From Saprospiraceae bacterium (GTDB lineage: Bacteria; Bacteroidota; Bacteroidia; Chitinophagales; Saprospiraceae), in assembly GCA_027488935.1 (NCBI GenBank), contig JAIYAP010000084.1, positions 1-64,000 of the forward strand: DNA of 64,000 nucleotides. The letters run 5' to 3'. Below, piece after piece: positions 1 to 64,000 of the stretch. How positions within the stretch are numbered: position 1 is the stretch's first letter; the number at the start of each line of letters is the position of its first letter. The notes below the pieces were generated by a model. That model searched no databases. It saw nothing but the letters and a program-made list of their open reading frames with translations, and was not told the origin of the DNA. The position numbers were made by a program, and so were the translations under genes.

Positions 1-4
1 CCAT

Positions 5-100
5 GCGTTATCGCGTTGCCCTGGCCAGGCGTTATCGCGTTGCCCTGGCCAGGCGTTATCGCGTTGCCCTGGCCAGGCGTTATCGCGTTGCCCTGGCCAG
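5..100. repeat. 24-bp tandem repeat, four copies
   Basis: Four identical head-to-tail copies of a 24-bp unit (GCGTTATCGCGTTGCCCTGGCCAG) run from 5 to 100. Each junction contains the palindrome CCTGGCCAGG. The last copy merges into the larger palindrome at 95-114. The first four bases of the window (ccat) nearly match the end of another unit, so the array may extend to the left. The open frames through it are repetitive peptides and are not taken as genes. Confidence 0.95.
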
Positions 101-114
101 GTCGCGACCTGGCC
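95..114. repeat. Perfect 20-bp palindrome at the birA stop
   Basis: GGCCAGGTCG followed by CGACCTGGCC is a perfect inverted repeat. On the minus strand it starts immediately after the birA TAG, in the context GTAG-GGCC. It has the same design as the elements at 25372-25440 (GTAGGG, variable arm, GTCGCGAC core). It could act as a 3' hairpin for birA or be a REP-like dispersed element. Confidence 0.85.
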
Positions 115-903
115 CTACGCCACAATTTCTTTCAAATCAAAAATCATTTCCGCTCCATCTACTTCCATGCGCAGGCGTCCGTCTGCGCGTACGCCACGCA
201 CGATGCCCGTGAACACCCAATCGTCGGCCTTACGCAAATAGGTAGCCGGAATCCCCAGTCGATACAAACGAGTGGTGTATTCCTCGGTTAAAACCGCGCG
301 TCGACCGGCTTTTAACTGCAAATACCGCTGCTCTAAATGGGCACACAAAGCATGTTCTATTGCCTCGATATCCATTTCCTGACCAGTTTCAAGGGACAGT
401 GAAGTGGCTTTGGGCAAATCGGCGTCAAATGCGCGCTGATTTACATTCAGACCGATTCCCACAACCGAACTTTGCAAGGTTTTTCCGAAAATACTGTTTT
501 GGATCAAAATTCCAGCGCATTTTCGGTCGCCAAAATAAAGGTCATTGGGCCATTTTAAAGTACAGGGTGCTGTTGCCCCCAAGGTTGCGCACGTATCATG
601 CAAGGCAAGCGAAACTGCCATATTTAGGTCAAATTGCGCAGTGGCCTCCAACCAATGGGGGTACAAAATGACGCTCAGCGTCAGGTTCAATCCTGCCGCA
701 GCAGCCCATTTACTGCCAAACTGGCCGCGTCCGGCTGACTGGCTGTCAGCCCGAACCACCGTTCCTTCGGGTGGCTTGCTTTTTGTGTACGGTCCTGTGG
801 TATCTTTCGGTACATCCGCAATTAATTCCGCCGCAAAATCGTTCGTGGAAGATAATTCGTTAAATCGATAATAAACTTTTCCTATAAAGTGTGTGTTTGG
901 CAT
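115..903 (-). CDS. birA: Biotin--[acetyl-CoA-carboxylase] ligase
   Basis: Cytoplasmic enzyme that activates biotin with ATP and attaches it to the carrier domain of biotin-dependent carboxylases. The 262-residue protein has the biotinyl-AMP loop GRGQFGSKW (residues 58-66) and the catalytic KWPND (117-121), followed by a short C-terminal domain. There is no N-terminal helix-turn-helix, so this is the monofunctional class and not an E. coli-type BirA repressor. It is divergent from rsfS. Its TAG stop lies inside the border of a palindromic element, but the C-terminus appears to be of normal length, so the element has not visibly truncated it. Confidence 0.93.
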   Translation of the reverse strand: MPNTHFIGKVYYRFNELSSTNDFAAELIADVPKDTTGPYTKSKPPEGTVVRADSQSAGRGQFGSKWAAAAGLNLTLSVILYPHWLEATAQFDLNMAVSLALHDTCATLGATAPCTLKWPNDLYFGDRKCAGILIQNSIFGKTLQSSVVGIGLNVNQRAFDADLPKATSLSLETGQEMDIEAIEHALCAHLEQRYLQLKAGRRAVLTEEYTTRLYRLGIPATYLRKADDWVFTGIVRGVRADGRLRMEVDGAEMIFDLKEIVA

Positions 904-909
904 CTGTAG

Positions 910-941
910 TTTGCAAGGAACGGTGAAGGTGCTTACCTTTG
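910..941 (+). promoter_or_regulatory. Candidate promoter of rsfS-ftsH
   Basis: TTTG at 910-913 and TACCTTTG at 934-941 are separated by 20 bp. This fits the Bacteroidota -33/-7 pattern (TTTG ... TAnnTTTG). The predicted start of transcription is about 100 bp upstream of the rsfS start codon. Confidence 0.6.
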
Positions 942-1039
942 GGGAATCTTACAGACATCAAAAGTCGAACATTTACCGCATTTTAGTTTAACAAATCTTT
1001 TCACCGTATCAAAACAGTGAAAAGAATAACATTTTTGAT

Positions 1040-1432
1040 TTGAATTTGACAACATCCCGGCGGATAAATACCCGCACCCAGTCGTCCGAGCAACTGAATC
1101 AGCTCATCGTGGAAGGTATCCAGGACAAAAAAGGAAAAAACATCGTACAACTCGATCTCCGGAATCTCGGCGACGCTCCTACAGACTTCTTTATTATCTG
1201 TGAAGGAGATTCCAACACACACGTCAAAGCAATTTCTGACAGCATCTATAAAAAGGTAAAGGAAAGCCTTGAAACCATGCCGACGCACATGGAAGGTTCT
1301 ACCAATGCCAAATGGATCCTTATGGACTACTTTAATACGGTGGTACATGTGTTCTATCCAGAAACACGCGAATTTTACGAAATCGAACAACTTTGGAGCG
1401 ACGCCAAAGTGACCGAATTCGGCGAAGTTTAA
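1040..1432 (+). CDS. rsfS: Ribosome silencing factor RsfS
   Basis: RsfS/Iojap family protein. Members bind ribosomal protein L14 on the 50S subunit and block joining with 30S, which lowers translation in starvation. The product of about 130 residues contains the family's central stretch DAPTDFFIICEGDSNTHVKAI and ends near LWSDAKVTEFG. The start is taken as TTG at 1040, because the next in-frame ATG would remove most of the conserved domain. The gene is followed after about 100 bp by ftsH on the same strand, and both may share the promoter at 910-941. Confidence 0.9.
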   Translation: MNLTTSRRINTRTQSSEQLNQLIVEGIQDKKGKNIVQLDLRNLGDAPTDFFIICEGDSNTHVKAISDSIYKKVKESLETMPTHMEGSTNAKWILMDYFNTVVHVFYPETREFYEIEQLWSDAKVTEFGEV

Positions 1433-1533
1433 TTGCGTTTGGTCGTTTTCACAGAACCGGAAAAGCACTTGTAGTGTTTATCCGCTGTGTGCCTGCACCA
1501 ACAACAACTTAGCTTGTACAAATCAAATTAACC

Positions 1534-3558
1534 ATGGAGAATAATTCAAAGAAAAATAAGCGGGATAAAAATAGTGAGGAACCCCGCCCACAACGCGACG
1601 ACAATGGATCCGGTGACGGGATGCCAAAGTTTAGCTTTATGTGGATTTACATCCTCGTCGGATTGGCTCTGCTCGGAATTCAGATGTCGCGCTACATGGG
1701 CGCCACTAAAAAAGCCGAGTGGAACGACATCGAACGCTGGGCGCGCAAAGGCCACATCGAACAATTGGTGGTGGTGAGCGACCGGGAAGCGCATATTTTT
1801 ATTAAAAAAGACTCGCTGGGCTTTGGTGAACACAAGGATTTTAACCCCAACGAAAAGAAATTTGGCACTGAACGCTTTCACTACACCATGAACATCGGTA
1901 AACCCGAGTTGCTGGAAGCCAAAGTAGCCAAACTCAACGAAGCGCTCACCAAGGAGAAAAAGGCGATTATTACAACAGAATACGACCCATCCAATAACTG
2001 GGTGTCTACCGTTTTGCCGTATTTGTTGCCTTTCTTGCTACTTTTAGGCCTTTGGGTGCTCATTATACGACGTATGGGGGGCGGTGCTGGTGGCCCCGGC
2101 GCACAGATTTTCAATATCGGAAAATCAAAAGCCACGCTCTTTGACAACAATACCAAGGTGAATATCACCTTTGCTGATGTGGCCGGTTTGGATGAAGCGA
2201 AAGAAGAAGTCATGGAGGTAGTCGATTTCCTGAAAAATCCAAAAAAATATACCACCCTTGGGGGTAAAATACCCAAAGGGGTGCTCTTGGTAGGTCCTCC
2301 CGGCACGGGTAAAACCCTGCTGGCCAAAGCAGTTGCCGGAGAAGCCAGCGTACCGTTTTTCTCTATTTCCGGTTCTGATTTTGTGGAAATGTTCGTGGGC
2401 GTGGGTGCATCCCGCGTACGTGACCTGTTCCGCCAGGCCCGTGAAAAAGCGCCTTGTATTATCTTTATCGACGAAATTGACGCCATCGGTCGTGCACGCG
2501 GTCGCGGTGCCGTACAAGGTGGCAACGACGAACGCGAAAATACCCTCAACCAATTGCTGGTTGAAATGGATGGCTTCCCAACCGACAAAGGCGTTATTTT
2601 GATGGCGGCAACCAACCGCCCCGATATCCTCGACCAGGCTTTAATGCGCCCAGGCCGCTTCGACCGCCAAATTGGTATTGGTCGCCCCGACTTGAATGGC
2701 CGCGCCCAAATCTTCGAGGTACACATGAAAAATATCAAAACGGCCCCAGAAGTAACCGCAATGGCCCTGTCGGAAATGACACCCGGCTTTGTAGGTGCCG
2801 ATATTGCCAATGTGTGCAACGAAGCAGCCCTGATCGCAGCACGCCGCAATAAAAAAGCGGTGGATATGGACGATTTCAACTACGCGCTGGATCGAGTGAT
2901 TGGTGGCTTGGAAAAGAAGAACAAAATCATCAGCCCGGAAGAGAAAAAGATCATTGCTTACCACGAAGCTGGACATGCTATTTGCGGCTGGTTCCTCGAA
3001 TTTGCCCACCCCTTGGTAAAAGTAACCATTGTTCCTCGCGGCCTTGCAGCACTCGGATATGCGCAATACCTGCCTAAAGAACAATACATTACACGTAAAG
3101 AAAAATTAATTGATGATATTTGTATGACCCTCGGTGGTCGTGCCGCAGAATCGGTGGTGTTTGATAAAATCAGCACCGGCGCACAAAGCGACCTCGACCA
3201 TATCACCCGCCTGTCGTATGAAATGATTGTCAATTACGGTTTGAATGAAAAAGTAGGCAATGTCTCTTATTACTCCATGTTGAGTGAAAGTTACAACCGC
3301 CCATTTTCCGAACAAACAGCCTATATCATCGATCAGGAAGTAAAAATCATGATTGATGAGCAGTATATCCGTGCCAAAGACCTCCTGCGCGACAAACGCA
3401 AGGAATTAGACGCACTCGCATCGGCTTTGCTGGAAAAAGAAGTGTTGCACCGCTCCGACCTTGAAGAACTCATCGGAAAACGTCCATTTACGGATCCATT
3501 GCCCGGTGAAAGCGCCCAGGTACCTGAAGTAGAGCCGCTTATGCCGGACGAAGAATAA
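1534..3558 (+). CDS. ftsH: ATP-dependent zinc metalloprotease FtsH
   Basis: Membrane-anchored AAA+ protease that degrades membrane and short-lived cytosolic proteins. The 674-residue protein has a charged N-terminus, two transmembrane segments (about 34-52 and 149-172), Walker A GPPGTGKT (254-261), a Walker B ending in IDEIDAIG, the AAA second region of homology ([22 protein letters not shown]) and the zinc site HEAGH (477-481). The C-terminal tail is acidic and proline-rich. Length and order of domains are normal. It lies downstream of rsfS and 22 bp upstream of a DUF5686 gene. Confidence 0.97.
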
Positions 3559-3580
3559 ACCGTGATTTTTATCCGCCAGC

Positions 3581-6157
3581 ATGAAAAGATTCCATTTGTT
3601 CTTATTATTGCTTTGCGGTTTATGCTGCCGGTTTGTGCCCCTTGGTGCACAGACCGGCAGTGTTATTTCTATCCATGGCAAAGTATTAGACGCCAAAACC
3701 CGCGCGCCTTTGCCCTATGCGAGTGTGCAGTTTAGCAACGATCCGAATGGTGCCCGCACCGATATTGATGGTAATTTCTTTTTAGAAACGCATAAAAGCG
3801 CTAAAACCCTGAAGGTTTCTTACATCGGCTACAAAACCCAGGAAATTGAATTACAACAGGGCCTGAAACAAGAAATCCTGATCGAATTGGCTGAAAACCA
3901 GGTAGATATAAAGGAAGTAACCATTCGTCCCGATAAATACCGCAGAAAAAACAACCCTGCCATTGACCTGATCGAGGAGGTATTTAAACATAAAGACCAA
4001 AACCGGAAAGAAGGCCTCGATTATTACCGCTATGATGCTTATGAAAAATTAGAGTTTAACATAAATGGTATCAACGACAAGTTTCGGAGGCGCTGGTATT
4101 TCAAGAAATTTCAATTTATTTTTGACCATGTAGACACCAACCGCGTCAATAATAAGGTTGCGCTCCCCTTTTATTTGCGCGAACGCATTTTGCAGGTACG
4201 CTACCGCCGCGACCCAAAGACCCGGAAAGAATTTTTAATGGGCGAAACCCAAACGGTCTTGAATGACGATTATGATGTAGACCAAGATGGCGTTTCGGCG
4301 TATTTAACCAACCTGTACCAGGATGTCGACATTTACGAAGGTACCATTCCTTTGCTTACAACCGAATTTATAGGTCCTTTATCGGGCACCGCCACGGCGT
4401 TTTACCGCTTTTATATTGTAGATACCGTCGAATTGAATGGTGCTCAATACGCCGATGTGTTTTTTGCCCCTAAAAACAAAAGCGACCTGGCTTTTATGGG
4501 CAACTTATTGGTTGCCCTCGATTCTACTTATGCCGTGCGGCGGGTGGAAATGGGTATTTCGAGGGATATCAACCTCAATTGGGTGACCGATTTGCACATT
4601 GAGCAGGAATACGATTTTGCTGGTACGGGGACTAAACGGCGGCTCATGCTCGTAAAGGATGCCATTACCATGGATTTTAACATCTTTAAAAAGGCCGATG
4701 GGCGCAGTTTTTTGGCCAAAAAATCGGTATCCTATAAAAACTATGCGCTCAAAGAGCCATTGCCGGATTCCTTGTTTCGCACCAAAACCATTTTGCAACG
4801 CGATACCGGGGATGTAAAGCATCGGAGCGACCAATTTTGGATACAAAACCGCCATTTTGAACGTAATGCCCATGAAATCGCCATCGAGGACATGATCGAC
4901 AGTATTCAGCGGGTGCGGGCTTTTCGTAATGCGGTGCAATTTATGAACGTGGTCGGCACAGGTTATAAGAAGTTTGGATGGCTGGAACTTGGGCCGTTGT
5001 TAAGCACCTACAGTTTCAACGGAGTAGAAGGGCATCGCTTGCGCTTGGGCGGGCGCACCAATGCCAAATTATCGAAAAATATGCTCCTGGAAGGATATAT
5101 GGCTTATGGCACCCAGGATTTAAGTTGGAAAGGGTTGGGGTCCATTACTTATGCTTTTGGTCAAAACAAGCCCCGCACGTTTCCCAACAACCAGTTGGTG
5201 CTGAGTTACCAGCGCGATTTGCGGGTGCCCGGATTGGATATCGCCAACTGGCAATCGGACAATATCTTGCTGTCTTTTCAGCGGGGGGTGAACAATAAGA
5301 TGGTGTTTTACAATACATTGCGCACCGAATACCTCCGCGAATTTCAAAATGGATTTAGTTATGCTTTGACGGCGCAGCACCGCAATTTACCCGCAGCCGG
5401 CATTTTGCAATATCAATTGGAAGACCCCGATATGCCTGGTGCAAAAAATACGACACCAACCACCATGGAGGCGGGATTTGGTTTGCGTTTTGCGCCGAAT
5501 GAGAAATTTTATCAGGGACGAACCTATCGTTTGCCGATGTTGACCAAGTTTCCGGTGTTTTCCCTGTCTTATCGCATGGGCATCAAGGGCATTGCGGGGA
5601 GCCAATACAATTACCAGCGCATCAGCGCCAAGGTACGCAAGACCTTTTTTGTGGCCCCATTTGGTCGCTCGGAATGGACCCTGGAAGCCACCCAACTTTT
5701 CGGTGCGCTGCCTTATCCGTTGTTGGAAATACCACGGGCCAACCAATCTTACGCATTCGATTGGTACAGTTATAGTTTGATGAATTTCCTGGAATTTGTG
5801 GGCGATCGTTCTGCATCCCTCATTGTACACCATAACCTCAACGGCTTTATTTTAAATAAGATACCCATTATAAAAAAACTACAACTACGAGAAGTAGCCA
5901 GTGTAAAATTGCTTTATGGTGGATTGAGCAACCGCAACCGTCCGTCGAGTGAAAACCAACTACTGCGCCTGCCCACCGATGCTGCGGGCAACCCGACGAC
6001 CTTCACCCTGGGTCGATTGCCCTACGCCGAATTTAGTGTGGGCGTGGCAAATATTTTTAAAATGTTGCGCATTGATTATGTACAGCGCCTGACGTATTTG
6101 AACCAGCCGAATGTGAGTCGGTGGGGTATTCGAATGTCGTTTCAGACGGGGTTTTAG
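3581..6157 (+). CDS. DUF5686 outer-membrane protein with carboxypeptidase-regulatory domain
   Basis: An 858-residue protein with a signal peptide (residues 1 to about 23, ending LGAQ). A carboxypeptidase-regulatory-like beta-sandwich follows (about 29-115, GKVLDAKTRAPLPYASVQ ... DIDGNF), then a long DUF5686-type region rich in alternating hydrophobic residues that ends in an aromatic F, as expected for an outer-membrane barrel. The function of the family is unknown; it is widespread in Bacteroidota. It starts 22 bp after ftsH on the same strand, so co-transcription is possible. Confidence 0.85.
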   Translation: MKRFHLFLLLLCGLCCRFVPLGAQTGSVISIHGKVLDAKTRAPLPYASVQFSNDPNGARTDIDGNFFLETHKSAKTLKVSYIGYKTQEIELQQGLKQEILIELAENQVDIKEVTIRPDKYRRKNNPAIDLIEEVFKHKDQNRKEGLDYYRYDAYEKLEFNINGINDKFRRRWYFKKFQFIFDHVDTNRVNNKVALPFYLRERILQVRYRRDPKTRKEFLMGETQTVLNDDYDVDQDGVSAYLTNLYQDVDIYEGTIPLLTTEFIGPLSGTATAFYRFYIVDTVELNGAQYADVFFAPKNKSDLAFMGNLLVALDSTYAVRRVEMGISRDINLNWVTDLHIEQEYDFAGTGTKRRLMLVKDAITMDFNIFKKADGRSFLAKKSVSYKNYALKEPLPDSLFRTKTILQRDTGDVKHRSDQFWIQNRHFERNAHEIAIEDMIDSIQRVRAFRNAVQFMNVVGTGYKKFGWLELGPLLSTYSFNGVEGHRLRLGGRTNAKLSKNMLLEGYMAYGTQDLSWKGLGSITYAFGQNKPRTFPNNQLVLSYQRDLRVPGLDIANWQSDNILLSFQRGVNNKMVFYNTLRTEYLREFQNGFSYALTAQHRNLPAAGILQYQLEDPDMPGAKNTTPTTMEAGFGLRFAPNEKFYQGRTYRLPMLTKFPVFSLSYRMGIKGIAGSQYNYQRISAKVRKTFFVAPFGRSEWTLEATQLFGALPYPLLEIPRANQSYAFDWYSYSLMNFLEFVGDRSASLIVHHNLNGFILNKIPIIKKLQLREVASVKLLYGGLSNRNRPSSENQLLRLPTDAAGNPTTFTLGRLPYAEFSVGVANIFKMLRIDYVQRLTYLNQPNVSRWGIRMSFQTGF

Positions 6158-6187
6158 GGGTATTTCCACGTATTGGATTCAATCAAT

Positions 6188-6195
6188 TATCTTTG
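6188..6195 (+). promoter_or_regulatory. Candidate -7 box (TATCTTTG)
   Basis: TATCTTTG matches TAnnTTTG and lies about 70 bp before the start of the TPR/adenylate cyclase gene. No convincing -33 element was seen. Confidence 0.4.
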
Positions 6196-6263
6196 ATCTT
6201 TGAAGTCTGTTTCTAAAAGCGCCCCCGCTAACTTTTTTAAAAACCCAAAACGGAAAGACCCGC

Positions 6264-8516
6264 ATGAGAAAAAAGGTACCTGCTTTTCTGATCTTCGTTA
6301 TTTGCGGGGCAATGGCACTCCCTTGCAGGGCCCAAAGTCCAGGTATTGACAAACTTCTAAAAACACTGGAAACCACCCCGTCCGATACACTGCGCATCAA
6401 CCTATTGACGGATTTAGTGGGACTACTCATCAAAACCGACAATTATGACCAGGCTTTGCCTTACTCCAAGGAAGCCTTGGACCTATCCATAAAGATTAAA
6501 TTTCCTATAGGTTATGGGCGTAGTTTAAACCAGTTGGGCAATATTTATCAGGAACAAGGCAATCTCACAGAGGCGTTAAAATACTACCAGCTTTTTCTAA
6601 AGGCCATGCAGGCATTGGGCGACCCGGACGCAATATCGGCAGCGTACAATAACATTAGTCTTGTATTAAAAGCCCAGGGAGATTATGTGCAAGCGCTTGA
6701 TTATTTAGGCAGAAGTTTAAAATTGGATGAAATATCTGGAAATCAACTGGGGGCAGCCCAAACCATGATCAACATTGCCAGTATTTACAATGCGCAAGGC
6801 GATTATGCGAAAGCCATTGAATACCACACTAAAAGTCTGGATATATTTGAGAAAACTGGTTCTCAAAAAGGCGTGAGTTCGGCCTTAAACAACATTGGTA
6901 ATTTTTACAATAACCAGCACCAAACTGCAAAAGCAATTGAATACCATACCCGTAGTTTGGAAATAAGACGCGCAATCGGCGATAAAAAAGGCATTGGTAG
7001 TTCCCTGCACAACCTTGGAAACGCATACGAAAGTCAAAAAGACTATGCTAAAGCCATCGAATATCTAAAGCAAAGCCTGAGCATTCGGGAGGCCATTGGC
7101 GACAAACAAGGGATCGCAAGTACCCTTTCCGTATTGGGGTCGGTATATAAATCTATCGGCGATTATCCACGCGCGTTTTATTACGCAAGCAATAGTCTGA
7201 AAATCAGGGAAACAATTGGCGATAAAAAGGGCCTTGCTTCCTCCTTAAGTGCCTTGAGTGGCATTTACCAGGCGCAAAATAATCCAGCTGAAGCAATTAC
7301 CTATGCCAATCGTTCGATGAAAATAGCCCAGGAACTTGGCAATGTAAAATTAATTAAAACGGCGGCGGAGCTTCAGCACGAATGCTATAAAGTGCTCAAT
7401 CGACCGGATAGCGCCTTGATTTCCTATGAACTTTTTATAAAAATGCAGGATAGCCTGGACAGCGAAGAAAACCAGCGCGCAATTTTGCAACAAGAATTCA
7501 AATACGAATATGCAAAAAAAGAGTTGGCGATTCAAAAAGAATTAGAATTGGCAGCACTCCGGTTTGAATTTGAAAAAAAACAGGACGCTGCGCGCACGGA
7601 GAAAGAAAAACAGGCTCTACGCTTTGAAGAGCAACTCAAACGAACACAATTGGAGGCCGATTACAAGGAACGTCAACTTACCTTAGAAGCCGAGCAAAGC
7701 AGGAAATCTGAATCTGCTAAACTGGAACAAGACAAAAAGGATGCTGTCGCGCAGGCGGAAATTCGCCGTAAAGAATTTCAGCGCAATGCTTTTATTGGTG
7801 GTTTTGCCCTCATGCTGCTGTTGGCAAGTACTTTTTTTACACAACGCAACCGCATCAATAAGGAACGGAAACGCAGTGACGAATTATTGCTCAATATTTT
7901 ACCGCTGGAAGTAGCCAACCAATTGAAATCCAATGGAAAGGCCGATGCAACCCTGATCGATCAGGTTACTGTAATGTTTACTGATTTTCAGGGTTTTACC
8001 CAATTGTCTGAAGCAATGAGCCCGAACGAACTGGTGCAAGACCTCAACGAGTGCTTCTCTGCTTTCGACCATATATGTGAAAAATACGGCATTGAAAAAA
8101 TAAAAACCATTGGGGATGCCTACATGGCAGCAGGAGGGCTGCCAATACCGAACCAAACCCATCCAGGGGATGTGGTGCAAGCAGCATTGGAGATTCGAGA
8201 TTTTATGCTCCAGATGCATTTGCGTAAAATGAAGCAGGGACTGCCTTATTTTGAAATTCGGATCGGAATTCATACCGGTCCCGTGGTCGCAGGTATTGTA
8301 GGGGTAAAAAAGTTTCAGTATGATATTTGGGGTGATACCGTTAACAGTGCGAACCGTTTAGAAAGCGCCTGCGCCATCGGCAAAGTGAATATTAGCCAGA
8401 CAACTTACGAACGGGTAAAAGAACAATTTGACTGTGTGCCAAGGGGCAAAGTAGCGGTAAAAGGGAAAGGGGAGCTGGACATGTTTTTTGTGGAAAAACG
8501 CGCAAGTTCGTTGTAA
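6264..8516 (+). CDS. TPR-repeat adenylate cyclase, membrane-anchored
   Basis: A 750-residue class III nucleotide cyclase. Order: N-terminal signal or membrane segment (about 1-23), six or more TPR repeats (about 60-370), a charged coiled coil (about 385-505), a transmembrane segment (about 510-526), then the catalytic domain. Metal-binding Asp are D574 (MFTDFQGF) and D618 (IGDAYMA). K614 and the Asp of YDIWGD are the adenine-specifying pair, so ATP rather than GTP is the expected substrate. The Asn and Arg of VNSANR are also kept. The topology suggests that the TPR part is periplasmic and senses a protein partner (inference). Possible cAMP receivers are Crp/Fnr proteins such as the one at 30384, but no link is shown. 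Confidence 0.88.
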   Translation: MRKKVPAFLIFVICGAMALPCRAQSPGIDKLLKTLETTPSDTLRINLLTDLVGLLIKTDNYDQALPYSKEALDLSIKIKFPIGYGRSLNQLGNIYQEQGNLTEALKYYQLFLKAMQALGDPDAISAAYNNISLVLKAQGDYVQALDYLGRSLKLDEISGNQLGAAQTMINIASIYNAQGDYAKAIEYHTKSLDIFEKTGSQKGVSSALNNIGNFYNNQHQTAKAIEYHTRSLEIRRAIGDKKGIGSSLHNLGNAYESQKDYAKAIEYLKQSLSIREAIGDKQGIASTLSVLGSVYKSIGDYPRAFYYASNSLKIRETIGDKKGLASSLSALSGIYQAQNNPAEAITYANRSMKIAQELGNVKLIKTAAELQHECYKVLNRPDSALISYELFIKMQDSLDSEENQRAILQQEFKYEYAKKELAIQKELELAALRFEFEKKQDAARTEKEKQALRFEEQLKRTQLEADYKERQLTLEAEQSRKSESAKLEQDKKDAVAQAEIRRKEFQRNAFIGGFALMLLLASTFFTQRNRINKERKRSDELLLNILPLEVANQLKSNGKADATLIDQVTVMFTDFQGFTQLSEAMSPNELVQDLNECFSAFDHICEKYGIEKIKTIGDAYMAAGGLPIPNQTHPGDVVQAALEIRDFMLQMHLRKMKQGLPYFEIRIGIHTGPVVAGIVGVKKFQYDIWGDTVNSANRLESACAIGKVNISQTTYERVKEQFDCVPRGKVAVKGKGELDMFFVEKRASSL

Positions 8517-8638
8517 CAAACCTTTTAAATAGTCCCAGAAAGCAACATACGCACAAGCAAAACATATTTCAAAAACTAAAGTCCCGCACCTATAAATTTA
8601 AGACAAAAATATTTTTCTTTTTTTATTACGAAAAAAAA

Positions 8639-8646
8639 TACATTTG
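8639..8646 (+). promoter_or_regulatory. Candidate -7 box (TACATTTG)
   Basis: TACATTTG lies about 107 bp before the start codon of the M43 protease, downstream of a T-rich tract. The 236-bp gap 8517-8752 otherwise holds only AT-rich sequence in which no gene or hairpin was recognised. Confidence 0.45.
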
Positions 8647-8752
8647 CCCTGCGAAAATTCTCTACCATTTGTTTTCTACAAAATTCGATTTGTCGATTTT
8701 CGCATTCTTACCAAACTTTCACTGTTTTTTCTTCACCAACGCTTTTTTAATC

Positions 8753-10696
8753 ATGCAAAGAAAATTTCTTCTGCTCCTGCTTGCAACCCTTTTCCTCTCT
8801 TCCGAGTACGCATTTGCCCAACGAAATTGTGGTGCCATGGATGTCCTGGCACGGCAACTCATGGAAAACCCCGATCTCCAACAACAAATGGAGGAAGTTG
8901 AACGCAACACCGCCGAATTTATCGCGGCAGGTGGCGCAAACGACCGTATTGTAGTGACCATTCCTGTGGTCGTAAACGTTGTGTGGAATACCGCTGCTGA
9001 AAACATCAGCGATCAGCAAATTCAAACACAAATTGATGTGTTAAATGCCGACTTCCGCAAACTCAATGCCGATGCCAATCTGGTGCCTGCCGTTTGGCAA
9101 TCCATAGCAGCCGATGTGGAAGTAAATTTCTGCCTGGCTTCACAAGACCCTTCCGGAGCAGCAACCAATGGCATTCGTCGCCGCCAAACCACCGTTACAG
9201 CGTTCTCAACCAACGACGCTGTTAAATTTACCGCACAAGGCGGTCTGGATATTTGGGATCGCAACAAATACCTCAACCTGTGGGTATGCGACATCAGCGG
9301 TGGCATTTTGGGATATGCACAATTCCCGGGTGGTGCTGCCAGTACGGATGGCGTAGTAATTGATTATCAATACTTTGGTACCATTAATGCATCTGCGCCT
9401 TTCAACAAAGGCCGTACAGGCACCCATGAAGTGGGCCACTGGCTCAACCTCTATCATATCTGGGGCGATGACGGCACTGCTTGTACCGGCTCCGACCAGG
9501 TTGCAGACACGCCAAACCAGGCAGACGAACATTATGGCTGCCCTGTTTTCCCTCAGGTAAGTTGTAGCAATGGCCCGAATGGTGATATGTTTATGAATTA
9601 TATGGACTACACCGACGATGCTTGTATGTATATGTTTACAGCAGGCCAAAAAGCACGCGCACAAGCGTTGTTTGGCGCATCTGGTGCTCGGGTATCCTTG
9701 TTGTCTTCGCCAGGTTGCAACCCGCCAAGCATTACCTGCGGTACGCCAAGCGGTTTGAATGCGACCAGCATCGCACAAACCACGGCAACCCTCAACTGGG
9801 GAACCGTTTCTGGTGCAACTTCTTACAACCTGCAATGGAAGGTTTCTACTTCCAATACCTGGACTACCGTAAGCAACCTGACCAATACAACGTATAATTT
9901 GACGGGTTTAACGGCTTCAACGACCTATAATTATCAGGTTCAGGCGGTATGTACCGGTGGCAACAGCGCTTATTCTACGGCTGCCTCTTTTACAACCCTT
10001 GCAACGGGCGGCGGTGGCAACTGTACCGATGCCTATGAAGCAAACAACACCCGCAACACAGCCAAAGTAATTCCTGTAAATACCGACGTGAAAGCACAAA
10101 TTGCTACGGCAACGGATGTAGACTGGAATCGGTTTTCAAACACCAATGCTACCAGAAATATCAAAATCGATTTGACTACCTTACCTGCTGATTATGACTT
10201 AAAGTTGTATCGCACCTCGAATTTATTGGCAACGTCTGAACTCAGTGGAACAGCCAATGAACAAATTATTCTTAATAACGGCACAGTGTCTACCTCATAT
10301 TACGCGCAAGTGTACGGTTATTTGGGCGCCTTTAGCAATACACAATGCTACACCCTGCGTGTAAGCCTGAGCGCAACTGCTTTCCGTACCGATGGCAGCA
10401 CTGATGGTCCGGTGGAGGAATTTGAAATTCCATTGCAATTGGAAAGCCTCGGTTTCGGTTTATATCCAAACCCTGCAACCAACCAGGTCATTGTGGAGGT
10501 TCCAATGATCGCGGAGCAAGATGTGATGGTTTCCATCATCGATCCTGCCGGTAAAGCGGCTATAACACAGCACCGCACCTTGGGTAAAGGCGACAATCAA
10601 ATCACGTTTGATGTGCAGACCTTACCTGCTGGCGTTTACTTTGTACAAGTACGCAATGGAGAAAGTGTATTGACCCGTAAATTGGTGAAAAACTAA
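8753..10696 (+). CDS. Secreted M43 (pappalysin-type) metalloprotease, FN3, T9SS domain
   Basis: A 647-residue secreted zinc protease. The start chosen is ATG 8753, which places a clean signal peptide (MQRKFLLLLLATLF...FAQ) at the N-terminus; a longer frame to 8669 adds an unlikely extension. The zinc site is HEVGHWLNLYH (225-235), with the family's Met-turn MNYMDY downstream. A fibronectin type III domain covers about 324-418. A beta-rich segment of pre-peptidase C-terminal type follows, then the T9SS sorting domain from about 569 (LYPNPATN ... GVYFVQV ... KLVKN). It is probably exported by the Por system to the surface or medium. Confidence 0.92.
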   Translation: MQRKFLLLLLATLFLSSEYAFAQRNCGAMDVLARQLMENPDLQQQMEEVERNTAEFIAAGGANDRIVVTIPVVVNVVWNTAAENISDQQIQTQIDVLNADFRKLNADANLVPAVWQSIAADVEVNFCLASQDPSGAATNGIRRRQTTVTAFSTNDAVKFTAQGGLDIWDRNKYLNLWVCDISGGILGYAQFPGGAASTDGVVIDYQYFGTINASAPFNKGRTGTHEVGHWLNLYHIWGDDGTACTGSDQVADTPNQADEHYGCPVFPQVSCSNGPNGDMFMNYMDYTDDACMYMFTAGQKARAQALFGASGARVSLLSSPGCNPPSITCGTPSGLNATSIAQTTATLNWGTVSGATSYNLQWKVSTSNTWTTVSNLTNTTYNLTGLTASTTYNYQVQAVCTGGNSAYSTAASFTTLATGGGGNCTDAYEANNTRNTAKVIPVNTDVKAQIATATDVDWNRFSNTNATRNIKIDLTTLPADYDLKLYRTSNLLATSELSGTANEQIILNNGTVSTSYYAQVYGYLGAFSNTQCYTLRVSLSATAFRTDGSTDGPVEEFEIPLQLESLGFGLYPNPATNQVIVEVPMIAEQDVMVSIIDPAGKAAITQHRTLGKGDNQITFDVQTLPAGVYFVQVRNGESVLTRKLVKN

Positions 10697-10733
10697 TATA
10701 TGCGGTTAAAATAGCCTGTTTTAAAGGCAAATA

Positions 10734-10773
10734 AAAAACGCCCGGAACGACAAACGTTGTTCTGGGCGTTTTT
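10734..10773. terminator. Bidirectional terminator
   Basis: AAAAACGCCC and GGGCGTTTTT flank an inner stem GAACGAC/GTTGTTC with the loop AAAC. The hairpin is flanked by A and T runs on both strands. It sits between the convergent M43 protease and lipoprotein genes. Confidence 0.9.
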
Positions 10774-10790
10774 CATGGGCGCCTGTCGGT

Positions 10791-11255
10791 TTACCGCTCT
10801 TGCATATCGCTGTAAAAAATCAGTTCCCAAGCACCTTGATCATTCCGCACAAAACGGCGCTCTAACCCATAATTGGCGGCAGCATAATAAATACGTTCAA
10901 TGACCAGCGCATCGCCCATCATTTCAAAACTGCGTTTAAAATCGCCAGAAGTGTAGTCCACCGTATGATGCATGCGCCATTTGGACAAATCCCATTCTTT
11001 CAGGATACGTTTGTTGTGGGTACTGTCAATGGGCTCAGTCGATTCCCCTTGTAAGGGCCAGGCAATATGCGCGATCTGAAATAGGCTGTCGCTGTGGAAT
11101 TTATCATAAAATGGCATAAAATCGGCAGGTAATTGGCTGGCATCTACCGCTTGGCTAATCTGATCGGGAGAGGAAGGCACACTTTGTTTGGGGCTTTGTG
11201 GTTTACAGCCTGCAATTGCAGCCACCAAAACCAAGGCAACATAAGAAAGACGCAT
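10791..11255 (-). CDS. Lipoprotein, DUF4348-like
   Basis: A protein of 154 residues that starts MRLSYVALVLVAAIAGC, a typical lipoprotein signal with lipobox and Cys17. The start at 11255 was preferred over an upstream in-frame start because it gives this signal. The body (FMPFYDKFHSDSLFQIAHIAWPLQG ...) resembles the DUF4348 family of Bacteroidota, whose function is unknown. It is likely anchored in the periplasm or outer membrane. It converges on the M43 protease gene. Confidence 0.75.
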   Translation of the reverse strand: MRLSYVALVLVAAIAGCKPQSPKQSVPSSPDQISQAVDASQLPADFMPFYDKFHSDSLFQIAHIAWPLQGESTEPIDSTHNKRILKEWDLSKWRMHHTVDYTSGDFKRSFEMMGDALVIERIYYAAANYGLERRFVRNDQGAWELIFYSDMQER

Positions 11256-11417
11256 ATTTAAAGAATGGCTTGTTAAGAATGCACAAATAACGTTGAATAT
11301 TTGCAATTCTTGTTGAGCCTCCTCCTTGCCACCCGGTTTTTATTTCATCCAAGTACTAAAGCCGGAAACCGATACAGCGGGCGCTTTGTAAAGGAATAGC
11401 ACCTTCTAAATAATCGA

Positions 11418-11452
11418 TTTACAGCCGTAAATACTTGATTTACGGCTGTAAA
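11418..11452 (-). terminator. Perfect 14-bp hairpin after the BNR gene
   Basis: TTTACAGCCGTAAA, the loop TACTTGA, then TTTACGGCTGTAAA. It begins about 10 bp after the stop of the BNR-repeat gene on the minus strand. There is no clean T run behind it, so it may be a transcript-stabilising hairpin rather than an intrinsic terminator. The rest of the gap 11256-11417 shows no gene. Confidence 0.6.
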
Positions 11453-11462
11453 CAGATATAAC

Positions 11463-14400
11463 CTACCCCACCATCAACTTTTTAACCAAACCATTCCCCA
11501 ACGACACATAATACACCCCTGGCGCAACACCCGTCAAATCCAATCGATACTCGGTGCTGCCTGCCGGCAAGCGTTCGCTGCGGATTAAACGGCCTGTACC
11601 ATCCAGGAGTTGTACAAGGGCTTCATTTTCAACGTTTTCCGAAAAACTTAACAGCACATACGAACTTGCAGGGTTGGGATAAATACGCCAATCTGCATTT
11701 TTCTGAACCACTGTTGGCACTGAAACCAATTCTGTCGGCTTATTACAAATCGGTAATACACCCGAAACTGCTGCCCAGGCACTCTGGCTGGTGCCCGGAC
11801 ATACATACCGCAAAGCCACTTGAACCTGCGTACCATTCGCGGCATCCAAATCCAACGCATAACTTTTCACCTGCCCGATATTGCCCAAAACGGTCCATAA
11901 AGCACTGTTACCCTGCCGATAACGCAATTGGTAAGTACCACTTGCCGGACCTTCCCAACTGATCATAATCGGGTTGCAAGGCGTTATATTCAAGGCAATA
12001 TTTGCAGGTTTTACCGGCTTGCCGCCACTCGTAATGGTGTAACTTTGGGTATTACTGATGCCGTTTGCATCGGTTACCGTCACCGTATAAATGCCTTCTG
12101 ATACTGCATCCAACCAGGGGCCAATGCGGCCATCTGACCATTCGTAAATCAAAGGTGGCGTGCCGCCTGTGCCTTTTACCAGAATTTCACCTGAGCCTGC
12201 ACCGCAATTGGACGGATAAGACACGCCGGATATGCTCATATTATCCAGTACAAAATCCCAAATGCCCCGTCCGTGGGTACCAAAACGCACCAAATTTTTA
12301 CTGGCAATATATTCCACGGAATAAACAGTTTGTAGTGGCATGGTTTCGTCGCGCAGGCTAAACCATTTTTTTGCGGCAACATCATATACATACGGCCCGT
12401 TATCAGTAGCCGCAAACAAAAATTGCTCATCTGGCGAACTGGCAATTTCCTGCACTAAGGTGCCCGGCAAGCCATCCGAAATCGCCGTAAAGGTCAATCC
12501 ACCATCATTAGATTCCCAAACAGGCGGATTAGAATAGCCCGAACCACTAAACCATACTTTATTAGGGTTTATTTTGGACGCTAAAATGCAGGAACCATAC
12601 AGGTAAAAACCATTTGGGCCATCAAAACCGGTGGCTTTCTGCCAGTTTCCGCCCTGATTTTTCCGAAAAAAAGTACCATCATCGGTAGCAACATAATAAC
12701 GACCATTAAGCGGACTGACGGCAATTGCCGAAATCAGCGCACTGCCATTGTTGCTGTTTGGTTTAAAATCATAAGCATCCTGGGTTGCCGTAATATCGTA
12801 AGGAGCCTGTTCACTTGCCGTTAATTCAACCAAATGAGAGCCGGAACCGCCATTCAGATTGCCACCGCCAATCAAAATTTTATTCAAACCAGGCAAATGG
12901 GCGTATTCTGCAGTAGGCAGCATCCAACCTACATTAGGCAAATCATCGCCCGTCATCACCCAGTTTGAATCCCACCAGTCGTTGCTCGTTTTGGGTGCAT
13001 GGTGGTACGAAATATCGCCGCCCGGATATTGTTTCCAAAAATGGGTGCCATTGGCGGAAAATACCATGTGCCCGTAATCGCCCGAAACGACCTGGGTAAA
13101 AGGCAAAGAACCATATGGCGCTACACCCGCCGTACTTGCACGCTGATAACCCTGGTCTTGCGAACCTGCATACACATAGTTCGGATCGGTTGGATCGGTG
13201 CGCACATCATAATATTGGCTCACATTCAGGCCTGTTAAGGACAAATTTTGAGTCGTTTGCAGGAAATTATACGAAACATACATGCCACCGTGATTGGGCA
13301 CCAGTGCAAATTCCTGGTTGTTGCTTTTTCTAAAAAACTCGATTTGCATGATGTCCGCGTGCAATTTATTCGGAACATCCCCATAATATTCCCACCACTC
13401 GTTCACCAGATTCCAGGAAGTACCACCGTTGGTACTTCGATAGCAATTTACTTCTCCATAAAACAACCTGGCCGGATCGGACAACGACACTTCCATGCCC
13501 ACTGACCAGGCGCCGGAAGGGGTGGTACCACGCAAGGTCCAGGTGGTACCATTGTTGTTGGATCGATAAACTGTTTTACGATCGGTCATGGCATAAAAGG
13601 TGAGGGTACCGTTGGTAGCGCGATGGCCGCGCAACTGACAACTAGTATTGGTGGGCAAGGTGCTGTTGGTGGCAACAGTGGTTACGGTTGTGCCATTCAC
13701 ACTCGAAAGTCTGTTGCTTTGATTGAGCAAATAACATTCGGTAGTGCCGTACGGATTCCACATCGACACTTGATCGGAGTTTCCATGGGCAAAAACGGTG
13801 ACCAAATTAAAGGTTTTACCCAAATCGGAGGAGTAATACAGTTGCACACGGGGCGCCCAGGGCGTTGCATCCCAGGTAAGTACAGTGTAGTATATTTTAA
13901 CCGTACTACCGTCTTTTGCTGCAATCAATTGCATCGGACCACCCCAGCCGTCGTAATAATTCCAACCACTGGCTTCGGTAAAACTAACGCCTTCATCGTC
14001 CGAATACCATATTTTTTTGCCGATGGCCGTCAAAATTCTTTGGCCGCCACCCGGTTTTGAAAATACTTGTAAAATATCGGTATTAAAACGCAAATTGCGG
14101 TTCAATTCCGTCCAGTTATTGCCACTTAAAGCACCGCGCCAAAGCGTCCCACCTGCCGAAATCGTATAAATTTGATCACTTGAAGGCACATAATCAATGG
14201 CAATAACACTGCCAGCCTGGTTTAAAGAGCCACGCTCAAACCAGGCCGCTTTAATTTTGCCATTGGCAAAAGTGCCCGCTGATTTTGCCGGACTTAACGC
14301 TGCCGCTTGTTGCAAATAATCCTGTACCATCACCGATTCATTCGCTCGTTTCCAGTCGATACCAGGTGCTGCGCGGTGTTGTAAAGTCAGAAATTGTTCG

Positions 14401-14522
14401 CGTAACTTCATTTTACCACCCTCCCCTTCATCTTCCTCAAAAGGAACAGGAGACGCTTTTTTACATTGTGCAAATAAGAGTGCGAGGCAGAGCAACGGAA
14501 AAAACAGTAGACGATTTTGCAT
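11463..14522 (-). CDS. BNR/sortilin-type repeat protein with SprB-like repeat and T9SS domain
   Basis: A 1019-residue exported protein. Residues 1-20 end in LFAQC, a lipobox with Cys20. The region of about 100-750 has repeated Asp/Ser-box-like motifs (YSDDEGVSFT, RSNNNGTTWT, RSTNGGTSWN, ESNDGGLTFT) typical of BNR/VPS10 beta-propellers. A SprB-like repeat follows (about 760-835, GEILVKGTGGTPPLIYEWSDG), then an FN3-like module. The T9SS sorting domain starts near 946 (IYPNPASSYV ... PGVYYVSL). The propeller could bind glycans or proteins; no catalytic function is visible. Having both a lipobox and a T9SS domain is unusual. Confidence 0.85.
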   Translation of the reverse strand: MQNRLLFFPLLCLALLFAQCKKASPVPFEEDEGEGGKMKLREQFLTLQHRAAPGIDWKRANESVMVQDYLQQAAALSPAKSAGTFANGKIKAAWFERGSLNQAGSVIAIDYVPSSDQIYTISAGGTLWRGALSGNNWTELNRNLRFNTDILQVFSKPGGGQRILTAIGKKIWYSDDEGVSFTEASGWNYYDGWGGPMQLIAAKDGSTVKIYYTVLTWDATPWAPRVQLYYSSDLGKTFNLVTVFAHGNSDQVSMWNPYGTTECYLLNQSNRLSSVNGTTVTTVATNSTLPTNTSCQLRGHRATNGTLTFYAMTDRKTVYRSNNNGTTWTLRGTTPSGAWSVGMEVSLSDPARLFYGEVNCYRSTNGGTSWNLVNEWWEYYGDVPNKLHADIMQIEFFRKSNNQEFALVPNHGGMYVSYNFLQTTQNLSLTGLNVSQYYDVRTDPTDPNYVYAGSQDQGYQRASTAGVAPYGSLPFTQVVSGDYGHMVFSANGTHFWKQYPGGDISYHHAPKTSNDWWDSNWVMTGDDLPNVGWMLPTAEYAHLPGLNKILIGGGNLNGGSGSHLVELTASEQAPYDITATQDAYDFKPNSNNGSALISAIAVSPLNGRYYVATDDGTFFRKNQGGNWQKATGFDGPNGFYLYGSCILASKINPNKVWFSGSGYSNPPVWESNDGGLTFTAISDGLPGTLVQEIASSPDEQFLFAATDNGPYVYDVAAKKWFSLRDETMPLQTVYSVEYIASKNLVRFGTHGRGIWDFVLDNMSISGVSYPSNCGAGSGEILVKGTGGTPPLIYEWSDGRIGPWLDAVSEGIYTVTVTDANGISNTQSYTITSGGKPVKPANIALNITPCNPIMISWEGPASGTYQLRYRQGNSALWTVLGNIGQVKSYALDLDAANGTQVQVALRYVCPGTSQSAWAAVSGVLPICNKPTELVSVPTVVQKNADWRIYPNPASSYVLLSFSENVENEALVQLLDGTGRLIRSERLPAGSTEYRLDLTGVAPGVYYVSLGNGLVKKLMVG

Positions 14523-14537
14523 GAGATAGCATTTTAT

Positions 14538-14590
14538 TAAGGTCGGAAAGATAAAAAGATATTTACGTTTCTATCTTAAATACGACCTTA
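14538..14590. promoter_or_regulatory. Inverted-repeat arms in the divergent promoter region
   Basis: TAAGGTCG (14538-14545) and CGACCTTA (14583-14590) are exact inverted copies, and AAGATA (14548-14553) and TATCTT (14572-14577) form an inner pair. They lie between the divergent BNR and helicase genes and could be regulator half-sites. Confidence 0.4.
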
Positions 14591-14613
14591 GCAGCCAAAA
14601 CAAGACAAAAATT

Positions 14614-17600
14614 GTGGCACACCCAACACCCGAAAATACAAGTCCGGCACTCAAGATCACCGTGTTATCTGCTGGTGCAGGCAGTGGCAAAACTTACACC
14701 TTAACCGGCCGCATGGTGGACCTGCTCAAAGCGGGCATTCGACCCAACGGCATCATAGCCACTACTTTTACCCAAAAAGCAGCCGCCGAATTGCAGGAAC
14801 GTGTACGCGTACGCCTGCTGGAGGAAGGTATGAGTGAAGCCGCCAATGGATTGGGCAGCGCCCTGATCGGCACCGTACACAGTATTGGCACGCGTTTATT
14901 GCAGCGTTTTGCCTTCGAAGCGGGGGTGTCGCCGTTGGTGGAAATTATTGCTGAAAATGATGGACAACGGCTGTTCAATGAGTCGCTCTCCCAGGTTTTG
15001 ACCGAAAAAAGGATCGAGGAAATGAACCGCCTGGCCGACCGGCTGGGTTTGAGTAAAAAAACGTATGGCGATGCCTACGATTGGCGACGGGTAATCCGCG
15101 ACCTCACGGATGTAGCACGCGCCAATAATTTCTCGCGGGAAGTGCTGGAAATCAGCAAATTAAAATCCTGGGAATCCTTTGAGCGCCTACTTCCACCTGT
15201 ACAACCGCGCGATGAAACAACCTGGAACAACCAACTCTTGAGTTTGCTCGATCAAACGGCCGAAGCCTTGGATGCGAACACAGCAGACACCACCAAAGCC
15301 ACCCGTGAGGCCGCTGAAACCTTGCGCGCGTTGCAAAACCAACTCAAATGGCGCGAAGAATTGTACTGGCATGAATGGGTAAAAATTGGCAAAACCAATG
15401 TTGCCGTAAAAAGCCGGGATCTGTTTGAGCCGCTGAGGGAGTTTGCGCGCAGCCACGATGCCCACCATCAGTTTCACGCCGATGTAAAAGGCTTTATTTA
15501 CCTCGTTTTTGATATTGCCATGGATGCGCTCGGCGAATTTGAAGCGTACAAGCAAAAACGCGGGCTGATTGATTATACCGACATGGAAACCTATGTCAGC
15601 AAGTTGCTGCGCATCGATGCCGTGCGCCAAACCCTGCAGGAGGAAATGGACCTGTTGTTGGTTGATGAATTTCAGGATACCTCCCCCATCCAACTCGATA
15701 TCTTTTTGCAACTCAGCCAGTTGGCCAAACACTCCATCTGGGTGGGCGACCCAAAACAAAGCATTTACGGCTTCCGGGGGGCCGATCCTGCTTTGATGAA
15801 AGCCATTATTGATGCTACTGGAGGTATTCTGGACGAAAATATTTTGAAAAAATCCTGGCGCAGTCGAGCCGACCTTGTAAATGCGGTCAATGCTATTTTT
15901 ACCAAAGCCTTCCACGATGCCCCGCCCGATCAAGTGGCCCTCGAACCGGTTTCAACCATCGCCCAAGAACAGGCTGTGCTTGACGCCCAATTACCCAACC
16001 GTATGCCTGGCGAGGACCATCGCGCCCTCATTCACTGGCGACTTTTGAGTGAAGCAGACGAGCGCAAAACACCCGGGGCTCCCTGGACAGAAAATGCGAT
16101 TGCTGCCAAAATTCAGGCATTATTAACACGTGAAACACCTGTTTTTAATAAAAAAAGGGATCAAATTCGGCCGGTGCAACCTTGCGACATTGCCGTGTTG
16201 TGCCGCAACAACAGCGGTTGCCAAGCCATTGCCGATGCTTTACACCGCATCGGCATTAAAGCGGCCATCGCGCGCGTGGGCCTGCTCGAAACCCAGGAAG
16301 CGCGCCTGACATTGGCCTGCATGCGCTACTTGCTCACCGCCGCCGATGCCTTGAGCGCCGCCGAAATTGTATGCATGCTGGGCGGCCAACCCTTGGAACA
16401 ACTCGTAGAACACCGCTTAGCATGGTTGCAAAGCCTGGATGCGCCTGCAACACCACTGCCCGAAACCGACGAAATCAGCGAACCCATTCCACCCTACCAC
16501 CGCGCATCGGGTAGTTGGTTGCGCGAAGACCCGTTTTTGCAAAAACTAAACCGCCTGCGCAGCCATACCACCGATTTGAGTGCTGCCGAAATCCTCAATT
16601 TACTTTTAAATGAACTGGATTTGCGCCGCATCGCCGCACAATGGGGCAACCCGGCACAACGCCTGGATAACCTCGATCGCCTGCGGTATTATGCGCTCGA
16701 ATACGAATCCGCTTGCAACCGCCTGCACTCGGCCGCATCGTTGGGCGGATTATTGCTTTGGCTGAACCAACTTGCTGAAAATGAACAGGATGCACAAGGC
16801 GCTGGCGATAGCCCCGATGCGATCAAAGTGCTCACATACCACCGCAGTAAGGGCTTGGAATACCCCATTACCATTTGTCATAACCTGGATCAAGCGCTGA
16901 AAGAACAAATTTGGGGCATTAATCTGGTTGCCGAACTGGAAACACCCGATTTGAATAACATTCTGGGTAACCGCTGGATGCGCTTTTGGGTAAATCCTTA
17001 TGCGGATCAATTGCGCGGCACACAGCTGGAGGAAGCCTTACATACCAGTCCTGCGTGGAAAATTGCACAAAAAGTGGCCCTCGAAGAAGAAGCCCGTTTG
17101 TTGTATGTGGGGCTCACACGCGCCCGCGACTACCTGATTTTTCCGGGTACCACCCGTGGGTTCAAGTGGCTCAACAGGGTGTTCAATCAAGGCGACGAAT
17201 CCATTCCGACCTTTGATCCACATACAGATGAAACGCCGTTTTATTGGAACAATGAATTGATTTACTGTCAGTTAGAACAACAAACATTTCCCCGCGAATT
17301 TCCAGAATCCTTGCCAGATTTGTCACCCGTGCCATTTCATCCCGAACGAAAAGGCCGCAACAACAACCCGCAAACCAATTTGTGGATAGATCCATTGACG
17401 GAAATTGCGCCGGGCCCTGCCCCACAAACAGCCGATCCACTTCCTTTTGCAGCCTGGCTGGAATACAAAGGCGATTATTCGGCCAATATAAGTAAAGCAG
17501 TACAAGCAGCCTGCGCAGCCATACAACCAGGCATGCCCCCGGTGCACATCCAGCAATTGGCCCAACAGCAAGTAGACATTCGAGAATTGAAAGATAGCCT

Positions 17601-17943
17601 GCCGGTAGAGGTCCTGGCTCAACAAGTAGATGCTTTTCAACGGTTTATCATGCAACAATTTGCACCAAAAACCATGTTTGCAAAACACTCCTTAGCAGCC
17701 AGCTTTGGCAAACGACAACTGCGCCTGGAGGTCGATTTATATTGGGAAAATAGCACAGCAGCGGGCATCGTCCTGTTTGCACCTTTTGCCGAAGGCATGA
17801 AAAAATGGAAAACGCAGGCCCAGCAAAAAGCACAAATATTGGCCTGGTGCCAATTGATCCTGCACCAAATGCATCCCAACAAATCCCTGCACTATTGGAT
17901 CATTTTTCCAATAGAAGGGCAGGCGGTTCAAGTGCGTTTTTAA
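14614..17943 (+). CDS. UvrD/AddA-like superfamily 1 helicase
   Basis: A 1109-residue DNA helicase, probably for recombinational repair. Motifs: Walker A GAGSGKT (21-27), motif II VDEFQDTSP (D351), GDPKQSIYGFRGAD (from 378), the late motif KVLTYHRSKGLEYP and motif VI YVGLTRARD (from about 831). Size and order fit the AddA/RecB group. The C-terminal 80 residues look like the end of a PD-(D/E)XK nuclease fold (RLEVDLYWENSTAAGIVLF) but the usual D...(D/E)xK catalytic set is not recognisable. The start is GTG 14614, since the next ATG would remove Walker A. No AddB partner is present in the window. It overlaps the next gene by 4 bp, tail to tail. Confidence 0.87.
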   Translation: MAHPTPENTSPALKITVLSAGAGSGKTYTLTGRMVDLLKAGIRPNGIIATTFTQKAAAELQERVRVRLLEEGMSEAANGLGSALIGTVHSIGTRLLQRFAFEAGVSPLVEIIAENDGQRLFNESLSQVLTEKRIEEMNRLADRLGLSKKTYGDAYDWRRVIRDLTDVARANNFSREVLEISKLKSWESFERLLPPVQPRDETTWNNQLLSLLDQTAEALDANTADTTKATREAAETLRALQNQLKWREELYWHEWVKIGKTNVAVKSRDLFEPLREFARSHDAHHQFHADVKGFIYLVFDIAMDALGEFEAYKQKRGLIDYTDMETYVSKLLRIDAVRQTLQEEMDLLLVDEFQDTSPIQLDIFLQLSQLAKHSIWVGDPKQSIYGFRGADPALMKAIIDATGGILDENILKKSWRSRADLVNAVNAIFTKAFHDAPPDQVALEPVSTIAQEQAVLDAQLPNRMPGEDHRALIHWRLLSEADERKTPGAPWTENAIAAKIQALLTRETPVFNKKRDQIRPVQPCDIAVLCRNNSGCQAIADALHRIGIKAAIARVGLLETQEARLTLACMRYLLTAADALSAAEIVCMLGGQPLEQLVEHRLAWLQSLDAPATPLPETDEISEPIPPYHRASGSWLREDPFLQKLNRLRSHTTDLSAAEILNLLLNELDLRRIAAQWGNPAQRLDNLDRLRYYALEYESACNRLHSAASLGGLLLWLNQLAENEQDAQGAGDSPDAIKVLTYHRSKGLEYPITICHNLDQALKEQIWGINLVAELETPDLNNILGNRWMRFWVNPYADQLRGTQLEEALHTSPAWKIAQKVALEEEARLLYVGLTRARDYLIFPGTTRGFKWLNRVFNQGDESIPTFDPHTDETPFYWNNELIYCQLEQQTFPREFPESLPDLSPVPFHPERKGRNNNPQTNLWIDPLTEIAPGPAPQTADPLPFAAWLEYKGDYSANISKAVQAACAAIQPGMPPVHIQQLAQQQVDIRELKDSLPVEVLAQQVDAFQRFIMQQFAPKTMFAKHSLAASFGKRQLRLEVDLYWENSTAAGIVLFAPFAEGMKKWKTQAQQKAQILAWCQLILHQMHPNKSLHYWIIFPIEGQAVQVRF

Positions 17944-18155
17944 ACCGTACCGTACAAATAAGCAAAAATTCCGAACGCAATGGTGCCAATCAACACACCC
18001 AAACCCAAGGCGCGGTCGTCGTTTACTTTCCAGAAAAATAAACCTGCCAGTAAACCACCAGCAACCACCACCAGATAGTGAAATGCATACTGGAGCGCTA
18101 CAAAGGCCACAAATGTGAAAACAGCGCGCACGGCAACGGAAAAAATGAAATTCAT
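17940..18155 (-). CDS. Small membrane protein
   Basis: A 71-residue protein that is almost entirely hydrophobic, with two to three membrane segments (FIFSVAVRAVFTFVAFVAL, YLVVVAGGLLAGLFFW, LGVLIGTIAFGIFAYLYG) and one short charged loop (KVNDDRA). Family not recognised. The frame is supported by its composition and by the tail-to-tail packing with the helicase gene. Confidence 0.6.
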   Translation of the reverse strand: MNFIFSVAVRAVFTFVAFVALQYAFHYLVVVAGGLLAGLFFWKVNDDRALGLGVLIGTIAFGIFAYLYGTV

Positions 18156-18287
18156 GTCCTGATTTTTGTGGCAAACTTAATGAACTGCCCGATCATTTTA
18201 CACAGACAATTGCCTTTCATCTTTCTGGCTTAATAATTGTCGCATGTATTGTATCCTAGATTTGAAAGCTGCTTGCCGGAAAAAATC

Positions 18288-18295
18288 TACCTTTG
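18288..18295 (+). promoter_or_regulatory. Candidate -7 box (TACCTTTG)
   Basis: An exact match to TAnnTTTG about 58 bp upstream of the nucleotidyltransferase ATG. The rest of the gap 18156-18352 shows no gene. Confidence 0.5.
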
Positions 18296-18352
18296 TAATC
18301 TAGTACGTTGTTACTTGGCCGCCTTGCGGTGAAACCTCTGTTTGTCTCTAAA

Positions 18353-19354
18353 ATGAAAGTAGTTATCCCCGTTGCAGGTGCCGGAACTCGGCTTCGTCCA
18401 CACACCTACACGCAACCCAAGCCCTTGATGCCCGTTGCAGGCAAACCCATTATCCGCCTGATCGTGGATAAATTGGTGGAGGCCGGCCTCACTGAATTTG
18501 TATTCGTAATCGGGTACCTCGGTGATAAAATCAGGGACTATATCGAGGAAACCTACCCGAACCTTCACACCGAATTTGTGTATCAGGAATCGCGGGAAGG
18601 ATCGGCCCATGCCATCATTACGGCACGCGAATGCATTGAGGATGAGGATGAAATATTTATTGCTTTTGGCGATACGATTTTTGATCTGGACCTCAAAACC
18701 ATGCTGAATTGCCCACATTCCTGCATTGGGGTAAAAAAGGTGACCGATCCGCGCGAATTTGGCGTAGCTGAATTTGGGGAAGATGGATTTGTTACGCGCT
18801 TAGTGGAAAAACCGCGCATTCCAAAATCCAACATGGCCATTGTCGGATTGTATAAAATCAAAGAGGTTTCGGCCTTGTTGCGCGCAATTGACCACCTCAT
18901 CCGTAATGATATCCGCACGGTAGGCGAATACCAACTCACCGATGCGCTGCAATACCTGCTCGAAAGCGGCGTGAAATTTCAGACAATTTTAGTCAGCAAC
19001 TGGTTCGATTGCGGCCGTAAGGATGTGCTGCTAGAAACCAATGCCATGCTGCTTAACCAGCGCGGGTACGCCACCGATGAATTTCATTTGCCGGAAACAG
19101 AAAACACCATTTTCATCCATCCGGTAGCAATCGGTGCCAATTGCCACATCAACAACAGCATTATCGGGCCCAATGTGACCATTGGTGATAATGTGCATAT
19201 TAGTTATTCTATTGTAAAAGACAGCATTATCGGCAATTTCGCGGGTTTGCAGGATGCGGTGTTGAATCACTCGGTGATTGGCAGCGATGCGAGTATTAAA
19301 GGCATGAATTTGAGTTTGAATATTGGGGATAATACGGAGATTGATTTTGGGTAG
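18353..19354 (+). CDS. Sugar nucleotidyltransferase with left-handed beta-helix
   Basis: A 333-residue enzyme that transfers a nucleotidyl group to a sugar phosphate for cell-envelope polysaccharide. The N-terminal signature GAGTRLRPHTYTQPKPLMPVAGKP binds the nucleotide. The C-terminal 90 residues carry hexapeptide repeats of a left-handed beta-helix (NCHINNSIIGPNVTIGDNVHI). The start at 18353 places the conserved MKVVIPVAGAG at the N-terminus. The exact substrate (glucose-, mannose- or GlcNAc-1-phosphate) cannot be told by eye. It converges on the DUF4143 ATPase. Confidence 0.88.
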   Translation: MKVVIPVAGAGTRLRPHTYTQPKPLMPVAGKPIIRLIVDKLVEAGLTEFVFVIGYLGDKIRDYIEETYPNLHTEFVYQESREGSAHAIITARECIEDEDEIFIAFGDTIFDLDLKTMLNCPHSCIGVKKVTDPREFGVAEFGEDGFVTRLVEKPRIPKSNMAIVGLYKIKEVSALLRAIDHLIRNDIRTVGEYQLTDALQYLLESGVKFQTILVSNWFDCGRKDVLLETNAMLLNQRGYATDEFHLPETENTIFIHPVAIGANCHINNSIIGPNVTIGDNVHISYSIVKDSIIGNFAGLQDAVLNHSVIGSDASIKGMNLSLNIGDNTEIDFG

Positions 19355-19374
19355 GGGTATCCTCGTTTTAAGGT

Positions 19375-20583
19375 TTAGGTAAATTCCTCCAAAAACTGCT
19401 GTAAATTCCAATGCTCAATCCCATTCACCGTATTGGTAAAAGACGGGTCCATGCTTACTACCAATTTTCGATAGTTATCCGGGATTAACGCCAAATTACC
19501 AAATTCACGATCTATCGTGGATTGTTCCGTAAGTACATAGGCGACCTGGATGTAAACGCGTTCGTTGTTTTTTTCTGCGACAAAATCTATTTCCTGGGTT
19601 TGCCAATCTCCCGTAAATACGGTAAAACCATTGCTAATCAAATGGTGGAAGACGCAGTTTTCAATAAGTTTACTCATATCGGATATCCTAAAACCTGCCA
19701 AAGCATTGCGCATGCCCAAATCTTGAAAATAATATTTCTCCCCGACCTCAAAATTGCGTTTCCCTTTTAAATCAATCCTTTTTACCGGAACGATGATCTG
19801 ACTATTCACCAAATAAGCGAGATAATCCAGAACAGTATTTACAGAAATATTGATTTTTTGCGATTTTAAGTAGTCGCTCACCTTTTTAGCATTCAGAATA
19901 CTTCCAATATTATCTGCCGTAAATCGAATAAGTCGATCCAAAAAATTGATATTCCGAATATTATATCGTGTTAGAATATCCCGGTATAAAATGCTGGTAA
20001 ATACATTTTTCAAATATTCAAATGCGAGTTCATCCCTTAATTCCAAATTCCGCAAAAACGGCATTCCACCGTATTTTAAAAACAGGTGAAGGCTTTCCAG
20101 ATTGCTTTCTAAGTCGTGAAAGGTCAAAAACTCCTTAAAATCAAGGCTAAAAACTGGAATTTCAATATATCTACCACTTAATCGGGTGGCCAATTCGCCA
20201 GATAATATTTCCGAATTGCTGCCAGTTATATATAGGTCGTAATTCGGTTGAGCGGCAAAGGACCGCACGCTATTTTCAAAGTCTTTGATTTCCTGCACCT
20301 CATCAATAAAAACGTAATTCATCACACCAGTTGTTAGCACAGCCTTCGAATGGATATACGCACTCAATTCGATGTCATTGGTAATTTGCCTGAAATCTTC
20401 GCGCTCCTTGTCGATTAGAATCAAGTTATAGGACGCACTCGTAGCGCTGATTTCGGCCTGTACTTGCCGCAACAGATAACTCTTACCGACCCGCCTTTGC
20501 CCAATCAGTACTTTTATGAGTGATTTACCGATAAACGGTCGTATCCGGGTATCATATTTGGGACGAACTAAGACATCTTTCAT
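19375..20583 (-). CDS. AAA ATPase with DUF4143 domain
   Basis: A 402-residue P-loop protein: Walker A IGQRRVGKS (about 29-37), a Walker B ending in VFIDEVQEI, and a sensor-like YITGSNSEIL. The C-terminal DUF4143 part resembles a restriction-endonuclease-like fold (GDWQTQEIDFVAEK...VYIQVAYVL). Families of this type are abundant and patchily distributed in Bacteroidota, and their function is unclear. Its codons and the surroundings appear more AT-rich than the neighbours (visual impression), which would fit transfer. Three related palindromic or half-site sequences lie directly upstream, one almost touching the start codon. Confidence 0.87.
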   Translation of the reverse strand: MKDVLVRPKYDTRIRPFIGKSLIKVLIGQRRVGKSYLLRQVQAEISATSASYNLILIDKEREDFRQITNDIELSAYIHSKAVLTTGVMNYVFIDEVQEIKDFENSVRSFAAQPNYDLYITGSNSEILSGELATRLSGRYIEIPVFSLDFKEFLTFHDLESNLESLHLFLKYGGMPFLRNLELRDELAFEYLKNVFTSILYRDILTRYNIRNINFLDRLIRFTADNIGSILNAKKVSDYLKSQKINISVNTVLDYLAYLVNSQIIVPVKRIDLKGKRNFEVGEKYYFQDLGMRNALAGFRISDMSKLIENCVFHHLISNGFTVFTGDWQTQEIDFVAEKNNERVYIQVAYVLTEQSTIDREFGNLALIPDNYRKLVVSMDPSFTNTVNGIEHWNLQQFLEEFT

Positions 20584-20600
20584 CTATACTGAAAACTTTA
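20584..20600. promoter_or_regulatory. Half-site of the DUF4143 operator family
   Basis: TATACTGAAAACTTTA is one arm of the palindromes at 20613 and 20651. It starts right next to the ATG of the ATPase gene, so a bound protein would cover the translation or transcription start. Confidence 0.5.
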
Positions 20601-20612
20601 TGCAAAAAAACG

Positions 20613-20640
20613 AAAAGTTTTCATTATAATGAAAACTTTT
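20613..20640. promoter_or_regulatory. Perfect 28-bp palindrome upstream of the ATPase gene
   Basis: AAAAGTTTTCATTA joined to TAATGAAAACTTTT is a perfect inverted repeat. It is repeated in slightly changed form at 20651-20682. This is typical of a dimeric repressor operator; no terminator-type T run belongs to a gene end here. Confidence 0.7.
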
Positions 20641-20650
20641 TGAAAAAACC

Positions 20651-20682
20651 GCTTAAGTTTTCATTATACTGAAAATTTAAGC
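20651..20682. promoter_or_regulatory. Second operator-like palindrome (32 bp)
   Basis: GCTTAAGTTTTCA and TGAAAATTTAAGC are inverted copies with one mismatch around TTATAC. The centre-to-centre distance from the first palindrome is about 40 bp, close to four helical turns. The remaining gap to 20918 shows no gene. Confidence 0.65.
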
Positions 20683-20918
20683 ACGATTATACCCCCCCTT
20701 ACGATTCGTCTGAAGAAATATTCAAAACCTTCCTGCTACCCTTTCGAATTTTACTTGGTATTGAACTAAACAGCCGCGCAGCCAAGCAACGCTTTGCCAT
20801 TTTTATCGAATCCAACACATTTTCCATCTATATATTCCAAATCGGGTGTAATTTTGTTCAAGCTGTCATCTCTCTACATGCAAACCCGAGGTGCAGCATC
20901 ATCCTCAATTTCGCTCCC

Positions 20919-23762
20919 ATGATGCTTGAAACAAACATTTTCCGCCCTGTTTTTCTTTTTTCCCTGCTGATTTTCCTCCACAGCGTCCCTGTTTTTGCCC
21001 AGGTTTCCTGCGACCCGGTGTTTCCTACGGTACAAGATAACATCACCATCACCTACGATGCCACTAAAGGCAACGCGGCCCTCGTAGGCGTGAGCCCCGT
21101 GTACGCGCACATGGGCGTGATCACCAATTTAAGTACCTCCCCGACGGACTGGAAATACGTGCCGACCACCTGGGGCATTGCCGATCCAGTGGGCGCGATG
21201 ACGGCAGATGGACCAAATAAATGGAAAAAGACCATCAATATCAATACCTTTTTCAATATTGCTGCGGGCGAAACGGTCCTGAAACTATCTTTTGTTTTCC
21301 GCAATACCAATGGCAGTACGGTAGGCCGCGCTGAAGATGGTTCCGATATTTATTACGACGTATATCCCGTCAACGGTCCACTGCAAACCAAATTCATTAC
21401 CCCAATCAATGCCTCATTTCTCACAACTGTTGGAAGTGTAATTCCGGTACTTGGGGCTGCCTCCAAAACCAGCGCCATCAGCCTTTACGATAATGGCACG
21501 CTGCTGAATACCAACAATGGCCTGCAAATTCAAAACACCCTCAATGCCAGCGCAGGATACCACCAAATTCAAATGGTGGCCGACGCAAATGGCGAAAAAG
21601 ATACTTCCGAATTTATCTATGTAGTACCAGCATCCATTGTAACCGCTGCGTTGCCCGCAAACACCGAATTGGGCATCAACTACATCGACGGACAAACCGT
21701 TCGCCTGGCCTTGTACGCCCCCAACAAACAAATCGTATACGCCATCGGCGATTTTAGCAATTGGCAAATTGACCCGGCGTTTCAAATGAACCGCACCCCC
21801 GATGGCAATACCTGGTGGATTGAATTGAAAAACCTGCCTGTTAATCAACCCGTTCGTTTTCAATATCTTGTAAATGGCGCGCTGCGCATTGCCGACCCGC
21901 TCAGCACCCTCGTACTCGATGCCGGCAATGATCCGTTTATCCCAGCCAGTACTTTTCCCAACCTGACGCCTTACCCAACCGGAAAAACAGGTGGCGCCGT
22001 TTCGGTGCTTCAAACCGCACAAACGCCCTTCAACTGGAGCGCAACCAATTATGCACGTCCGAAAAAAACAGATTTGGTCGTATATGAATTGTTGGCACGC
22101 GATTTTGTAGCCAACCACGACTACCAAACCATTTTGGACTCCCTTGACTATTTCCAACGCCTCGGCGTGACTGCCCTCGAATTAATGCCGGTAAATGAAT
22201 TTGATGGCAACATCAGCTGGGGCTACAACCCAGCCTACCACAAGGCAACCGACAAGTATTATGGCTCACCGGAAGCACTGAAAATACTCATCGACGAATG
22301 CCACAAACGCAACATCGCGGTCATTTTTGATGTCGTCTTCAACCAGGCCTCCGGCTCCAGTCCGCTGGCACAACTGTACTGGAATGCGACCCTCAACCGC
22401 CCTGCCGCCGATAATCCCTGGTTAAATCCTACCGCAACCCACGATTTTAATGTTTTTAACGACTTTAACCACGAAAGTCAGGCCACCAAGGCTTATGTAA
22501 AAAACTGCCTCGCCCACCTGATTCAGGAATTCAAAGTCGATGGTTTCCGTTTCGACCTTTCCAAAGGCTTTACCCAAAAAGTAACCTTAGGCAATGTGAG
22601 CGCCTGGGGACAATATGACGCGACCCGCATCGCCATTTTGAAGGATTATGCCAACTTCATCTGGGCAAAAGACCCGACGAATTACGTCATCCTCGAACAT
22701 TTTGCCGACAATACCGAAGAAAAAGAGCTCGCCGAATATGGTATGATGCTTTGGGGAAACATGCATGGTTCCTACAAAGACCTGGGTTTAGGCACTGCCG
22801 CCGGACAAAATGCCAGCGTGAGTGGTATTTCTTATAAAAACCGCAGCTGGACCGTTCCACACCTGATCGGGTACATGGAAAGCCACGACGAAGAGCGCAT
22901 CATGGTCGATTTGAAAAACAGCGGCGCCGTAAATGGTGCTTATAATGTGAAAAACACGGCTACCGCAGTAAAACGGATCGCCATGCTCAATAATATTTTG
23001 TACACCATCCCTGGACCAAAAATGTTGTGGCAGTTTGGCGAATTGGGCTACGATTTTTCTATTAATCTTTGCGAAAACGGCTCTATCAGCACCAATTGCC
23101 GCACCAGTCCCAAACCCATCCGCTGGGATTATAACAACGATCCGGCAAGACGCTTTTTGTACGGGCGCACGGCAGGACTGCTCCAACTTCGCAAAAATTA
23201 CGACGTTTTTGAAACGACGGATTTCCTGCTCAATGTAAGCACAGGCAAAATGCGTTCGGTGCGCCTCAACAGTCCGACCATGAATGTAGTAGCGGTTTCG
23301 AACATCTCCACGGCCCAGGAAACTGCCAATATTGTATTCCAACACACAGGTACCTGGTATGATTATTATACCGGAACCCCTTTTGAAGTAAGCGGTGCAA
23401 ATGCCAACCTAACCTTAGAGCCGGGCGATTACCGCCTGTTCATCGATCAACTTATCCCATTTCCGGGCGATATCGTATTCCTCGACAGCAAAGAAGCGGC
23501 AGGGAAAGTGCAAAACATGCTCGTTTACCCAAATCCCGCAACCGATTTTGCATCAGTAGATTTTTCCTTGAATGACCAGGCATCCGTACAATTGGATGTG
23601 GTCGATTTGGCAGGAAAGCGCATCTTCAACGTTACCACCGATGCGCTCCCTGCGGGCGATTATCACTACGAACTGCGTACTGAAAATTGGGCTGCTGGCG
23701 TTTATTTTGTGACCCTACGCGACCCCGCCGGTGCGCGTGTAACTAAAAAATTGATCAAATAA
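20919..23762 (+). CDS. Secreted GH13 alpha-amylase-family enzyme with T9SS domain
   Basis: A 947-residue exported glycoside hydrolase. A signal peptide ends near VPVFAQ (about 28). An N-terminal beta-sandwich follows, then a CBM48-like module (about 255-335, YAIGDFSNWQID) and the TIM barrel. Conserved regions: DVVFNQ (471-476), GFRFDLS with nucleophile D546, the acid/base E593 (ILEHF) and D657 (ESHDEE). The usual His of region I (DVVxNH) is Gln here. The C-terminal T9SS domain starts with VYPNPATDF. It probably degrades alpha-glucans outside the cell. Confidence 0.92.
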   Translation: MMLETNIFRPVFLFSLLIFLHSVPVFAQVSCDPVFPTVQDNITITYDATKGNAALVGVSPVYAHMGVITNLSTSPTDWKYVPTTWGIADPVGAMTADGPNKWKKTININTFFNIAAGETVLKLSFVFRNTNGSTVGRAEDGSDIYYDVYPVNGPLQTKFITPINASFLTTVGSVIPVLGAASKTSAISLYDNGTLLNTNNGLQIQNTLNASAGYHQIQMVADANGEKDTSEFIYVVPASIVTAALPANTELGINYIDGQTVRLALYAPNKQIVYAIGDFSNWQIDPAFQMNRTPDGNTWWIELKNLPVNQPVRFQYLVNGALRIADPLSTLVLDAGNDPFIPASTFPNLTPYPTGKTGGAVSVLQTAQTPFNWSATNYARPKKTDLVVYELLARDFVANHDYQTILDSLDYFQRLGVTALELMPVNEFDGNISWGYNPAYHKATDKYYGSPEALKILIDECHKRNIAVIFDVVFNQASGSSPLAQLYWNATLNRPAADNPWLNPTATHDFNVFNDFNHESQATKAYVKNCLAHLIQEFKVDGFRFDLSKGFTQKVTLGNVSAWGQYDATRIAILKDYANFIWAKDPTNYVILEHFADNTEEKELAEYGMMLWGNMHGSYKDLGLGTAAGQNASVSGISYKNRSWTVPHLIGYMESHDEERIMVDLKNSGAVNGAYNVKNTATAVKRIAMLNNILYTIPGPKMLWQFGELGYDFSINLCENGSISTNCRTSPKPIRWDYNNDPARRFLYGRTAGLLQLRKNYDVFETTDFLLNVSTGKMRSVRLNSPTMNVVAVSNISTAQETANIVFQHTGTWYDYYTGTPFEVSGANANLTLEPGDYRLFIDQLIPFPGDIVFLDSKEAAGKVQNMLVYPNPATDFASVDFSLNDQASVQLDVVDLAGKRIFNVTTDALPAGDYHYELRTENWAAGVYFVTLRDPAGARVTKKLIK

Positions 23763-23854
23763 CCCTTCCCCAACAAACCGGTGGTGCCTGCTCGACAGGC
23801 CCGCCGGCCTTCCGTCTTGCCTCCCCTTGCGGGATTGCGGACGTCCTTATATAA

Positions 23855-23882
23855 AGGGGCGGACCATATAAAGTCTGCCCCT
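23855..23882 (+). terminator. Terminator of the amylase gene
   Basis: AGGGGCGGAC, an 8-base loop, then GTCTGCCCCT with one G-T pair, followed by ATTTTTTT. It is a typical intrinsic terminator on the plus strand. The 70 bp before it are unusually GC-rich and contain a small hairpin GCCTG-CTCGA-CAGGC. Confidence 0.85.
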
Positions 23883-23906
23883 ATTTTTTTATAAAATCAC
23901 CCTTTC

Positions 23907-24938
23907 ATGCGGATTTTATGGCTTTCGCCGGGGTTTGCTGCCCACGAACAGGATTTCAATTGCATTCCGCCTTTGCAGTTATTGGCAAAAGCGATGCAAC
24001 GCGAGGGGGTAGAAATTTGCATCCTCACGTTGAGCTATCCATTTGATGCTGCATCCTATACCTGGCATGGCATTCCGGTGCAATCTTGCTATGGAAAAAA
24101 CAAAAGCCGCTTTCGGTGGATTAATTGGTGGCGCATGCAGCGTTTTGCGCAAAAATTGCATGCAAAATCCCCCTTCGATGTGATCCACAGTTTTTGGTTG
24201 GGGCCATGCTCGTTGGTGGGACGGCATTTAGCGCGGCGCTGGGGCATTCCGCACTGGACCACCTTAATGGGTCAGGACGTTTTGCCCGAAAACCGCTATC
24301 GTTTTTTGTTAAAACCAAGGCATTGCCTAAACCTGATCGCACTGACCCATTTTCAAAACCAGATTTTTGAAAAAACCAACCACCTGAAAGCAGGGCAGGT
24401 GATCCCTTTTGGCATCGATCCACTCGAAATTCCCGAACAATTATCTAACAACCGTCCTATTGATATATTAGGCTGTGGTTCCTTTATTCCCCTGAAAAAC
24501 TGGCCTCTTTGGTTGCAGACAGTAGCTTTATGTAAAAAAAGTAACCCAAATTTAAAGGCAGTACTCATTGGCGATGGCACACAACACGCTGAAATCGTGC
24601 AACTTGCACACCAGTTGGGATTGCAGGATACCGTCACTTTTACCGGCCATATCCCGCGCATCGAGGTGTTCCAATACATGCAGCAGTCCAAGGTTTTTCT
24701 GCACACGGCTCAATTTGAATCATTGGGTTATGTATTAGAAGAAGCACGCATGCAGGGTTGCCATCTGGTAAGCACACCTGTAGGTATTGCGCCCGAAATT
24801 GCGGCGTGCGCATCAACAGAAAATGAATTAAGCGCTTTGGTTTTAACATTATTGGCAAGACCTTTTAGGGAAGTTGAAATAAATTCATGGACGATTCAGG
24901 ATACGGCAAGGGGGTATTTTGACTTGTATACTACCTAG
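23907..24938 (+). CDS. Family 4-type glycosyltransferase
   Basis: A 343-residue retaining glycosyltransferase with two Rossmann domains. The N-terminal half has the glycine-rich and WLGPCSLVGRHLARRWGIPHWTTLMGQD segments. The C-terminal half has VLIGDGTQHAEI and the E-x7-E nucleotide-sugar motif in ESLGYVLEEARMQG. It uses an activated sugar donor to build cell-surface glycans. It is slightly shorter than many members. Its stop overlaps the next, convergent gene by 8 bp. Confidence 0.85.
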   Translation: MRILWLSPGFAAHEQDFNCIPPLQLLAKAMQREGVEICILTLSYPFDAASYTWHGIPVQSCYGKNKSRFRWINWWRMQRFAQKLHAKSPFDVIHSFWLGPCSLVGRHLARRWGIPHWTTLMGQDVLPENRYRFLLKPRHCLNLIALTHFQNQIFEKTNHLKAGQVIPFGIDPLEIPEQLSNNRPIDILGCGSFIPLKNWPLWLQTVALCKKSNPNLKAVLIGDGTQHAEIVQLAHQLGLQDTVTFTGHIPRIEVFQYMQQSKVFLHTAQFESLGYVLEEARMQGCHLVSTPVGIAPEIAACASTENELSALVLTLLARPFREVEINSWTIQDTARGYFDLYTT

Positions 24939-25302
24939 ATTTCCTCAACGGAAAAGCCTTCCCCGCATCTTCCGCTTTCACCGTCAAAAAAGGCACATCA
25001 TTCCGAATACTCCCGCCGCCCATCACAACGCCCACTTGCTTTCCATCTGCCCGGTATATTTTAGTACCCACTGGGCAATTAAACCGATGATAGGCGCCCG
25101 GTAATAAAAATACCGAATTCGTCCAATTTCCCACCGTTCCTGGCTCATAGCCGATAAAGGTATATTTATGCGGTAAAATGCTGTTGTTATGCACCCGAAA
25201 GGAAATTAATTGTTGTTTATTTTGCTGCATTTCCACAACACCGGGTTGGGAGGCTATGCAATCGGTTAACATAAAGAGCAAAGCAAAAAAGAAAAGTTTC
25301 AT
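24931..25302 (-). CDS. Hypothetical exported protein
   Basis: A 123-residue protein with an N-terminal signal (MKLFFFALLFMLTDC). The Cys could be a lipid site, although LTDC is a poor lipobox. The body is beta-rich (QLISFRVHNNSILPHKYTFIGYEPG ... FNCPVGTKIYRADGKQVGVVMGG). Not recognised as a known family. It lies downstream of the outer-membrane receptor gene on the same strand, separated by the palindromic repeats at 25372-25440. Confidence 0.6.
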   Translation of the reverse strand: MKLFFFALLFMLTDCIASQPGVVEMQQNKQQLISFRVHNNSILPHKYTFIGYEPGTVGNWTNSVFLLPGAYHRFNCPVGTKIYRADGKQVGVVMGGGSIRNDVPFLTVKAEDAGKAFPLRKSR

Positions 25303-25360
25303 GTGTATGAATGTTTATGATTTGAAATGATTGAATCTGTATAGCTTGCGATGCATTTGG

Positions 25361-25440
25361 GCAGGTCGCGCGTAGGGACAAGTCGCGACTTGTCCGTACC
25401 CATCCGCGATGTATCAGGGAAAGTCTCGACTTTCCCCTAC
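25361..25440. repeat. Cluster of GTCGCGAC-type palindromes
   Basis: Three members in 80 bp. GGGCAGGTCGCG (25361-25372) is a half element. A full palindrome at 25372-25399 has GGACAAGTCG/CGACTTGTCC as its perfect core. GGGAAAGTCT/CGACTTTCCC (25417-25436) has one central mismatch and is followed by CTAC. The arms differ between copies but stay self-complementary. The last copy supplies the TAG of the receptor gene. Together with 95-114 this defines a dispersed element family. Confidence 0.85.
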
Positions 25441-27857
25441 TCTTTCCGGGCCTTGATCCGCCCTTCCGAATCCTCCGCCCCGCCGCTATTGCGATTTCGG
25501 GTTTTTAATTGCTGGTTGCCAAACTTCCAGCTGAAACTCACAGCCACATTCTGGCTTTCCCAGGTATTGCGCATGGAGCCGCGTACCGAGCCAAAATCAA
25601 CCGATTGCGCCCAACGCTGGGTGTGAAACAAGTCATTCACACTGATTTTAAGGGAGGCCTTATCCTTCCACAGTGATTTTTTCGCGCCAATTGAAGCACT
25701 TGCAATGCCTTTGTTTTCAAAAACACCATCGCGGGTTGGAAATTGGGCCCAAAAAGAAGCCTCTAGGCCGTAGCCTTGTTTTAAGGTAAATTGTTGCGAA
25801 ACATAACATCCGCCCCCGAAAGCGCCCGCGTTCAATTGCGCATCGGCCAACTGCGAACGAAACTGATTGTGCCAAACGCCCAGCCATACATACCCCTCCC
25901 ACCAGGATTTAATGGGCAAGGGCAGGTTTACATTCAAACTAACATTATCCTGCTGGTTCAAATTTTGCGGTTGCGTGTAAGCCTGTATGCCCTCCTGCCG
26001 TGCAACCGTATTTACCAGGTTGGTGGTGCGGCTATACCCGAACGAAATACTGGCAGCATACCGATACGTGTAGGAAATTTCAGCAGCGTGGGTGTAAGCA
26101 GGACGCAAATAAGGGTTGCCACGCTCGCTCGTGTAAGGATCAATTTGCCATACAAACGGATTCATATCCTGGTAAGCAGGGCGACTCAAACGACGGTTGT
26201 ACGAAAAGCCCAATTGATGATTCGGCTTCAAGTTGTATTGCAGGTACGCCGTAGGGAAAAGCCCCAGGTAAGTCGTATCTGGTTTGTTTAATTCGGCCCC
26301 GTATAAATCCGTCGATTTGCCTTTAACCTGGGTCCGTTCTGTGCGCAAACCTAATTGCCAATTAAGTTTTTGTCCTTGTTTGCCCACATTGGTATAAGCA
26401 GCGGCTATATTTTCCTGGTAATTAAATCGGTTACTTCGGCCCGCATCGGCTTGCGACTGCCCATTGGCGGTGCGTATACTTTGAATGGAATTGTCCGAAT
26501 TTGTCCAGTTCAACTTCGCACCCGCTTCGATTTTTAAGCCATCTTTGCGCGTTTTGACATAATCCGTTTTTACCGACCAGATCGTAATATTAGAACCCAG
26601 GTCGCTAAACAATGCATCGCGGGAAAGTAATACACTTTCTGAATTAAAGTGCTGATTTTCAAGCGCATTGGATCCTTTACTGTGAAAGGTAATCCGATCT
26701 GCATCCACGGAAAGTTCATTGCCCAAAGTATCCGTATAGCGGTAATTTAAATTGTAATTTACGCGATCGTTATTATTGGGCGCAAGAATAGAACTATACA
26801 AAGTACTGTCTATCAAAGCACTGCCTTCATTAGAAATTTGAGTCACATTATCTTTACGGGAGATATTATTGTAAAAATTACCCAGCACCAAAACACCCAA
26901 GGTATGGCGTTCGTTGGCGAAGAAATCAGCCCCCGCTTTAAAAGATTTGGTGCCAAATTGTTCGATCAAAGGGTTTGTCTGCTCAAACAATTTACCTTCC
27001 GCATAGCGCGTAATTTGCTGTCCAATCGATTGGGCGCCATCTACCACATTGGCATTGCCGAAAAAATTGACCTTTCCGGGACGATAGTTCAAATTGAGTC
27101 CCGTACGCAAGCGCGCATGAATACTTTGCGTAATCCCCGCCGTTGCAACCCCGTTTACTCCTAAAGACTGGTTCTTTTTTAAGCGGATATTGATGATGCC
27201 CGAAACCCCTTCTGCATCGTATTTGGAAGATGGGCGCGTAATTAATTCTATTTTTGAAATACTTTCTCCTGGCAAACTTTGCAAAAAAGCCACCAATTGA
27301 TCGCCTTCCAACTGGGTAGGCTTTCCGTCAATCAATACCCGCACACCCGCCTTTCCTTCCAGCATAACAGATCCTTGCGGAGTGACCACCACACCCGGCG
27401 AACGCTGCAACAATTCCAGCGCATTATTGCCTGCCGCCAACGTGGAGCCTTCCACATTGACCACTACTTTATCCAATTGCCGTTCAATGGTGGGTAATTT
27501 GGCGCTGATCGTAGCCTCTTTTAGTAAATTGTTGACAGAAAAAGTCATGGGTGGCGCCTCAATGGTCGCGCCTGCCTGCAACGTAATGGCCGCTGAATAA
27601 AGATCAGCGTATCCTAATAATTCCGCTTTGATCAGGTACCGACCGGCTTCTAAATTAGAAAATTGAAAACGGCCATCCGCTTCAGTCGCTGTGCCGGTTA
27701 CGTAACTGCTATCAGCAGCGCGCAGGAGTTTCACAGTGGCATATTCGGCCGCTTCACCCGTGCTAAGGCGCAAGGAGCCTGTGATACTTTGGGCAAAAAT
27801 GGAAATTTGTAAAAACAAAAAGACAAAAAGGAGGGTGTTTTGCTTGTGCATGGTCAA
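25437..27857 (-). CDS. TonB-dependent receptor-like outer-membrane barrel
   Basis: An 806-residue outer-membrane protein. Signal peptide (MHKQNTLLFVFLFLQISIFAQ), carboxypeptidase-regulatory-like domain (about 24-105), plug domain (about 130-220, with GKAGVRVLIDGKPTQL and KIELITRPSSKYDAEGVSGIINI), then a barrel of the outer membrane protein beta-barrel family (FSYNRRLSRPAYQDMNPFVWQIDPYTSERGNP). No SusD partner or TonB box is evident, so its ligand is unknown. The start may be 27857 or 27851. It follows the AraC-type gene by 96 bp, so the two may be functionally linked. Confidence 0.88.
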   Translation of the reverse strand: MTMHKQNTLLFVFLFLQISIFAQSITGSLRLSTGEAAEYATVKLLRAADSSYVTGTATEADGRFQFSNLEAGRYLIKAELLGYADLYSAAITLQAGATIEAPPMTFSVNNLLKEATISAKLPTIERQLDKVVVNVEGSTLAAGNNALELLQRSPGVVVTPQGSVMLEGKAGVRVLIDGKPTQLEGDQLVAFLQSLPGESISKIELITRPSSKYDAEGVSGIINIRLKKNQSLGVNGVATAGITQSIHARLRTGLNLNYRPGKVNFFGNANVVDGAQSIGQQITRYAEGKLFEQTNPLIEQFGTKSFKAGADFFANERHTLGVLVLGNFYNNISRKDNVTQISNEGSALIDSTLYSSILAPNNNDRVNYNLNYRYTDTLGNELSVDADRITFHSKGSNALENQHFNSESVLLSRDALFSDLGSNITIWSVKTDYVKTRKDGLKIEAGAKLNWTNSDNSIQSIRTANGQSQADAGRSNRFNYQENIAAAYTNVGKQGQKLNWQLGLRTERTQVKGKSTDLYGAELNKPDTTYLGLFPTAYLQYNLKPNHQLGFSYNRRLSRPAYQDMNPFVWQIDPYTSERGNPYLRPAYTHAAEISYTYRYAASISFGYSRTTNLVNTVARQEGIQAYTQPQNLNQQDNVSLNVNLPLPIKSWWEGYVWLGVWHNQFRSQLADAQLNAGAFGGGCYVSQQFTLKQGYGLEASFWAQFPTRDGVFENKGIASASIGAKKSLWKDKASLKISVNDLFHTQRWAQSVDFGSVRGSMRNTWESQNVAVSFSWKFGNQQLKTRNRNSGGAEDSEGRIKARKE

Positions 27858-27922
27858 CAGTTTTATTTGCGAATTGATACCGCAAAAGTGGGCTGACCAA
27901 GGCCCTCTAATCGCCGCAAAGC

Positions 27923-27968
27923 ATGATTTGAGACCTGTGCTTGTAGGCTCGGATTATGATTTGAGACC
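27923..27968. promoter_or_regulatory. Direct repeat ATGATTTGAGACC upstream of the receptor gene
   Basis: Exact 13-bp copies at 27923-27935 and 27956-27968 have a 33-bp period (about three helical turns). Similarity continues for four more positions. The second copy covers the end of the AraC-type gene. Direct repeats are the usual site layout for AraC proteins, so this may be its activator site for the receptor gene. Confidence 0.45.
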
Positions 27969-29123
27969 CGCGTACTGACTCGGCGCGTTGCCCGTCAATT
28001 TCTTAAAAGCACGGTTAAACGTCGCTTTTGAGTTAAAACCCGACTCAAAAGCAACCCCCAGCAGCGAAAGATGCTGAAATTCGGGCAAATTTAGTTTTCG
28101 CTTCACTTCTTCCACCCGATACGTATTTACAAAATCATTAAAATTCTGCTGAAAACCATTATTCACCAAAAACGATAATTGCGAAGCATTTAATCCGATT
28201 TTTTCTGCCAAAACAGACAAGGTTAATTCCGGATCAAGCCAGGGACGCTCCATTTCCATAAATTGCGCTAATTGCGGATGATATTTTTCAACGGCTTCCG
28301 GCAACATCGTGAGTTTGCCCGTTGCATTACTGGTGGCCGGTTCCTGCGCTTGAACACTGCGTTGTTCCAATACCGCCAGTTGCACACTCGATTTTTGGGC
28401 AAAACTCCAACCCGTTACCGAAATATAATACAACAACAGCGCCCGCGTCAAATTGAGCCAATACCAGCCCGTGTACCAAAACTGAAACGCATGCCCCGCC
28501 ACCGAAAACAATAAATCGAAGCCCAAATATGCCGAAAACGCCACCAAAAACAAGCGCAACCAATCGAGCGTAATTTTACCCGTGTTGGAATATTCCTGCT
28601 CAATCAGGTTCCGATAGGACTGAAAACGTCGGAAAGCATACGTTAAGTAAGCAATGGACGTAAGATAAAAACCAACTTGTTGCACCCACTGAATAACCCT
28701 ACCCCAAAACGCTTCATCCAAAAATTGAAACTTGACCGCATCGGGTAACGACCAAATAGAAAAATGCACTACAAGATAAATTATCGGCAAGGCAAAATGT
28801 GCCCAATCCCATCGTTTCCAACTAAAATCACGATCCGTAAGTGCCTTGACATAAAGCAATATCAACGGACCATATAAAAATGGGTTGTCGAATGGAAAAA
28901 AGGTCAGGTCAAAACCATGCTCCCGCGCATAATCGTACACGCCCATGAAGCCAATAAAATGCTCAATCAGGGAGCAAGCCAGCTGAAACAGCAGGGCCGC
29001 CAAGAGTAAATCCGCCGTTTGTTTGCGACGAAGTCCCCGTACCAGCAACAAACCCGCCACCACCACGCCTTGCAGCATGGCAATCAGCAACAACATGGAT
29101 CGTAGGTTGATGTTTAAATCCAA
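27954..29123 (-). CDS. AraC-family regulator with membrane-spanning N-terminus
   Basis: A 389-residue protein. The first 230 residues form seven or so hydrophobic segments (LLLIAMLQGVVVAGLLLV, ADLLLAALLFQLACSLI, and so on), and the last 100 residues are an AraC helix-turn-helix (LTLSVLAEKIGLNASQLSFLVN ... LLGVAFESGFNSKATFNRAFKKLTG). This class of membrane-bound AraC protein is common in Bacteroidota and probably senses a membrane or external signal. The receptor gene 96 bp downstream is the likely target (inference). Confidence 0.88.
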   Translation of the reverse strand: MDLNINLRSMLLLIAMLQGVVVAGLLLVRGLRRKQTADLLLAALLFQLACSLIEHFIGFMGVYDYAREHGFDLTFFPFDNPFLYGPLILLYVKALTDRDFSWKRWDWAHFALPIIYLVVHFSIWSLPDAVKFQFLDEAFWGRVIQWVQQVGFYLTSIAYLTYAFRRFQSYRNLIEQEYSNTGKITLDWLRLFLVAFSAYLGFDLLFSVAGHAFQFWYTGWYWLNLTRALLLYYISVTGWSFAQKSSVQLAVLEQRSVQAQEPATSNATGKLTMLPEAVEKYHPQLAQFMEMERPWLDPELTLSVLAEKIGLNASQLSFLVNNGFQQNFNDFVNTYRVEEVKRKLNLPEFQHLSLLGVAFESGFNSKATFNRAFKKLTGNAPSQYAGLKS

Positions 29124-29136
29124 CGTTTTTTAAATT

Positions 29137-30300
29137 TTAAATTTTATGATGGCGCGCCGCCCGCCACGCCTGCACCAACATCAATACCGCATCATAGTTC
29201 AACATACCCGCCTTTATTCCTTGCGCCTTCAAATACGAATCATACACTTGGTACCGCAAGCGCGGCGCAAACTCCTTGTATTGACTGTTTTGCTTGCGAA
29301 TGGCTGCTTTATCGGCCAAAATACCTGCCGGAATGCTCGGTTTGAACGATTGTTCATATTCCTGCGGGTCACTTTGCCAACAAGCGTGCGATAAAGTACT
29401 CCAATAATCCAGTCGCGCACAATAAGCGATGTACACATTTGAATCTTCGGCACAGGCAATATAGGCGATAAAATTACATACCCCTTCGTCACAAAACCCA
29501 TAACCATGGCTCATTTCATGGGCCATCGCGGGCAATTTCCGCAAAGGATGCAGGCCGCCTTCAATATTACCCTCGCCTACAAAAGGCCAATAAATACCCG
29601 AAGCGCCAAATTTGAACAGTGTACCGGCCGGATAAATAAACCGCCCTCGTACTCTTCCGCCCACAGGAAAACCTTGCTGGCTAAGCCATGCTTCCACCCT
29701 GACCCGAATCGTATCTTCCACCTGCACCGGCCAAAAACCTTGGCTATTTAACGCATTTGTATCATTTCCGACTAATATGGTACGCAAACTATCTAAAACA
29801 CGCGTTTCTGTGCGTAATTCCTGCCATAAAACCCGCGTTTCAACCGGTTGCACATCCAAGCCAAGTTGCGTTTCAAAAGTAAGGCGGGCATAATTAAAAC
29901 CCCAGAGCCAAAAGAAAAGACCGACCAATAAACCCGCAAATCCAGCCAAATGCACCAAGTAATACCCAACTTTTGTCCAAAAAGTTGCCATTTTGGGCCG
30001 CCACAGGTACAAACACAAGCCAAAAACACCTACCCCCAACCAAAACAGATAAAACACCGGAAAGGGCAAGCGACCCGTACTCCCATCCACAATGTACCGA
30101 ACACCTTGAAACAGGCCACGGCTGTACCAATGCTCCACCCACGCTGGCGCTTGATGCGCTAAAATGTTGAGTAGCAAGGTTCCCAAACCAAAAAGAATAC
30201 CCAGCACTGCACGAAAGCTACCGGAGCCGCGTTTAGGCATAACCAGACTTTTGGGAAAACGCCGAAACAAGTCTATTATAAGCTGCTTGTAATATGCCAT
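29137..30300 (-). CDS. DUF3810 membrane metallopeptidase-like protein
   Basis: A 387-residue protein with three hydrophobic segments in the first 150 residues (FRAVLGILFGLGTLLLNILA, FPVFYLFWLGVGVFGLCLYLW, VGYYLVHLAGFAGLLVGLFFWLWGF). A soluble part follows with the zinc-like motif AHEMSHGYGF. It matches the DUF3810 family of Bacteroidota, whose HExxH suggests a protease, though no substrate is known. It ends 14 bp before the AraC-type gene on the same strand and may be co-transcribed with it. Confidence 0.85.
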   Translation of the reverse strand: MAYYKQLIIDLFRRFPKSLVMPKRGSGSFRAVLGILFGLGTLLLNILAHQAPAWVEHWYSRGLFQGVRYIVDGSTGRLPFPVFYLFWLGVGVFGLCLYLWRPKMATFWTKVGYYLVHLAGFAGLLVGLFFWLWGFNYARLTFETQLGLDVQPVETRVLWQELRTETRVLDSLRTILVGNDTNALNSQGFWPVQVEDTIRVRVEAWLSQQGFPVGGRVRGRFIYPAGTLFKFGASGIYWPFVGEGNIEGGLHPLRKLPAMAHEMSHGYGFCDEGVCNFIAYIACAEDSNVYIAYCARLDYWSTLSHACWQSDPQEYEQSFKPSIPAGILADKAAIRKQNSQYKEFAPRLRYQVYDSYLKAQGIKAGMLNYDAVLMLVQAWRAARHHKI

Positions 30301-30383
30301 TTAAAAAGTTAATTTGCCCATTTCACCTACCTTTACGGTCGGCACAGGCAACTTAAAAAGCCGTAAAACTACGCTGAAAGGAT

Positions 30384-30959
30384 ATGAATCCAGCATTAAA
30401 ATCGATCCTACTATACATTCACCCTTTGCCCGAATCCATTTTAGAAGAAATAGATCTGTACTTCCAGGAGCAAACATTTCCTAAAAATCACTTACTATTA
30501 AAAGAAGGTCGCCCTTGCCAATACCTGTGGTTTATGGAAAAAGGGGCTGCCCGTTATTTTCACACTACCGAGGAGGGTAAAGAAGCCAATGTGTGGTTTT
30601 CCTTTGATCGGGATATTCTGGCTTCAGCCCCCAGTTTCGCGAACCAAAGCCCAACCCATGAAAGTATCCAATTGATGGAAGACAGTACTTTATTCGCAAT
30701 TAGTTTCCACGATTTCCATCGTTTACTCCAAAAACACCACACTTTTGCCCTTTGGTACATCAAACTAATTGAAAAGTTTTACATCACCCAGATTGAAGAC
30801 CGCATCGGTGACTTGCAGTTTCTTTCGGCAAAACAACGATACGAAAAACTCCTGCTCCTGTTTCCAGACATCAGCAATCGAGTAAGCCTTGGTCATATTG
30901 CATCGTATTTAAATATTACCCAGGAAACGCTCAGCCGAATCAGGGCAGGCAAAATGTAG
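30384..30959 (+). CDS. Crp/Fnr-family transcription regulator
   Basis: A 191-residue protein with an N-terminal cyclic-nucleotide-binding-like barrel (about 20-120) and a C-terminal winged helix (HIASYLNITQETLSRIRAGKM). The recognition helix has E181-x-x-S184-R185, the set that FNR-type proteins use to read TTGAT half-sites. There is no N-terminal Cys cluster, so it is unlikely to be a direct iron-sulfur oxygen sensor of the E. coli FNR type. Directly after its stop lies a perfect FNR-type box, and the next gene encodes a desaturase-ferredoxin. Confidence 0.88.
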   Translation: MNPALKSILLYIHPLPESILEEIDLYFQEQTFPKNHLLLKEGRPCQYLWFMEKGAARYFHTTEEGKEANVWFSFDRDILASAPSFANQSPTHESIQLMEDSTLFAISFHDFHRLLQKHHTFALWYIKLIEKFYITQIEDRIGDLQFLSAKQRYEKLLLLFPDISNRVSLGHIASYLNITQETLSRIRAGKM

Positions 30960-30960
30960 T

Positions 30961-30978
30961 TTTTGATGTACATCAAAA
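30961..30978. promoter_or_regulatory. Perfect FNR-type box
   Basis: TTTTGATGTACATCAAAA is an 18-bp perfect palindrome containing TTGAT-GTAC-ATCAA, the FNR consensus. Its centre (30969.5) is about 41.5 bp before the start of transcription predicted from the box at 30999-31006, the class II activator position. Confidence 0.8.
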
Positions 30979-30998
30979 GTATTTAAACGCAATACCCG

Positions 30999-31006
30999 AA
31001 CCTTTG
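30999..31006 (+). promoter_or_regulatory. Candidate -7 box for the desaturase-ferredoxin gene
   Basis: AACCTTTG differs from TAnnTTTG at one position. A start near 31011 would give a leader of about 35 bases. A weak box is normal for an activator-dependent promoter. Confidence 0.4.
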
Positions 31007-31045
31007 CAGCACGTTAAAATTTCGGCCACGCAAAAGTTCAACTCC

Positions 31046-32140
31046 ATGCAGTTTCAAGCATTTTTATCCCAGTTTTTAGAGGCTTTTCTCGAAAATGCCC
31101 TCACATATGCCCTTTTCGCCTTCCCATTTTTCTTAGCCTTCTGGATTATCTGGAAAAAAAAGCTGCAATCGATTCGTATTCAGGAGGTAGAACGCGCCAA
31201 TATCCATCATTTCAAACACGATTTACTGCATTCTACCAGTACGTTTATGGTATTTGCCGTCCTGGATGTGGTACTCGTTTATTTACAATCAAAAGGCTAT
31301 ACCAAGCTATACTACGACGTAAACCAATACGGCTGGATCTGGATGATCGTCAGTTTAGGGCTACTGCTGGTCCTCAACGATGCTTTCTTTTATTGGTCGC
31401 ACCGCGCCATGCACCACCCTCGGCTATACAAATTTTTCCATCGGGTACACCATGAAAGCACCGACCCTTCGCCCCTCACCGCTTTTGCCTTTCACCCATC
31501 TGAAGCCGTGGTAGAGGCTGGCATGGCATTTATTTTGCCATTTGTCATGCCGTTACACTTGGGCGTCATCCTTACGTGGCAGGTCTTAGATATGCTCAAT
31601 AACGTATTGGGCCACTTAGGCTATGAAGTTTACCCCAAAGGATGGACCAAAGCGCCCATACTTCGGCACATAACCACTTCTACCCATCACAACATGCACC
31701 ATCAGCAGTTTAATGGCAATTATGCCCTGTATTTTACCTGGTGGGATATATGGATGGGCACCCAATTCAACGATTATGAAGCCCGCCATGAACAGATTTT
31801 TGAAAGAAAAAACATCTCCTCGACACCACTTGTAAATACAAACCCAAATGAGGCGCAAACCACTAAAAAAGCAACAATAACGGTAAATATTCAGCAGCAA
31901 GTGTATCATTTTGAAACAAACAGCCCGCAAACCATACTCCAAAGCGGTCTTGCTCAAAACATTCCCATGCCATTCTCTTGCCAAAAAGGATTGTGCGGCA
32001 CTTGCAAAATGAAATGTATAGAAGGGCAGGTTACGATGAAAAGAAACCAGGCTCTTGGTGAACTCGAACTGAAGGCTGGCTATATTTTAACTTGCCAATC
32101 TTTACCGTTGACAGATAAGGTTGTGCTTCAGAAGGAGTGA
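31046..32140 (+). CDS. Sterol desaturase/fatty acid hydroxylase fused to a 2Fe-2S ferredoxin
   Basis: A protein of 364 residues with two parts. Part one (about 1-260) is an integral-membrane di-iron hydroxylase with His clusters SHRAMHH (118-124), HRVHH (132-136) and THHNMHH (213-219) between hydrophobic segments. Part two (about 275-364) is a plant-type ferredoxin with C312, C317, C320 and C350 (CxxxxCxxC...C). The ferredoxin probably feeds electrons to the di-iron site, making a self-contained oxygenase for a lipid substrate. The start at ATG 31046 was chosen; an earlier TTG at 31004 is possible. It follows the Crp/Fnr gene and an FNR-type box. Confidence 0.88.
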   Translation: MQFQAFLSQFLEAFLENALTYALFAFPFFLAFWIIWKKKLQSIRIQEVERANIHHFKHDLLHSTSTFMVFAVLDVVLVYLQSKGYTKLYYDVNQYGWIWMIVSLGLLLVLNDAFFYWSHRAMHHPRLYKFFHRVHHESTDPSPLTAFAFHPSEAVVEAGMAFILPFVMPLHLGVILTWQVLDMLNNVLGHLGYEVYPKGWTKAPILRHITTSTHHNMHHQQFNGNYALYFTWWDIWMGTQFNDYEARHEQIFERKNISSTPLVNTNPNEAQTTKKATITVNIQQQVYHFETNSPQTILQSGLAQNIPMPFSCQKGLCGTCKMKCIEGQVTMKRNQALGELELKAGYILTCQSLPLTDKVVLQKE

Positions 32141-32183
32141 GTGGATTAAATATAATCAACTCAAAATCAATTATTTATAAAAA

Positions 32184-32211
32184 AATATCGCATATCGCGA
32201 TATGCGATATT
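32184..32211 (-). terminator. 28-bp perfect palindrome with T7 on the minus strand
   Basis: AATATCGCATATCG joined to CGATATGCGATATT is perfectly self-complementary, and TTTTTTT follows on the minus strand. It may be a second terminator behind the outer-membrane protein gene at 32362. The plus strand lacks a T run. Confidence 0.55.
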
Positions 32212-32302
32212 CTACTTACTAAATAATTGCCCCCCGTTCCAACCTTTCCAAGCGATAAACCTCGTATTTTAGCATAATTACCCAAGTGTACAAATACCAC
32301 AA

Positions 32303-32337
32303 AATAGCCGCTACCGTACAAAACGATAGCGGCTATT
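32303..32337. terminator. Terminator hairpin between convergent genes
   Basis: AATAGCCGCTA-C-CGT, the loop ACAAA, then ACG-A-TAGCGGCTATT. It lies 25 bp after the stop of the minus-strand outer-membrane gene, followed by TTTTG on that strand. Confidence 0.8.
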
Positions 32338-32361
32338 CGCAAACTCAAAGGGATGCATGTT

Positions 32362-33024
32362 CTACAAAAAACAAGTAAGCGTCAACCGCAAAGCACCAGT
32401 CCGAATGTGATGCCCGCCCTCCACAAAATCAAGGTTTTTATACAAATTCCGCAAGCCGTAATAATACCGCGCGTTGATTCGAAAACGATTGTCCCCACCT
32501 GAAACGCCAATCGCAGGACCATAATCTACCCCCGAAAAAGCATCATTCAAATCTACGGCACGGGTGGCAAAATTTACATTTTCATAATTACCCACAAACA
32601 ACTCGCGGCTGTTGCGATCCAACACATGAAAATGGGTGCCGCAAAATCCGCCCAACTGAAAACGCACGGGCACGGTCTTCATCGGCTTGTATCCAACAAA
32701 TACCCCTGTTTCAAAAGTGTTATAATAATAGGAATATGTGCGAATATCGGGCTGCTGCTCTGCCTGAAAATACGCCGCTCTGGCAGAGGCACCTTTCTGC
32801 GTGAATATGATTTCCTGGTTAAATTCAAATTTGTCCCCCATATTGATCAAAAAGGAACAACCTACCACGGCTCCCAGGCGACCAGATGCAGTTTCAAACA
32901 TATCCGCGTGTAAAAAGGAGTAGTTGGTTCCCGCAGTAAACCCCAATTTATACCCTTGGGCATGGCCGGTAACCAGTACAAATACAACAAAAAACAGCAG
33001 GAAAGCAAAAGATCTTACGTTCAT
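32362..33024 (-). CDS. Outer-membrane beta-barrel protein (PorT-like)
   Basis: A 220-residue protein with a signal peptide (MNVRSFAFLLFFVVFVLVTGHAQ) and a small eight-strand-type barrel of alternating residues (KLGFTAGTNYSFLHAD ... GAVVGCSFLINMGDKFEFNQEIIFTQKGA ... RINARYYYGLRNLYKN). It belongs to the broad outer-membrane barrel type common in Bacteroidota; function not known. The 281-bp gap to the his operon (33025-33305) is AT-rich, and no gene or strong hairpin was seen in it. Confidence 0.75.
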   Translation of the reverse strand: MNVRSFAFLLFFVVFVLVTGHAQGYKLGFTAGTNYSFLHADMFETASGRLGAVVGCSFLINMGDKFEFNQEIIFTQKGASARAAYFQAEQQPDIRTYSYYYNTFETGVFVGYKPMKTVPVRFQLGGFCGTHFHVLDRNSRELFVGNYENVNFATRAVDLNDAFSGVDYGPAIGVSGGDNRFRINARYYYGLRNLYKNLDFVEGGHHIRTGALRLTLTCFL

Positions 33025-33305
33025 GGGAAAACGAATAATGATTTGAAATTTTGTGGTGGATTAAAAATACGGTGAAACAAAATGCCAAATTATTGTAACT
33101 AATTTAACGCTTGCTCCAAATGAAGTTGTAATGCATAAACAACTAAAACTACGCCAACAAATTTATATTTTTCCGTTTTTATGACCTAAAACCACCTTTA
33201 AAATCATAACAAACTAATCATCAAGCAATTACAACAAAAAAAGACACCAATAAACCCTGCCAATTCTGGTCTTTTGCTCTTTTGCGACACTATTCCATCC
33301 CTTAT

Positions 33306-33920
33306 TTACCCACGCCCTGCCAAGCGCTGATGCCGCGCCTGCAATACGGCCTCCACCTCGCTGAGCGCCACGCCTTTAGCCGCCAACAACACTAAAAAAT
33401 GAAACATCAAATCGGCCGATTCATCCACAAATTTGTCCTGCTGGTTACCTAAAGCCTCGATCACCGTCTCTACAGCCTCTTCTCCTACTTTTTGGGCCAT
33501 TTTCGCAATGCCCGCTGCCCGTAACCGCGCCGTGTAGGAGGTCGCCGGGTCGGCCTGCGAACGTTCGGCGATGATTACTTCCAGCGTTTTCAAAAAAGGC
33601 TGCCCGCTGTTGCGTTCCCCCCAGCACGTATCCGCACCCGTATGGCACACCGGACCGGCCGGAATGGCCTTTACCAGCAACGCATCACCATCGCAATCTA
33701 CCAGGATGTCTACCAATTGAAGGGCATTACCCGAAGTTTCGCCTTTTTGCCACAAACGCTGTTTCGAGCGACTGTAAAATGTAACCAACTGTGTCGTGCG
33801 CGTGGCTTCCAATGCCTCGGCATTCATATATCCCAACATCAGGACTGCACCGCTTTGGGCATCTTGTACCACCGCCGGCACCAACCCATCGGGCATTTTA
33901 TCAAAATCAATCGTTTCCAT
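33306..33920 (-). CDS. hisIE: Phosphoribosyl-AMP cyclohydrolase / phosphoribosyl-ATP pyrophosphatase
   Basis: Bifunctional enzyme of steps 2 and 3 of histidine synthesis. The N-terminal HisI part (about 1-105) contains GYMNAEALEATRTTQLVTFYSRSKQRLWQKGETSGN and the Cys/His metal residues (DCDGDALL, CHTG). The C-terminal HisE part (about 110-200) contains KVGEEAVETVIEA and the acidic ESADLMFHFLVLL. The protein has 204 residues, normal for the fusion. It is the last gene of the his operon; its ATG directly follows the hisF stop. Confidence 0.95.
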   Translation of the reverse strand: METIDFDKMPDGLVPAVVQDAQSGAVLMLGYMNAEALEATRTTQLVTFYSRSKQRLWQKGETSGNALQLVDILVDCDGDALLVKAIPAGPVCHTGADTCWGERNSGQPFLKTLEVIIAERSQADPATSYTARLRAAGIAKMAQKVGEEAVETVIEALGNQQDKFVDESADLMFHFLVLLAAKGVALSEVEAVLQARHQRLAGRG

Positions 33921-34685
33921 CTATTGGTTTTGTCGCACAGGAATGCCATGCGCGTTTAAAAAATGTTTGAGCGCCGGGATTTTAATCTCCCCAAAATGAA
34001 AAACACTGGCCGCCAATGCTGCATCCGCCCCGCCTTGCACAAATACATCCGCAAAATGGTGCATCGTACCCGCCCCGCCCGATGCAATCAAAGGAATCGT
34101 AATAGCCTCCGAAACCGCCCTTGTAAGTTCCAATGCAAAGCCGTCTTTCGTACCATCCTGCGCCATCGAGGTCAACAAAATTTCACCCGCGCCGCGTTCA
34201 GCCGCCTCTATTGCCCAGTCGATTACTTTACGATCGGTAGCAATTCGGCCGCCGTTTAAATAAGCATACCATTGTCCATCTACCTCAACATTTGCATCAA
34301 TCGCAACTACAATGCATTGATTTCCAAATTCTTGCGCAAGTTCGTTTATCAATTCCGGACGTTTTAACGCCGCCGAGTTGATGCTTACTTTATCCGCACC
34401 TGCCCGCAGCAAGGCTTCCACCGCTGCAATAGAATCAATGCCGCCGCCCACGGTAAACGGAATATCCAATACCTTGGCTGTCCGCAAAATCAAATCGGCG
34501 AAGGTATTGCGCGCCTCCACTGTGGCCGTGATGTCCAGCAATACCAATTCATCTGCACCCTGCCTGGCATACAACTCCGCCAACACCACCGGATCGCCCG
34601 CAAACCGAAGTTGCTCAAATTGAATGCCCTTTACTGTTTGGCCATTTTTGATGTCCAAACAAGGAATGATTCGTTTTGCCAACAT
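33921..34685 (-). CDS. hisF: Imidazole glycerol phosphate synthase, cyclase subunit
   Basis: TIM-barrel subunit that uses ammonia from HisH and PRFAR to make imidazole glycerol phosphate and AICAR. The start at 34685 gives [20 protein letters not shown], the conserved N-terminus with the catalytic Asp of CLD; the longer frame would run into hisA. The second catalytic Asp lies in [14 protein letters not shown]. Length 254 residues, normal. One base separates it from the hisA stop. Confidence 0.96.
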
Positions 34686-34686
34686 A

Positions 34687-35409
34687 TCACACTTTGGTGC
34701 TGATTCGGAAATACTGCAACGGAATTTGTCCTTCAAAAAAGGCTTTTCCCACAATGGCGCCATCACAACCCATGGTCGTCAACTCCTCCAAATCGGCCAC
34801 ATCGCGAATACCGCCACTCGCAACCAATTCAATATCAGGGAAATGTAAAATAATATCTTTATACAAATCAATGGCCGGACCAGAAAGTTCGCCATCGCGC
34901 TCAATGTCTGTCACCGATATTTGACGAATACCCAAAGCGTGCATTTGGCGGATAAAATCAAACAAGGCAACTTCTGTTTGCTCCCTCCAGCCATGCACTG
35001 CCACTTTTCGATCGCGCACGTCCGCACCCACCAGGAATTTATCCGGACCAAATTTCTCTACCCAGGCCCCAAATTCATCCTGTGCCAATACGGCCACGCT
35101 ACCTACTGAAAACAAAGCCGCGCCAGCATCCCAAACTTGCTTTAAAGCAGGAATAGAACGCAACCCACCGCCATAATCGATTTCAAGCCGGGTGCGGGCA
35201 GCCACTTTTTCCAATATTTTCAAATTGGAAGGCACGCCCGAACGCGCACCATCCAAATCGACCATGTGCAAACGCCGAATGCCCGATTCTTCCAGCTGTT
35301 GCGCCAATTCAAACGGATCGGCCGGATAAACTGTTTTTTGATCAAAATCACCTTGCCGCAAACGCACCAACTGGCCGTCCAGCAAATCAAAAGAGGGAAT
35401 AATATTCAT
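34687..35409 (-). CDS. hisA: Phosphoribosylformimino-AICAR isomerase
   Basis: A 240-residue TIM barrel that isomerises ProFAR to PRFAR, step 4 of the pathway. The N-terminal Asp is in [15 protein letters not shown] and the second catalytic Asp is in [13 protein letters not shown]. It lies between hisH and hisF. The N-terminal motif carries Phe where many homologues have Ile or Val (SFDLLDG). Confidence 0.95.
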
Positions 35410-35432
35410 TTCGTTATATATGTTTCATGCTG

Positions 35433-36023
35433 TTAACCAAACAAAAAATTCTGTAAAACGCGCTGCCCCACTGCCCCCGACTTTTCCGGATGAAACTGCA
35501 CCGCGTAAAAATTATCCCACGCCAAAGCCGCACTAAAAGGCAACAAATAATCCGTCGAACCCACCGTACTTGCCCCCTCTGTTGCATAATAGCTGTGCAC
35601 AAAATAAAAATAAGCATCCGATGCGACTCCCTCAAATAAAAGCCCCGACCTGGTTGTTAAGGTATTCCAACCCATATGCGGCACCTTTTGGCCTCCACAA
35701 GGCACAAACTTACGCACCGAATTCGGCAAAATCCCCATACAATCGGTGTCGCCTTCTTCCGAATGTGTGCAAAATAACTGCAATCCCAAACAAATACCCA
35801 ATACGGGCTGTTTTAATCCACGAATTACGTCATCCAATCCGGCTGCTTTCAAATACGCCATCGCCGGTTTGGCCGCACCAACACCCGGAAAAATCACCCG
35901 ATCAGCCCCGCGAATCGTGGCCGGATCATCTGACCATACCGCCCGAACCCCTAAACGATCCAAGGCATATTGCACAGACTGAACATTGCCCGCGTTGTAT
36001 TTTATAATCACAACTTCCATCAT
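35433..36023 (-). CDS. hisH: Imidazole glycerol phosphate synthase, glutaminase subunit
   Basis: Class I glutamine amidotransferase that supplies ammonia to HisF. The triad is visible: nucleophile Cys in GICLGLQLF, and His and Glu in VQFHPEKSG. The start is 36023 (MMEVVIIKYNAGN) or 36020, because the conserved N-terminus begins there; an upstream extension would overlap hisB. About 196 residues, normal length. It begins 4 bp after the hisB stop. Confidence 0.94.
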   Translation of the reverse strand: MMEVVIIKYNAGNVQSVQYALDRLGVRAVWSDDPATIRGADRVIFPGVGAAKPAMAYLKAAGLDDVIRGLKQPVLGICLGLQLFCTHSEEGDTDCMGILPNSVRKFVPCGGQKVPHMGWNTLTTRSGLLFEGVASDAYFYFVHSYYATEGASTVGSTDYLLPFSAALAWDNFYAVQFHPEKSGAVGQRVLQNFLFG

Positions 36024-36027
36024 TTTC

Positions 36028-37203
36028 CTACAAAACACCTTTGGTACTGGGTAAAACCAAACGATCCGCATCGCGCCGCAAGGCCATTTTTAATGCCCGG
36101 GCAAACGCCTTGAAAATCGCCTCTATTTTGTGGTGCTCATTTTGCCCTTCCACCTTTATGTTCAAATTGCAACGCGCCGCATCCGAAAAGGATTTAAAAA
36201 AGTGAAAAAACAACTCGGTAGGCAAGTCCCCTATTTTTTCCCGCTGAAAATCGGCATTCCAAACCAACCAGGGCCGACCGCCAAAATCAACGGCTACCTG
36301 TGCCAAAGCATCATCCATGGGCAGCAACATGTCAAATCCATAGCGTTCCATCCCGCGCTTATCGGCTAGGGCTTTAGCAAAGGCTTCCCCCAGTGTGATG
36401 GCGGTATCTTCCACCGTATGGTGTTCGTCTATGTGCAAATCCCCTTTTGCATTTATATTTAAATCCATACCGCCATGCCGCGCAACTTGTTCCAACATAT
36501 GGTCAAAAAAGCCGATTCCGGTCGATATTACACTATTTCCAGCCCCGTCAAGGTTCAAATCTACCACAATATCCGTTTCTTTGGTAAAACGCCGGTGCTG
36601 CACTTTCCGCGGCGGCAATTTCAGATAGGTATAGATATCCCGCCAATCCTGCGCAATCAAATCAATAATATCAGCATATGGTGTTGGGTCATATTGGGTG
36701 CGCGACTCTTCTGGCATGGCTGATTCTTGTGCTGCCACAGCCTGTTTCCCCTGTATGTTGTTTAAAAAAATGGCCCGGGCACCCAGATTTTTGGCCAACT
36801 GCACATCGGTTAATCGATCGCCAATCACATAGGAGTTGGCAAGATCGTAATCCCCATTTAAATAAGCACCCAACATGCCGGTTCCCGGTTTTCGGGTAAG
36901 CAACTGTTCGTGTGGGTAAGAACGATCAATATGCACAGCGTCAAAAACAACACCCTCATTTTCAAATACTTGCATCATTTTTTCATGCGCAGGCCAAAAG
37001 GTAGATTCCTGAAATGTTGCCGTACCCAAGCCATCCTGGTTGGTAACCATGACCAATCGATAATCCAGTTCGCGAGCAATACGCGCCAATTGCGTGATTA
37101 CATAAGGCAAAAATTCCAGTTTTTCGAGACTGTCAACTTGCTGGTCGGGTTGTGGCTCCACAATCAGGGTGCCATCCCGGTCAATAAAAAGGATCCGTTG
37201 CAT
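36028..37203 (-). CDS. hisB: Histidinol-phosphatase / imidazoleglycerol-phosphate dehydratase
   Basis: Bifunctional 391-residue enzyme of steps 6 and 8. The N-terminal HAD-type phosphatase (about 1-170) has the DxD motif [12 protein letters not shown] and VTNQDGLGT. The C-terminal dehydratase (about 195-391) has the His-rich metal motifs [26 protein letters not shown] and [11 protein letters not shown]. This is the enterobacterial-type fusion also found in Bacteroidota. It starts 2 bp after the hisC stop. Confidence 0.96.
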
Positions 37204-37205
37204 GT

Positions 37206-38303
37206 TTAAGCGGTTGTTTCGTATGATTTGAGTGCGGTTAGTAGTTTTTCATGGGCTGCTGCATCTCCAACCGTGATGCGCAAACAGTTTTCACACAAAG
37301 GCTCTTTGCTCCGATTGCGCACCACAATACCCTGCGCACACAAATACGCATAAATGGCATCCGCATTGCGCACCTGCACCAATAAAAAATTGGCCGCGCT
37401 CGGGTACACGTGTGTTACGCACGGGAGCGCCTGTAAAGCTATTGCCAAGTCTAACCGCGCAGCAATTAGTTGATTTACCTGCTCGCGAACTACACTCGAC
37501 TGCCCCAAAGCAGCCTGCACCAATCCTAAGGTGGCACTGTTCACATTATAAGGATATTTGATTTTATCCAAAATCTGAACCACCATTGCATTGGAAAAAG
37601 CCATACCCAAGCGCAATCCCGCCAGCCCCCAGGCCTTTGAAAAGGTTTGCAACACCACTAAATTCGGGTATTTTTCTATCAAATCACAATAAGAGGCCTC
37701 CCCTGAGAAATCCAGGTACGCCTCGTCGACCACCACAATCCCCCGAAATCCATCCAACAGAGCGCAGACCTTTTCCCTCGGAAAACAGTTGCCACTCGGA
37801 TTATTCGGACTGCATAAAAAAAGCAATTTGTGCCGCGCATCGGTTCGCTCCAGAATAGCCTCCACATCGGGTGTAAAATCGGGTAACAAGGGGATTTTTA
37901 ATACACCTGCTCCCTGTATCGCCGCCTGGACGCCATACATGCCATAGGTAGGCGGCAAAATGACGATATAATCCTTGTCCGGGATGCAAAAAGCGCGTAT
38001 CAACAAATCAATGGCCTCATCCGACCCATTCCCCAAAAATATCTGATCGGCTTGTACACCGCGTTGTATAGCCAGCAATTGCTTCAACGCAAGCTGATGC
38101 GGATCGGGATACCGATGGTAATTGCCCGGGATAGGCGCACCCAAACTGTTTTCATTGGCATCCAAAAACAGGTGGTCCGCAATTTGATCTCCGCCCAATT
38201 GAAATTCATCCCGCGCAGAGGCGTAGGGCTTTAAAGCCAAAATATTGGGCCGAACCAATGGCGCAATCCTGTTTTTGATAAAATCTGTACCTTTTCCGTC
38301 CAT
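37206..38303 (-). CDS. hisC: Histidinol-phosphate aminotransferase
   Basis: PLP-dependent fold type I transaminase (step 7). The PLP lysine is in [14 protein letters not shown]; other family marks are [12 protein letters not shown] and [11 protein letters not shown]. The start at 38303 ([13 protein letters not shown]) avoids a 60-bp overlap with hisD that the longest frame would need and leaves a gap of 4 bp. About 365 residues, normal. Confidence 0.94.
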
Positions 38304-38307
38304 TATT

Positions 38308-39594
38308 TTAAAATTTTGCGGCCAATCGAATCGAAACAGCCCGGGCATGTGCCTCCAGGCCCTCGGCACGCGCCATGGTTTCCACCACCGGACCTAAGGC
38401 CTGCAACCCGACTTCCGAAATTTGTTGAAAGGTGATTTTTTTCACAAAACTATCCAGCGCAACGCCCCCCGATACACGAGCATACCCCCCTGTGGGCAAG
38501 GTGTGGTTGGTGCCCGATGCGTAATCGCCCGCGCTCTCAGGCGTGTAAGGGCCGATAAACACCGAACCCGCATTGATTACCACACCTGCAAGGTGCTCAG
38601 CATCAGTAGTTTGTATGATTAAATGTTCCGGTGCATAAGCATTGATCCAAAGCATGGCTTCTTCCATGGAGTGCACCAAAAGCGCCTTGCTTTGCGCCAA
38701 AGCCTGGGCAGCGAACGATTTCCTGGGCAGTTTTTCTAGTTGATCAGCCAATTCGACGGCAACTTTTTGCAGTAAATCGGCGCTATCGCTCAACAGCAAC
38801 ACCTGACTATCCGCCCCATGTTCTGCCTGACTCAATAAATCGGCCGCTACATACGCCGGATTGGCCCCTGCATCTGCCAAAACAGCCACTTCCGAAGGCC
38901 CGGCAGGCATATCAATGGCGATCCCGTCCAAACTGACCATTTGTTTGGCTACCGTCACCCACAAATTACCCGGTCCGAAAATTTTCCATACCCTGGGTAC
39001 ACTTACTGTTCCATAAGCCATCGCACCAATGGCTTGCACGCCGCCAATTTTAAACACCCGCCGAATACCACACAAATTCGCCGCAAACAATACAGCAGGA
39101 TGTATTTTTCCATCCGCTTGCGGCGGCGTGCACAAAACAACCTCTTTACAACCCGCCAATTGTGCTGGCACGCCCAACATCAAAACCGTTGAAAATAAAG
39201 GCGCTGTGCCCCCGGGAATGTACAAACCCACTCGTTCAATCGGCACCGTTTTGCGCCAGCATAATACCCCTGGCTGGGTTTCTACGGGCGCTTCCTGAAC
39301 CAGTTGCGCAACGTGAAATCGTTTTATATTGGAATATGCCTGCAAAATCGCAGACTTTAAATCATCTGGCAATTGCTGTTCCGCCCAACTAAAATCATCG
39401 GAACTTGCCTCCAGCACATCTGGCACAAAACCATCAAATTGCAAGGCAAAACGCCGTACCGCAGCATCACCCTCCAATTTAATCGCATCCAACATCGCAA
39501 GGACCTTGGCACGCTGGGCTGTCGTATCCACCGTTGGTCGCGCCAACAAACTTACAGCCTGCATAAAATCGGGATAATCAATTTGTTGCATCAT
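38308..39594 (-). CDS. hisD: Histidinol dehydrogenase
   Basis: A 428-residue zinc enzyme that oxidises histidinol to histidine in two NAD-dependent steps, the last reactions of the pathway. Characteristic stretches: PIERVGLYIPGGTAPLFS, AIDMPAGPSEVAVLAD, LLSQAEHGADSQ and the C-terminal GDYASGTNHTLPTGGYAR. Its ATG overlaps the hisG stop (ATGA), so translation is coupled. Confidence 0.97.
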   Translation of the reverse strand: MMQQIDYPDFMQAVSLLARPTVDTTAQRAKVLAMLDAIKLEGDAAVRRFALQFDGFVPDVLEASSDDFSWAEQQLPDDLKSAILQAYSNIKRFHVAQLVQEAPVETQPGVLCWRKTVPIERVGLYIPGGTAPLFSTVLMLGVPAQLAGCKEVVLCTPPQADGKIHPAVLFAANLCGIRRVFKIGGVQAIGAMAYGTVSVPRVWKIFGPGNLWVTVAKQMVSLDGIAIDMPAGPSEVAVLADAGANPAYVAADLLSQAEHGADSQVLLLSDSADLLQKVAVELADQLEKLPRKSFAAQALAQSKALLVHSMEEAMLWINAYAPEHLIIQTTDAEHLAGVVINAGSVFIGPYTPESAGDYASGTNHTLPTGGYARVSGGVALDSFVKKITFQQISEVGLQALGPVVETMARAEGLEAHARAVSIRLAAKF

Positions 39595-40445
39595 AAAATC
39601 ATACGTTCAAGCGGCGCGACCAGAATGCCCTGGGCACCCGCCATTTTTAGTTGTTCTAAAACATCCCAGAAAATTTCCTCGCGTACTACGCTGTGCAAAC
39701 TGCTCCAGCCCGGTTCTGCGAGGGGCAACACGGTAGGGCTCTTCATACCTGGCAACAAGCGAATGATAGCCTCCAGTTGATCGTTGGGCGCATTTAACAG
39801 AATATAACGGTGTTGCTTGGCATTGCGATTGGCTTGAACCCGAAACAGCAGGCGGTTTAAAATCTCCTGTTTTTCAGGTAGCATTCCCGGATTGGCAATG
39901 ATCACGGCCTCTGATTCGAGCACGGTAGCAACTTCCCGTAACCCATTGGCTAACAAGGTACTACCTGTACTTACAATATCAAAAATGGCATCCGCAAGCC
40001 CCAAAGAAGGCGCAATTTCTACCGCGCCGCTGATTTCATGTACGGTCGCTGTAATTTGGTTTGTTTTTAAAAAATCCTCCAAAATCCGAACATAACTGGT
40101 CGCTACCCGCATGCCTTGCAAACTTTGATACCCTTCAAATGGGGTATTTTTGGGAAATGCGATGCACAAGCGGCATTTCCCAAAGCCCAATCGCTCCACG
40201 ATAGAAACTGTCGGGCGTTTCTCAAGTACTACATTTTCGCCTACAATACCGGCATCCACAACCCCCTCCTCCACATATTCCGGAATATCATCGTCGCGCA
40301 AAAAAATGATCTCCAGCGGAAAGTTGGCAGCTTCCGCACGCAATACCCGATGTGGATTGTTGCTCAGCCGAATACCGGCGTCTTTTAACAACCCCACAGA
40401 TTCTTCAAACAAACGGCCTGATTTTTGAATGGCAATTCGAAGCAT
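39591..40445 (-). CDS. hisG: ATP phosphoribosyltransferase (long form)
   Basis: First enzyme of histidine synthesis, joining ATP and PRPP, and normally feedback-inhibited by histidine. The 284-residue length includes the C-terminal regulatory domain (about 210-284), so this is the long, hexameric form that does not need HisZ. The PRPP-site-like segment is IFDIVSTGSTLLANGLRE. It is the first structural gene of the operon and follows the attenuator by about 40 bp. Confidence 0.96.
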   Translation of the reverse strand: MLRIAIQKSGRLFEESVGLLKDAGIRLSNNPHRVLRAEAANFPLEIIFLRDDDIPEYVEEGVVDAGIVGENVVLEKRPTVSIVERLGFGKCRLCIAFPKNTPFEGYQSLQGMRVATSYVRILEDFLKTNQITATVHEISGAVEIAPSLGLADAIFDIVSTGSTLLANGLREVATVLESEAVIIANPGMLPEKQEILNRLLFRVQANRNAKQHRYILLNAPNDQLEAIIRLLPGMKSPTVLPLAEPGWSSLHSVVREEIFWDVLEQLKMAGAQGILVAPLERMIL

Positions 40446-40486
40446 AAATGTTGATTTCTAAATTGGTGATGAGTTTGGATAAAAAC

Positions 40487-40523
40487 AAAACGGGCTTGTC
40501 GGTAAATTCGACAAGCCCGTTTT
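40487..40523 (-). terminator. his attenuator terminator
   Basis: A perfect 15-bp stem (AAAACGGGCTTGTCG / CGACAAGCCCGTTTT) with the 7-base loop, followed on the minus strand by GTTTTT. It lies between the leader peptide and hisG. The ascending arm can instead pair with the end of the leader ORF (40560-40570), which is the antiterminator alternative. Confidence 0.92.
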
Positions 40524-40555
40524 GCGGCAACATCTGTTTTCAGATGATATGCAAA

Positions 40556-40621
40556 TCAGCAACGCTTGCCAGGAGGCAATCCGTGATGATGATGCAGTAC
40601 CACTGAAAATAAATTAAGCAT
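40556..40621 (-). CDS. hisL: His operon leader peptide
   Basis: A 21-residue ORF too short for most gene finders. It begins MLNLFSVVL and then has four consecutive His codons (CAT CAT CAT CAC, codons 10-13), followed by GLPPGKRC and TGA. It is followed by the terminator at 40487-40523 and then hisG. A ribosome that stalls at the His codons leaves codons 18-21 free to pair with the terminator's first arm, while a ribosome that reaches the stop covers them. This is the arrangement known for proteobacterial his leaders. The PPG triplet after the His run may add a pause. Function is inferred from sequence alone. Confidence 0.93.
   Translation of the reverse strand: MLNLFSVVLHHHHGLPPGKRC
40560..40570 (-). 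promoter_or_regulatory. Antiterminator arm within hisL
   Basis: GGCAAGCGTTG (hisL nucleotides 52-62) resembles the descending terminator arm (GACAAGCCCGTT). It can form ten pairs with the ascending arm, with a two-base bulge and one G-U pair. Confidence 0.7.
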
Positions 40622-40625
40622 GGCG

Positions 40626-40657
40626 CAAAGATAAGCGAACTTAACTGTAATAGTCAA
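40626..40657 (-). promoter_or_regulatory. Candidate his operon promoter
   Basis: On the minus strand TTGAC (40657-40653) and TATCTTTG (40633-40626) match the Bacteroidota promoter pattern. The -7 box ends only four bases before the hisL ATG, so the transcript should start at or within a few bases of the ATG. Confidence 0.7.
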
Positions 40658-40894
40658 GCAGTACGTTGTCATAAAAACCTGACATGTTGCTTAAAGGTCA
40701 AGTATTCATGATCTAGTAGCTACGTATGTGAAAATGTCAGCCACTGTCTTTTTATTTGTTTTTGCGGCCCAAAATCCATCGAACCATTGTACCATTGTAC
40801 CGTTTTTCTCCCAAAGCGGTACGCTCCCTACCAATTTAAACCTTTTTATTACCAAAAGTGCACGATTGCTTAATCCAACTTTTACAAAACAAAA

Positions 40895-42523
40895 ATGCAA
40901 CCTATCTGTAAATGTGTATTATTTCTGACGTTTGTATTGACTACGCATACATTCTCAGAACTTCATGCGGCGAATAAAAATATCCCCAAATTTAACACAA
41001 CTAAAGAAAATACACATACGACACCATTTACGGTATCGTTGCAACAGCAATTGACCAAAGGGCTTGATTCGCTTCAAATATTTTGCACGATCACTGCCAA
41101 CAAAGCATTTAGCGCTTCGAATACGTTAAAAATACAAATTGCCCTGGAGGAAGATCGGTTTCTATTGCTTCCCAGCAACAACCTAAATCGCGTACATGCC
41201 CGCATACGTACCCGCCTCACGACCAAAAATTTACCGATCCAATGGGCCGATCAAGAAAAATATGCGCTCGATTTCAGTATGCCGCTCCCACGAAATCTTG
41301 AAAATAAAGGCCGACTGTTTATGCGTGCATCTTTATGGTCTTCCGATCAGGATACGTTACTACTTTCTACCACCAGGTTGATTGAGGTTCCTTATGATCT
41401 GATTGCGGAAGGCGTACAAGGCCTTGAACTTTTGAATTGTGCTACTGACCTTGAGCCCGTTTTGATTTTTAAAAATGCGGGCGTTATAACGCTTTCTTCA
41501 TGTATAATTTCTTACAAGTTTGACCAAAACAACAGCCAAACCATCGAATGGACCGGCGAACTTAAACCAGGCCATTCTACCATTGTAAACCTGCCCGCTA
41601 CCACGCTCAGCAAGGGTAAACACCGTTTTCAATTTTCCCTTTCAAACCCAAATGGTCAGAAAGAATTCGTCCTCGACAATAATTCCTATAAAATAGCCGG
41701 ATTTTACATGGTGGAATCCATCGCGGCTCCATTCAACTTGAATTTTCAATCGGCCAGCAGGACCGATCGGAATACACCTTTTATCCTCCACAATACGCAT
41801 CCAAATGAACTAAAATGGAGTTTTAAAAACAGTGTCAGCAGCTTTGGCAAGGCGAGTAAGTCCTTGTCACTCAGCCTACTCCATACCCCTCCTGGTGTCC
41901 AAAACGAACTGATCTTGCCCATTAAAAACCTCGACCAATTAAATCGGCCACAACTACGTTTCAATTACGCCTATTTCCAGCAAAACCATGGCAACGAGGA
42001 TCAATTGGAAGTGATGATTTCCACCGATTGTGGTACAAGCTGGCGTTCTATTTGGTCCAAACAAGGCAGCAACCTCGCAACCGCATTTCCAGCAGCACAA
42101 TTCAAAACACCCGGTAGAAAGGACTGGAAAAACATCCGATATGACTTGTTTGAAGTAGCCAAACAATCAGAAATGCTGTTAAAGTTTGTATTTACCAGTG
42201 ATGCCGGCAATGCTTTTTTCCTGGACGATATCAACATTAGCAGTGATACTTCTGCCATACAAACCGAATTGGTACTGGCCCCCAATCCCTGTAACGGCAT
42301 CGCCCAGTTTACCATCAACAATGCGTTTAATGAAGAATATACGTTAAAAGTCCTGAATACGGCAGGACAAATCGTTTTTGTAGAACTGATTGATGTAAGC
42401 AGCAATACCTTCACGGATACCATCAATTTGCTACACCTGCCCAGTGGTGTTTACCCGGTAGCCCTTTACAACAAATCCGGCCTGATTGGAAAACCCAAAC
42501 AATTGGTCGTCCTAAAACCATAA
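40895..42523 (+). CDS. Exported T9SS-domain protein
   Basis: A 542-residue protein with a signal peptide (MQPICKCVLFLTFVLTTHTFSELHA), a CARDB-like beta-sandwich region (about 150-260), a jelly-roll-like domain of choice-of-anchor/MAM appearance (about 275-440, DQLEVMISTDCGTSWRSIW ... FFLDDINIS) and a C-terminal T9SS-type domain (APNPCNGIAQF ... LPSGVYPVALYNKSG). Function unknown; probably a cell-surface or secreted adhesion-type protein. The 230 bp before it contain the short repeat ACCATTGT but no other gene. Confidence 0.75.
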   Translation: MQPICKCVLFLTFVLTTHTFSELHAANKNIPKFNTTKENTHTTPFTVSLQQQLTKGLDSLQIFCTITANKAFSASNTLKIQIALEEDRFLLLPSNNLNRVHARIRTRLTTKNLPIQWADQEKYALDFSMPLPRNLENKGRLFMRASLWSSDQDTLLLSTTRLIEVPYDLIAEGVQGLELLNCATDLEPVLIFKNAGVITLSSCIISYKFDQNNSQTIEWTGELKPGHSTIVNLPATTLSKGKHRFQFSLSNPNGQKEFVLDNNSYKIAGFYMVESIAAPFNLNFQSASRTDRNTPFILHNTHPNELKWSFKNSVSSFGKASKSLSLSLLHTPPGVQNELILPIKNLDQLNRPQLRFNYAYFQQNHGNEDQLEVMISTDCGTSWRSIWSKQGSNLATAFPAAQFKTPGRKDWKNIRYDLFEVAKQSEMLLKFVFTSDAGNAFFLDDINISSDTSAIQTELVLAPNPCNGIAQFTINNAFNEEYTLKVLNTAGQIVFVELIDVSSNTFTDTINLLHLPSGVYPVALYNKSGLIGKPKQLVVLKP

Positions 42524-42584
42524 ATACCTGATTTTTAACCCAACACAATTCGTTTTACCTTTTTTTCATGCCGCGCAAAAAAGA

Positions 42585-42621
42585 AAAGCCGCCATCCCGA
42601 ATCATTCGGAATAGCGGCTTT
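42585..42621. terminator. Bidirectional terminator before rpoC end
   Basis: AAAGCCGC-C-AT-C-CCGA, a short loop, then TCGG-A-AT-A-GCGGCTTT. It sits between the convergent T9SS protein gene and rpoC, 24 bp after the rpoC stop. Confidence 0.85.
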
Positions 42622-42644
42622 GTATTTTGAAGAGATCGAATCCC

Positions 42645-45600
42645 TTAAATATCGTCTTCTACCAGAACTTCTTCTTGCTTCTCCTTGAACGGACGGCCCG
42701 AACCTGTTACCTGCAAGCGATCGTACTCGCGCAAACCTGTACCTGCCGGGATTTTCTTGCCGACAATTACGTTCTCTTTCAAACCCATCAAGTGGTCTTT
42801 CTTCGCTGCAATTGCTGCGGTAGAAAGTACTTTCGTGGTTTCCTGGAACGAAGCCGCAGAAATCCAAGACTCAGTACCCAACGACGCTTTAGTAATACCC
42901 AACAACATCGAAACAGCCGTAGCAGGCAATGCATCGCGGTATTCCACTAATTTTTTGTCGTTGCGCTTCAAGTAGGAGTTTTCCTCCCGCACCTGACGCA
43001 AAGTTACCAATGCACCCGCTTTCAACTTCGCACTATCGCCTGGATCGGTGATAAATTTCTTGTCAAAAATCCAGTCATTATAATCGATAAATTCATTGCG
43101 TTCAACTGGTTCGCCTTCCAAAAAGTGCGTATCACCCTGGTCTTTAATTTCCAAACGACGCAACATCTGACGTACAATTACCTCAATATGCTTGTCATTG
43201 ATATTGATACCCTGTGAACGATAAACCTCCTGCACACCATTTACCAAATAGTAAGATGCTGCAAACGGGCCTCTGATCGCCAAAATATCCTTCACCGCAA
43301 TGGTTCCCTCTGTCAATGCCGTACCTGAGCGTACAAAGTCACCATCCTGCATCAGTACGTGTTTCGTCAACGGAATCATGTACTTGCGTTTCTGGCCGTC
43401 TTTTGCCTCGATCATACATTCGCGGTTACCACGCTTGATGGATCCAAAGGTGATCACACCATCAATCTCCGCAACAATAGCAGGATTGGATGGGTTACGT
43501 GCTTCAAATAACTCCGTAACACGTGGCAGACCACCGGTGATATCCGCAATTTTACCCAATTTACGCGGGATCTTCACAATTTGCTGACCAGATTTCACTT
43601 GCTCATCATCGTCAACGGTGATGTAAGCACCTACTGGCAGCGAGTATTGTTTCAATTCCTCGCCTGTTTTCGAATCTACAATCGAAATAGAAGGAATCTT
43701 ACGCTTGTTCTTAGATTCAATTACTACTTTCTCGGCAAAACCGGTCTGGTCGTCGCGTTCCATCCGGAAGTTAACACCCTCTTCAAGATTGTTGTACCGT
43801 ACCGCTCCGAGGAACTCGCTCACAATCACGGCGTTAAATGGATCCCATTCGCAAATCTTGTCACCGCGTTGTACATCCTGGCCTTCCACCACAAAGAGGA
43901 AAGAGCCGTATTGGATGTAGTTATTCGCTGTAACACGACCTGTTTTTGGATCAATAATCCGCAATTCACCGGTACGAGAAACTACTACGCGCAACGTGTT
44001 ACCGTTTGCGTCCGTTCCTTCTACCGTTTTGATGGAGTCAAATTCTACTCGGCCCGGGTTTTTCGCAACCAATTGGTTTTCTGTTTGGCCGATTACCGCC
44101 GTACCACCCGTGTGGAAGGTACGCAGGGTCAACTGGGTACCAGGCTCACCAATGGATTGGGCAGCAATGATACCTGTGGCATCGCCCATTTCCGCAATCC
44201 GGCCGGAGGCCAGGTTTTTACCATAACATTTTGCGCAAACACCGTGACGGCTTTCGCAAGTCAATACAGAACGGATGGTTACTGTTTCAATTTGTGCATC
44301 ATCAATTGCACCAGCCAATTTATCCGTGATGTATTCACCGGCAGCTACCATCATTTCTTCAGTATCCGGGTGGGTAATATCATGCAAGCTGTAACGACCT
44401 TTAATCCGGTCGCGCAAGTTTTGAATGATTTTATCCCCTTCTTTCAACGCTGTTGTATCAATACCACGCAAGGTGTTGCAATCCACTTCACGAATTACCA
44501 CGTCTTGTGCAACGTCTACCAAACGACGAGTCAAGTAACCCGCATCAGCCGTTTTCAACGCGGTATCCGCCAAACCTTTACGCGCACCGTGGGTAGAGAT
44601 AAAGAATTCCTGAACCGACAAGCCTTCCAAGAAGTTCGACAAGATCGGGTTCTCAATGATCGCACCACCGGTGTCACCACTCTTACGTGGTTTCGCCATC
44701 AGTCCGCGCAATCCGCACAACTGCTTGATCTGCTGTTTCGAACCACGCGCACCAGAATCAAGCATCATAAATACAGAGTTAAAGCCCTGTTTGTGCGTGC
44801 TCAATTCTTTCATCAATTGATCCGTGATTTTGCTATCCGCATATGTCCACTTATCAATGATCTGGTTGTATCGTTCGTTGTAGGTGATCAAACCCATATT
44901 GTAGTTATCCCACACCTCATCTACTTCTATCTGAGCTGCTGCCAAAGCGGTTTTCTTCAAGGTAGGGATGATCAAATCTCCTAAGTTAAAGGACAAACCT
45001 GCTTTAAACGCCCAACCGAAACCAAGTTCTTTGATATTATCCAAAAACTCAGCCGTCGTTTTGAAACTGGTATTGTTGATGATTTCACCAATGATCAGTT
45101 TCAGGTTACGTTTCGTCAACAACTCATTGATAAACGGAATGCCTGCTGGAACCGCCTGGTTGAACAACACGCGACCAACCGTCGTTTTTAAACGCGCAGT
45201 TCGGATGCTACCATCCGCTTCCGGTTTCAAAATGCGGCATTCAATGGTTGCATGCAAGTCTAATTGACCTTCATTGTAAGCAATTTGCACTTCTTCTGGC
45301 GAATAGAAACGACGACCTTCGCCGCGTACTGGATTCTCCGGAATGCTCTGGCGCTCTTTTGTCAGGTAGTACAAGCCCAATACCATGTCCTGTGAAGGCA
45401 GGGTGATCGGCGAACCGTCCTGTGGATTGAGCATATTGTGGCTCGAAAGCATCAAAACCTGTGCCTCCAGGATCGCAGCATGGCTCAATGGTACGTGTAC
45501 CGCCATCTGGTCACCGTCAAAGTCGGCGTTAAATGCCGTACAAACCAGCGGATGCAACTGTATCGCTTTACCCTCAATCAAGCGTGGCTGGAATGCCTGG

Positions 45601-46946
45601 ATAGACAAACGGTGCAACGTTGGTGCACGGTTGAGCATCACAGGGTGACCGCGCAAGATGTTTTCCAGGATTTCCCAGATCACCTGATCCTTGCGATCTA
45701 CCAGTTTTTTGGCCGATTTTACGGTTTTAACAATACCCCGCTCAATCAATTTACGAATAATAAACGGCTTGAACAATTCCGCAGCCATGGCTTTTGGAAT
45801 ACCGCATTCATGCAGCTTCATGGTTGGACCTACTACGATTACCGAACGACCAGAGTAGTCGACACGTTTACCAAGCAGGTTCTGACGGAAACGACCTTGT
45901 TTACCTTTCAGAATATCAGACAATGATTTCAGGGCACGACCACCTTCCGCTTTTACCGCGTTGGATTTACGGGAGTTGTCGAACAGTGAATCCACTGCTT
46001 CCTGCAACATCCGTTTTTCATTCCGCAAAATCACCTCTGGCGCTTTGATCTCCAACAAACGCTTCAAACGGTTGTTACGGATAATCACACGACGGTACAA
46101 ATCGTTCAAATCAGAAGAGGCAAAACGACCGCCATCCAACGGCACCAAGGGGCGCAATTCGGGTGGTACAACGGGCAAATACTGGATTACCGTCCACTCT
46201 GGACGCTGACCAGCACTTTCCAAACCTTCACGGAAAGCTTCTACCACGCGCAAACGTTTGTTCGCTTCGGTTTTCTTTGCCTGACTGGTTTCATTGTGCG
46301 ATTCATGGCGCAGTTGAGCCGACAAATCATCGAGGTTCAAAATGCTCAACAAGGAGTGTACCGCTTCGGCACCCATTTTGGCAATGAACTTGTCAGGATT
46401 GGTATCATCCAACTGCTGGTTTTCTTTCGGAAGGGTATCGAGGATCTCGAGGTACTCTTCTTCCGTCAGCAAATCCATTTTGCTCAGACCTTCTTCGCCT
46501 TTGATACCAGCTTGAATTACGACATAGCGCTCATAATAAACGATCGCCTCCAATTTCTTGGATGAAGTTCCCAGGATGTAACCAATTTTGTTGGGCAAAC
46601 TTTTGAAGAACCAAATATGCACAACAGGCACCACGAGACGAATATGTCCCATGCGCTCCCGACGAACCTTTTTTTCGGTCACTTCTACCCCGCAACGGTC
46701 ACAAACGATCCCTTTGTAGCGAATCCGTTTGTACTTGCCGCAATAGCACTCATAGTCCTTAACAGGACCGAAAATCCGCTCACAGAACAAACCATCGCGT
46801 TCGGGTTTGTATGAACGGTAATTGATCGTTTCTGGCTTGAGTACCTCACCATAGCTACGCTCCAGAATTTCGTCCGGGCTTGCGAGTGCAATGATGATCG
46901 TGCTGAAAGCCTGATCGGTTTTGTTGCTTTTCTTTTTGAATGGCAT
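42645..46946 (-). CDS. rpoC: RNA polymerase subunit beta'
   Basis: Catalytic subunit of RNA polymerase, 1433 residues from the start at 46946 (MPFKKKSNK), chosen over a frame extended 11 codons upstream. It has the first zinc site CYCG...CDRC, the active-site [15 protein letters not shown] holding Mg2+, and the second zinc site [11 protein letters not shown]. Length is normal for the phylum. It is co-oriented with rpoB but separated from it by two unrelated genes and 99 bp, against the near-universal rpoB-rpoC adjacency. Confidence 0.98.
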
Positions 46947-47045
46947 ATTTCTAAATGTGGTAATATGCTTGAAAATCAATATGTTGAAATATCACTCCAG
47001 CAAATTTTAGCAATTGAACATGGCTCATTTCGCCAAATTTGCTTT

Positions 47046-48050
47046 TCAAGAATGCTTTTTAATAAACTTGTACAACCAACTGTACCGGAAAAAATGCGTT
47101 GTATTCAAAAAGTGCTTTCGCGTCGGGACACCCACATAGGCACCCAATTCTGATCGAGAAAACTCCTTTCCTTCGAGGCATACTTTTTTGAAAAGCAAGG
47201 CGATTCCACCCGTTTTTTCAGAGGGCAAATGCCAAATTGGCAAGGCAGCATCTTTGGAAACCACATTGTTATAATGCGGCGCCGTCCAGATTCTTTTGAT
47301 AAATGCATCCAGCGAACCAAATTTGCCTATTTTGAAGTAACAATAACTCAAAAAATGCGCTTCTTCATTCAACTTAGGAAGCCCTTTTTCAAACCGTTGT
47401 AACATCGCCTGCCAAATCCTGGGCGCCATCGCATTTAACTGCTCTACCACACTATAACTTGCTGCAAGGATTTCACCACCGTAATAAATTGGGTTAAAAC
47501 CAGGGTCTTTTCCATCTAATTCGGTGTAAATCTGCCGCATACCTTCCCGGGTTACGCCATTTATAACATGGCCATCCGCATAAGACATGGGCAAAGCAAG
47601 CAAGCCTTCTTTCTGTAATTGCGCAAATAATGCATCGAGCGGCTGATTGATTAAACAATCGGAATCCAATACGATGAAATCATCTGCATGGTTGTATTTC
47701 GTTTCAATGAACTGCAAAATATCAAAAATGTAAAACTGATTGCGCCACTTTCCAAAATAACCAGGCGGTGTTTGCCAGGTCAGCGGAAGTACAATCAACT
47801 CCACGTTTTTCGATTTCAAAAAATTCGCCAAATCCAAACCATCCACTTCCGGCAATTGGTCCCAATCTTTATTGGAAAACAAAATATGCCTGCGATCAGG
47901 ATTGAATCGGGTACTTAAAGCATAAAAAAGGGCTATACACCGCCAATAAATCAATTGAAATGCTGGCAAATGCGATTGTTTCCCTACCTGCGGATACTCC
48001 GAACTTTCGTCCGGATTGTCCAAATAAATCCAGGTACAGATATAATCCAT
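47046..48050 (-). CDS. Glycosyltransferase-like protein between rpoB and rpoC
   Basis: A 334-residue protein with a nucleotide-sugar-type fold by appearance: the DxD-like motif IVLDSDCLINQPLDALF follows an FIETKYNHADD helix, as in GT-A enzymes. It has no signal peptide and no membrane segment, so it is cytoplasmic. Family not certain. It starts 4 bp after the FkbM-type gene, so both are translationally coupled and likely work on the same product, probably a surface glycan. Confidence 0.75.
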   Translation of the reverse strand: MDYICTWIYLDNPDESSEYPQVGKQSHLPAFQLIYWRCIALFYALSTRFNPDRRHILFSNKDWDQLPEVDGLDLANFLKSKNVELIVLPLTWQTPPGYFGKWRNQFYIFDILQFIETKYNHADDFIVLDSDCLINQPLDALFAQLQKEGLLALPMSYADGHVINGVTREGMRQIYTELDGKDPGFNPIYYGGEILAASYSVVEQLNAMAPRIWQAMLQRFEKGLPKLNEEAHFLSYCYFKIGKFGSLDAFIKRIWTAPHYNNVVSKDAALPIWHLPSEKTGGIALLFKKVCLEGKEFSRSELGAYVGVPTRKHFLNTTHFFRYSWLYKFIKKHS

Positions 48051-48054
48051 CCTT

Positions 48055-48810
48055 TTAGCGCTTTAGTATCCAAAAATTGGCATCATCCAGGATCAATTTC
48101 AAGCCTGTTTCTTCCAGAATTTCCCTGCATTCGGCTACTTCTTCTTTCGATAAAATATCCTTGTGCGGGTGTACTTCCATAAAAACGGTGTGCAATTGCT
48201 CCAACCAGGTTTTATTATCGCGCAAAAACTGCAACTCACCGCCTTCAATATCCATTACTAAGGTATCGAATTGTAGATCGTGTGTTTGTTCCAACGCTTT
48301 AATAGACTTTCCGGGAACTTCAATTTGGGTAGAAGATGCCCGACGGTTGCTGCTCATTAAAATGGTACGACCAATAAAAAATGGATTGCTTTTCTGCTCC
48401 GACACCATACAGTGTTCGATTTGAAAACCGCTACCATTGTGTTCCCGATTCCTTTCAATAAATTGGATCAGATTCGGGTTGGCCTCCACTACAACGTGCC
48501 GCTCAGGATGCGTAAGCAATTTATTGGTCACACAGGATACAACCCCCAAACATGCCCCCAGTTCCAATACCGTCGCTTCCGGATTCAAGTATTGTTTTAG
48601 ATAACGCCGTTCCTGTTTTTCATAAAAATTGATCGGAAACTGCCCTCTAAACTTGATGTCCGTTACTTCCCTTGGAATCAGCAATTCCACACCTTCCGTT
48701 TTGTACTTATTGCCCATCAGGGTAAAATACACCCCAGCCAACCAAAGTTTTGTGTTGAATTTCAACAAGTTAAACCTTTGTCGAAGGCTTGGAACGGTCG
48801 TTGTGCTCAT
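48055..48810 (-). CDS. FkbM-family methyltransferase between rpoB and rpoC
   Basis: A 251-residue SAM-dependent methyltransferase. The SAM motif I is VLELGACLGVVS, the acidic loop HVVVEANPNL follows, and the FkbM signature VMDIEGGELQFL is present near residue 185. Such enzymes often methylate sugars in surface polysaccharides. It lies 64 bp downstream of the rpoB stop, with a strong hairpin in between, and 4 bp upstream of the glycosyltransferase-like gene. Confidence 0.87.
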   Translation of the reverse strand: MSTTTVPSLRQRFNLLKFNTKLWLAGVYFTLMGNKYKTEGVELLIPREVTDIKFRGQFPINFYEKQERRYLKQYLNPEATVLELGACLGVVSCVTNKLLTHPERHVVVEANPNLIQFIERNREHNGSGFQIEHCMVSEQKSNPFFIGRTILMSSNRRASSTQIEVPGKSIKALEQTHDLQFDTLVMDIEGGELQFLRDNKTWLEQLHTVFMEVHPHKDILSKEEVAECREILEETGLKLILDDANFWILKR

Positions 48811-48829
48811 TGCTTTTTCCTATTGAAAA

Positions 48830-48863
48830 TGTGGAGCACAACCGTTACATGTTATGCTCCACA
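48830..48863 (-). terminator. Hairpin after rpoB
   Basis: On the minus strand TGTGGAGCATAAC and GTTGTGCTCCACA form 13 pairs (one G-U) around an 8-base loop, followed by TTTTC. It begins 12 bp after the rpoB stop. It could end or weaken rpoB transcripts before the inserted genes and rpoC. Confidence 0.75.
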
Positions 48864-48874
48864 CTTCAGTGCGT

Positions 48875-51800
48875 TTATTCAAATTTTACATCTAAGGCCA
48901 AACCGCGCAATTCGTGTACCAATACGTTGAAGGATTCCGGAATGTTTGGTTCTGGCAAATTATCTCCTTTAACGATTGCTTCGTACGCTTTTGCACGACC
49001 TTGAATATCATCCGATTTCACGGTCAACAATTCTTGCAGGATATTCGATGCGCCGTATGCCTCAAGTGCCCAAACCTCCATCTCACCAAAACGCTGACCA
49101 CCAAACTGGGCTTTACCACCCAATGGCTGCTGCGTGATGAGCGAGTATGGTCCGATCGAACGCGCGTGCATCTTATCGTCTACCATGTGGCTCAGTTTCA
49201 GCATGTAAATTACGCCTACCGTCGCCTTCTGGTGGAAGCGGTCACCCGTTTCACCGTCCGACAAGAATGTTTGGCCCAATTCCGGCAAACCTGCTTTTTC
49301 GATCCAGGCTGCAACTTCGTCTGCTTTTGCACCGTCAAAGATCGGCGTTGCAAATTTCAAACCAAGACGCTCACCGGCCCAACCCAATACCGTTTCGAAA
49401 ATCTGACCCAGGTTCATACGAGATGGTACACCCAGTGGGTTCAGTACCACGTCGACCGGCGATCCGTCGGCCAGGAACGGCATATCTTCCATCCGTACAA
49501 TACGGCTTACGATACCCTTGTTACCGTGGCGACCTGCCAATTTATCCCCTACTTTCAGTTTCCGTTTTTTAGCGATGTACACTTTCGCTAATTTCAATAC
49601 GCCCGCTGGCAATTCATCACCAATGCTGATGTTGAACTTTTCGCGTTTGTAACGGCCCACTTCTTCATTCACTTTGATGCTGTAATTGTGCAGCAAACGT
49701 GCAATCAGGTGGTTGGTATTTTTCTCGTTGGTCCAGTTGGAGTAATCCACCTGGCTGAAATCGATCTGGTCGCGCAGGATTTGAACGCTCAATTTGGAGC
49801 CTTTCGGAACCATTTCGTCGTTGTAAATCGAGCGAATACCATTCGTAACCTTATCTTTTACCAACAATTGAAGTTTGTCGATCAGGATCGTCTTCAATTT
49901 GTTGAGTGCAACTACGTGTTCATCATCCAATTTATCCAAAAGCGCCTTTTCAGACTCTTTTTGAACCTTATCTTTCTTGGCGCGCGCAAACAATTGCTTG
50001 TCAATTACCACCCCGTTGATACTTGGTGGAACTTTCAAAGAAGCATCTTTTACGTCGCCCGCTTTGTCGCCAAAGATCGCACGCAAGAGTTTTTCCTCTG
50101 GTGTTGGGTCGGTTTCACCTTTTGGTGTAATCTTACCAATCAGAATATCTCCTTCCTTCGCCCAGGCACCGATGCGGATGATACCGTGTTCGTCGAGGTC
50201 TTTGGTAGCTTCCTCACTTACGTTAGGAATATCTGCCGTCAATTCTTCCTCGCCGAGTTTCGTGTCACGTACATCCAACTCAAAGTGCTCAATATGGATC
50301 GAAGTAAATACGTCTTCTTGTACAACGCGCTCTGACAATACGATCGCATCCTCGAAGTTGTACCCTTTCCAAGGCATAAAGGCCACTTTCAGGTTTTGAC
50401 CCAAGGCCAATTCGCCGTTTTCTGTAGCATAACCTTCACAAAGAATATCGCCTTCTTCTACCCGTTGTCCGCGGCGTACAATTGGTTTCAGGTTGATGCA
50501 AGTACCTTGGTTGGTACGCATAAACTTGGTCAATTTGTACATTTTACGCGCATCTTCGAAAGAAACCAATTGATCTTCTTCAGTACGGTCGTAGTTAATG
50601 ATAATTTCGTTTGCGTCTACATATTCTACTACGCCGCTGCCTTCTGCATTGATCAGCATCCGAGAGTCACGGGCAACTTTCGCTTCCAAGCCAGTTCCCA
50701 CCACCGGTGAGTTCGGACGAATCAGCGGAACTGCCTGACGTTGCATGTTTGATCCCATCAAGGCACGGTTCGCATCGTCATTCTCTAGGAACGGAATCAA
50801 GGAAGCCGACACCCCTACAATTTGGTTGGGGGCAACGTCGATATATTCCAGTTCATCAGGTGTCAAAATCGGGAAGTCACCGTGTTCGCGTGCTTTCACA
50901 CGATCGTTCAAGAAAGCGCCGCTTTCGTCAACCGGAGAGTTGGCTTGTGCGATTTTCTTGTAATCTTCTGCTTCAGCGGACAGGTATTCCACATCGCCTT
51001 CCATAATTACCTTACCTGCGTCTACACGACGATAAGGTGTTTCGAGGAAGCCCATTTTGTTGATTTTCGCGTGGGTACACAGGGTAGAGATCAAACCGAT
51101 GTTTGGTCCTTCCGGTGTTTCAATCGTACACAAACGGCCATAGTGGGAGTAGTGTACGTCACGCACCTCAAAGCCAGCGCGCTCGCGCGAGAGACCACCA
51201 GGTCCGAGTGCCGAAATACGGCGCTTATGGGTGATTTCAGAAAGCGGGTTGGTTTGATCGAGGAACTGCGACAACTGGCTGGTACCGAAGAACGAATTGA
51301 TCACCGAAGAAAGCGTACGCGCGTTGATCAGATCTACTGGCGTAAATACTTCATTATCACGTACGTTCATGCGTTCACGAATCGTACGCGCCATCCGTGC
51401 AAGACCCACACCGAACTGAGCGTACAACTGCTCGCCCACGGTACGTACCCGACGGTTGGAAAGGTGGTCAATATCGTCGATTTCGGCCTTGTTATTGATC
51501 AAACTTACGATATAACGCACAATGGCGATGATATCTTCTTTGGTCAAAACCAGGTTGTTATCGTCAATATCCAACTGCAACTTGCGGTTGATTTTGAAAC
51601 GGCCCACTTCGCCAAGGTTGTAACGCTTGTCGGAGAAGAACAATTTCTCAATAATACCACGTGCAGTCTCGTCATCTGGTGGATCGCTTCCGCGCAGCTG
51701 ACGGTATATGTAAGTCACGGCTTCGAGTTCGCTCGAGGTCGGGTCTTTTTGTAGCGTATTGTAGATGATCGAAAAGTCTTCATCGATATCCGTACGTTGC

Positions 51801-52714
51801 AGGATAATGGTTGTGGTACCTGCATCAAGGATCAATTCGATATTTTCTTCATCCAGCAAAGTATCGCGTTCCAGGATGATTTCATTCCGTTCGATGGTTA
51901 CCACCTCACCGGTGTCTTCATCCACGAAATCTTCCGTCCAAGTTTTCAATACCCGAGCCGCCAATTTCCGACCAACCGAGCCTTCCAGGTTTTCGCGGGT
52001 GCAGGCAATTTCATCGGCCAGGTTGAACAGGTCGAGAATTGCTTTATCCGTATCGAAGCCGATTGCGCGCAGCAGGGTGGTTACTGGAAACTTCTTTTTC
52101 CGGTCGATGTACGCATACATCACCAGGTTGATATCGGTCGCAAACTCCATCCATGCGCCTTTGAACGGGATTACCCGTGCGCTGTAGATTTTGGTACCGT
52201 TTGGGTGAAAACTTTGTCCAAAAAATACGCCGGGAGAGCGGTGCAGTTGGGATACAATCACGCGTTCGGCGCCATTGATCACAAAAGTACCTTTCGGTGT
52301 CATGTATGGGATATTTCCGAGGAATACATCCTGTACAATCGTTTGGAAGTCAATATGTTCTTCATCGTTACAAGAAAGCCTTAATTTGGCTTTCAGGGGT
52401 ACCGAATACGTCAAACCCCGCTGCATACACTCATCAATGGTGTAGCGAGGGGGATCGATGAAGTAATCGAGAAACTCGAGGTTAAAAATATTCCGCGCGT
52501 CGGTGATCGGGAAGTTTTCCTGAAACACGCGGTAGAGCCCTTCACTATTACGGTTTTCGGGCGTGGTTTCCAGCTGAAAAAACTCCTGAAAGGATTTGAG
52601 CTGGATTTCAAGGAGGTCAGGATAATTACCTGCGAGCCGAATCTTGCCGAAGCTAAAACGATTCTGAACGCCTGTTTTTTGGACTGCCCCGTTAGAGATG
52701 CCGTTATTGGTCAT
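48875..52714 (-). CDS. rpoB: RNA polymerase subunit beta
   Basis: 1279 residues, with the typical N-terminus ([27 protein letters not shown]), the rifampicin-region hallmark ([42 protein letters not shown]), and the C-terminal [10 protein letters not shown] and [46 protein letters not shown] segments (quoted in pieces: [22 protein letters not shown]). The rifampicin region has the sensitive-type residues at the usual Asp, His and Ser positions, as far as can be judged by eye. A 305-bp gap with a promoter-like box and several hairpins precedes it. Confidence 0.98.
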
Positions 52715-52768
52715 TTTTGCAATTATATGCTTGAATGCTGATTGGCGGGTGCCGGAAGTAAACTCGGC

Positions 52769-52801
52769 ATGAGTGTGCTATGGTCGGATAGCAATACTCA
52801 T
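52769..52801 (-). promoter_or_regulatory. Hairpin in the rpoB leader
   Basis: ATGAGT/ACTCAT and TGCTAT/ATAGCA form two stacked stems around the loop GGTCGG, with a small internal loop. It lies about 55 bp upstream of the rpoB ATG, inside the transcript predicted from the box at 52846. Confidence 0.5.
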
Positions 52802-52845
52802 AAACACTTAAATGGTCATAATAGTTGCGTGCTACAGCATACAGA

Positions 52846-52895
52846 CAAAGATAGGCTTAACACGTTTGGGCCGAAAAGCCGGAACATGTTAAGCC
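52846..52895 (-). promoter_or_regulatory. Candidate rpoB promoter with abutting inverted repeat
   Basis: TATCTTTG on the minus strand (52853-52846) matches TAnnTTTG. Directly upstream of it is a 42-bp inverted repeat (52854-52895) with outer arms GGCTTAACA/TGTTAAGCC and an inner imperfect stem. The repeat may be a terminator for rplL transcripts, an operator over the -33 region, or both. Confidence 0.6.
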
Positions 52896-52969
52896 ATATC
52901 ATTAAATATCTGTTGAGAAGTAGCGTACAAGCATGGAGTCGAATAAGCAAGACTGTTGTTGTGTGATAA

Positions 52970-53000
52970 ACAGGATGGGCTTGAAAGCATCAGATCCTGT
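52970..53000 (-). other. Inverted repeat after rplL
   Basis: ACAGGAT (52970-52976) and ATCCTGT (52994-53000) form a 7-bp stem with a 17-base loop, starting 20 bp after the rplL stop. There is no T run. It could be a processing or weak termination site. Confidence 0.35.
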
Positions 53001-53019
53001 GACCCTGCATCAACGTGGC

Positions 53020-53400
53020 TTACTTAACTTCGATTACCGCACCTGCAGCTTCCAAAGTAGCTTTTAGAGATTCTGCTTCAGCTTTGTTCACACCGCTCTT
53101 CAGCGGGCTTGGAGCGCCGTCAACAAGATCTTTTGCTTCTTTCAAACCCAGACCTAAGAGATTTTTCACCTCTTTTACTACGTTCAATTTATTAGCGCCT
53201 GCATCTTTCAGAATTACGTCGAATTCTGTTTTTTCTGCTGGAGCCGCGTCGCCACCACCACCAGCTACTGGTGCTGCCATTGCTACTGCTGCTGCTGCAG
53301 GTTCGATCCCGTAATCATCTTTCAGGATATTGGCCAGTTCATTGGCTTCTTTAATCGTGAGGTTCACGAGCGATTCAGCCAGTGCTTTCAAATCTGCCAT
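53020..53400 (-). CDS. rplL: 50S ribosomal protein L7/L12
   Basis: A 126-residue stalk protein that recruits translation factors. N-terminal dimerisation part, an Ala/Gly-rich hinge ([23 protein letters not shown]), then the C-terminal domain ([20 protein letters not shown]...[15 protein letters not shown]). It follows rplJ, the L10 gene whose product binds it. Confidence 0.97.
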
Positions 53401-53533
53401 TGTTGTAGAATTTAAAAAGTTGTTTGCAAAAAATGGTTAAAAAACAGTTTTAAGGGGAATTTCAAAATTGTAACACTTTATTGTGCGTACTTGGAAGCCA
53501 AAGAAAAACAAGCGGTTTCCCGCAGTAATGATC

Positions 53534-54070
53534 TTATTCCGCAGCGCCTTCGCGTTCTTGAAGCGTCTTGATAATCCCTGCAAGTTTGCCACCAGTAGCC
53601 GTAATTTGGCTTGAAAGGCGTTTTCCAGGTGATTGCAAGAGTCCAAGAATTTCGCCGATCATCTCCTCCTTGCTCTTCAGTTTCGTCAACGCTTTCAGGT
53701 TGTCGTCGCCGATATAAACAGAGGAATCGATGTATGCTGCTTTCAAAAGCGGGCGTTCATTCGTTTTACGGAATTCTTCCAGCAATACTGCAGGCGATTT
53801 TGGATTTTCAGAAAAAAGAATCGTAGTTGGGCCTTTTAGCACTTCGAAGAGTGCGCTATAGCCTTTCGATTCTGGAGCATCTTCCAATGCTTTTTGAATC
53901 AAGGTATTTTTTGCTACTTTCACCGTGATGCCTTGTTCGTAGCACTTCTGGCGGAAAATATTAATTTTGGAAACCGGCATCGTTGACGAATCCGTCAGGT
54001 AGAAAAATGGGGTACTACCCAGTTCTTCTTTGAGGACCGCAATCGCTTCCGTTTTTTCTGCTCTTGTCAT
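53534..54070 (-). CDS. rplJ: 50S ribosomal protein L10
   Basis: A 178-residue stalk base protein that binds 23S rRNA and L7/L12 dimers. It has the N-terminal KTEAIAVLKEELGSTPFFYLTDSSTMPVSKIN region and the central KNTLIQKALED segment (given in parts), and a helical C-terminal tail ending QEREGAAE. In many bacteria L10 with L12 represses its own mRNA; the 89-bp leader here (54071-54159) shows no clear structure by eye. Confidence 0.95.
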   Translation of the reverse strand: MTRAEKTEAIAVLKEELGSTPFFYLTDSSTMPVSKINIFRQKCYEQGITVKVAKNTLIQKALEDAPESKGYSALFEVLKGPTTILFSENPKSPAVLLEEFRKTNERPLLKAAYIDSSVYIGDDNLKALTKLKSKEEMIGEILGLLQSPGKRLSSQITATGGKLAGIIKTLQEREGAAE

Positions 54071-54159
54071 TTCTTATATTGTTGAAATGTTGCGTTTTAG
54101 TTGAATCGTGTCGAGGCGTTTCGATGGGAAAACCCATTTAAAATACCAAATTGAGCACG

Positions 54160-54855
54160 TTAGACTTTGATAGACTTAGGATCGACGTGAATACCAGGAC
54201 TCATCGTACTTGCTACAGAAACAGAGCGCATGTACACCCCTTTTGCGGAGGATGGTTTCATACGTACCAGGGTAGCAATCAGTTCGTGTGCATTGTCCGT
54301 CAATTGATCTGGCGTAAATGAAACACGGCCGATAGAGGCATGGATAATACCGAACTTATCTACACGGAAAGCGATTTTACCTTTTTTCACCTCTGAAACC
54401 GCCGAAGCGATGTCATTGGAAACAGTACCTGTTTTGGGGTTTGGCATCAAACCGCGTGGACCGAGGATACGGGCAACTTTACCAAGTTGTGCCATTACGT
54501 TGGGGGTAGCGATGATCACATCAACATCCATCCAACCTTCTGTAACCTTTTGGATGTATTCGTCCAAACCAACAAAGTCAGCGCCTGCTTCTTTCGCTTC
54601 CGCTTCTCTGTCAGGTGTACAGAATACTAATACGCGTTTAGTTTTACCAGTACCGTGTGGTAAAGAAACCGTACCACGCAGTGCTTGATCCGCTTTACGA
54701 GGGTCAACCCCCAAACGCACATGCACGTCTACAGAAGCATTAAATTTCGTAGTATTGACTTCTTTGACCAGACCCATCGCTTCTGTGAGCGAATAAAGTT
54801 TGTCTTTGTCTACCTTCGAATCAACGACCTTCCGTTTTTTCGTTACTTGAGCCAT
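54160..54855 (-). CDS. rplA: 50S ribosomal protein L1
   Basis: A 231-residue two-domain L1 protein of the exit-site stalk. Landmarks: [38 protein letters not shown] and [18 protein letters not shown]1 often represses the L11-L1 operon by binding its leader; see the hairpin at 55441-55497. Confidence 0.97.
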
Positions 54856-54879
54856 TATGAACTTTAATTTAAGGTTAGC

Positions 54880-54896
54880 GTCCCGATGGGCGGGAC
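54880..54896 (-). other. Small hairpin between rplK and rplA
   Basis: GTCCCG and CGGGAC enclose a 5-base loop 25 bp upstream of the rplA ATG. It may influence rplA translation; no T run. Confidence 0.35.
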
Positions 54897-54933
54897 TCCC
54901 TTCAACCGACCGATAAAAAGGTCGTTTGTTTGT

Positions 54934-55386
54934 TTAGTTGTTACTCCAAGGAGCGTCGCCTGTAATTGTAAGTCCCATACTGCGTGCAGTACCAGCCACC
55001 ATTTTCATAGCAGATTCGATGGTAAAGCAGTTCAAGTCGGGCATTTTATTTTCGGCAATTGCACGCACCTGTTCCCAGGTTACCGTACCTACTTTTTTAC
55101 GGTTTGGTTCTGGAGAACCTTTACCTGGAGCAAGTTTGGATGCTTCGAACAATTGGATCGCTGCTGGTGGTGTTTTGATGATAAAGTCAAAGGTTTTGTC
55201 TTTATACACCTGAATGATCACCGGCAAAATTTTTCCGATTGATTCTTGCGTTTGCGCGTTGAAACGCTTGCAGAACTCCATGATGTTTACACCCTTCGAA
55301 CCGAGTGCTGGACCGATTGGTGGCGCAGGGTTTGCCTGACCGCCTTTCACCTGGAGTTTAATATAAATGTCTACTTCTTTTGCCAT
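54934..55386 (-). CDS. rplK: 50S ribosomal protein L11
   Basis: A 150-residue protein of the GTPase-associated centre. Landmarks: [19 protein letters not shown] at the N-terminus and [17 protein letters not shown] near the C-terminus. It forms the L11-L1 pair with rplA and follows nusG. Confidence 0.97.
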
Positions 55387-55440
55387 TTTTCAAAATTTTC
55401 AGAACATTACGCTCTGATTCTGAACGATTTATAAAGATCA

Positions 55441-55497
55441 TAATACTTTCTGGTGTGGAAGCGAGCCCGGGAGAAGCGGGCATCAAAGAAAGTATTA
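55441..55497 (-). promoter_or_regulatory. Long hairpin in the nusG-rplK interval
   Basis: TAATACTTTCT and AGAAAGTATTA are perfect 11-bp outer arms; GCCCG/CGGGC forms an inner stem, with an asymmetric internal loop between. The nusG stop lies in the first arm, and rplK starts 55 bp after the structure. Position and shape fit an L1 autoregulatory site of the L11 operon (inference). Confidence 0.55.
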
Positions 55498-56076
55498 ACT
55501 GATTTTTTCAACTTGCATGAAATTGAGTTCTACTTCTGTGCCGCGACCAAAAATTTTCACGACCACTTTCAATTTCTTTTTCTCTTCGTTTACTTCCTGG
55601 ATATCGCCTACGAATTCTGCAAACGGACCATCTGTAATTTTAACTGTTTCACCAATCAGGAACGGTTCGCTCATGACTTCACCCGCTTCTGAACTTTCGT
55701 CTACTTTACCGAGCAAACGATTAGCTTCCACCTGTGTCATGGGTAATGGAACTTCTTTACCCAAAAAGTGGATTACATTAGGCATATCGCTGATATGTTT
55801 GGCGATATCACCATTCAAGCGGTTTCCGAAAGCTTCTACGAGGATATAGCCTGGTAGCAGATTTCGTTCCTGCATAACTTTTTTACCGTTTCTGATTTTG
55901 TACACCTTTTCGGTAGGTACGATTACAGAAAAGATAAATTCTTGCCATCCCGAGCGTTCAATCTCAAGTAAAATACGTTCCTGAATCTTTCTCTCTTTAC
56001 CGCTGATGACACGCAGCGAGTACCATTTTCGTTGGTCGTTGCTTTGGTCGGTACTCGTATTTTTTTCCTGAATCAT
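55495..56076 (-). CDS. nusG: Transcription termination/antitermination protein NusG
   Basis: A 193-residue protein with the N-terminal NGN domain (WYSLRVISGKERKIQERILLEIE, binds RNA polymerase clamp) and the C-terminal KOW domain (VKITDGPFAEFVGDIQEVNEEKKKLKVVV, given in part). It couples transcription to ribosomes or Rho. It starts 32 bp after secE, in the standard order. Confidence 0.96.
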   Translation of the reverse strand: MIQEKNTSTDQSNDQRKWYSLRVISGKERKIQERILLEIERSGWQEFIFSVIVPTEKVYKIRNGKKVMQERNLLPGYILVEAFGNRLNGDIAKHISDMPNVIHFLGKEVPLPMTQVEANRLLGKVDESSEAGEVMSEPFLIGETVKITDGPFAEFVGDIQEVNEEKKKLKVVVKIFGRGTEVELNFMQVEKIS

Positions 56077-56108
56077 GGTTGCCGGGTTGATTAGTTAAAC
56101 GAATCAAA

Positions 56109-56306
56109 TTATTTCCAAATACCATAAATGGTTTTGAAAACCAGGCTACAGAGTGCGTCCATTCCAAAAATAAGGAGTGCAAGCATTGCGGAAGTAACCA
56201 AAACGACCACAGTACTTTCCTGCAACTGTTGGGCAGTTGGCCAGGAAACATTTTTCAGCAACTCATTGTAGCTTTCCCGCAGATAAAGCATCAATTTTTT
56301 ATCCAT
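56109..56306 (-). CDS. secE: Preprotein translocase subunit SecE
   Basis: A 65-residue single-span SecE. It has the conserved amphipathic helix YLRESYNELLKNVSWPT followed by one membrane segment (STVVVLVTSAMLALLIFGMDAL). The start at 56306 (MDKKLMLYLRES) is preferred; an extension to 56417 would translate an 18-base homopolymer into poly-Phe and is not credible. It partners SecY of the Sec translocon. Confidence 0.93.
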   Translation of the reverse strand: MDKKLMLYLRESYNELLKNVSWPTAQQLQESTVVVLVTSAMLALLIFGMDALCSLVFKTIYGIWK

Positions 56307-56367
56307 CTTCCGATTATTGTAGCCATTTTTAAAAATGGCGTAATGTAAATGTGCAGCAACGCAGCAT

Positions 56368-56385
56368 AAAAAAAAAAAAAAAAAA
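56368..56385. repeat. 18-base A homopolymer (T on the coding strand)
   Basis: A run of 18 A between tRNA-Trp and secE. On the transcribed strand it is T18, about 62 bp upstream of the secE ATG. It is prone to slippage or sequencing error, and could also act as a terminator tail or polymerase pause. Confidence 0.9.
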
Positions 56386-56438
56386 GCGATTGTCAGTATA
56401 AAACCAACAACCAGCAACGTTTAACTAACCGATAAGTG

Positions 56439-56511
56439 CAGGGGCAGCAGGGCTCGAACCCGCAGCCTGAGGTTTTGGAGACCTCCACTCTACCAATTGA
56501 GCTATGCCCCT
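56439..56511 (-). tRNA. tRNA-Trp (CCA)
   Basis: Cloverleaf with acceptor AGGGGCA/TGCCCCT, D arm, anticodon loop CTCCAAA (anticodon CCA) and T loop TTCGAGC. No CCA end is encoded. It lies between tuf and secE as usual in the phylum. Confidence 0.96.
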
Positions 56512-56580
56512 AAAAAGGATGTCTGTGCGTTTGAAAGGTCGCAAAAAACAACCGGACAAACACACAGACAAAAAGGTATC

Positions 56581-57777
56581 TTAAGCGATGATTTCAGTAA
56601 CTTGACCAGCACCTACGGTACGACCACCTTCACGAATCGCGAAGCGAAGGCCTTTTTCCATAGCAATTGTGTTCAGCAAAACTACTTCCAACTCGATGTT
56701 ATCACCAGGCATTACCATCTCAACATTGGCTGGCAATTTTACGTCACCAGTTACGTCCGTTGTACGGAAGTAGAACTGAGGGCGGTAGCCGTTGAAAAAC
56801 GGAGTGTGACGGCCACCTTCTTCTTTAGAAAGTACGTACACAGAACATTTGAAGGCTTTGTGTGGTTTTACGCTACCTGGTTTGCAGATAACCATACCAC
56901 GCTTGATTTGTTCTTTATCGATACCGCGGAGCAACAAACCAGCGTTGTCACCAGCTTCACCACGATCCAACAATTTACGGAACATTTCAACACCCGTTAC
57001 AGTAGAAGTAAGCGGCTTTTCTTCTGCTTTCATCATACCGATGATTTCAACAGGCTCACCTACGTTAATTACACCGCGCTCGATACGACCGGTAGCAACA
57101 GTACCACGACCTGTGATTGTGAAAGAGTCTTCCACAGGCATCAGGAATGGCTTGTCAACTTCGCGTACAGGCTCAGGAATCTGCGTATCACATGCGTCCA
57201 TTAACTCGTCAATTTTTGCAACGTAAGCAGGATCTCCTTCGAGTGCTTTCAATGCAGAACCTTGAACGATTGCAGCGTTGTCGCCATCAAAACCGTACGA
57301 GCTCAACAACTCGCGCAATTCCATGTCAACCAACTCAAGCATTTCTGGATCATCAACAAGGTCAACTTTGTTCATGAAAACAACTACCTGTGGAACACCA
57401 ACCTGACGAGCGAGCAGAATGTGCTCACGTGTCTGTGGCATTGGGCCGTCCGTTGCAGCACAAACCAAGATAGCACCGTCCATTTGAGCAGCACCCGTGA
57501 TCATGTTCTTAACGTAATCGGCGTGACCCGGGCAGTCAACGTGTGCATAGTGACGCTTTAACGTTTCATATTCAACGTGCGCAGTATTGATTGTGATACC
57601 GCGCTCTTTTTCTTCCGGAGCAGCATCAATGGCATCATAATCCGTTTTCTTTGCGAGACCCTTTTGCGACAGCACGAATGTGATGGCTGCCGTAAGCGTC
57701 GTTTTACCGTGGTCAACGTGACCGATGGTGCCAATATTTACGTGCGGTTTGGAGCGGACAAATGTCTCTTTTGCCAT
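56581..57777 (-). CDS. tuf: Elongation factor Tu
   Basis: A 398-residue GTPase that brings aminoacyl-tRNA to the ribosome. G motifs: GHVDHGKTT (near residue 18), the switch-region DCPGHADY and NKVD. The three domains have normal length. It is embedded in the tRNA cluster, with tRNA-Thr upstream and tRNA-Trp downstream, so tRNA processing and tuf mRNA probably arise from one transcript. Confidence 0.98.
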
Positions 57778-57925
57778 TGGTTTAAACTTATTATTTGTTT
57801 AAGTGATAATTTTGTTAATGTGATGATGTGATCATTTCGAAACAGCTCTACCAAATCGATAAAATTACGTTGTAAAACGCACCTATCTATTTGGATTAAC
57901 TCCTCTAATCATCACATTTTTCTTG

Positions 57926-57997
<72 letters not shown>

Positions 57998-58080
57998 AAT
58001 AAGTGAATAAGCGCAGACCATTTGAAGAACGATACGTAAATCGCTCATTCACTTATTTACGCATTCACTAACTTGCCGGG

Positions 58081-58153
58081 AGCGGCGGACGAGATTCGAA
58101 CTCGCGACATTCAGCTTGGAAGGCTGACGCTCTACCAACTGAGCTACCACCGC
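58081..58153 (-). tRNA. tRNA-Gly (TCC)
   Basis: Acceptor GCGGTGG/CCGCCGC with one T-G pair, anticodon stem TCAGC/GCTGA with loop CTTCCAA (anticodon TCC), T loop TTCGAAT. Confidence 0.96.
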
Positions 58154-58227
58154 AAGCTAATTTACTTTTGACGATTTTTCCATCTTACCGAAACAAGACA
58201 GAAAAATCATCAGAACGCAAATAGTTG

Positions 58228-58311
58228 TGGGGGTGGTGAGATTCGAACTTACTCAGCGGTAAAGCACCAGATTTACAGTCTGGCCCGGCTCTCCGACTCC
58301 GGGGCACCCCC
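58228..58311 (-). tRNA. tRNA-Tyr (GTA)
   Basis: Class II tRNA of about 84 bases: acceptor GGGGGTG/CACCCCC, anticodon stem CCAGA/TCTGG with loop CTGTAAA (anticodon GTA), a longer variable region, T loop TTCGAAT. The T stem GTAAG/CTCAC has one A-C mismatch. Confidence 0.94.
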
Positions 58312-58397
58312 ATTAAAATACAAGCGATATATGGATAAAAAATAACCCATAAAACGTTTTCAAATTTATTTCTCTGCCTTGACAAAGAAAAAAATTG

Positions 58398-58470
58398 AGC
58401 CACTAGAGGGACTCGAACCCCCGACCAGCTGATTACAAATCAGCTGCTCTACCAACTGAGCTACAGTGGC
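58398..58470 (-). tRNA. tRNA-Thr (TGT)
   Basis: Acceptor GCCACTG/TAGTGGC with one G-T pair, anticodon stem GCTGA/TCAGC with loop TTTGTAA (anticodon TGT), T loop TTCGAGT. First gene of the tRNA-tuf cluster. Confidence 0.96.
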
Positions 58471-58555
58471 TTGTATTTTGGTCTTCTGCAGACCTATTTT
58501 AATCCTTCAATCAACTATTTTCTTCCAGGTTAACCCCCCTTTCGAAAAGCGAGTG

Positions 58556-58585
58556 CAAAGGTAATAGATTCCTGTAAAACAGAAA
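58556..58585 (-). promoter_or_regulatory. Candidate promoter of the tRNA-tuf-ribosomal cluster
   Basis: On the minus strand TTTCTG (58585-58580) and TACCTTTG (58563-58556), about 16 bp apart, lie 85 bp upstream of tRNA-Thr(TGT). The remaining gap up to 58803 is AT-rich with no gene. Confidence 0.6.
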
Positions 58586-58803
58586 AGTAATTTTAAAAAA
58601 AAAGTGCAAAATTTATGAAAATAGTTGCGCCGCACCTTCCAACTTGGCCTCAACCTAATGCTAAAACCACTTTTCATCAGGGTTTTTAAAGAAAATTTTG
58701 CAATTAATCACTTGGTTATCAATTAATTAAACCTAAGAGGTTGTTTTTTCTTGCCGAGGTTTCCCAATCTTGCGTTTATTTGTGCGCATCATGCTCATTC
58801 AAT

Positions 58804-59436
58804 ATGTCTGATAAAACATTCGATTATTGCCTCGCTCACACGACGCCCCCGGCTCCTTATTTGCAAGCATTGGAGCGTGAAACCTACATGCGCACCCTTA
58901 GCCCGCACATGTTATCGGGTAATTACCAAGGTACGCTACTCCGATTTATTAGCCAAATGCTTCAACCCAAGCGCATCCTCGAAATCGGCACCTTCACCGG
59001 TTACGCGGCTGTTTGCCTGGCAGAAGGACTTGCTGAAGATGGTATCCTACACACCATTGAAGCCGATGACGAACTCGTTTGGATTATTCGCCAAGGTTTG
59101 GAAAATGCAGGCCTTGCACACAAGGTAATCGTGCATACCGGTGATGCCGCCAAAATCATGCCCACCCTGGATGAAGTTTTTGATCTGGTGTTTCTGGATG
59201 CTGGCAAACTAGACTATCATCATCACTATGAACTGGCACTGGCAAAAACAAGAAAAGGCGGTTTTTTACTAGCTGATAACGTACTCTGGGATGGGAAAGT
59301 AGTAGGAAATGATCCCAAAGATGCTACAGCTCAGGTATTACGGCAATTCAATGACTTTGTGCAGCAGGATCATCGGGTTGAAAACCTTTTACTGCCTTTG
59401 CGTGATGGCTTAATGTTGATGCGCAAAATTGTTTAG
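58804..59436 (+). CDS. SAM-dependent O-methyltransferase
   Basis: A 210-residue class I methyltransferase of the catechol/caffeoyl-CoA O-methyltransferase type. The SAM site is ILEIGTFTGYAAVCLAEGL; the metal and catalytic Asp positions appear in DLVFLDAGKLDYHHHYE and LLADNVLWDG. The start at 58804 (MSDKTFDYC) begins the conserved N-terminus; an earlier TTG at 58741 is less likely. Small-molecule substrate unknown. Confidence 0.88.
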   Translation: MSDKTFDYCLAHTTPPAPYLQALERETYMRTLSPHMLSGNYQGTLLRFISQMLQPKRILEIGTFTGYAAVCLAEGLAEDGILHTIEADDELVWIIRQGLENAGLAHKVIVHTGDAAKIMPTLDEVFDLVFLDAGKLDYHHHYELALAKTRKGGFLLADNVLWDGKVVGNDPKDATAQVLRQFNDFVQQDHRVENLLLPLRDGLMLMRKIV

Positions 59437-59536
59437 ATCAATACCATTTGAATACATATATGGATTGTTTTACTCCACATATAAGCGTATTATATTGAAT
59501 CTGTCGGCAATCTTTCTTCATTTCATGCAACTTACT

Positions 59537-59544
59537 TATGTTTG
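59537..59544 (+). promoter_or_regulatory. Candidate -7 box (TATGTTTG)
   Basis: An exact TAnnTTTG match, 72 bp upstream of the response-regulator ATG. Confidence 0.45.
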
Positions 59545-59615
59545 CCCTGCTTGTACGGCTAAATGGCCTATTTTAGCATCATTCATAACACCTGTTTCAC
59601 CCCAACATCTTAATC

Positions 59616-60317
59616 ATGGCCGAAAAAAAAGCACACCTATTATATGTGGAGGATGACGAAAGCCTCAGCTTCGTAACCCGGGATAATCTTGAATTGAATG
59701 GCTACATGGTGACTTATTGTGAAGATGGAGGCAAAGCAATGCAATTGATTCAATCCAATCAACGCTTCGACCTTTGTATACTCGATGTAATGTTACCAGA
59801 AGTAGATGGCTTTACCCTGGCTACAGAAATTCGAAAACGCGACGAACTGGTCCCTATTATTTTCCTGACGGCCAAAAGCATGAAGCAAGATAAAATTCAT
59901 GGCCTGACCATCGGCGCGGATGACTATATTACCAAACCATTCAGCATTGAGGAATTGCTCCTTAAAATTGATATTTTCCTGCGCAGAACCAAGTACTCTA
60001 CGATTTTGAAGGAAAATCTGGTGGTAAAAATAGCCAACTACCTCTTTGACTATAAAAACCTAAGTCTCATCAATGGAGACTATACAGAAACGCTCACCCA
60101 AAAGGAAGCAGATCTCTTGAAGTTACTCAATGAAAATCGCAACCAAGTGGTGAAACGGTCTTACATATTAGAAACAATCTGGGGTAAAGACGATTATTTC
60201 CTGGGTAGGAGCCTCGATGTGTTTATTTCCCGCCTGCGCAAATACCTTCAAATTGATGAACGCATCAAAATTGAGAATATTCACGGCGTCGGATTTAAAT
60301 TCCGGGTAGACGAATAG
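59616..60317 (+). CDS. OmpR-family response regulator
   Basis: A 233-residue two-domain regulator. The receiver domain has the acidic pair EDDE near residue 12, the phospho-acceptor Asp in CILDVMLPEVDG and the Lys in ITKPFS. The C-terminal winged helix (LTQKEADLLKLLNENRNQVV...DVFISRLRKYL...NIHGVGFKF) binds DNA. No histidine kinase is adjacent, so its partner lies elsewhere. The hydrolase gene follows 33 bp downstream. Confidence 0.94.
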   Translation: MAEKKAHLLYVEDDESLSFVTRDNLELNGYMVTYCEDGGKAMQLIQSNQRFDLCILDVMLPEVDGFTLATEIRKRDELVPIIFLTAKSMKQDKIHGLTIGADDYITKPFSIEELLLKIDIFLRRTKYSTILKENLVVKIANYLFDYKNLSLINGDYTETLTQKEADLLKLLNENRNQVVKRSYILETIWGKDDYFLGRSLDVFISRLRKYLQIDERIKIENIHGVGFKFRVDE

Positions 60318-60350
60318 TTTTTTTAAGGTTTTGAAATTTTAAAAAAGAAA

Positions 60351-61145
60351 TTGGAATCACTCTTTTACTCCTATCAAAACGCTCAAATTCATTGCCTGCG
60401 TTTTGGGACTGGCCCAACATTAATGATTGCCTTGCATGGATTTGGAGATCGGGCCCGCATGTTTGCTGTACTTGAACCGGCGTTGACAGCACGTTATACT
60501 TTTGTCGCAATAGATTGGCCTTTTCACGGTCAAACGGTTTGGCCATCGCATCGTTTTGAGAAAGCAGATCTGCTTGCGATTATTGACCTAATTCTCAAAA
60601 AGGAAGGTAAGACGCGTTTTAACCTAATGGGTTTTAGTTTTGGCGGCCGACTGGCGCAGGCGATGTTGCCTGACTTGATTCAGCAGGTGGATAAATTATA
60701 TTTGCTTTCGCCCGATGGCATAGAGACGAAAGGCATGACGATGGCGGTTAGAACGCCAATTGTAGTGCGTAAGTTTTTGTATAAAATTCTTGAAAAGCCC
60801 AACTGGTTTTTAAAAATACTCTCTTTTGGACGCAAAATAGGCGTTGTTCCGGGTATGATCAATCATTTTTTGGCAGTCAACCTTTCCCGGCCCGATCGGT
60901 TTCAACGCACGTTTGGTTGTTGGTTATCGCTGGATTCATTTTACCTCCGTCGGCGCAACATTAAGGCATTATTGAAACGCAGTCAACTGCCTACAGCCAT
61001 ATATTATGGTGCACAAGATGAAATGATCCGTTTTAAAACCTTACAAAAAATGACAGAAGGCTTGCCGAATGTACAACTCTATGTGTTGCAGGAAGGGCAT
61101 CGGTTGATTGGAGAAAACCTTGCCAATCGGTTAATCACAGATTAA
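60351..61145 (+). CDS. Alpha/beta hydrolase
   Basis: A 264-residue alpha/beta-fold hydrolase. The oxyanion region is ALHGFGDRARMF, the nucleophile Ser is in the elbow GFSFGG, and the His is in LQEGHRLIGE. Start is TTG 60351; no ATG fits before the conserved HGFGD motif except one that would trim the first strand. Substrate not predictable. Possibly co-transcribed with the response regulator. Confidence 0.85.
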   Translation: MESLFYSYQNAQIHCLRFGTGPTLMIALHGFGDRARMFAVLEPALTARYTFVAIDWPFHGQTVWPSHRFEKADLLAIIDLILKKEGKTRFNLMGFSFGGRLAQAMLPDLIQQVDKLYLLSPDGIETKGMTMAVRTPIVVRKFLYKILEKPNWFLKILSFGRKIGVVPGMINHFLAVNLSRPDRFQRTFGCWLSLDSFYLRRRNIKALLKRSQLPTAIYYGAQDEMIRFKTLQKMTEGLPNVQLYVLQEGHRLIGENLANRLITD

Positions 61146-61152
61146 AGCCTGT

Positions 61153-61947
61153 TCAATCTGTTTGAATGCCGTTCCAGTTGGTAATGACCGTTCCGGTATT
61201 TTCAAAAAACCGCAGTTCGATAGTGGTACCATCAAATACCGCATAAGAATTATACTGTAACCATTCTCCCAGGTTGATGTAGCGACTGTGTCTATTTTTC
61301 AGGAGCCAATCGATGGGTAAATGACGATGTCCAAACACAAAAAAATCGGGCGCGACTCCCTGATCCAATTTTCGGTGGGCATATTGCAACAACCATTCCC
61401 GGTCCTCCCCCATCCAAGAACGTTCTGCTTCTGGTGTAGCAGCCCTGCTTTGTTTTGAAAAATAGTTGGCCAAACCGATTCCGGCATCTGGGTGCAGCCA
61501 CCTAAAGAGCCACTGGGCCAAGCGGCTGGTGAATACTTTTTTCATGATCTTGAAGCCTTTGTCGCCCGGGCCTAGTCCATCGCCGTGTCCTATAAAAAAG
61601 GATTTGCCCAAAAGTTCCACCTGAATCGGTTTGTAATAGACCGGAATACCTAATTCTTGTTCAAAATATCCAAACATCCAAAGGTCGTGGTTGCCTGTAA
61701 AAATAAAGATTGGCAGGCCTGCATCGCGTAGGGCGGCCAACTTGCCAAACAACCGGGTGTAGCCCTTGGGGACCACCGTTTTGTACTCAAACCAAAATTC
61801 AAAGAGGTCACCTACAATATAAATGGCCGCAGCATCTACGGCTACTTGATCCAGCCAACGTACCAATTGGCGTTCGCGTTCGGAAGAGGAAAGGCGTGCA
61901 TGGGCGCCTAAATGAAAATCGGAAACGAAATAAATCTTTTGCGTCAC
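61153..61947 (-). CDS. UDP-2,3-diacylglucosamine diphosphatase (LpxH-like)
   Basis: A 264-residue metallophosphoesterase. All five metal motifs are visible: SDFHLGAH, VGDLFEFW, TGNHD, GHGDGLGPGD and FGHRHLP. In Bacteroidota this type hydrolyses UDP-2,3-diacylglucosamine to lipid X in lipid A synthesis. It is divergent from hldD, another lipopolysaccharide gene. Confidence 0.88.
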   Translation of the reverse strand: MTQKIYFVSDFHLGAHARLSSSERERQLVRWLDQVAVDAAAIYIVGDLFEFWFEYKTVVPKGYTRLFGKLAALRDAGLPIFIFTGNHDLWMFGYFEQELGIPVYYKPIQVELLGKSFFIGHGDGLGPGDKGFKIMKKVFTSRLAQWLFRWLHPDAGIGLANYFSKQSRAATPEAERSWMGEDREWLLQYAHRKLDQGVAPDFFVFGHRHLPIDWLLKNRHSRYINLGEWLQYNSYAVFDGTTIELRFFENTGTVITNWNGIQTD

Positions 61948-62132
61948 GAGCGTAGGTTCTTAAAAACTCCTCTGAAATTTCGAAATACAGGCACAATCAT
62001 GCACAAAACATGCCAGTGCGCGCTTTGCTGGCACAAAAGTAGAATTCGCAGGCAGCCTGTTTGCCTAGATTGCAGAAAAAATCAGGCAGAGCGCGTTTCT
62101 TTGCAGGGTATTCCAACCAACACCCAACAATT

Positions 62133-63110
62133 ATGATCGTAGTTACTGGCGCCGCAGGGTTTATTGGCTCCTGCATGGTTCAAAAATTAAATGAAGCAGG
62201 ATATACCGATATCCTGGCTGTGGATGATTTCAGCAGAGCAGATAAGGAGCGAAACCTGAAAGATAAAAAATTGTGTGGACAAGTGTCGCGCGATAATTTT
62301 ATACGCTGGCTGGAACGCAACCATGCTGATGTAAGCGCAATTTTGCATTTGGGTGCGCGTACGGATACCACAGAAATGGATACTGCTATTTTTGATCGTT
62401 TAAACCTGGAGTATTCGAAGGCACTGTGGCTACTTTGTGCGGGCTTTGAAATTCCCCTATTGTATGCCAGCAGCGCAGCAACCTATGGATTGGGTGAACA
62501 GGGGTATGTTGATGATGAAAAACGAATTCCATTGCTTAAGCCCCTCAATCCGTACGGGCAAAGCAAGCAAGATTTTGATGTTTGGGTTTTAGATCAGGTT
62601 GCTCGGAAGGAGCAGACGCCTCCGCAATGGGCGGGTTTCAAGTTTTTCAATGTTTACGGCCCCAATGAGTACCATAAAGGCCGGATGGCGTCCGTGATTA
62701 TGCATACAGCGCGTCAGATCAAGGCTACGGGTGCGATGAAATTATTTAGGTCGCACCGCCCGGATTTTCAGGACGGAGCACAGTCCCGCGATTTTATTTA
62801 TGTCAAGGACGTGGTGGATATTTTGCAGTTCTTTTTTGAAAAAATGCCTCCAAACGCAATTTACAACCTCGGAACAGGCAAAGCGCGCACGTTCCTTGAC
62901 CTGGCCAAAGGCACCTTTCATGCACTAAGTCTGGAGCCGATTATTTCTTTTGTTGATACCCCTGCCGATATTCGAGATACCTACCAATATTTTACAGAAG
63001 CCGATATGGGTAAAATGCGGGCTGCTGGCTACATGGAACCTTTTTACGGGCTCGAAGAAGGTATTACGGACTATGTACAGCGGTATTTAAAAGATGAAAC
63101 CATTTGGTAG
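62133..63110 (+). CDS. hldD: ADP-L-glycero-D-manno-heptose 6-epimerase
   Basis: A 325-residue short-chain dehydrogenase/epimerase of inner-core LPS heptose synthesis. NADP site GAAGFIGS at the N-terminus, the catalytic YGQSK motif, and the family-typical FKFFNVYGPNEYHKGRMASV. The start at 62133 (MIVVTGAAG) places the Rossmann motif correctly; the longer frame begins with an implausible extension. It fits with the neighbouring LpxH-like gene. Confidence 0.92.
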   Translation: MIVVTGAAGFIGSCMVQKLNEAGYTDILAVDDFSRADKERNLKDKKLCGQVSRDNFIRWLERNHADVSAILHLGARTDTTEMDTAIFDRLNLEYSKALWLLCAGFEIPLLYASSAATYGLGEQGYVDDEKRIPLLKPLNPYGQSKQDFDVWVLDQVARKEQTPPQWAGFKFFNVYGPNEYHKGRMASVIMHTARQIKATGAMKLFRSHRPDFQDGAQSRDFIYVKDVVDILQFFFEKMPPNAIYNLGTGKARTFLDLAKGTFHALSLEPIISFVDTPADIRDTYQYFTEADMGKMRAAGYMEPFYGLEEGITDYVQRYLKDETIW

Positions 63111-63124
63111 GCATTCGCGCGTCT

Positions 63125-64000
63125 TTAGTTTGCAAAAATCATTTGTCGACTGTCAATCGGCAGGCCGTCTATTTCCAGCAGGTAAACAAATGTACCCTGC
63201 ATGCCATATCCGTGGGTGTAGAGGATTTCATTTAAACCTTGTTTGAGGTTTAAGGGTATGTTTTGAATCATTTTGCCCTGCATATCCAGGATCAGCATGT
63301 TGGCCTTTTGGTAGGTTGGCAGTTTTTCGATCCAAAAAGAAATCCAGGTTGCTTCATCAAATGGATTTGGGCGGTTTTGGAAGAGCCGAATATTGGGGGC
63401 ATCCTTGCCTTGGTCTGCATCCTCAACGGCCGAAGTGGTGATAATTTTTTCTACGCCAAAAAGGCTTTCTGCACCATCGGCATCTACCCTTGCCAGGCTT
63501 ACAAACAATCCACCCGTGGCATTGCATGGTACGAGGGCGTTGGTGCCGCCTGTAATTGTATAAACAGTGTCCCAGTCATTGGTTGTAGAACGCAAGGCAA
63601 TGCGTACGGATTCATTATTACCTAAAGCTGGGTTAAAATTGACGGTGAGGTTACTGCCAGAACGGGTCCCTGTAAATTCAGGAGGTGCAGGTACGGCGCG
63701 GGCTGCAATGGCTGCGGCATTCGCATTGATGGTCGCATTGCGCTGCAAGTAGTTAAAATCAACGAAAAATGAGTCAATACTATTATTCCCATCGGTATCT
63801 TCCCCTAGAATATCCCGTGTGGAGTGTTGTCGGTCGGTGTATGTTGGTCCGGCAGATGCATCGCCGTGTTCATTGGCGGAGGTAAAGCGCATGGCTGCAT
63901 ATCCTTTTTCGCGAAAAGGAATATGGTCACCTCCTCGACCGGTGCGGTCTTCGGGCGACATGATGCGCACATTCATGGGTACCGTAGCTGTTGGCAGGAT
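63125..64000 (-). CDS. M28-type peptidase, 3' part, with T9SS domain (cut by window edge)
   Basis: The frame stays open to base 64000, so the N-terminal part is missing. The visible 291 or so residues start with the end of an M28 aminopeptidase domain: the metal-ligand motif GGDHIPFREKGYAAMRFT and NEHGD. A fibronectin III-like segment follows (about PAPPEFTGTRSGSNLTVNF), and a C-terminal T9SS-type domain (LFQNRPNPFDEATWISF ... GTFVYLLEIDG). It is an exported zinc peptidase. It is convergent with hldD, 14 bp apart. Confidence 0.85.
   Translation of the reverse strand: MLPTATVPMNVRIMSPEDRTGRGGDHIPFREKGYAAMRFTSANEHGDASAGPTYTDRQHSTRDILGEDTDGNNSIDSFFVDFNYLQRNATINANAAAIAARAVPAPPEFTGTRSGSNLTVNFNPALGNNESVRIALRSTTNDWDTVYTITGGTNALVPCNATGGLFVSLARVDADGAESLFGVEKIITTSAVEDADQGKDAPNIRLFQNRPNPFDEATWISFWIEKLPTYQKANMLILDMQGKMIQNIPLNLKQGLNEILYTHGYGMQGTFVYLLEIDGLPIDSRQMIFAN

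Follow-up and report, generated by a model that had tools for sequence, protein, structure and literature searches.

A variable set of co-oriented genes lies between rpoB and rpoC in a genus of Saprospiraceae

The genes encoding the β and β′ subunits of RNA polymerase, rpoB and rpoC, are neighbours in nearly all bacteria, and their adjacency is treated as close to universal. Here we report that, in an uncultured genus of the Saprospiraceae, most readable rpoB-rpoC junctions are occupied by sets of cargo genes whose position is conserved while their content varies, that face the same way as the polymerase genes and that evolve under purifying selection. As a whole, the explanation that we favour, and that we hold to be fairly probable, is that the rpoB-rpoC junction is a lineage-specific cargo site, that rpoC would be reached by operon read-through across the cargo, and that the glycosyltransferase-like and methyltransferase genes found there would modify glycans.

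Results

The window, that is, the whole stretch of 64,000 nt of DNA analysed here, lies on a contig of 84,840 bp in a 6.28-Mb source genome of 88 contigs. Its minus strand carries nusG-rplK-rplA-rplJ-rplL-rpoB-[MT]-[GT]-rpoC, in this order, where MT stands for a methyltransferase and GT for a glycosyltransferase-like gene. The genes nusG, rplK, rplA, rplJ and rplL (53020..56076) belong to the same operon, 5′ of rpoB (48875..52714; β subunit, 1279 aa), and rpoC, encoding the β′ subunit, occupies positions 42645..46946; four tRNA genes (56439-58470), found by an Rfam scan and likewise on the minus strand, are located 5′ of the nusG-rpoC run. Both polymerase subunits score far above the corresponding NCBIfam cut-offs (RpoB, TIGR02013, 1838.7 bits for a cut-off of 801; RpoC, TIGR02386, 1660 bits for a cut-off of 963.5), and matches of the window to the NCBIfam models of rpoB-rpoC fusions (NF007172 and NF011417) stay below theirs. 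Between rpoB and rpoC there is a gap of 1928 bp (46947-48874) that contains, also on the minus strand, a gene for a predicted FkbM-family SAM methyltransferase (MT, 251 aa, 48055..48810), a gene for a glycosyltransferase-like protein of predicted GT-A fold (GT, 334 aa, 47046..48050) and a spacer of 99 bp from the GT stop codon to the conserved rpoC ATG (46947..47045), in which the promoter scan gave no canonical promoter. A sequence-only reading of this DNA had proposed that a methyltransferase and a glycosyltransferase-like gene part rpoB from rpoC on one strand. The proposal was borne out with exactly matching coordinates, and so was the tight coupling of the two insert genes, which are spaced by exactly 4 bp. 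The start of rpoC was placed at the ATG at position 46946 by comparing 34 junctions; the ORF list has a longer TTG start at 46979. Because rpoC domain 1 occurs only once in the source genome, the rpoC of the window is not a second copy. The same layout is present in a near-identical genome, G023 (identities of 100% for RpoB, 100% for RpoC, 99% for MT and 95% for GT), and two genomes assembled into about 9 and 7 contigs (G007 and G008) have the MT alone in the gap, on contigs of 230,853 and 173,268 bp.

Sought in relatives, as the earlier reading had suggested, the interrupted order was found again in much of the genus. Among the 42 genomes sampled, a query joining the RpoB tail to the RpoC head matched in 35 and the complete junction could be read in 34; in G002, rpoB and rpoC are on separate contigs. 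Inserts of 732-3610 bp were present in 26 of the 34 readable junctions, which makes chance or one bad join untenable. The remaining eight genomes (G001, G003, G005, G013, G017, G029, G036 and G061) have adjacent genes, with gaps of 42-109 bp. Open frames of 2748 and 2793 aa in G005 and G017 were considered as fused rpoBC genes and rejected, since the rpoB stop codon lies 99 and 93 bp before rpoC. As controls, we measured five other junctions of the operon (nusG-rplK, rplK-rplA, rplA-rplJ, rplJ-rplL and rplL-rpoB) in 29 of the 34 genomes. None of the five carried an insert in any of these 29 genomes, the largest gap being 454 bp. Along the nusG-rpoC run, rpoB-rpoC alone is a hotspot. Most genus genomes are many-contig metagenome assemblies and there is a masked run within the MT of G016, both of which might hint at an assembly artefact or contamination. 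This explanation is hardly credible, given that the GT occurs in 16 separate public records of the genus, that the junctions lie on contigs of up to 545,594 bp, and that GT and close FkbM relatives were not found elsewhere in the 42 genomes.

The content of the gap differs from genome to genome. At E 0.001, 17 of the 42 genus genomes have a GT, and at E 1e-20, a threshold at which remoter FkbM-family proteins elsewhere in the genomes fall outside the listing, 10 of 42 have a close FkbM relative, in each case as one copy per genome and always at rpoB-rpoC. A second methyltransferase type (PF13489) and a third (PF08241) are found in four genomes each. A T9SS C-terminal sorting domain is carried by a 520-aa protein in two genomes and by a LamG protein in one, and lipoprotein-like cargo is present in two. 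The gaps of three genomes contain ParE-type toxin genes (loci L015, L026 and L043), preceded at L026 and L043 by a small partner, which was observed in G011 and G020. Some cargo genes are unrelated to glycans. Gene order also varies (MT-GT, GT-MT, MT-other-GT, MT alone, GT alone and others), and the MT/GT spacing, 4 bp in the window, is −4 bp in G021 and G026 and 29 bp in G025. The 45 accepted cargo ORFs all lie on the rpoBC strand, after exclusion by judgement of three minus-strand ORFs, one antisense to GT in G020, one that starts antisense to the GT end in G025, and one in G016 located in a repeat-rich stretch 3′ of rpoB and at the MT start. When 199 sampled genomes of the family, of which three or more belong to the genus, were searched with the GT profile, it matched only the genome of the window, apart from one marginal partial match (E 6.7e-4).

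Such variable cargo, together with the toxin genes of three genomes and a G+C content that in 23 of the 26 insert genomes is lower in the gap, which includes non-coding DNA, than in its flanks, would be compatible with a mobile element (a transposon, integron or integrative island) that targets the junction and brought the genes. We regard this as very unlikely, because a Pfam scan of 12 cargo proteins, out of the 45 ORFs, gave no recombinase and five junctions showed no insert-flanking repeat of at least 14 nt, a setting above the size of short target-site duplications.

Regarding the identity of the two insert genes, the MT of the window passes the curated FkbM models (TIGR01444, 61.2 bits for a cut-off of 37.7; PF05050, 39.3 bits for a cut-off of 22.7), and we predict that it is a SAM-dependent methyltransferase of the FkbM family. 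Searches of Pfam and NCBIfam with the GT of the window gave nothing at E 0.01, so its identity as a glycosyltransferase is based on fold and motif. An AlphaFold2 model obtained from the 17 genus sequences (pLDDT 87.9, pTM 0.87) was compared with the PDB using Foldseek, resulting in 301 matches at E ≤ 0.001 (best E 5.1e-8, probability 1.00). The best 50 of the 301 are the blood-group transferases GTA/GTB, alpha-1,3-galactosyltransferase, bacterial relatives (4ayj and 4cjb) and UGGT, with TM-scores by query length of 0.43-0.50 and identities of 10-13%. We take the fold of these matches to be GT-A. The motif LDSDC, at GT residues 128-132, is invariant in 17 of 17 genus sequences and fits the DxD motif, with a presumed metal/nucleotide role. 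We classify the GT by fold alone and do not assign it to GT6. A search for sequence relatives in the PDB yielded a kinesin light chain as the best candidate (E 0.55), which was discarded.

Outside the genus, relatives of the GT with 35-44% identity accounted for 17 of 33 loci, their hosts being Mucilaginibacter, Arcticibacter, Segetibacter, Acidipila, Bacteroides faecis and others. We scanned 48 of 62 neighbouring proteins, taken from 13 of these 17 loci, and found Glycos_transf_2 in 16 of the 48 and an O-antigen ligase domain in 9; single neighbours match housekeeping families, among them aconitase and CTP synthase. The surface-glycan character initially attributed to the GT is thus supported both by its fold and by the location of its relatives beside O-antigen-ligase and glycosyltransferase genes, and, judging from homology, GT and MT as a pair may modify a surface or secreted glycan. 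Anti-phage defence was also considered as an identity for the cargo and rejected; six proteins were tested, with one weak match, of the FkbM MT to mad2 (E 1.2e-4).

To place the cargo on a phylogeny, a species tree was built from seven operon proteins (39 tips, five outgroups). Under Fitch parsimony with an empty root, the presence of an insert takes no fewer than 5 changes, and that of GT and of FkbM no fewer than 4 each; as support at deep nodes goes down to 31, the minimum of 5 gains or losses is rough. In AU tests, the species tree was not rejected by GT (p 0.105) but was rejected by FkbM (delta lnL 110.6, p 3e-49). In the clearest case, G021 shares 98% identity in RpoB with G007 and G008 and 53-54% in FkbM, and FkbM identity is 76% for G021/G016 and 71% for G007/G062, pairs with 94% identity in RpoB each. 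According to these trees, the history of GT is compatible with that of the species, and FkbM genes have been swapped or differentially kept. The FkbM incongruence may reflect exchange, or an old paralogy with differential retention or loss. Third-position profiles of the flanks in 13 genome pairs revealed no clear imported tract, and such tracts were discarded as proof of homologous exchange. An unusually fast divergence of the cargo DNA was likewise discarded, being only modest in six close pairs. The dN/dS ratios were 0.06-0.17 for GT (6 pairs), 0.03-0.16 for FkbM (3 pairs) and 0.06 for the other MT types (1 pair each); the rpoB ratios did not exceed 0.017 (5 pairs), and dS was around 1 in some pairs. 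With dN/dS of 0.03-0.17 across 11 gene pairs, the cargo genes are under purifying selection.

Directly 3′ of the rpoB stop codon and 5′ of the insert genes, the minus strand of the window can form a hairpin with 17 pairs in the fold (48826..48867; −26 kcal/mol, z −4.74, equalled by none of 200 shuffles). Stems of at least 10 pairs are present 3′ of rpoB in 24 of 34 genus genomes, including five of the eight with adjacent genes, and in four of five outgroups; by this measure the hairpin is absent in 10 of the 34. Other operon junctions carry such stems in 0-9 of 27-29 genus genomes. In the outgroups, stems of at least 10 pairs also occur at rplL-rpoB (5/5), so the hairpin is not peculiar to rpoB-rpoC there. 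Its shape is kept across species while its sequence changes. Since outgroups and genomes with adjacent genes possess the stem, the hairpin is probably older than the inserts. An intrinsic terminator 3′ of rpoB was considered and rejected, because, for all the strength of the hairpin, the scan gives no terminator there; the interval 46800-49000 of the window contains one terminator-like site, against 2.3 in shuffles. A sigma-70-type promoter in the insert was also rejected, with one site in the same interval for 5.0 in shuffles. An Rfam scan of window positions 42000-60000 returned the four tRNAs over the gathering score, all of them outside the rpoB-rpoC junction, and the hairpin matches no Rfam family.

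We next considered how rpoC is transcribed in genomes with inserts. The motif TAnnTTYG, which we take to be the Bacteroidota −7 element, was sought at both ends of the gap in the 26 insert genomes. None has it within 150 nt 5′ of rpoC (2.6 expected), and one has it in the 150 nt that follow rpoB (1.8 expected). Strings resembling this motif occur in passages of the promoter literature. In a control with the window genome, TAnnTTYG was present at 3 of 14 divergent starts for 1.7 expected, which makes its absence before rpoC weak evidence. As the motif scan is low in power in that genome, a different type of promoter, or one within the last cargo gene, is possible. The distance from the end of the last cargo ORF to rpoC ranges from 10 to 185 bp (median 66.5, 26 insert genomes), and is at most 60 bp in 11 of 26 and at most 31 bp in 5 of 26 (10-31 bp), the latter being an argument for read-through. 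Because the cargo faces the same way as rpoBC, cargo and polymerase genes are probably read from one message. The sequence-only reading had left two routes to rpoC, read-through of the inserted genes or a promoter of its own. In the genus the first is better supported, by the co-oriented cargo, the spacing of 10-31 bp in five genomes, promoter-like and terminator-like sites rarer than in shuffles and the absence of the motif, and the second less so. Spacing, strand and lack of signals suggest that rpoB, cargo and rpoC would form one transcription unit.

We extended the analysis to an order sample of 158 genomes (apparently Chitinophagales), in which genes were called clearly split when more than 10 kb apart on the same contig, or when more than 4 kb of contig past one gene did not contain the other. 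Results showed 105 genomes with adjacent genes, 31 clearly split and 8 with the genes on different contigs; the remainder were three short inserts outside the genus, three genus members with inserts, two fragmentary rpoB and six in which one or both genes were missed. The clear splits come from families f3 (7; for example G038, G084, G097 and G107), f8 (8; G043, G077 and G108), f16 (4; G051), f18 (1) and f20 (11; G165, G182 and G193), and the separation is documented in loci L123-L149. In the one-contig genomes G182 and G165, contig coordinates place rpoB and rpoC 1.8 and 1.6 Mb from each other. Within the 158, all 47 family genomes outside the genus have adjacent genes. Outside the order, 0 of 68 phylum genomes showed a split, 68 of 68 being adjacent with a match gap of at most 390 bp. 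With rpoC starts of split genomes placed by alignment, TAnnTTYG was found within 150 nt 5′ of rpoC in 8 of 12 split genes of other families (2.1 expected, maximum of 7 in 300 shuffles; for example at L127, L129, L131 and L137), at scattered positions.

The three short inserts outside the genus belong to three further families. In G086 (L143) an independent insert encodes an AAA ATPase together with a protein weakly like RloB/DUF4276, a possible defence pair. The insert of G095 encodes a protein of secreted type and a small one of membrane type, as read by eye, and that of G198 (L145), again independent, a family-2 glycosyltransferase and two proteins that by eye are of membrane type, that is, glycan-type cargo between rpoB and rpoC in another family.

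An alternative to read-through is that rpoB and rpoC were already transcriptionally uncoupled in the order, with rpoC having its own promoter and selection on adjacency being relaxed, so that the inserts would be neutral and a first stage to separation. The clear splits in five families, the presumed −7 element near two thirds of the split rpoC genes examined (8/12) and the short inserts in three further families favour this alternative. Insertion followed by disconnection is also known for operon pairs, as described in passages of PMC8046335. Nevertheless, we consider uncoupling unlikely within the genus. The motif is absent near rpoC in all 26 insert genomes (with the weak control described above), in five of the 26 the spacing is too short to fit a promoter that lies outside the cargo gene, the accepted cargo runs in the rpoBC direction, and purifying selection on the cargo speaks against neutral passengers.

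Discussion

The known phenomenon closest to our findings is operon invasion, here at an unexpected place. Passages of Brandis 2021 (PMC8046335) describe insertion then disconnection in operon pairs of the same cluster in Gammaproteobacteria and Bacilli, and report that in Lactobacillaceae nrdHEF has entered the rpoBC operon between rplL and rsmC. As in those cases, small gene groups sit between conserved transcription and translation genes, sometimes with full disconnection afterwards; unlike in those passages, the inserts of the genus part rpoB from rpoC, do so in most sampled members and carry variable cargo. Searches of the open-licence literature, judged mainly by titles and abstract openings, gave no report of a bacterial rpoB-rpoC pair with genes in between, nor of rpoB/rpoC splits in the order. 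Surface polysaccharide loci have conserved flanking genes, variable glycan genes and gene exchange. The junction is similar to them in its fixed flanks, varying glycan genes and putative exchange, and differs in that it holds one to five genes, partly non-glycan, in that the flanks are essential polymerase genes, and in that neither a polymerase nor a flippase was recognised among the cargo scanned. The rpoB-rpoC fusions also deviate from the usual rpoBC arrangement, but in the genus the genes have moved apart and encode two separate full-length subunits.

Under the cargo-site explanation, the cargo genes would have arrived 3′ of a hairpin that probably already trailed rpoB. They would be transcribed by read-through from the upstream operon promoters, the same transcript would reach rpoC, and cargo expression would be held at a growth-coupled housekeeping level. 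A more ambitious version is conceivable, though we find it doubtful. It would make the rpoB-rpoC gap a dedicated exchange locus, at which alone different species trade surface-glycan and toxin-antitoxin genes, these being driven by the polymerase operon, keeping coat chemistry in step with RNA polymerase; the same weak point elsewhere in the order would have led to repeated full separation of rpoB and rpoC.

The feature is wider than the original finding in the window, comprising a genus-wide variable locus, non-glycan cargo and full splits in relatives of the order. The junctions provide a natural set of cassettes, seemingly driven by a housekeeping promoter. Together, the insert carriers, their sister species with adjacent genes and the recurrent splits in the order allow a test of what the pairing of rpoB and rpoC is selected for, whether equal subunit dose, co-translational assembly or shared promoters only.
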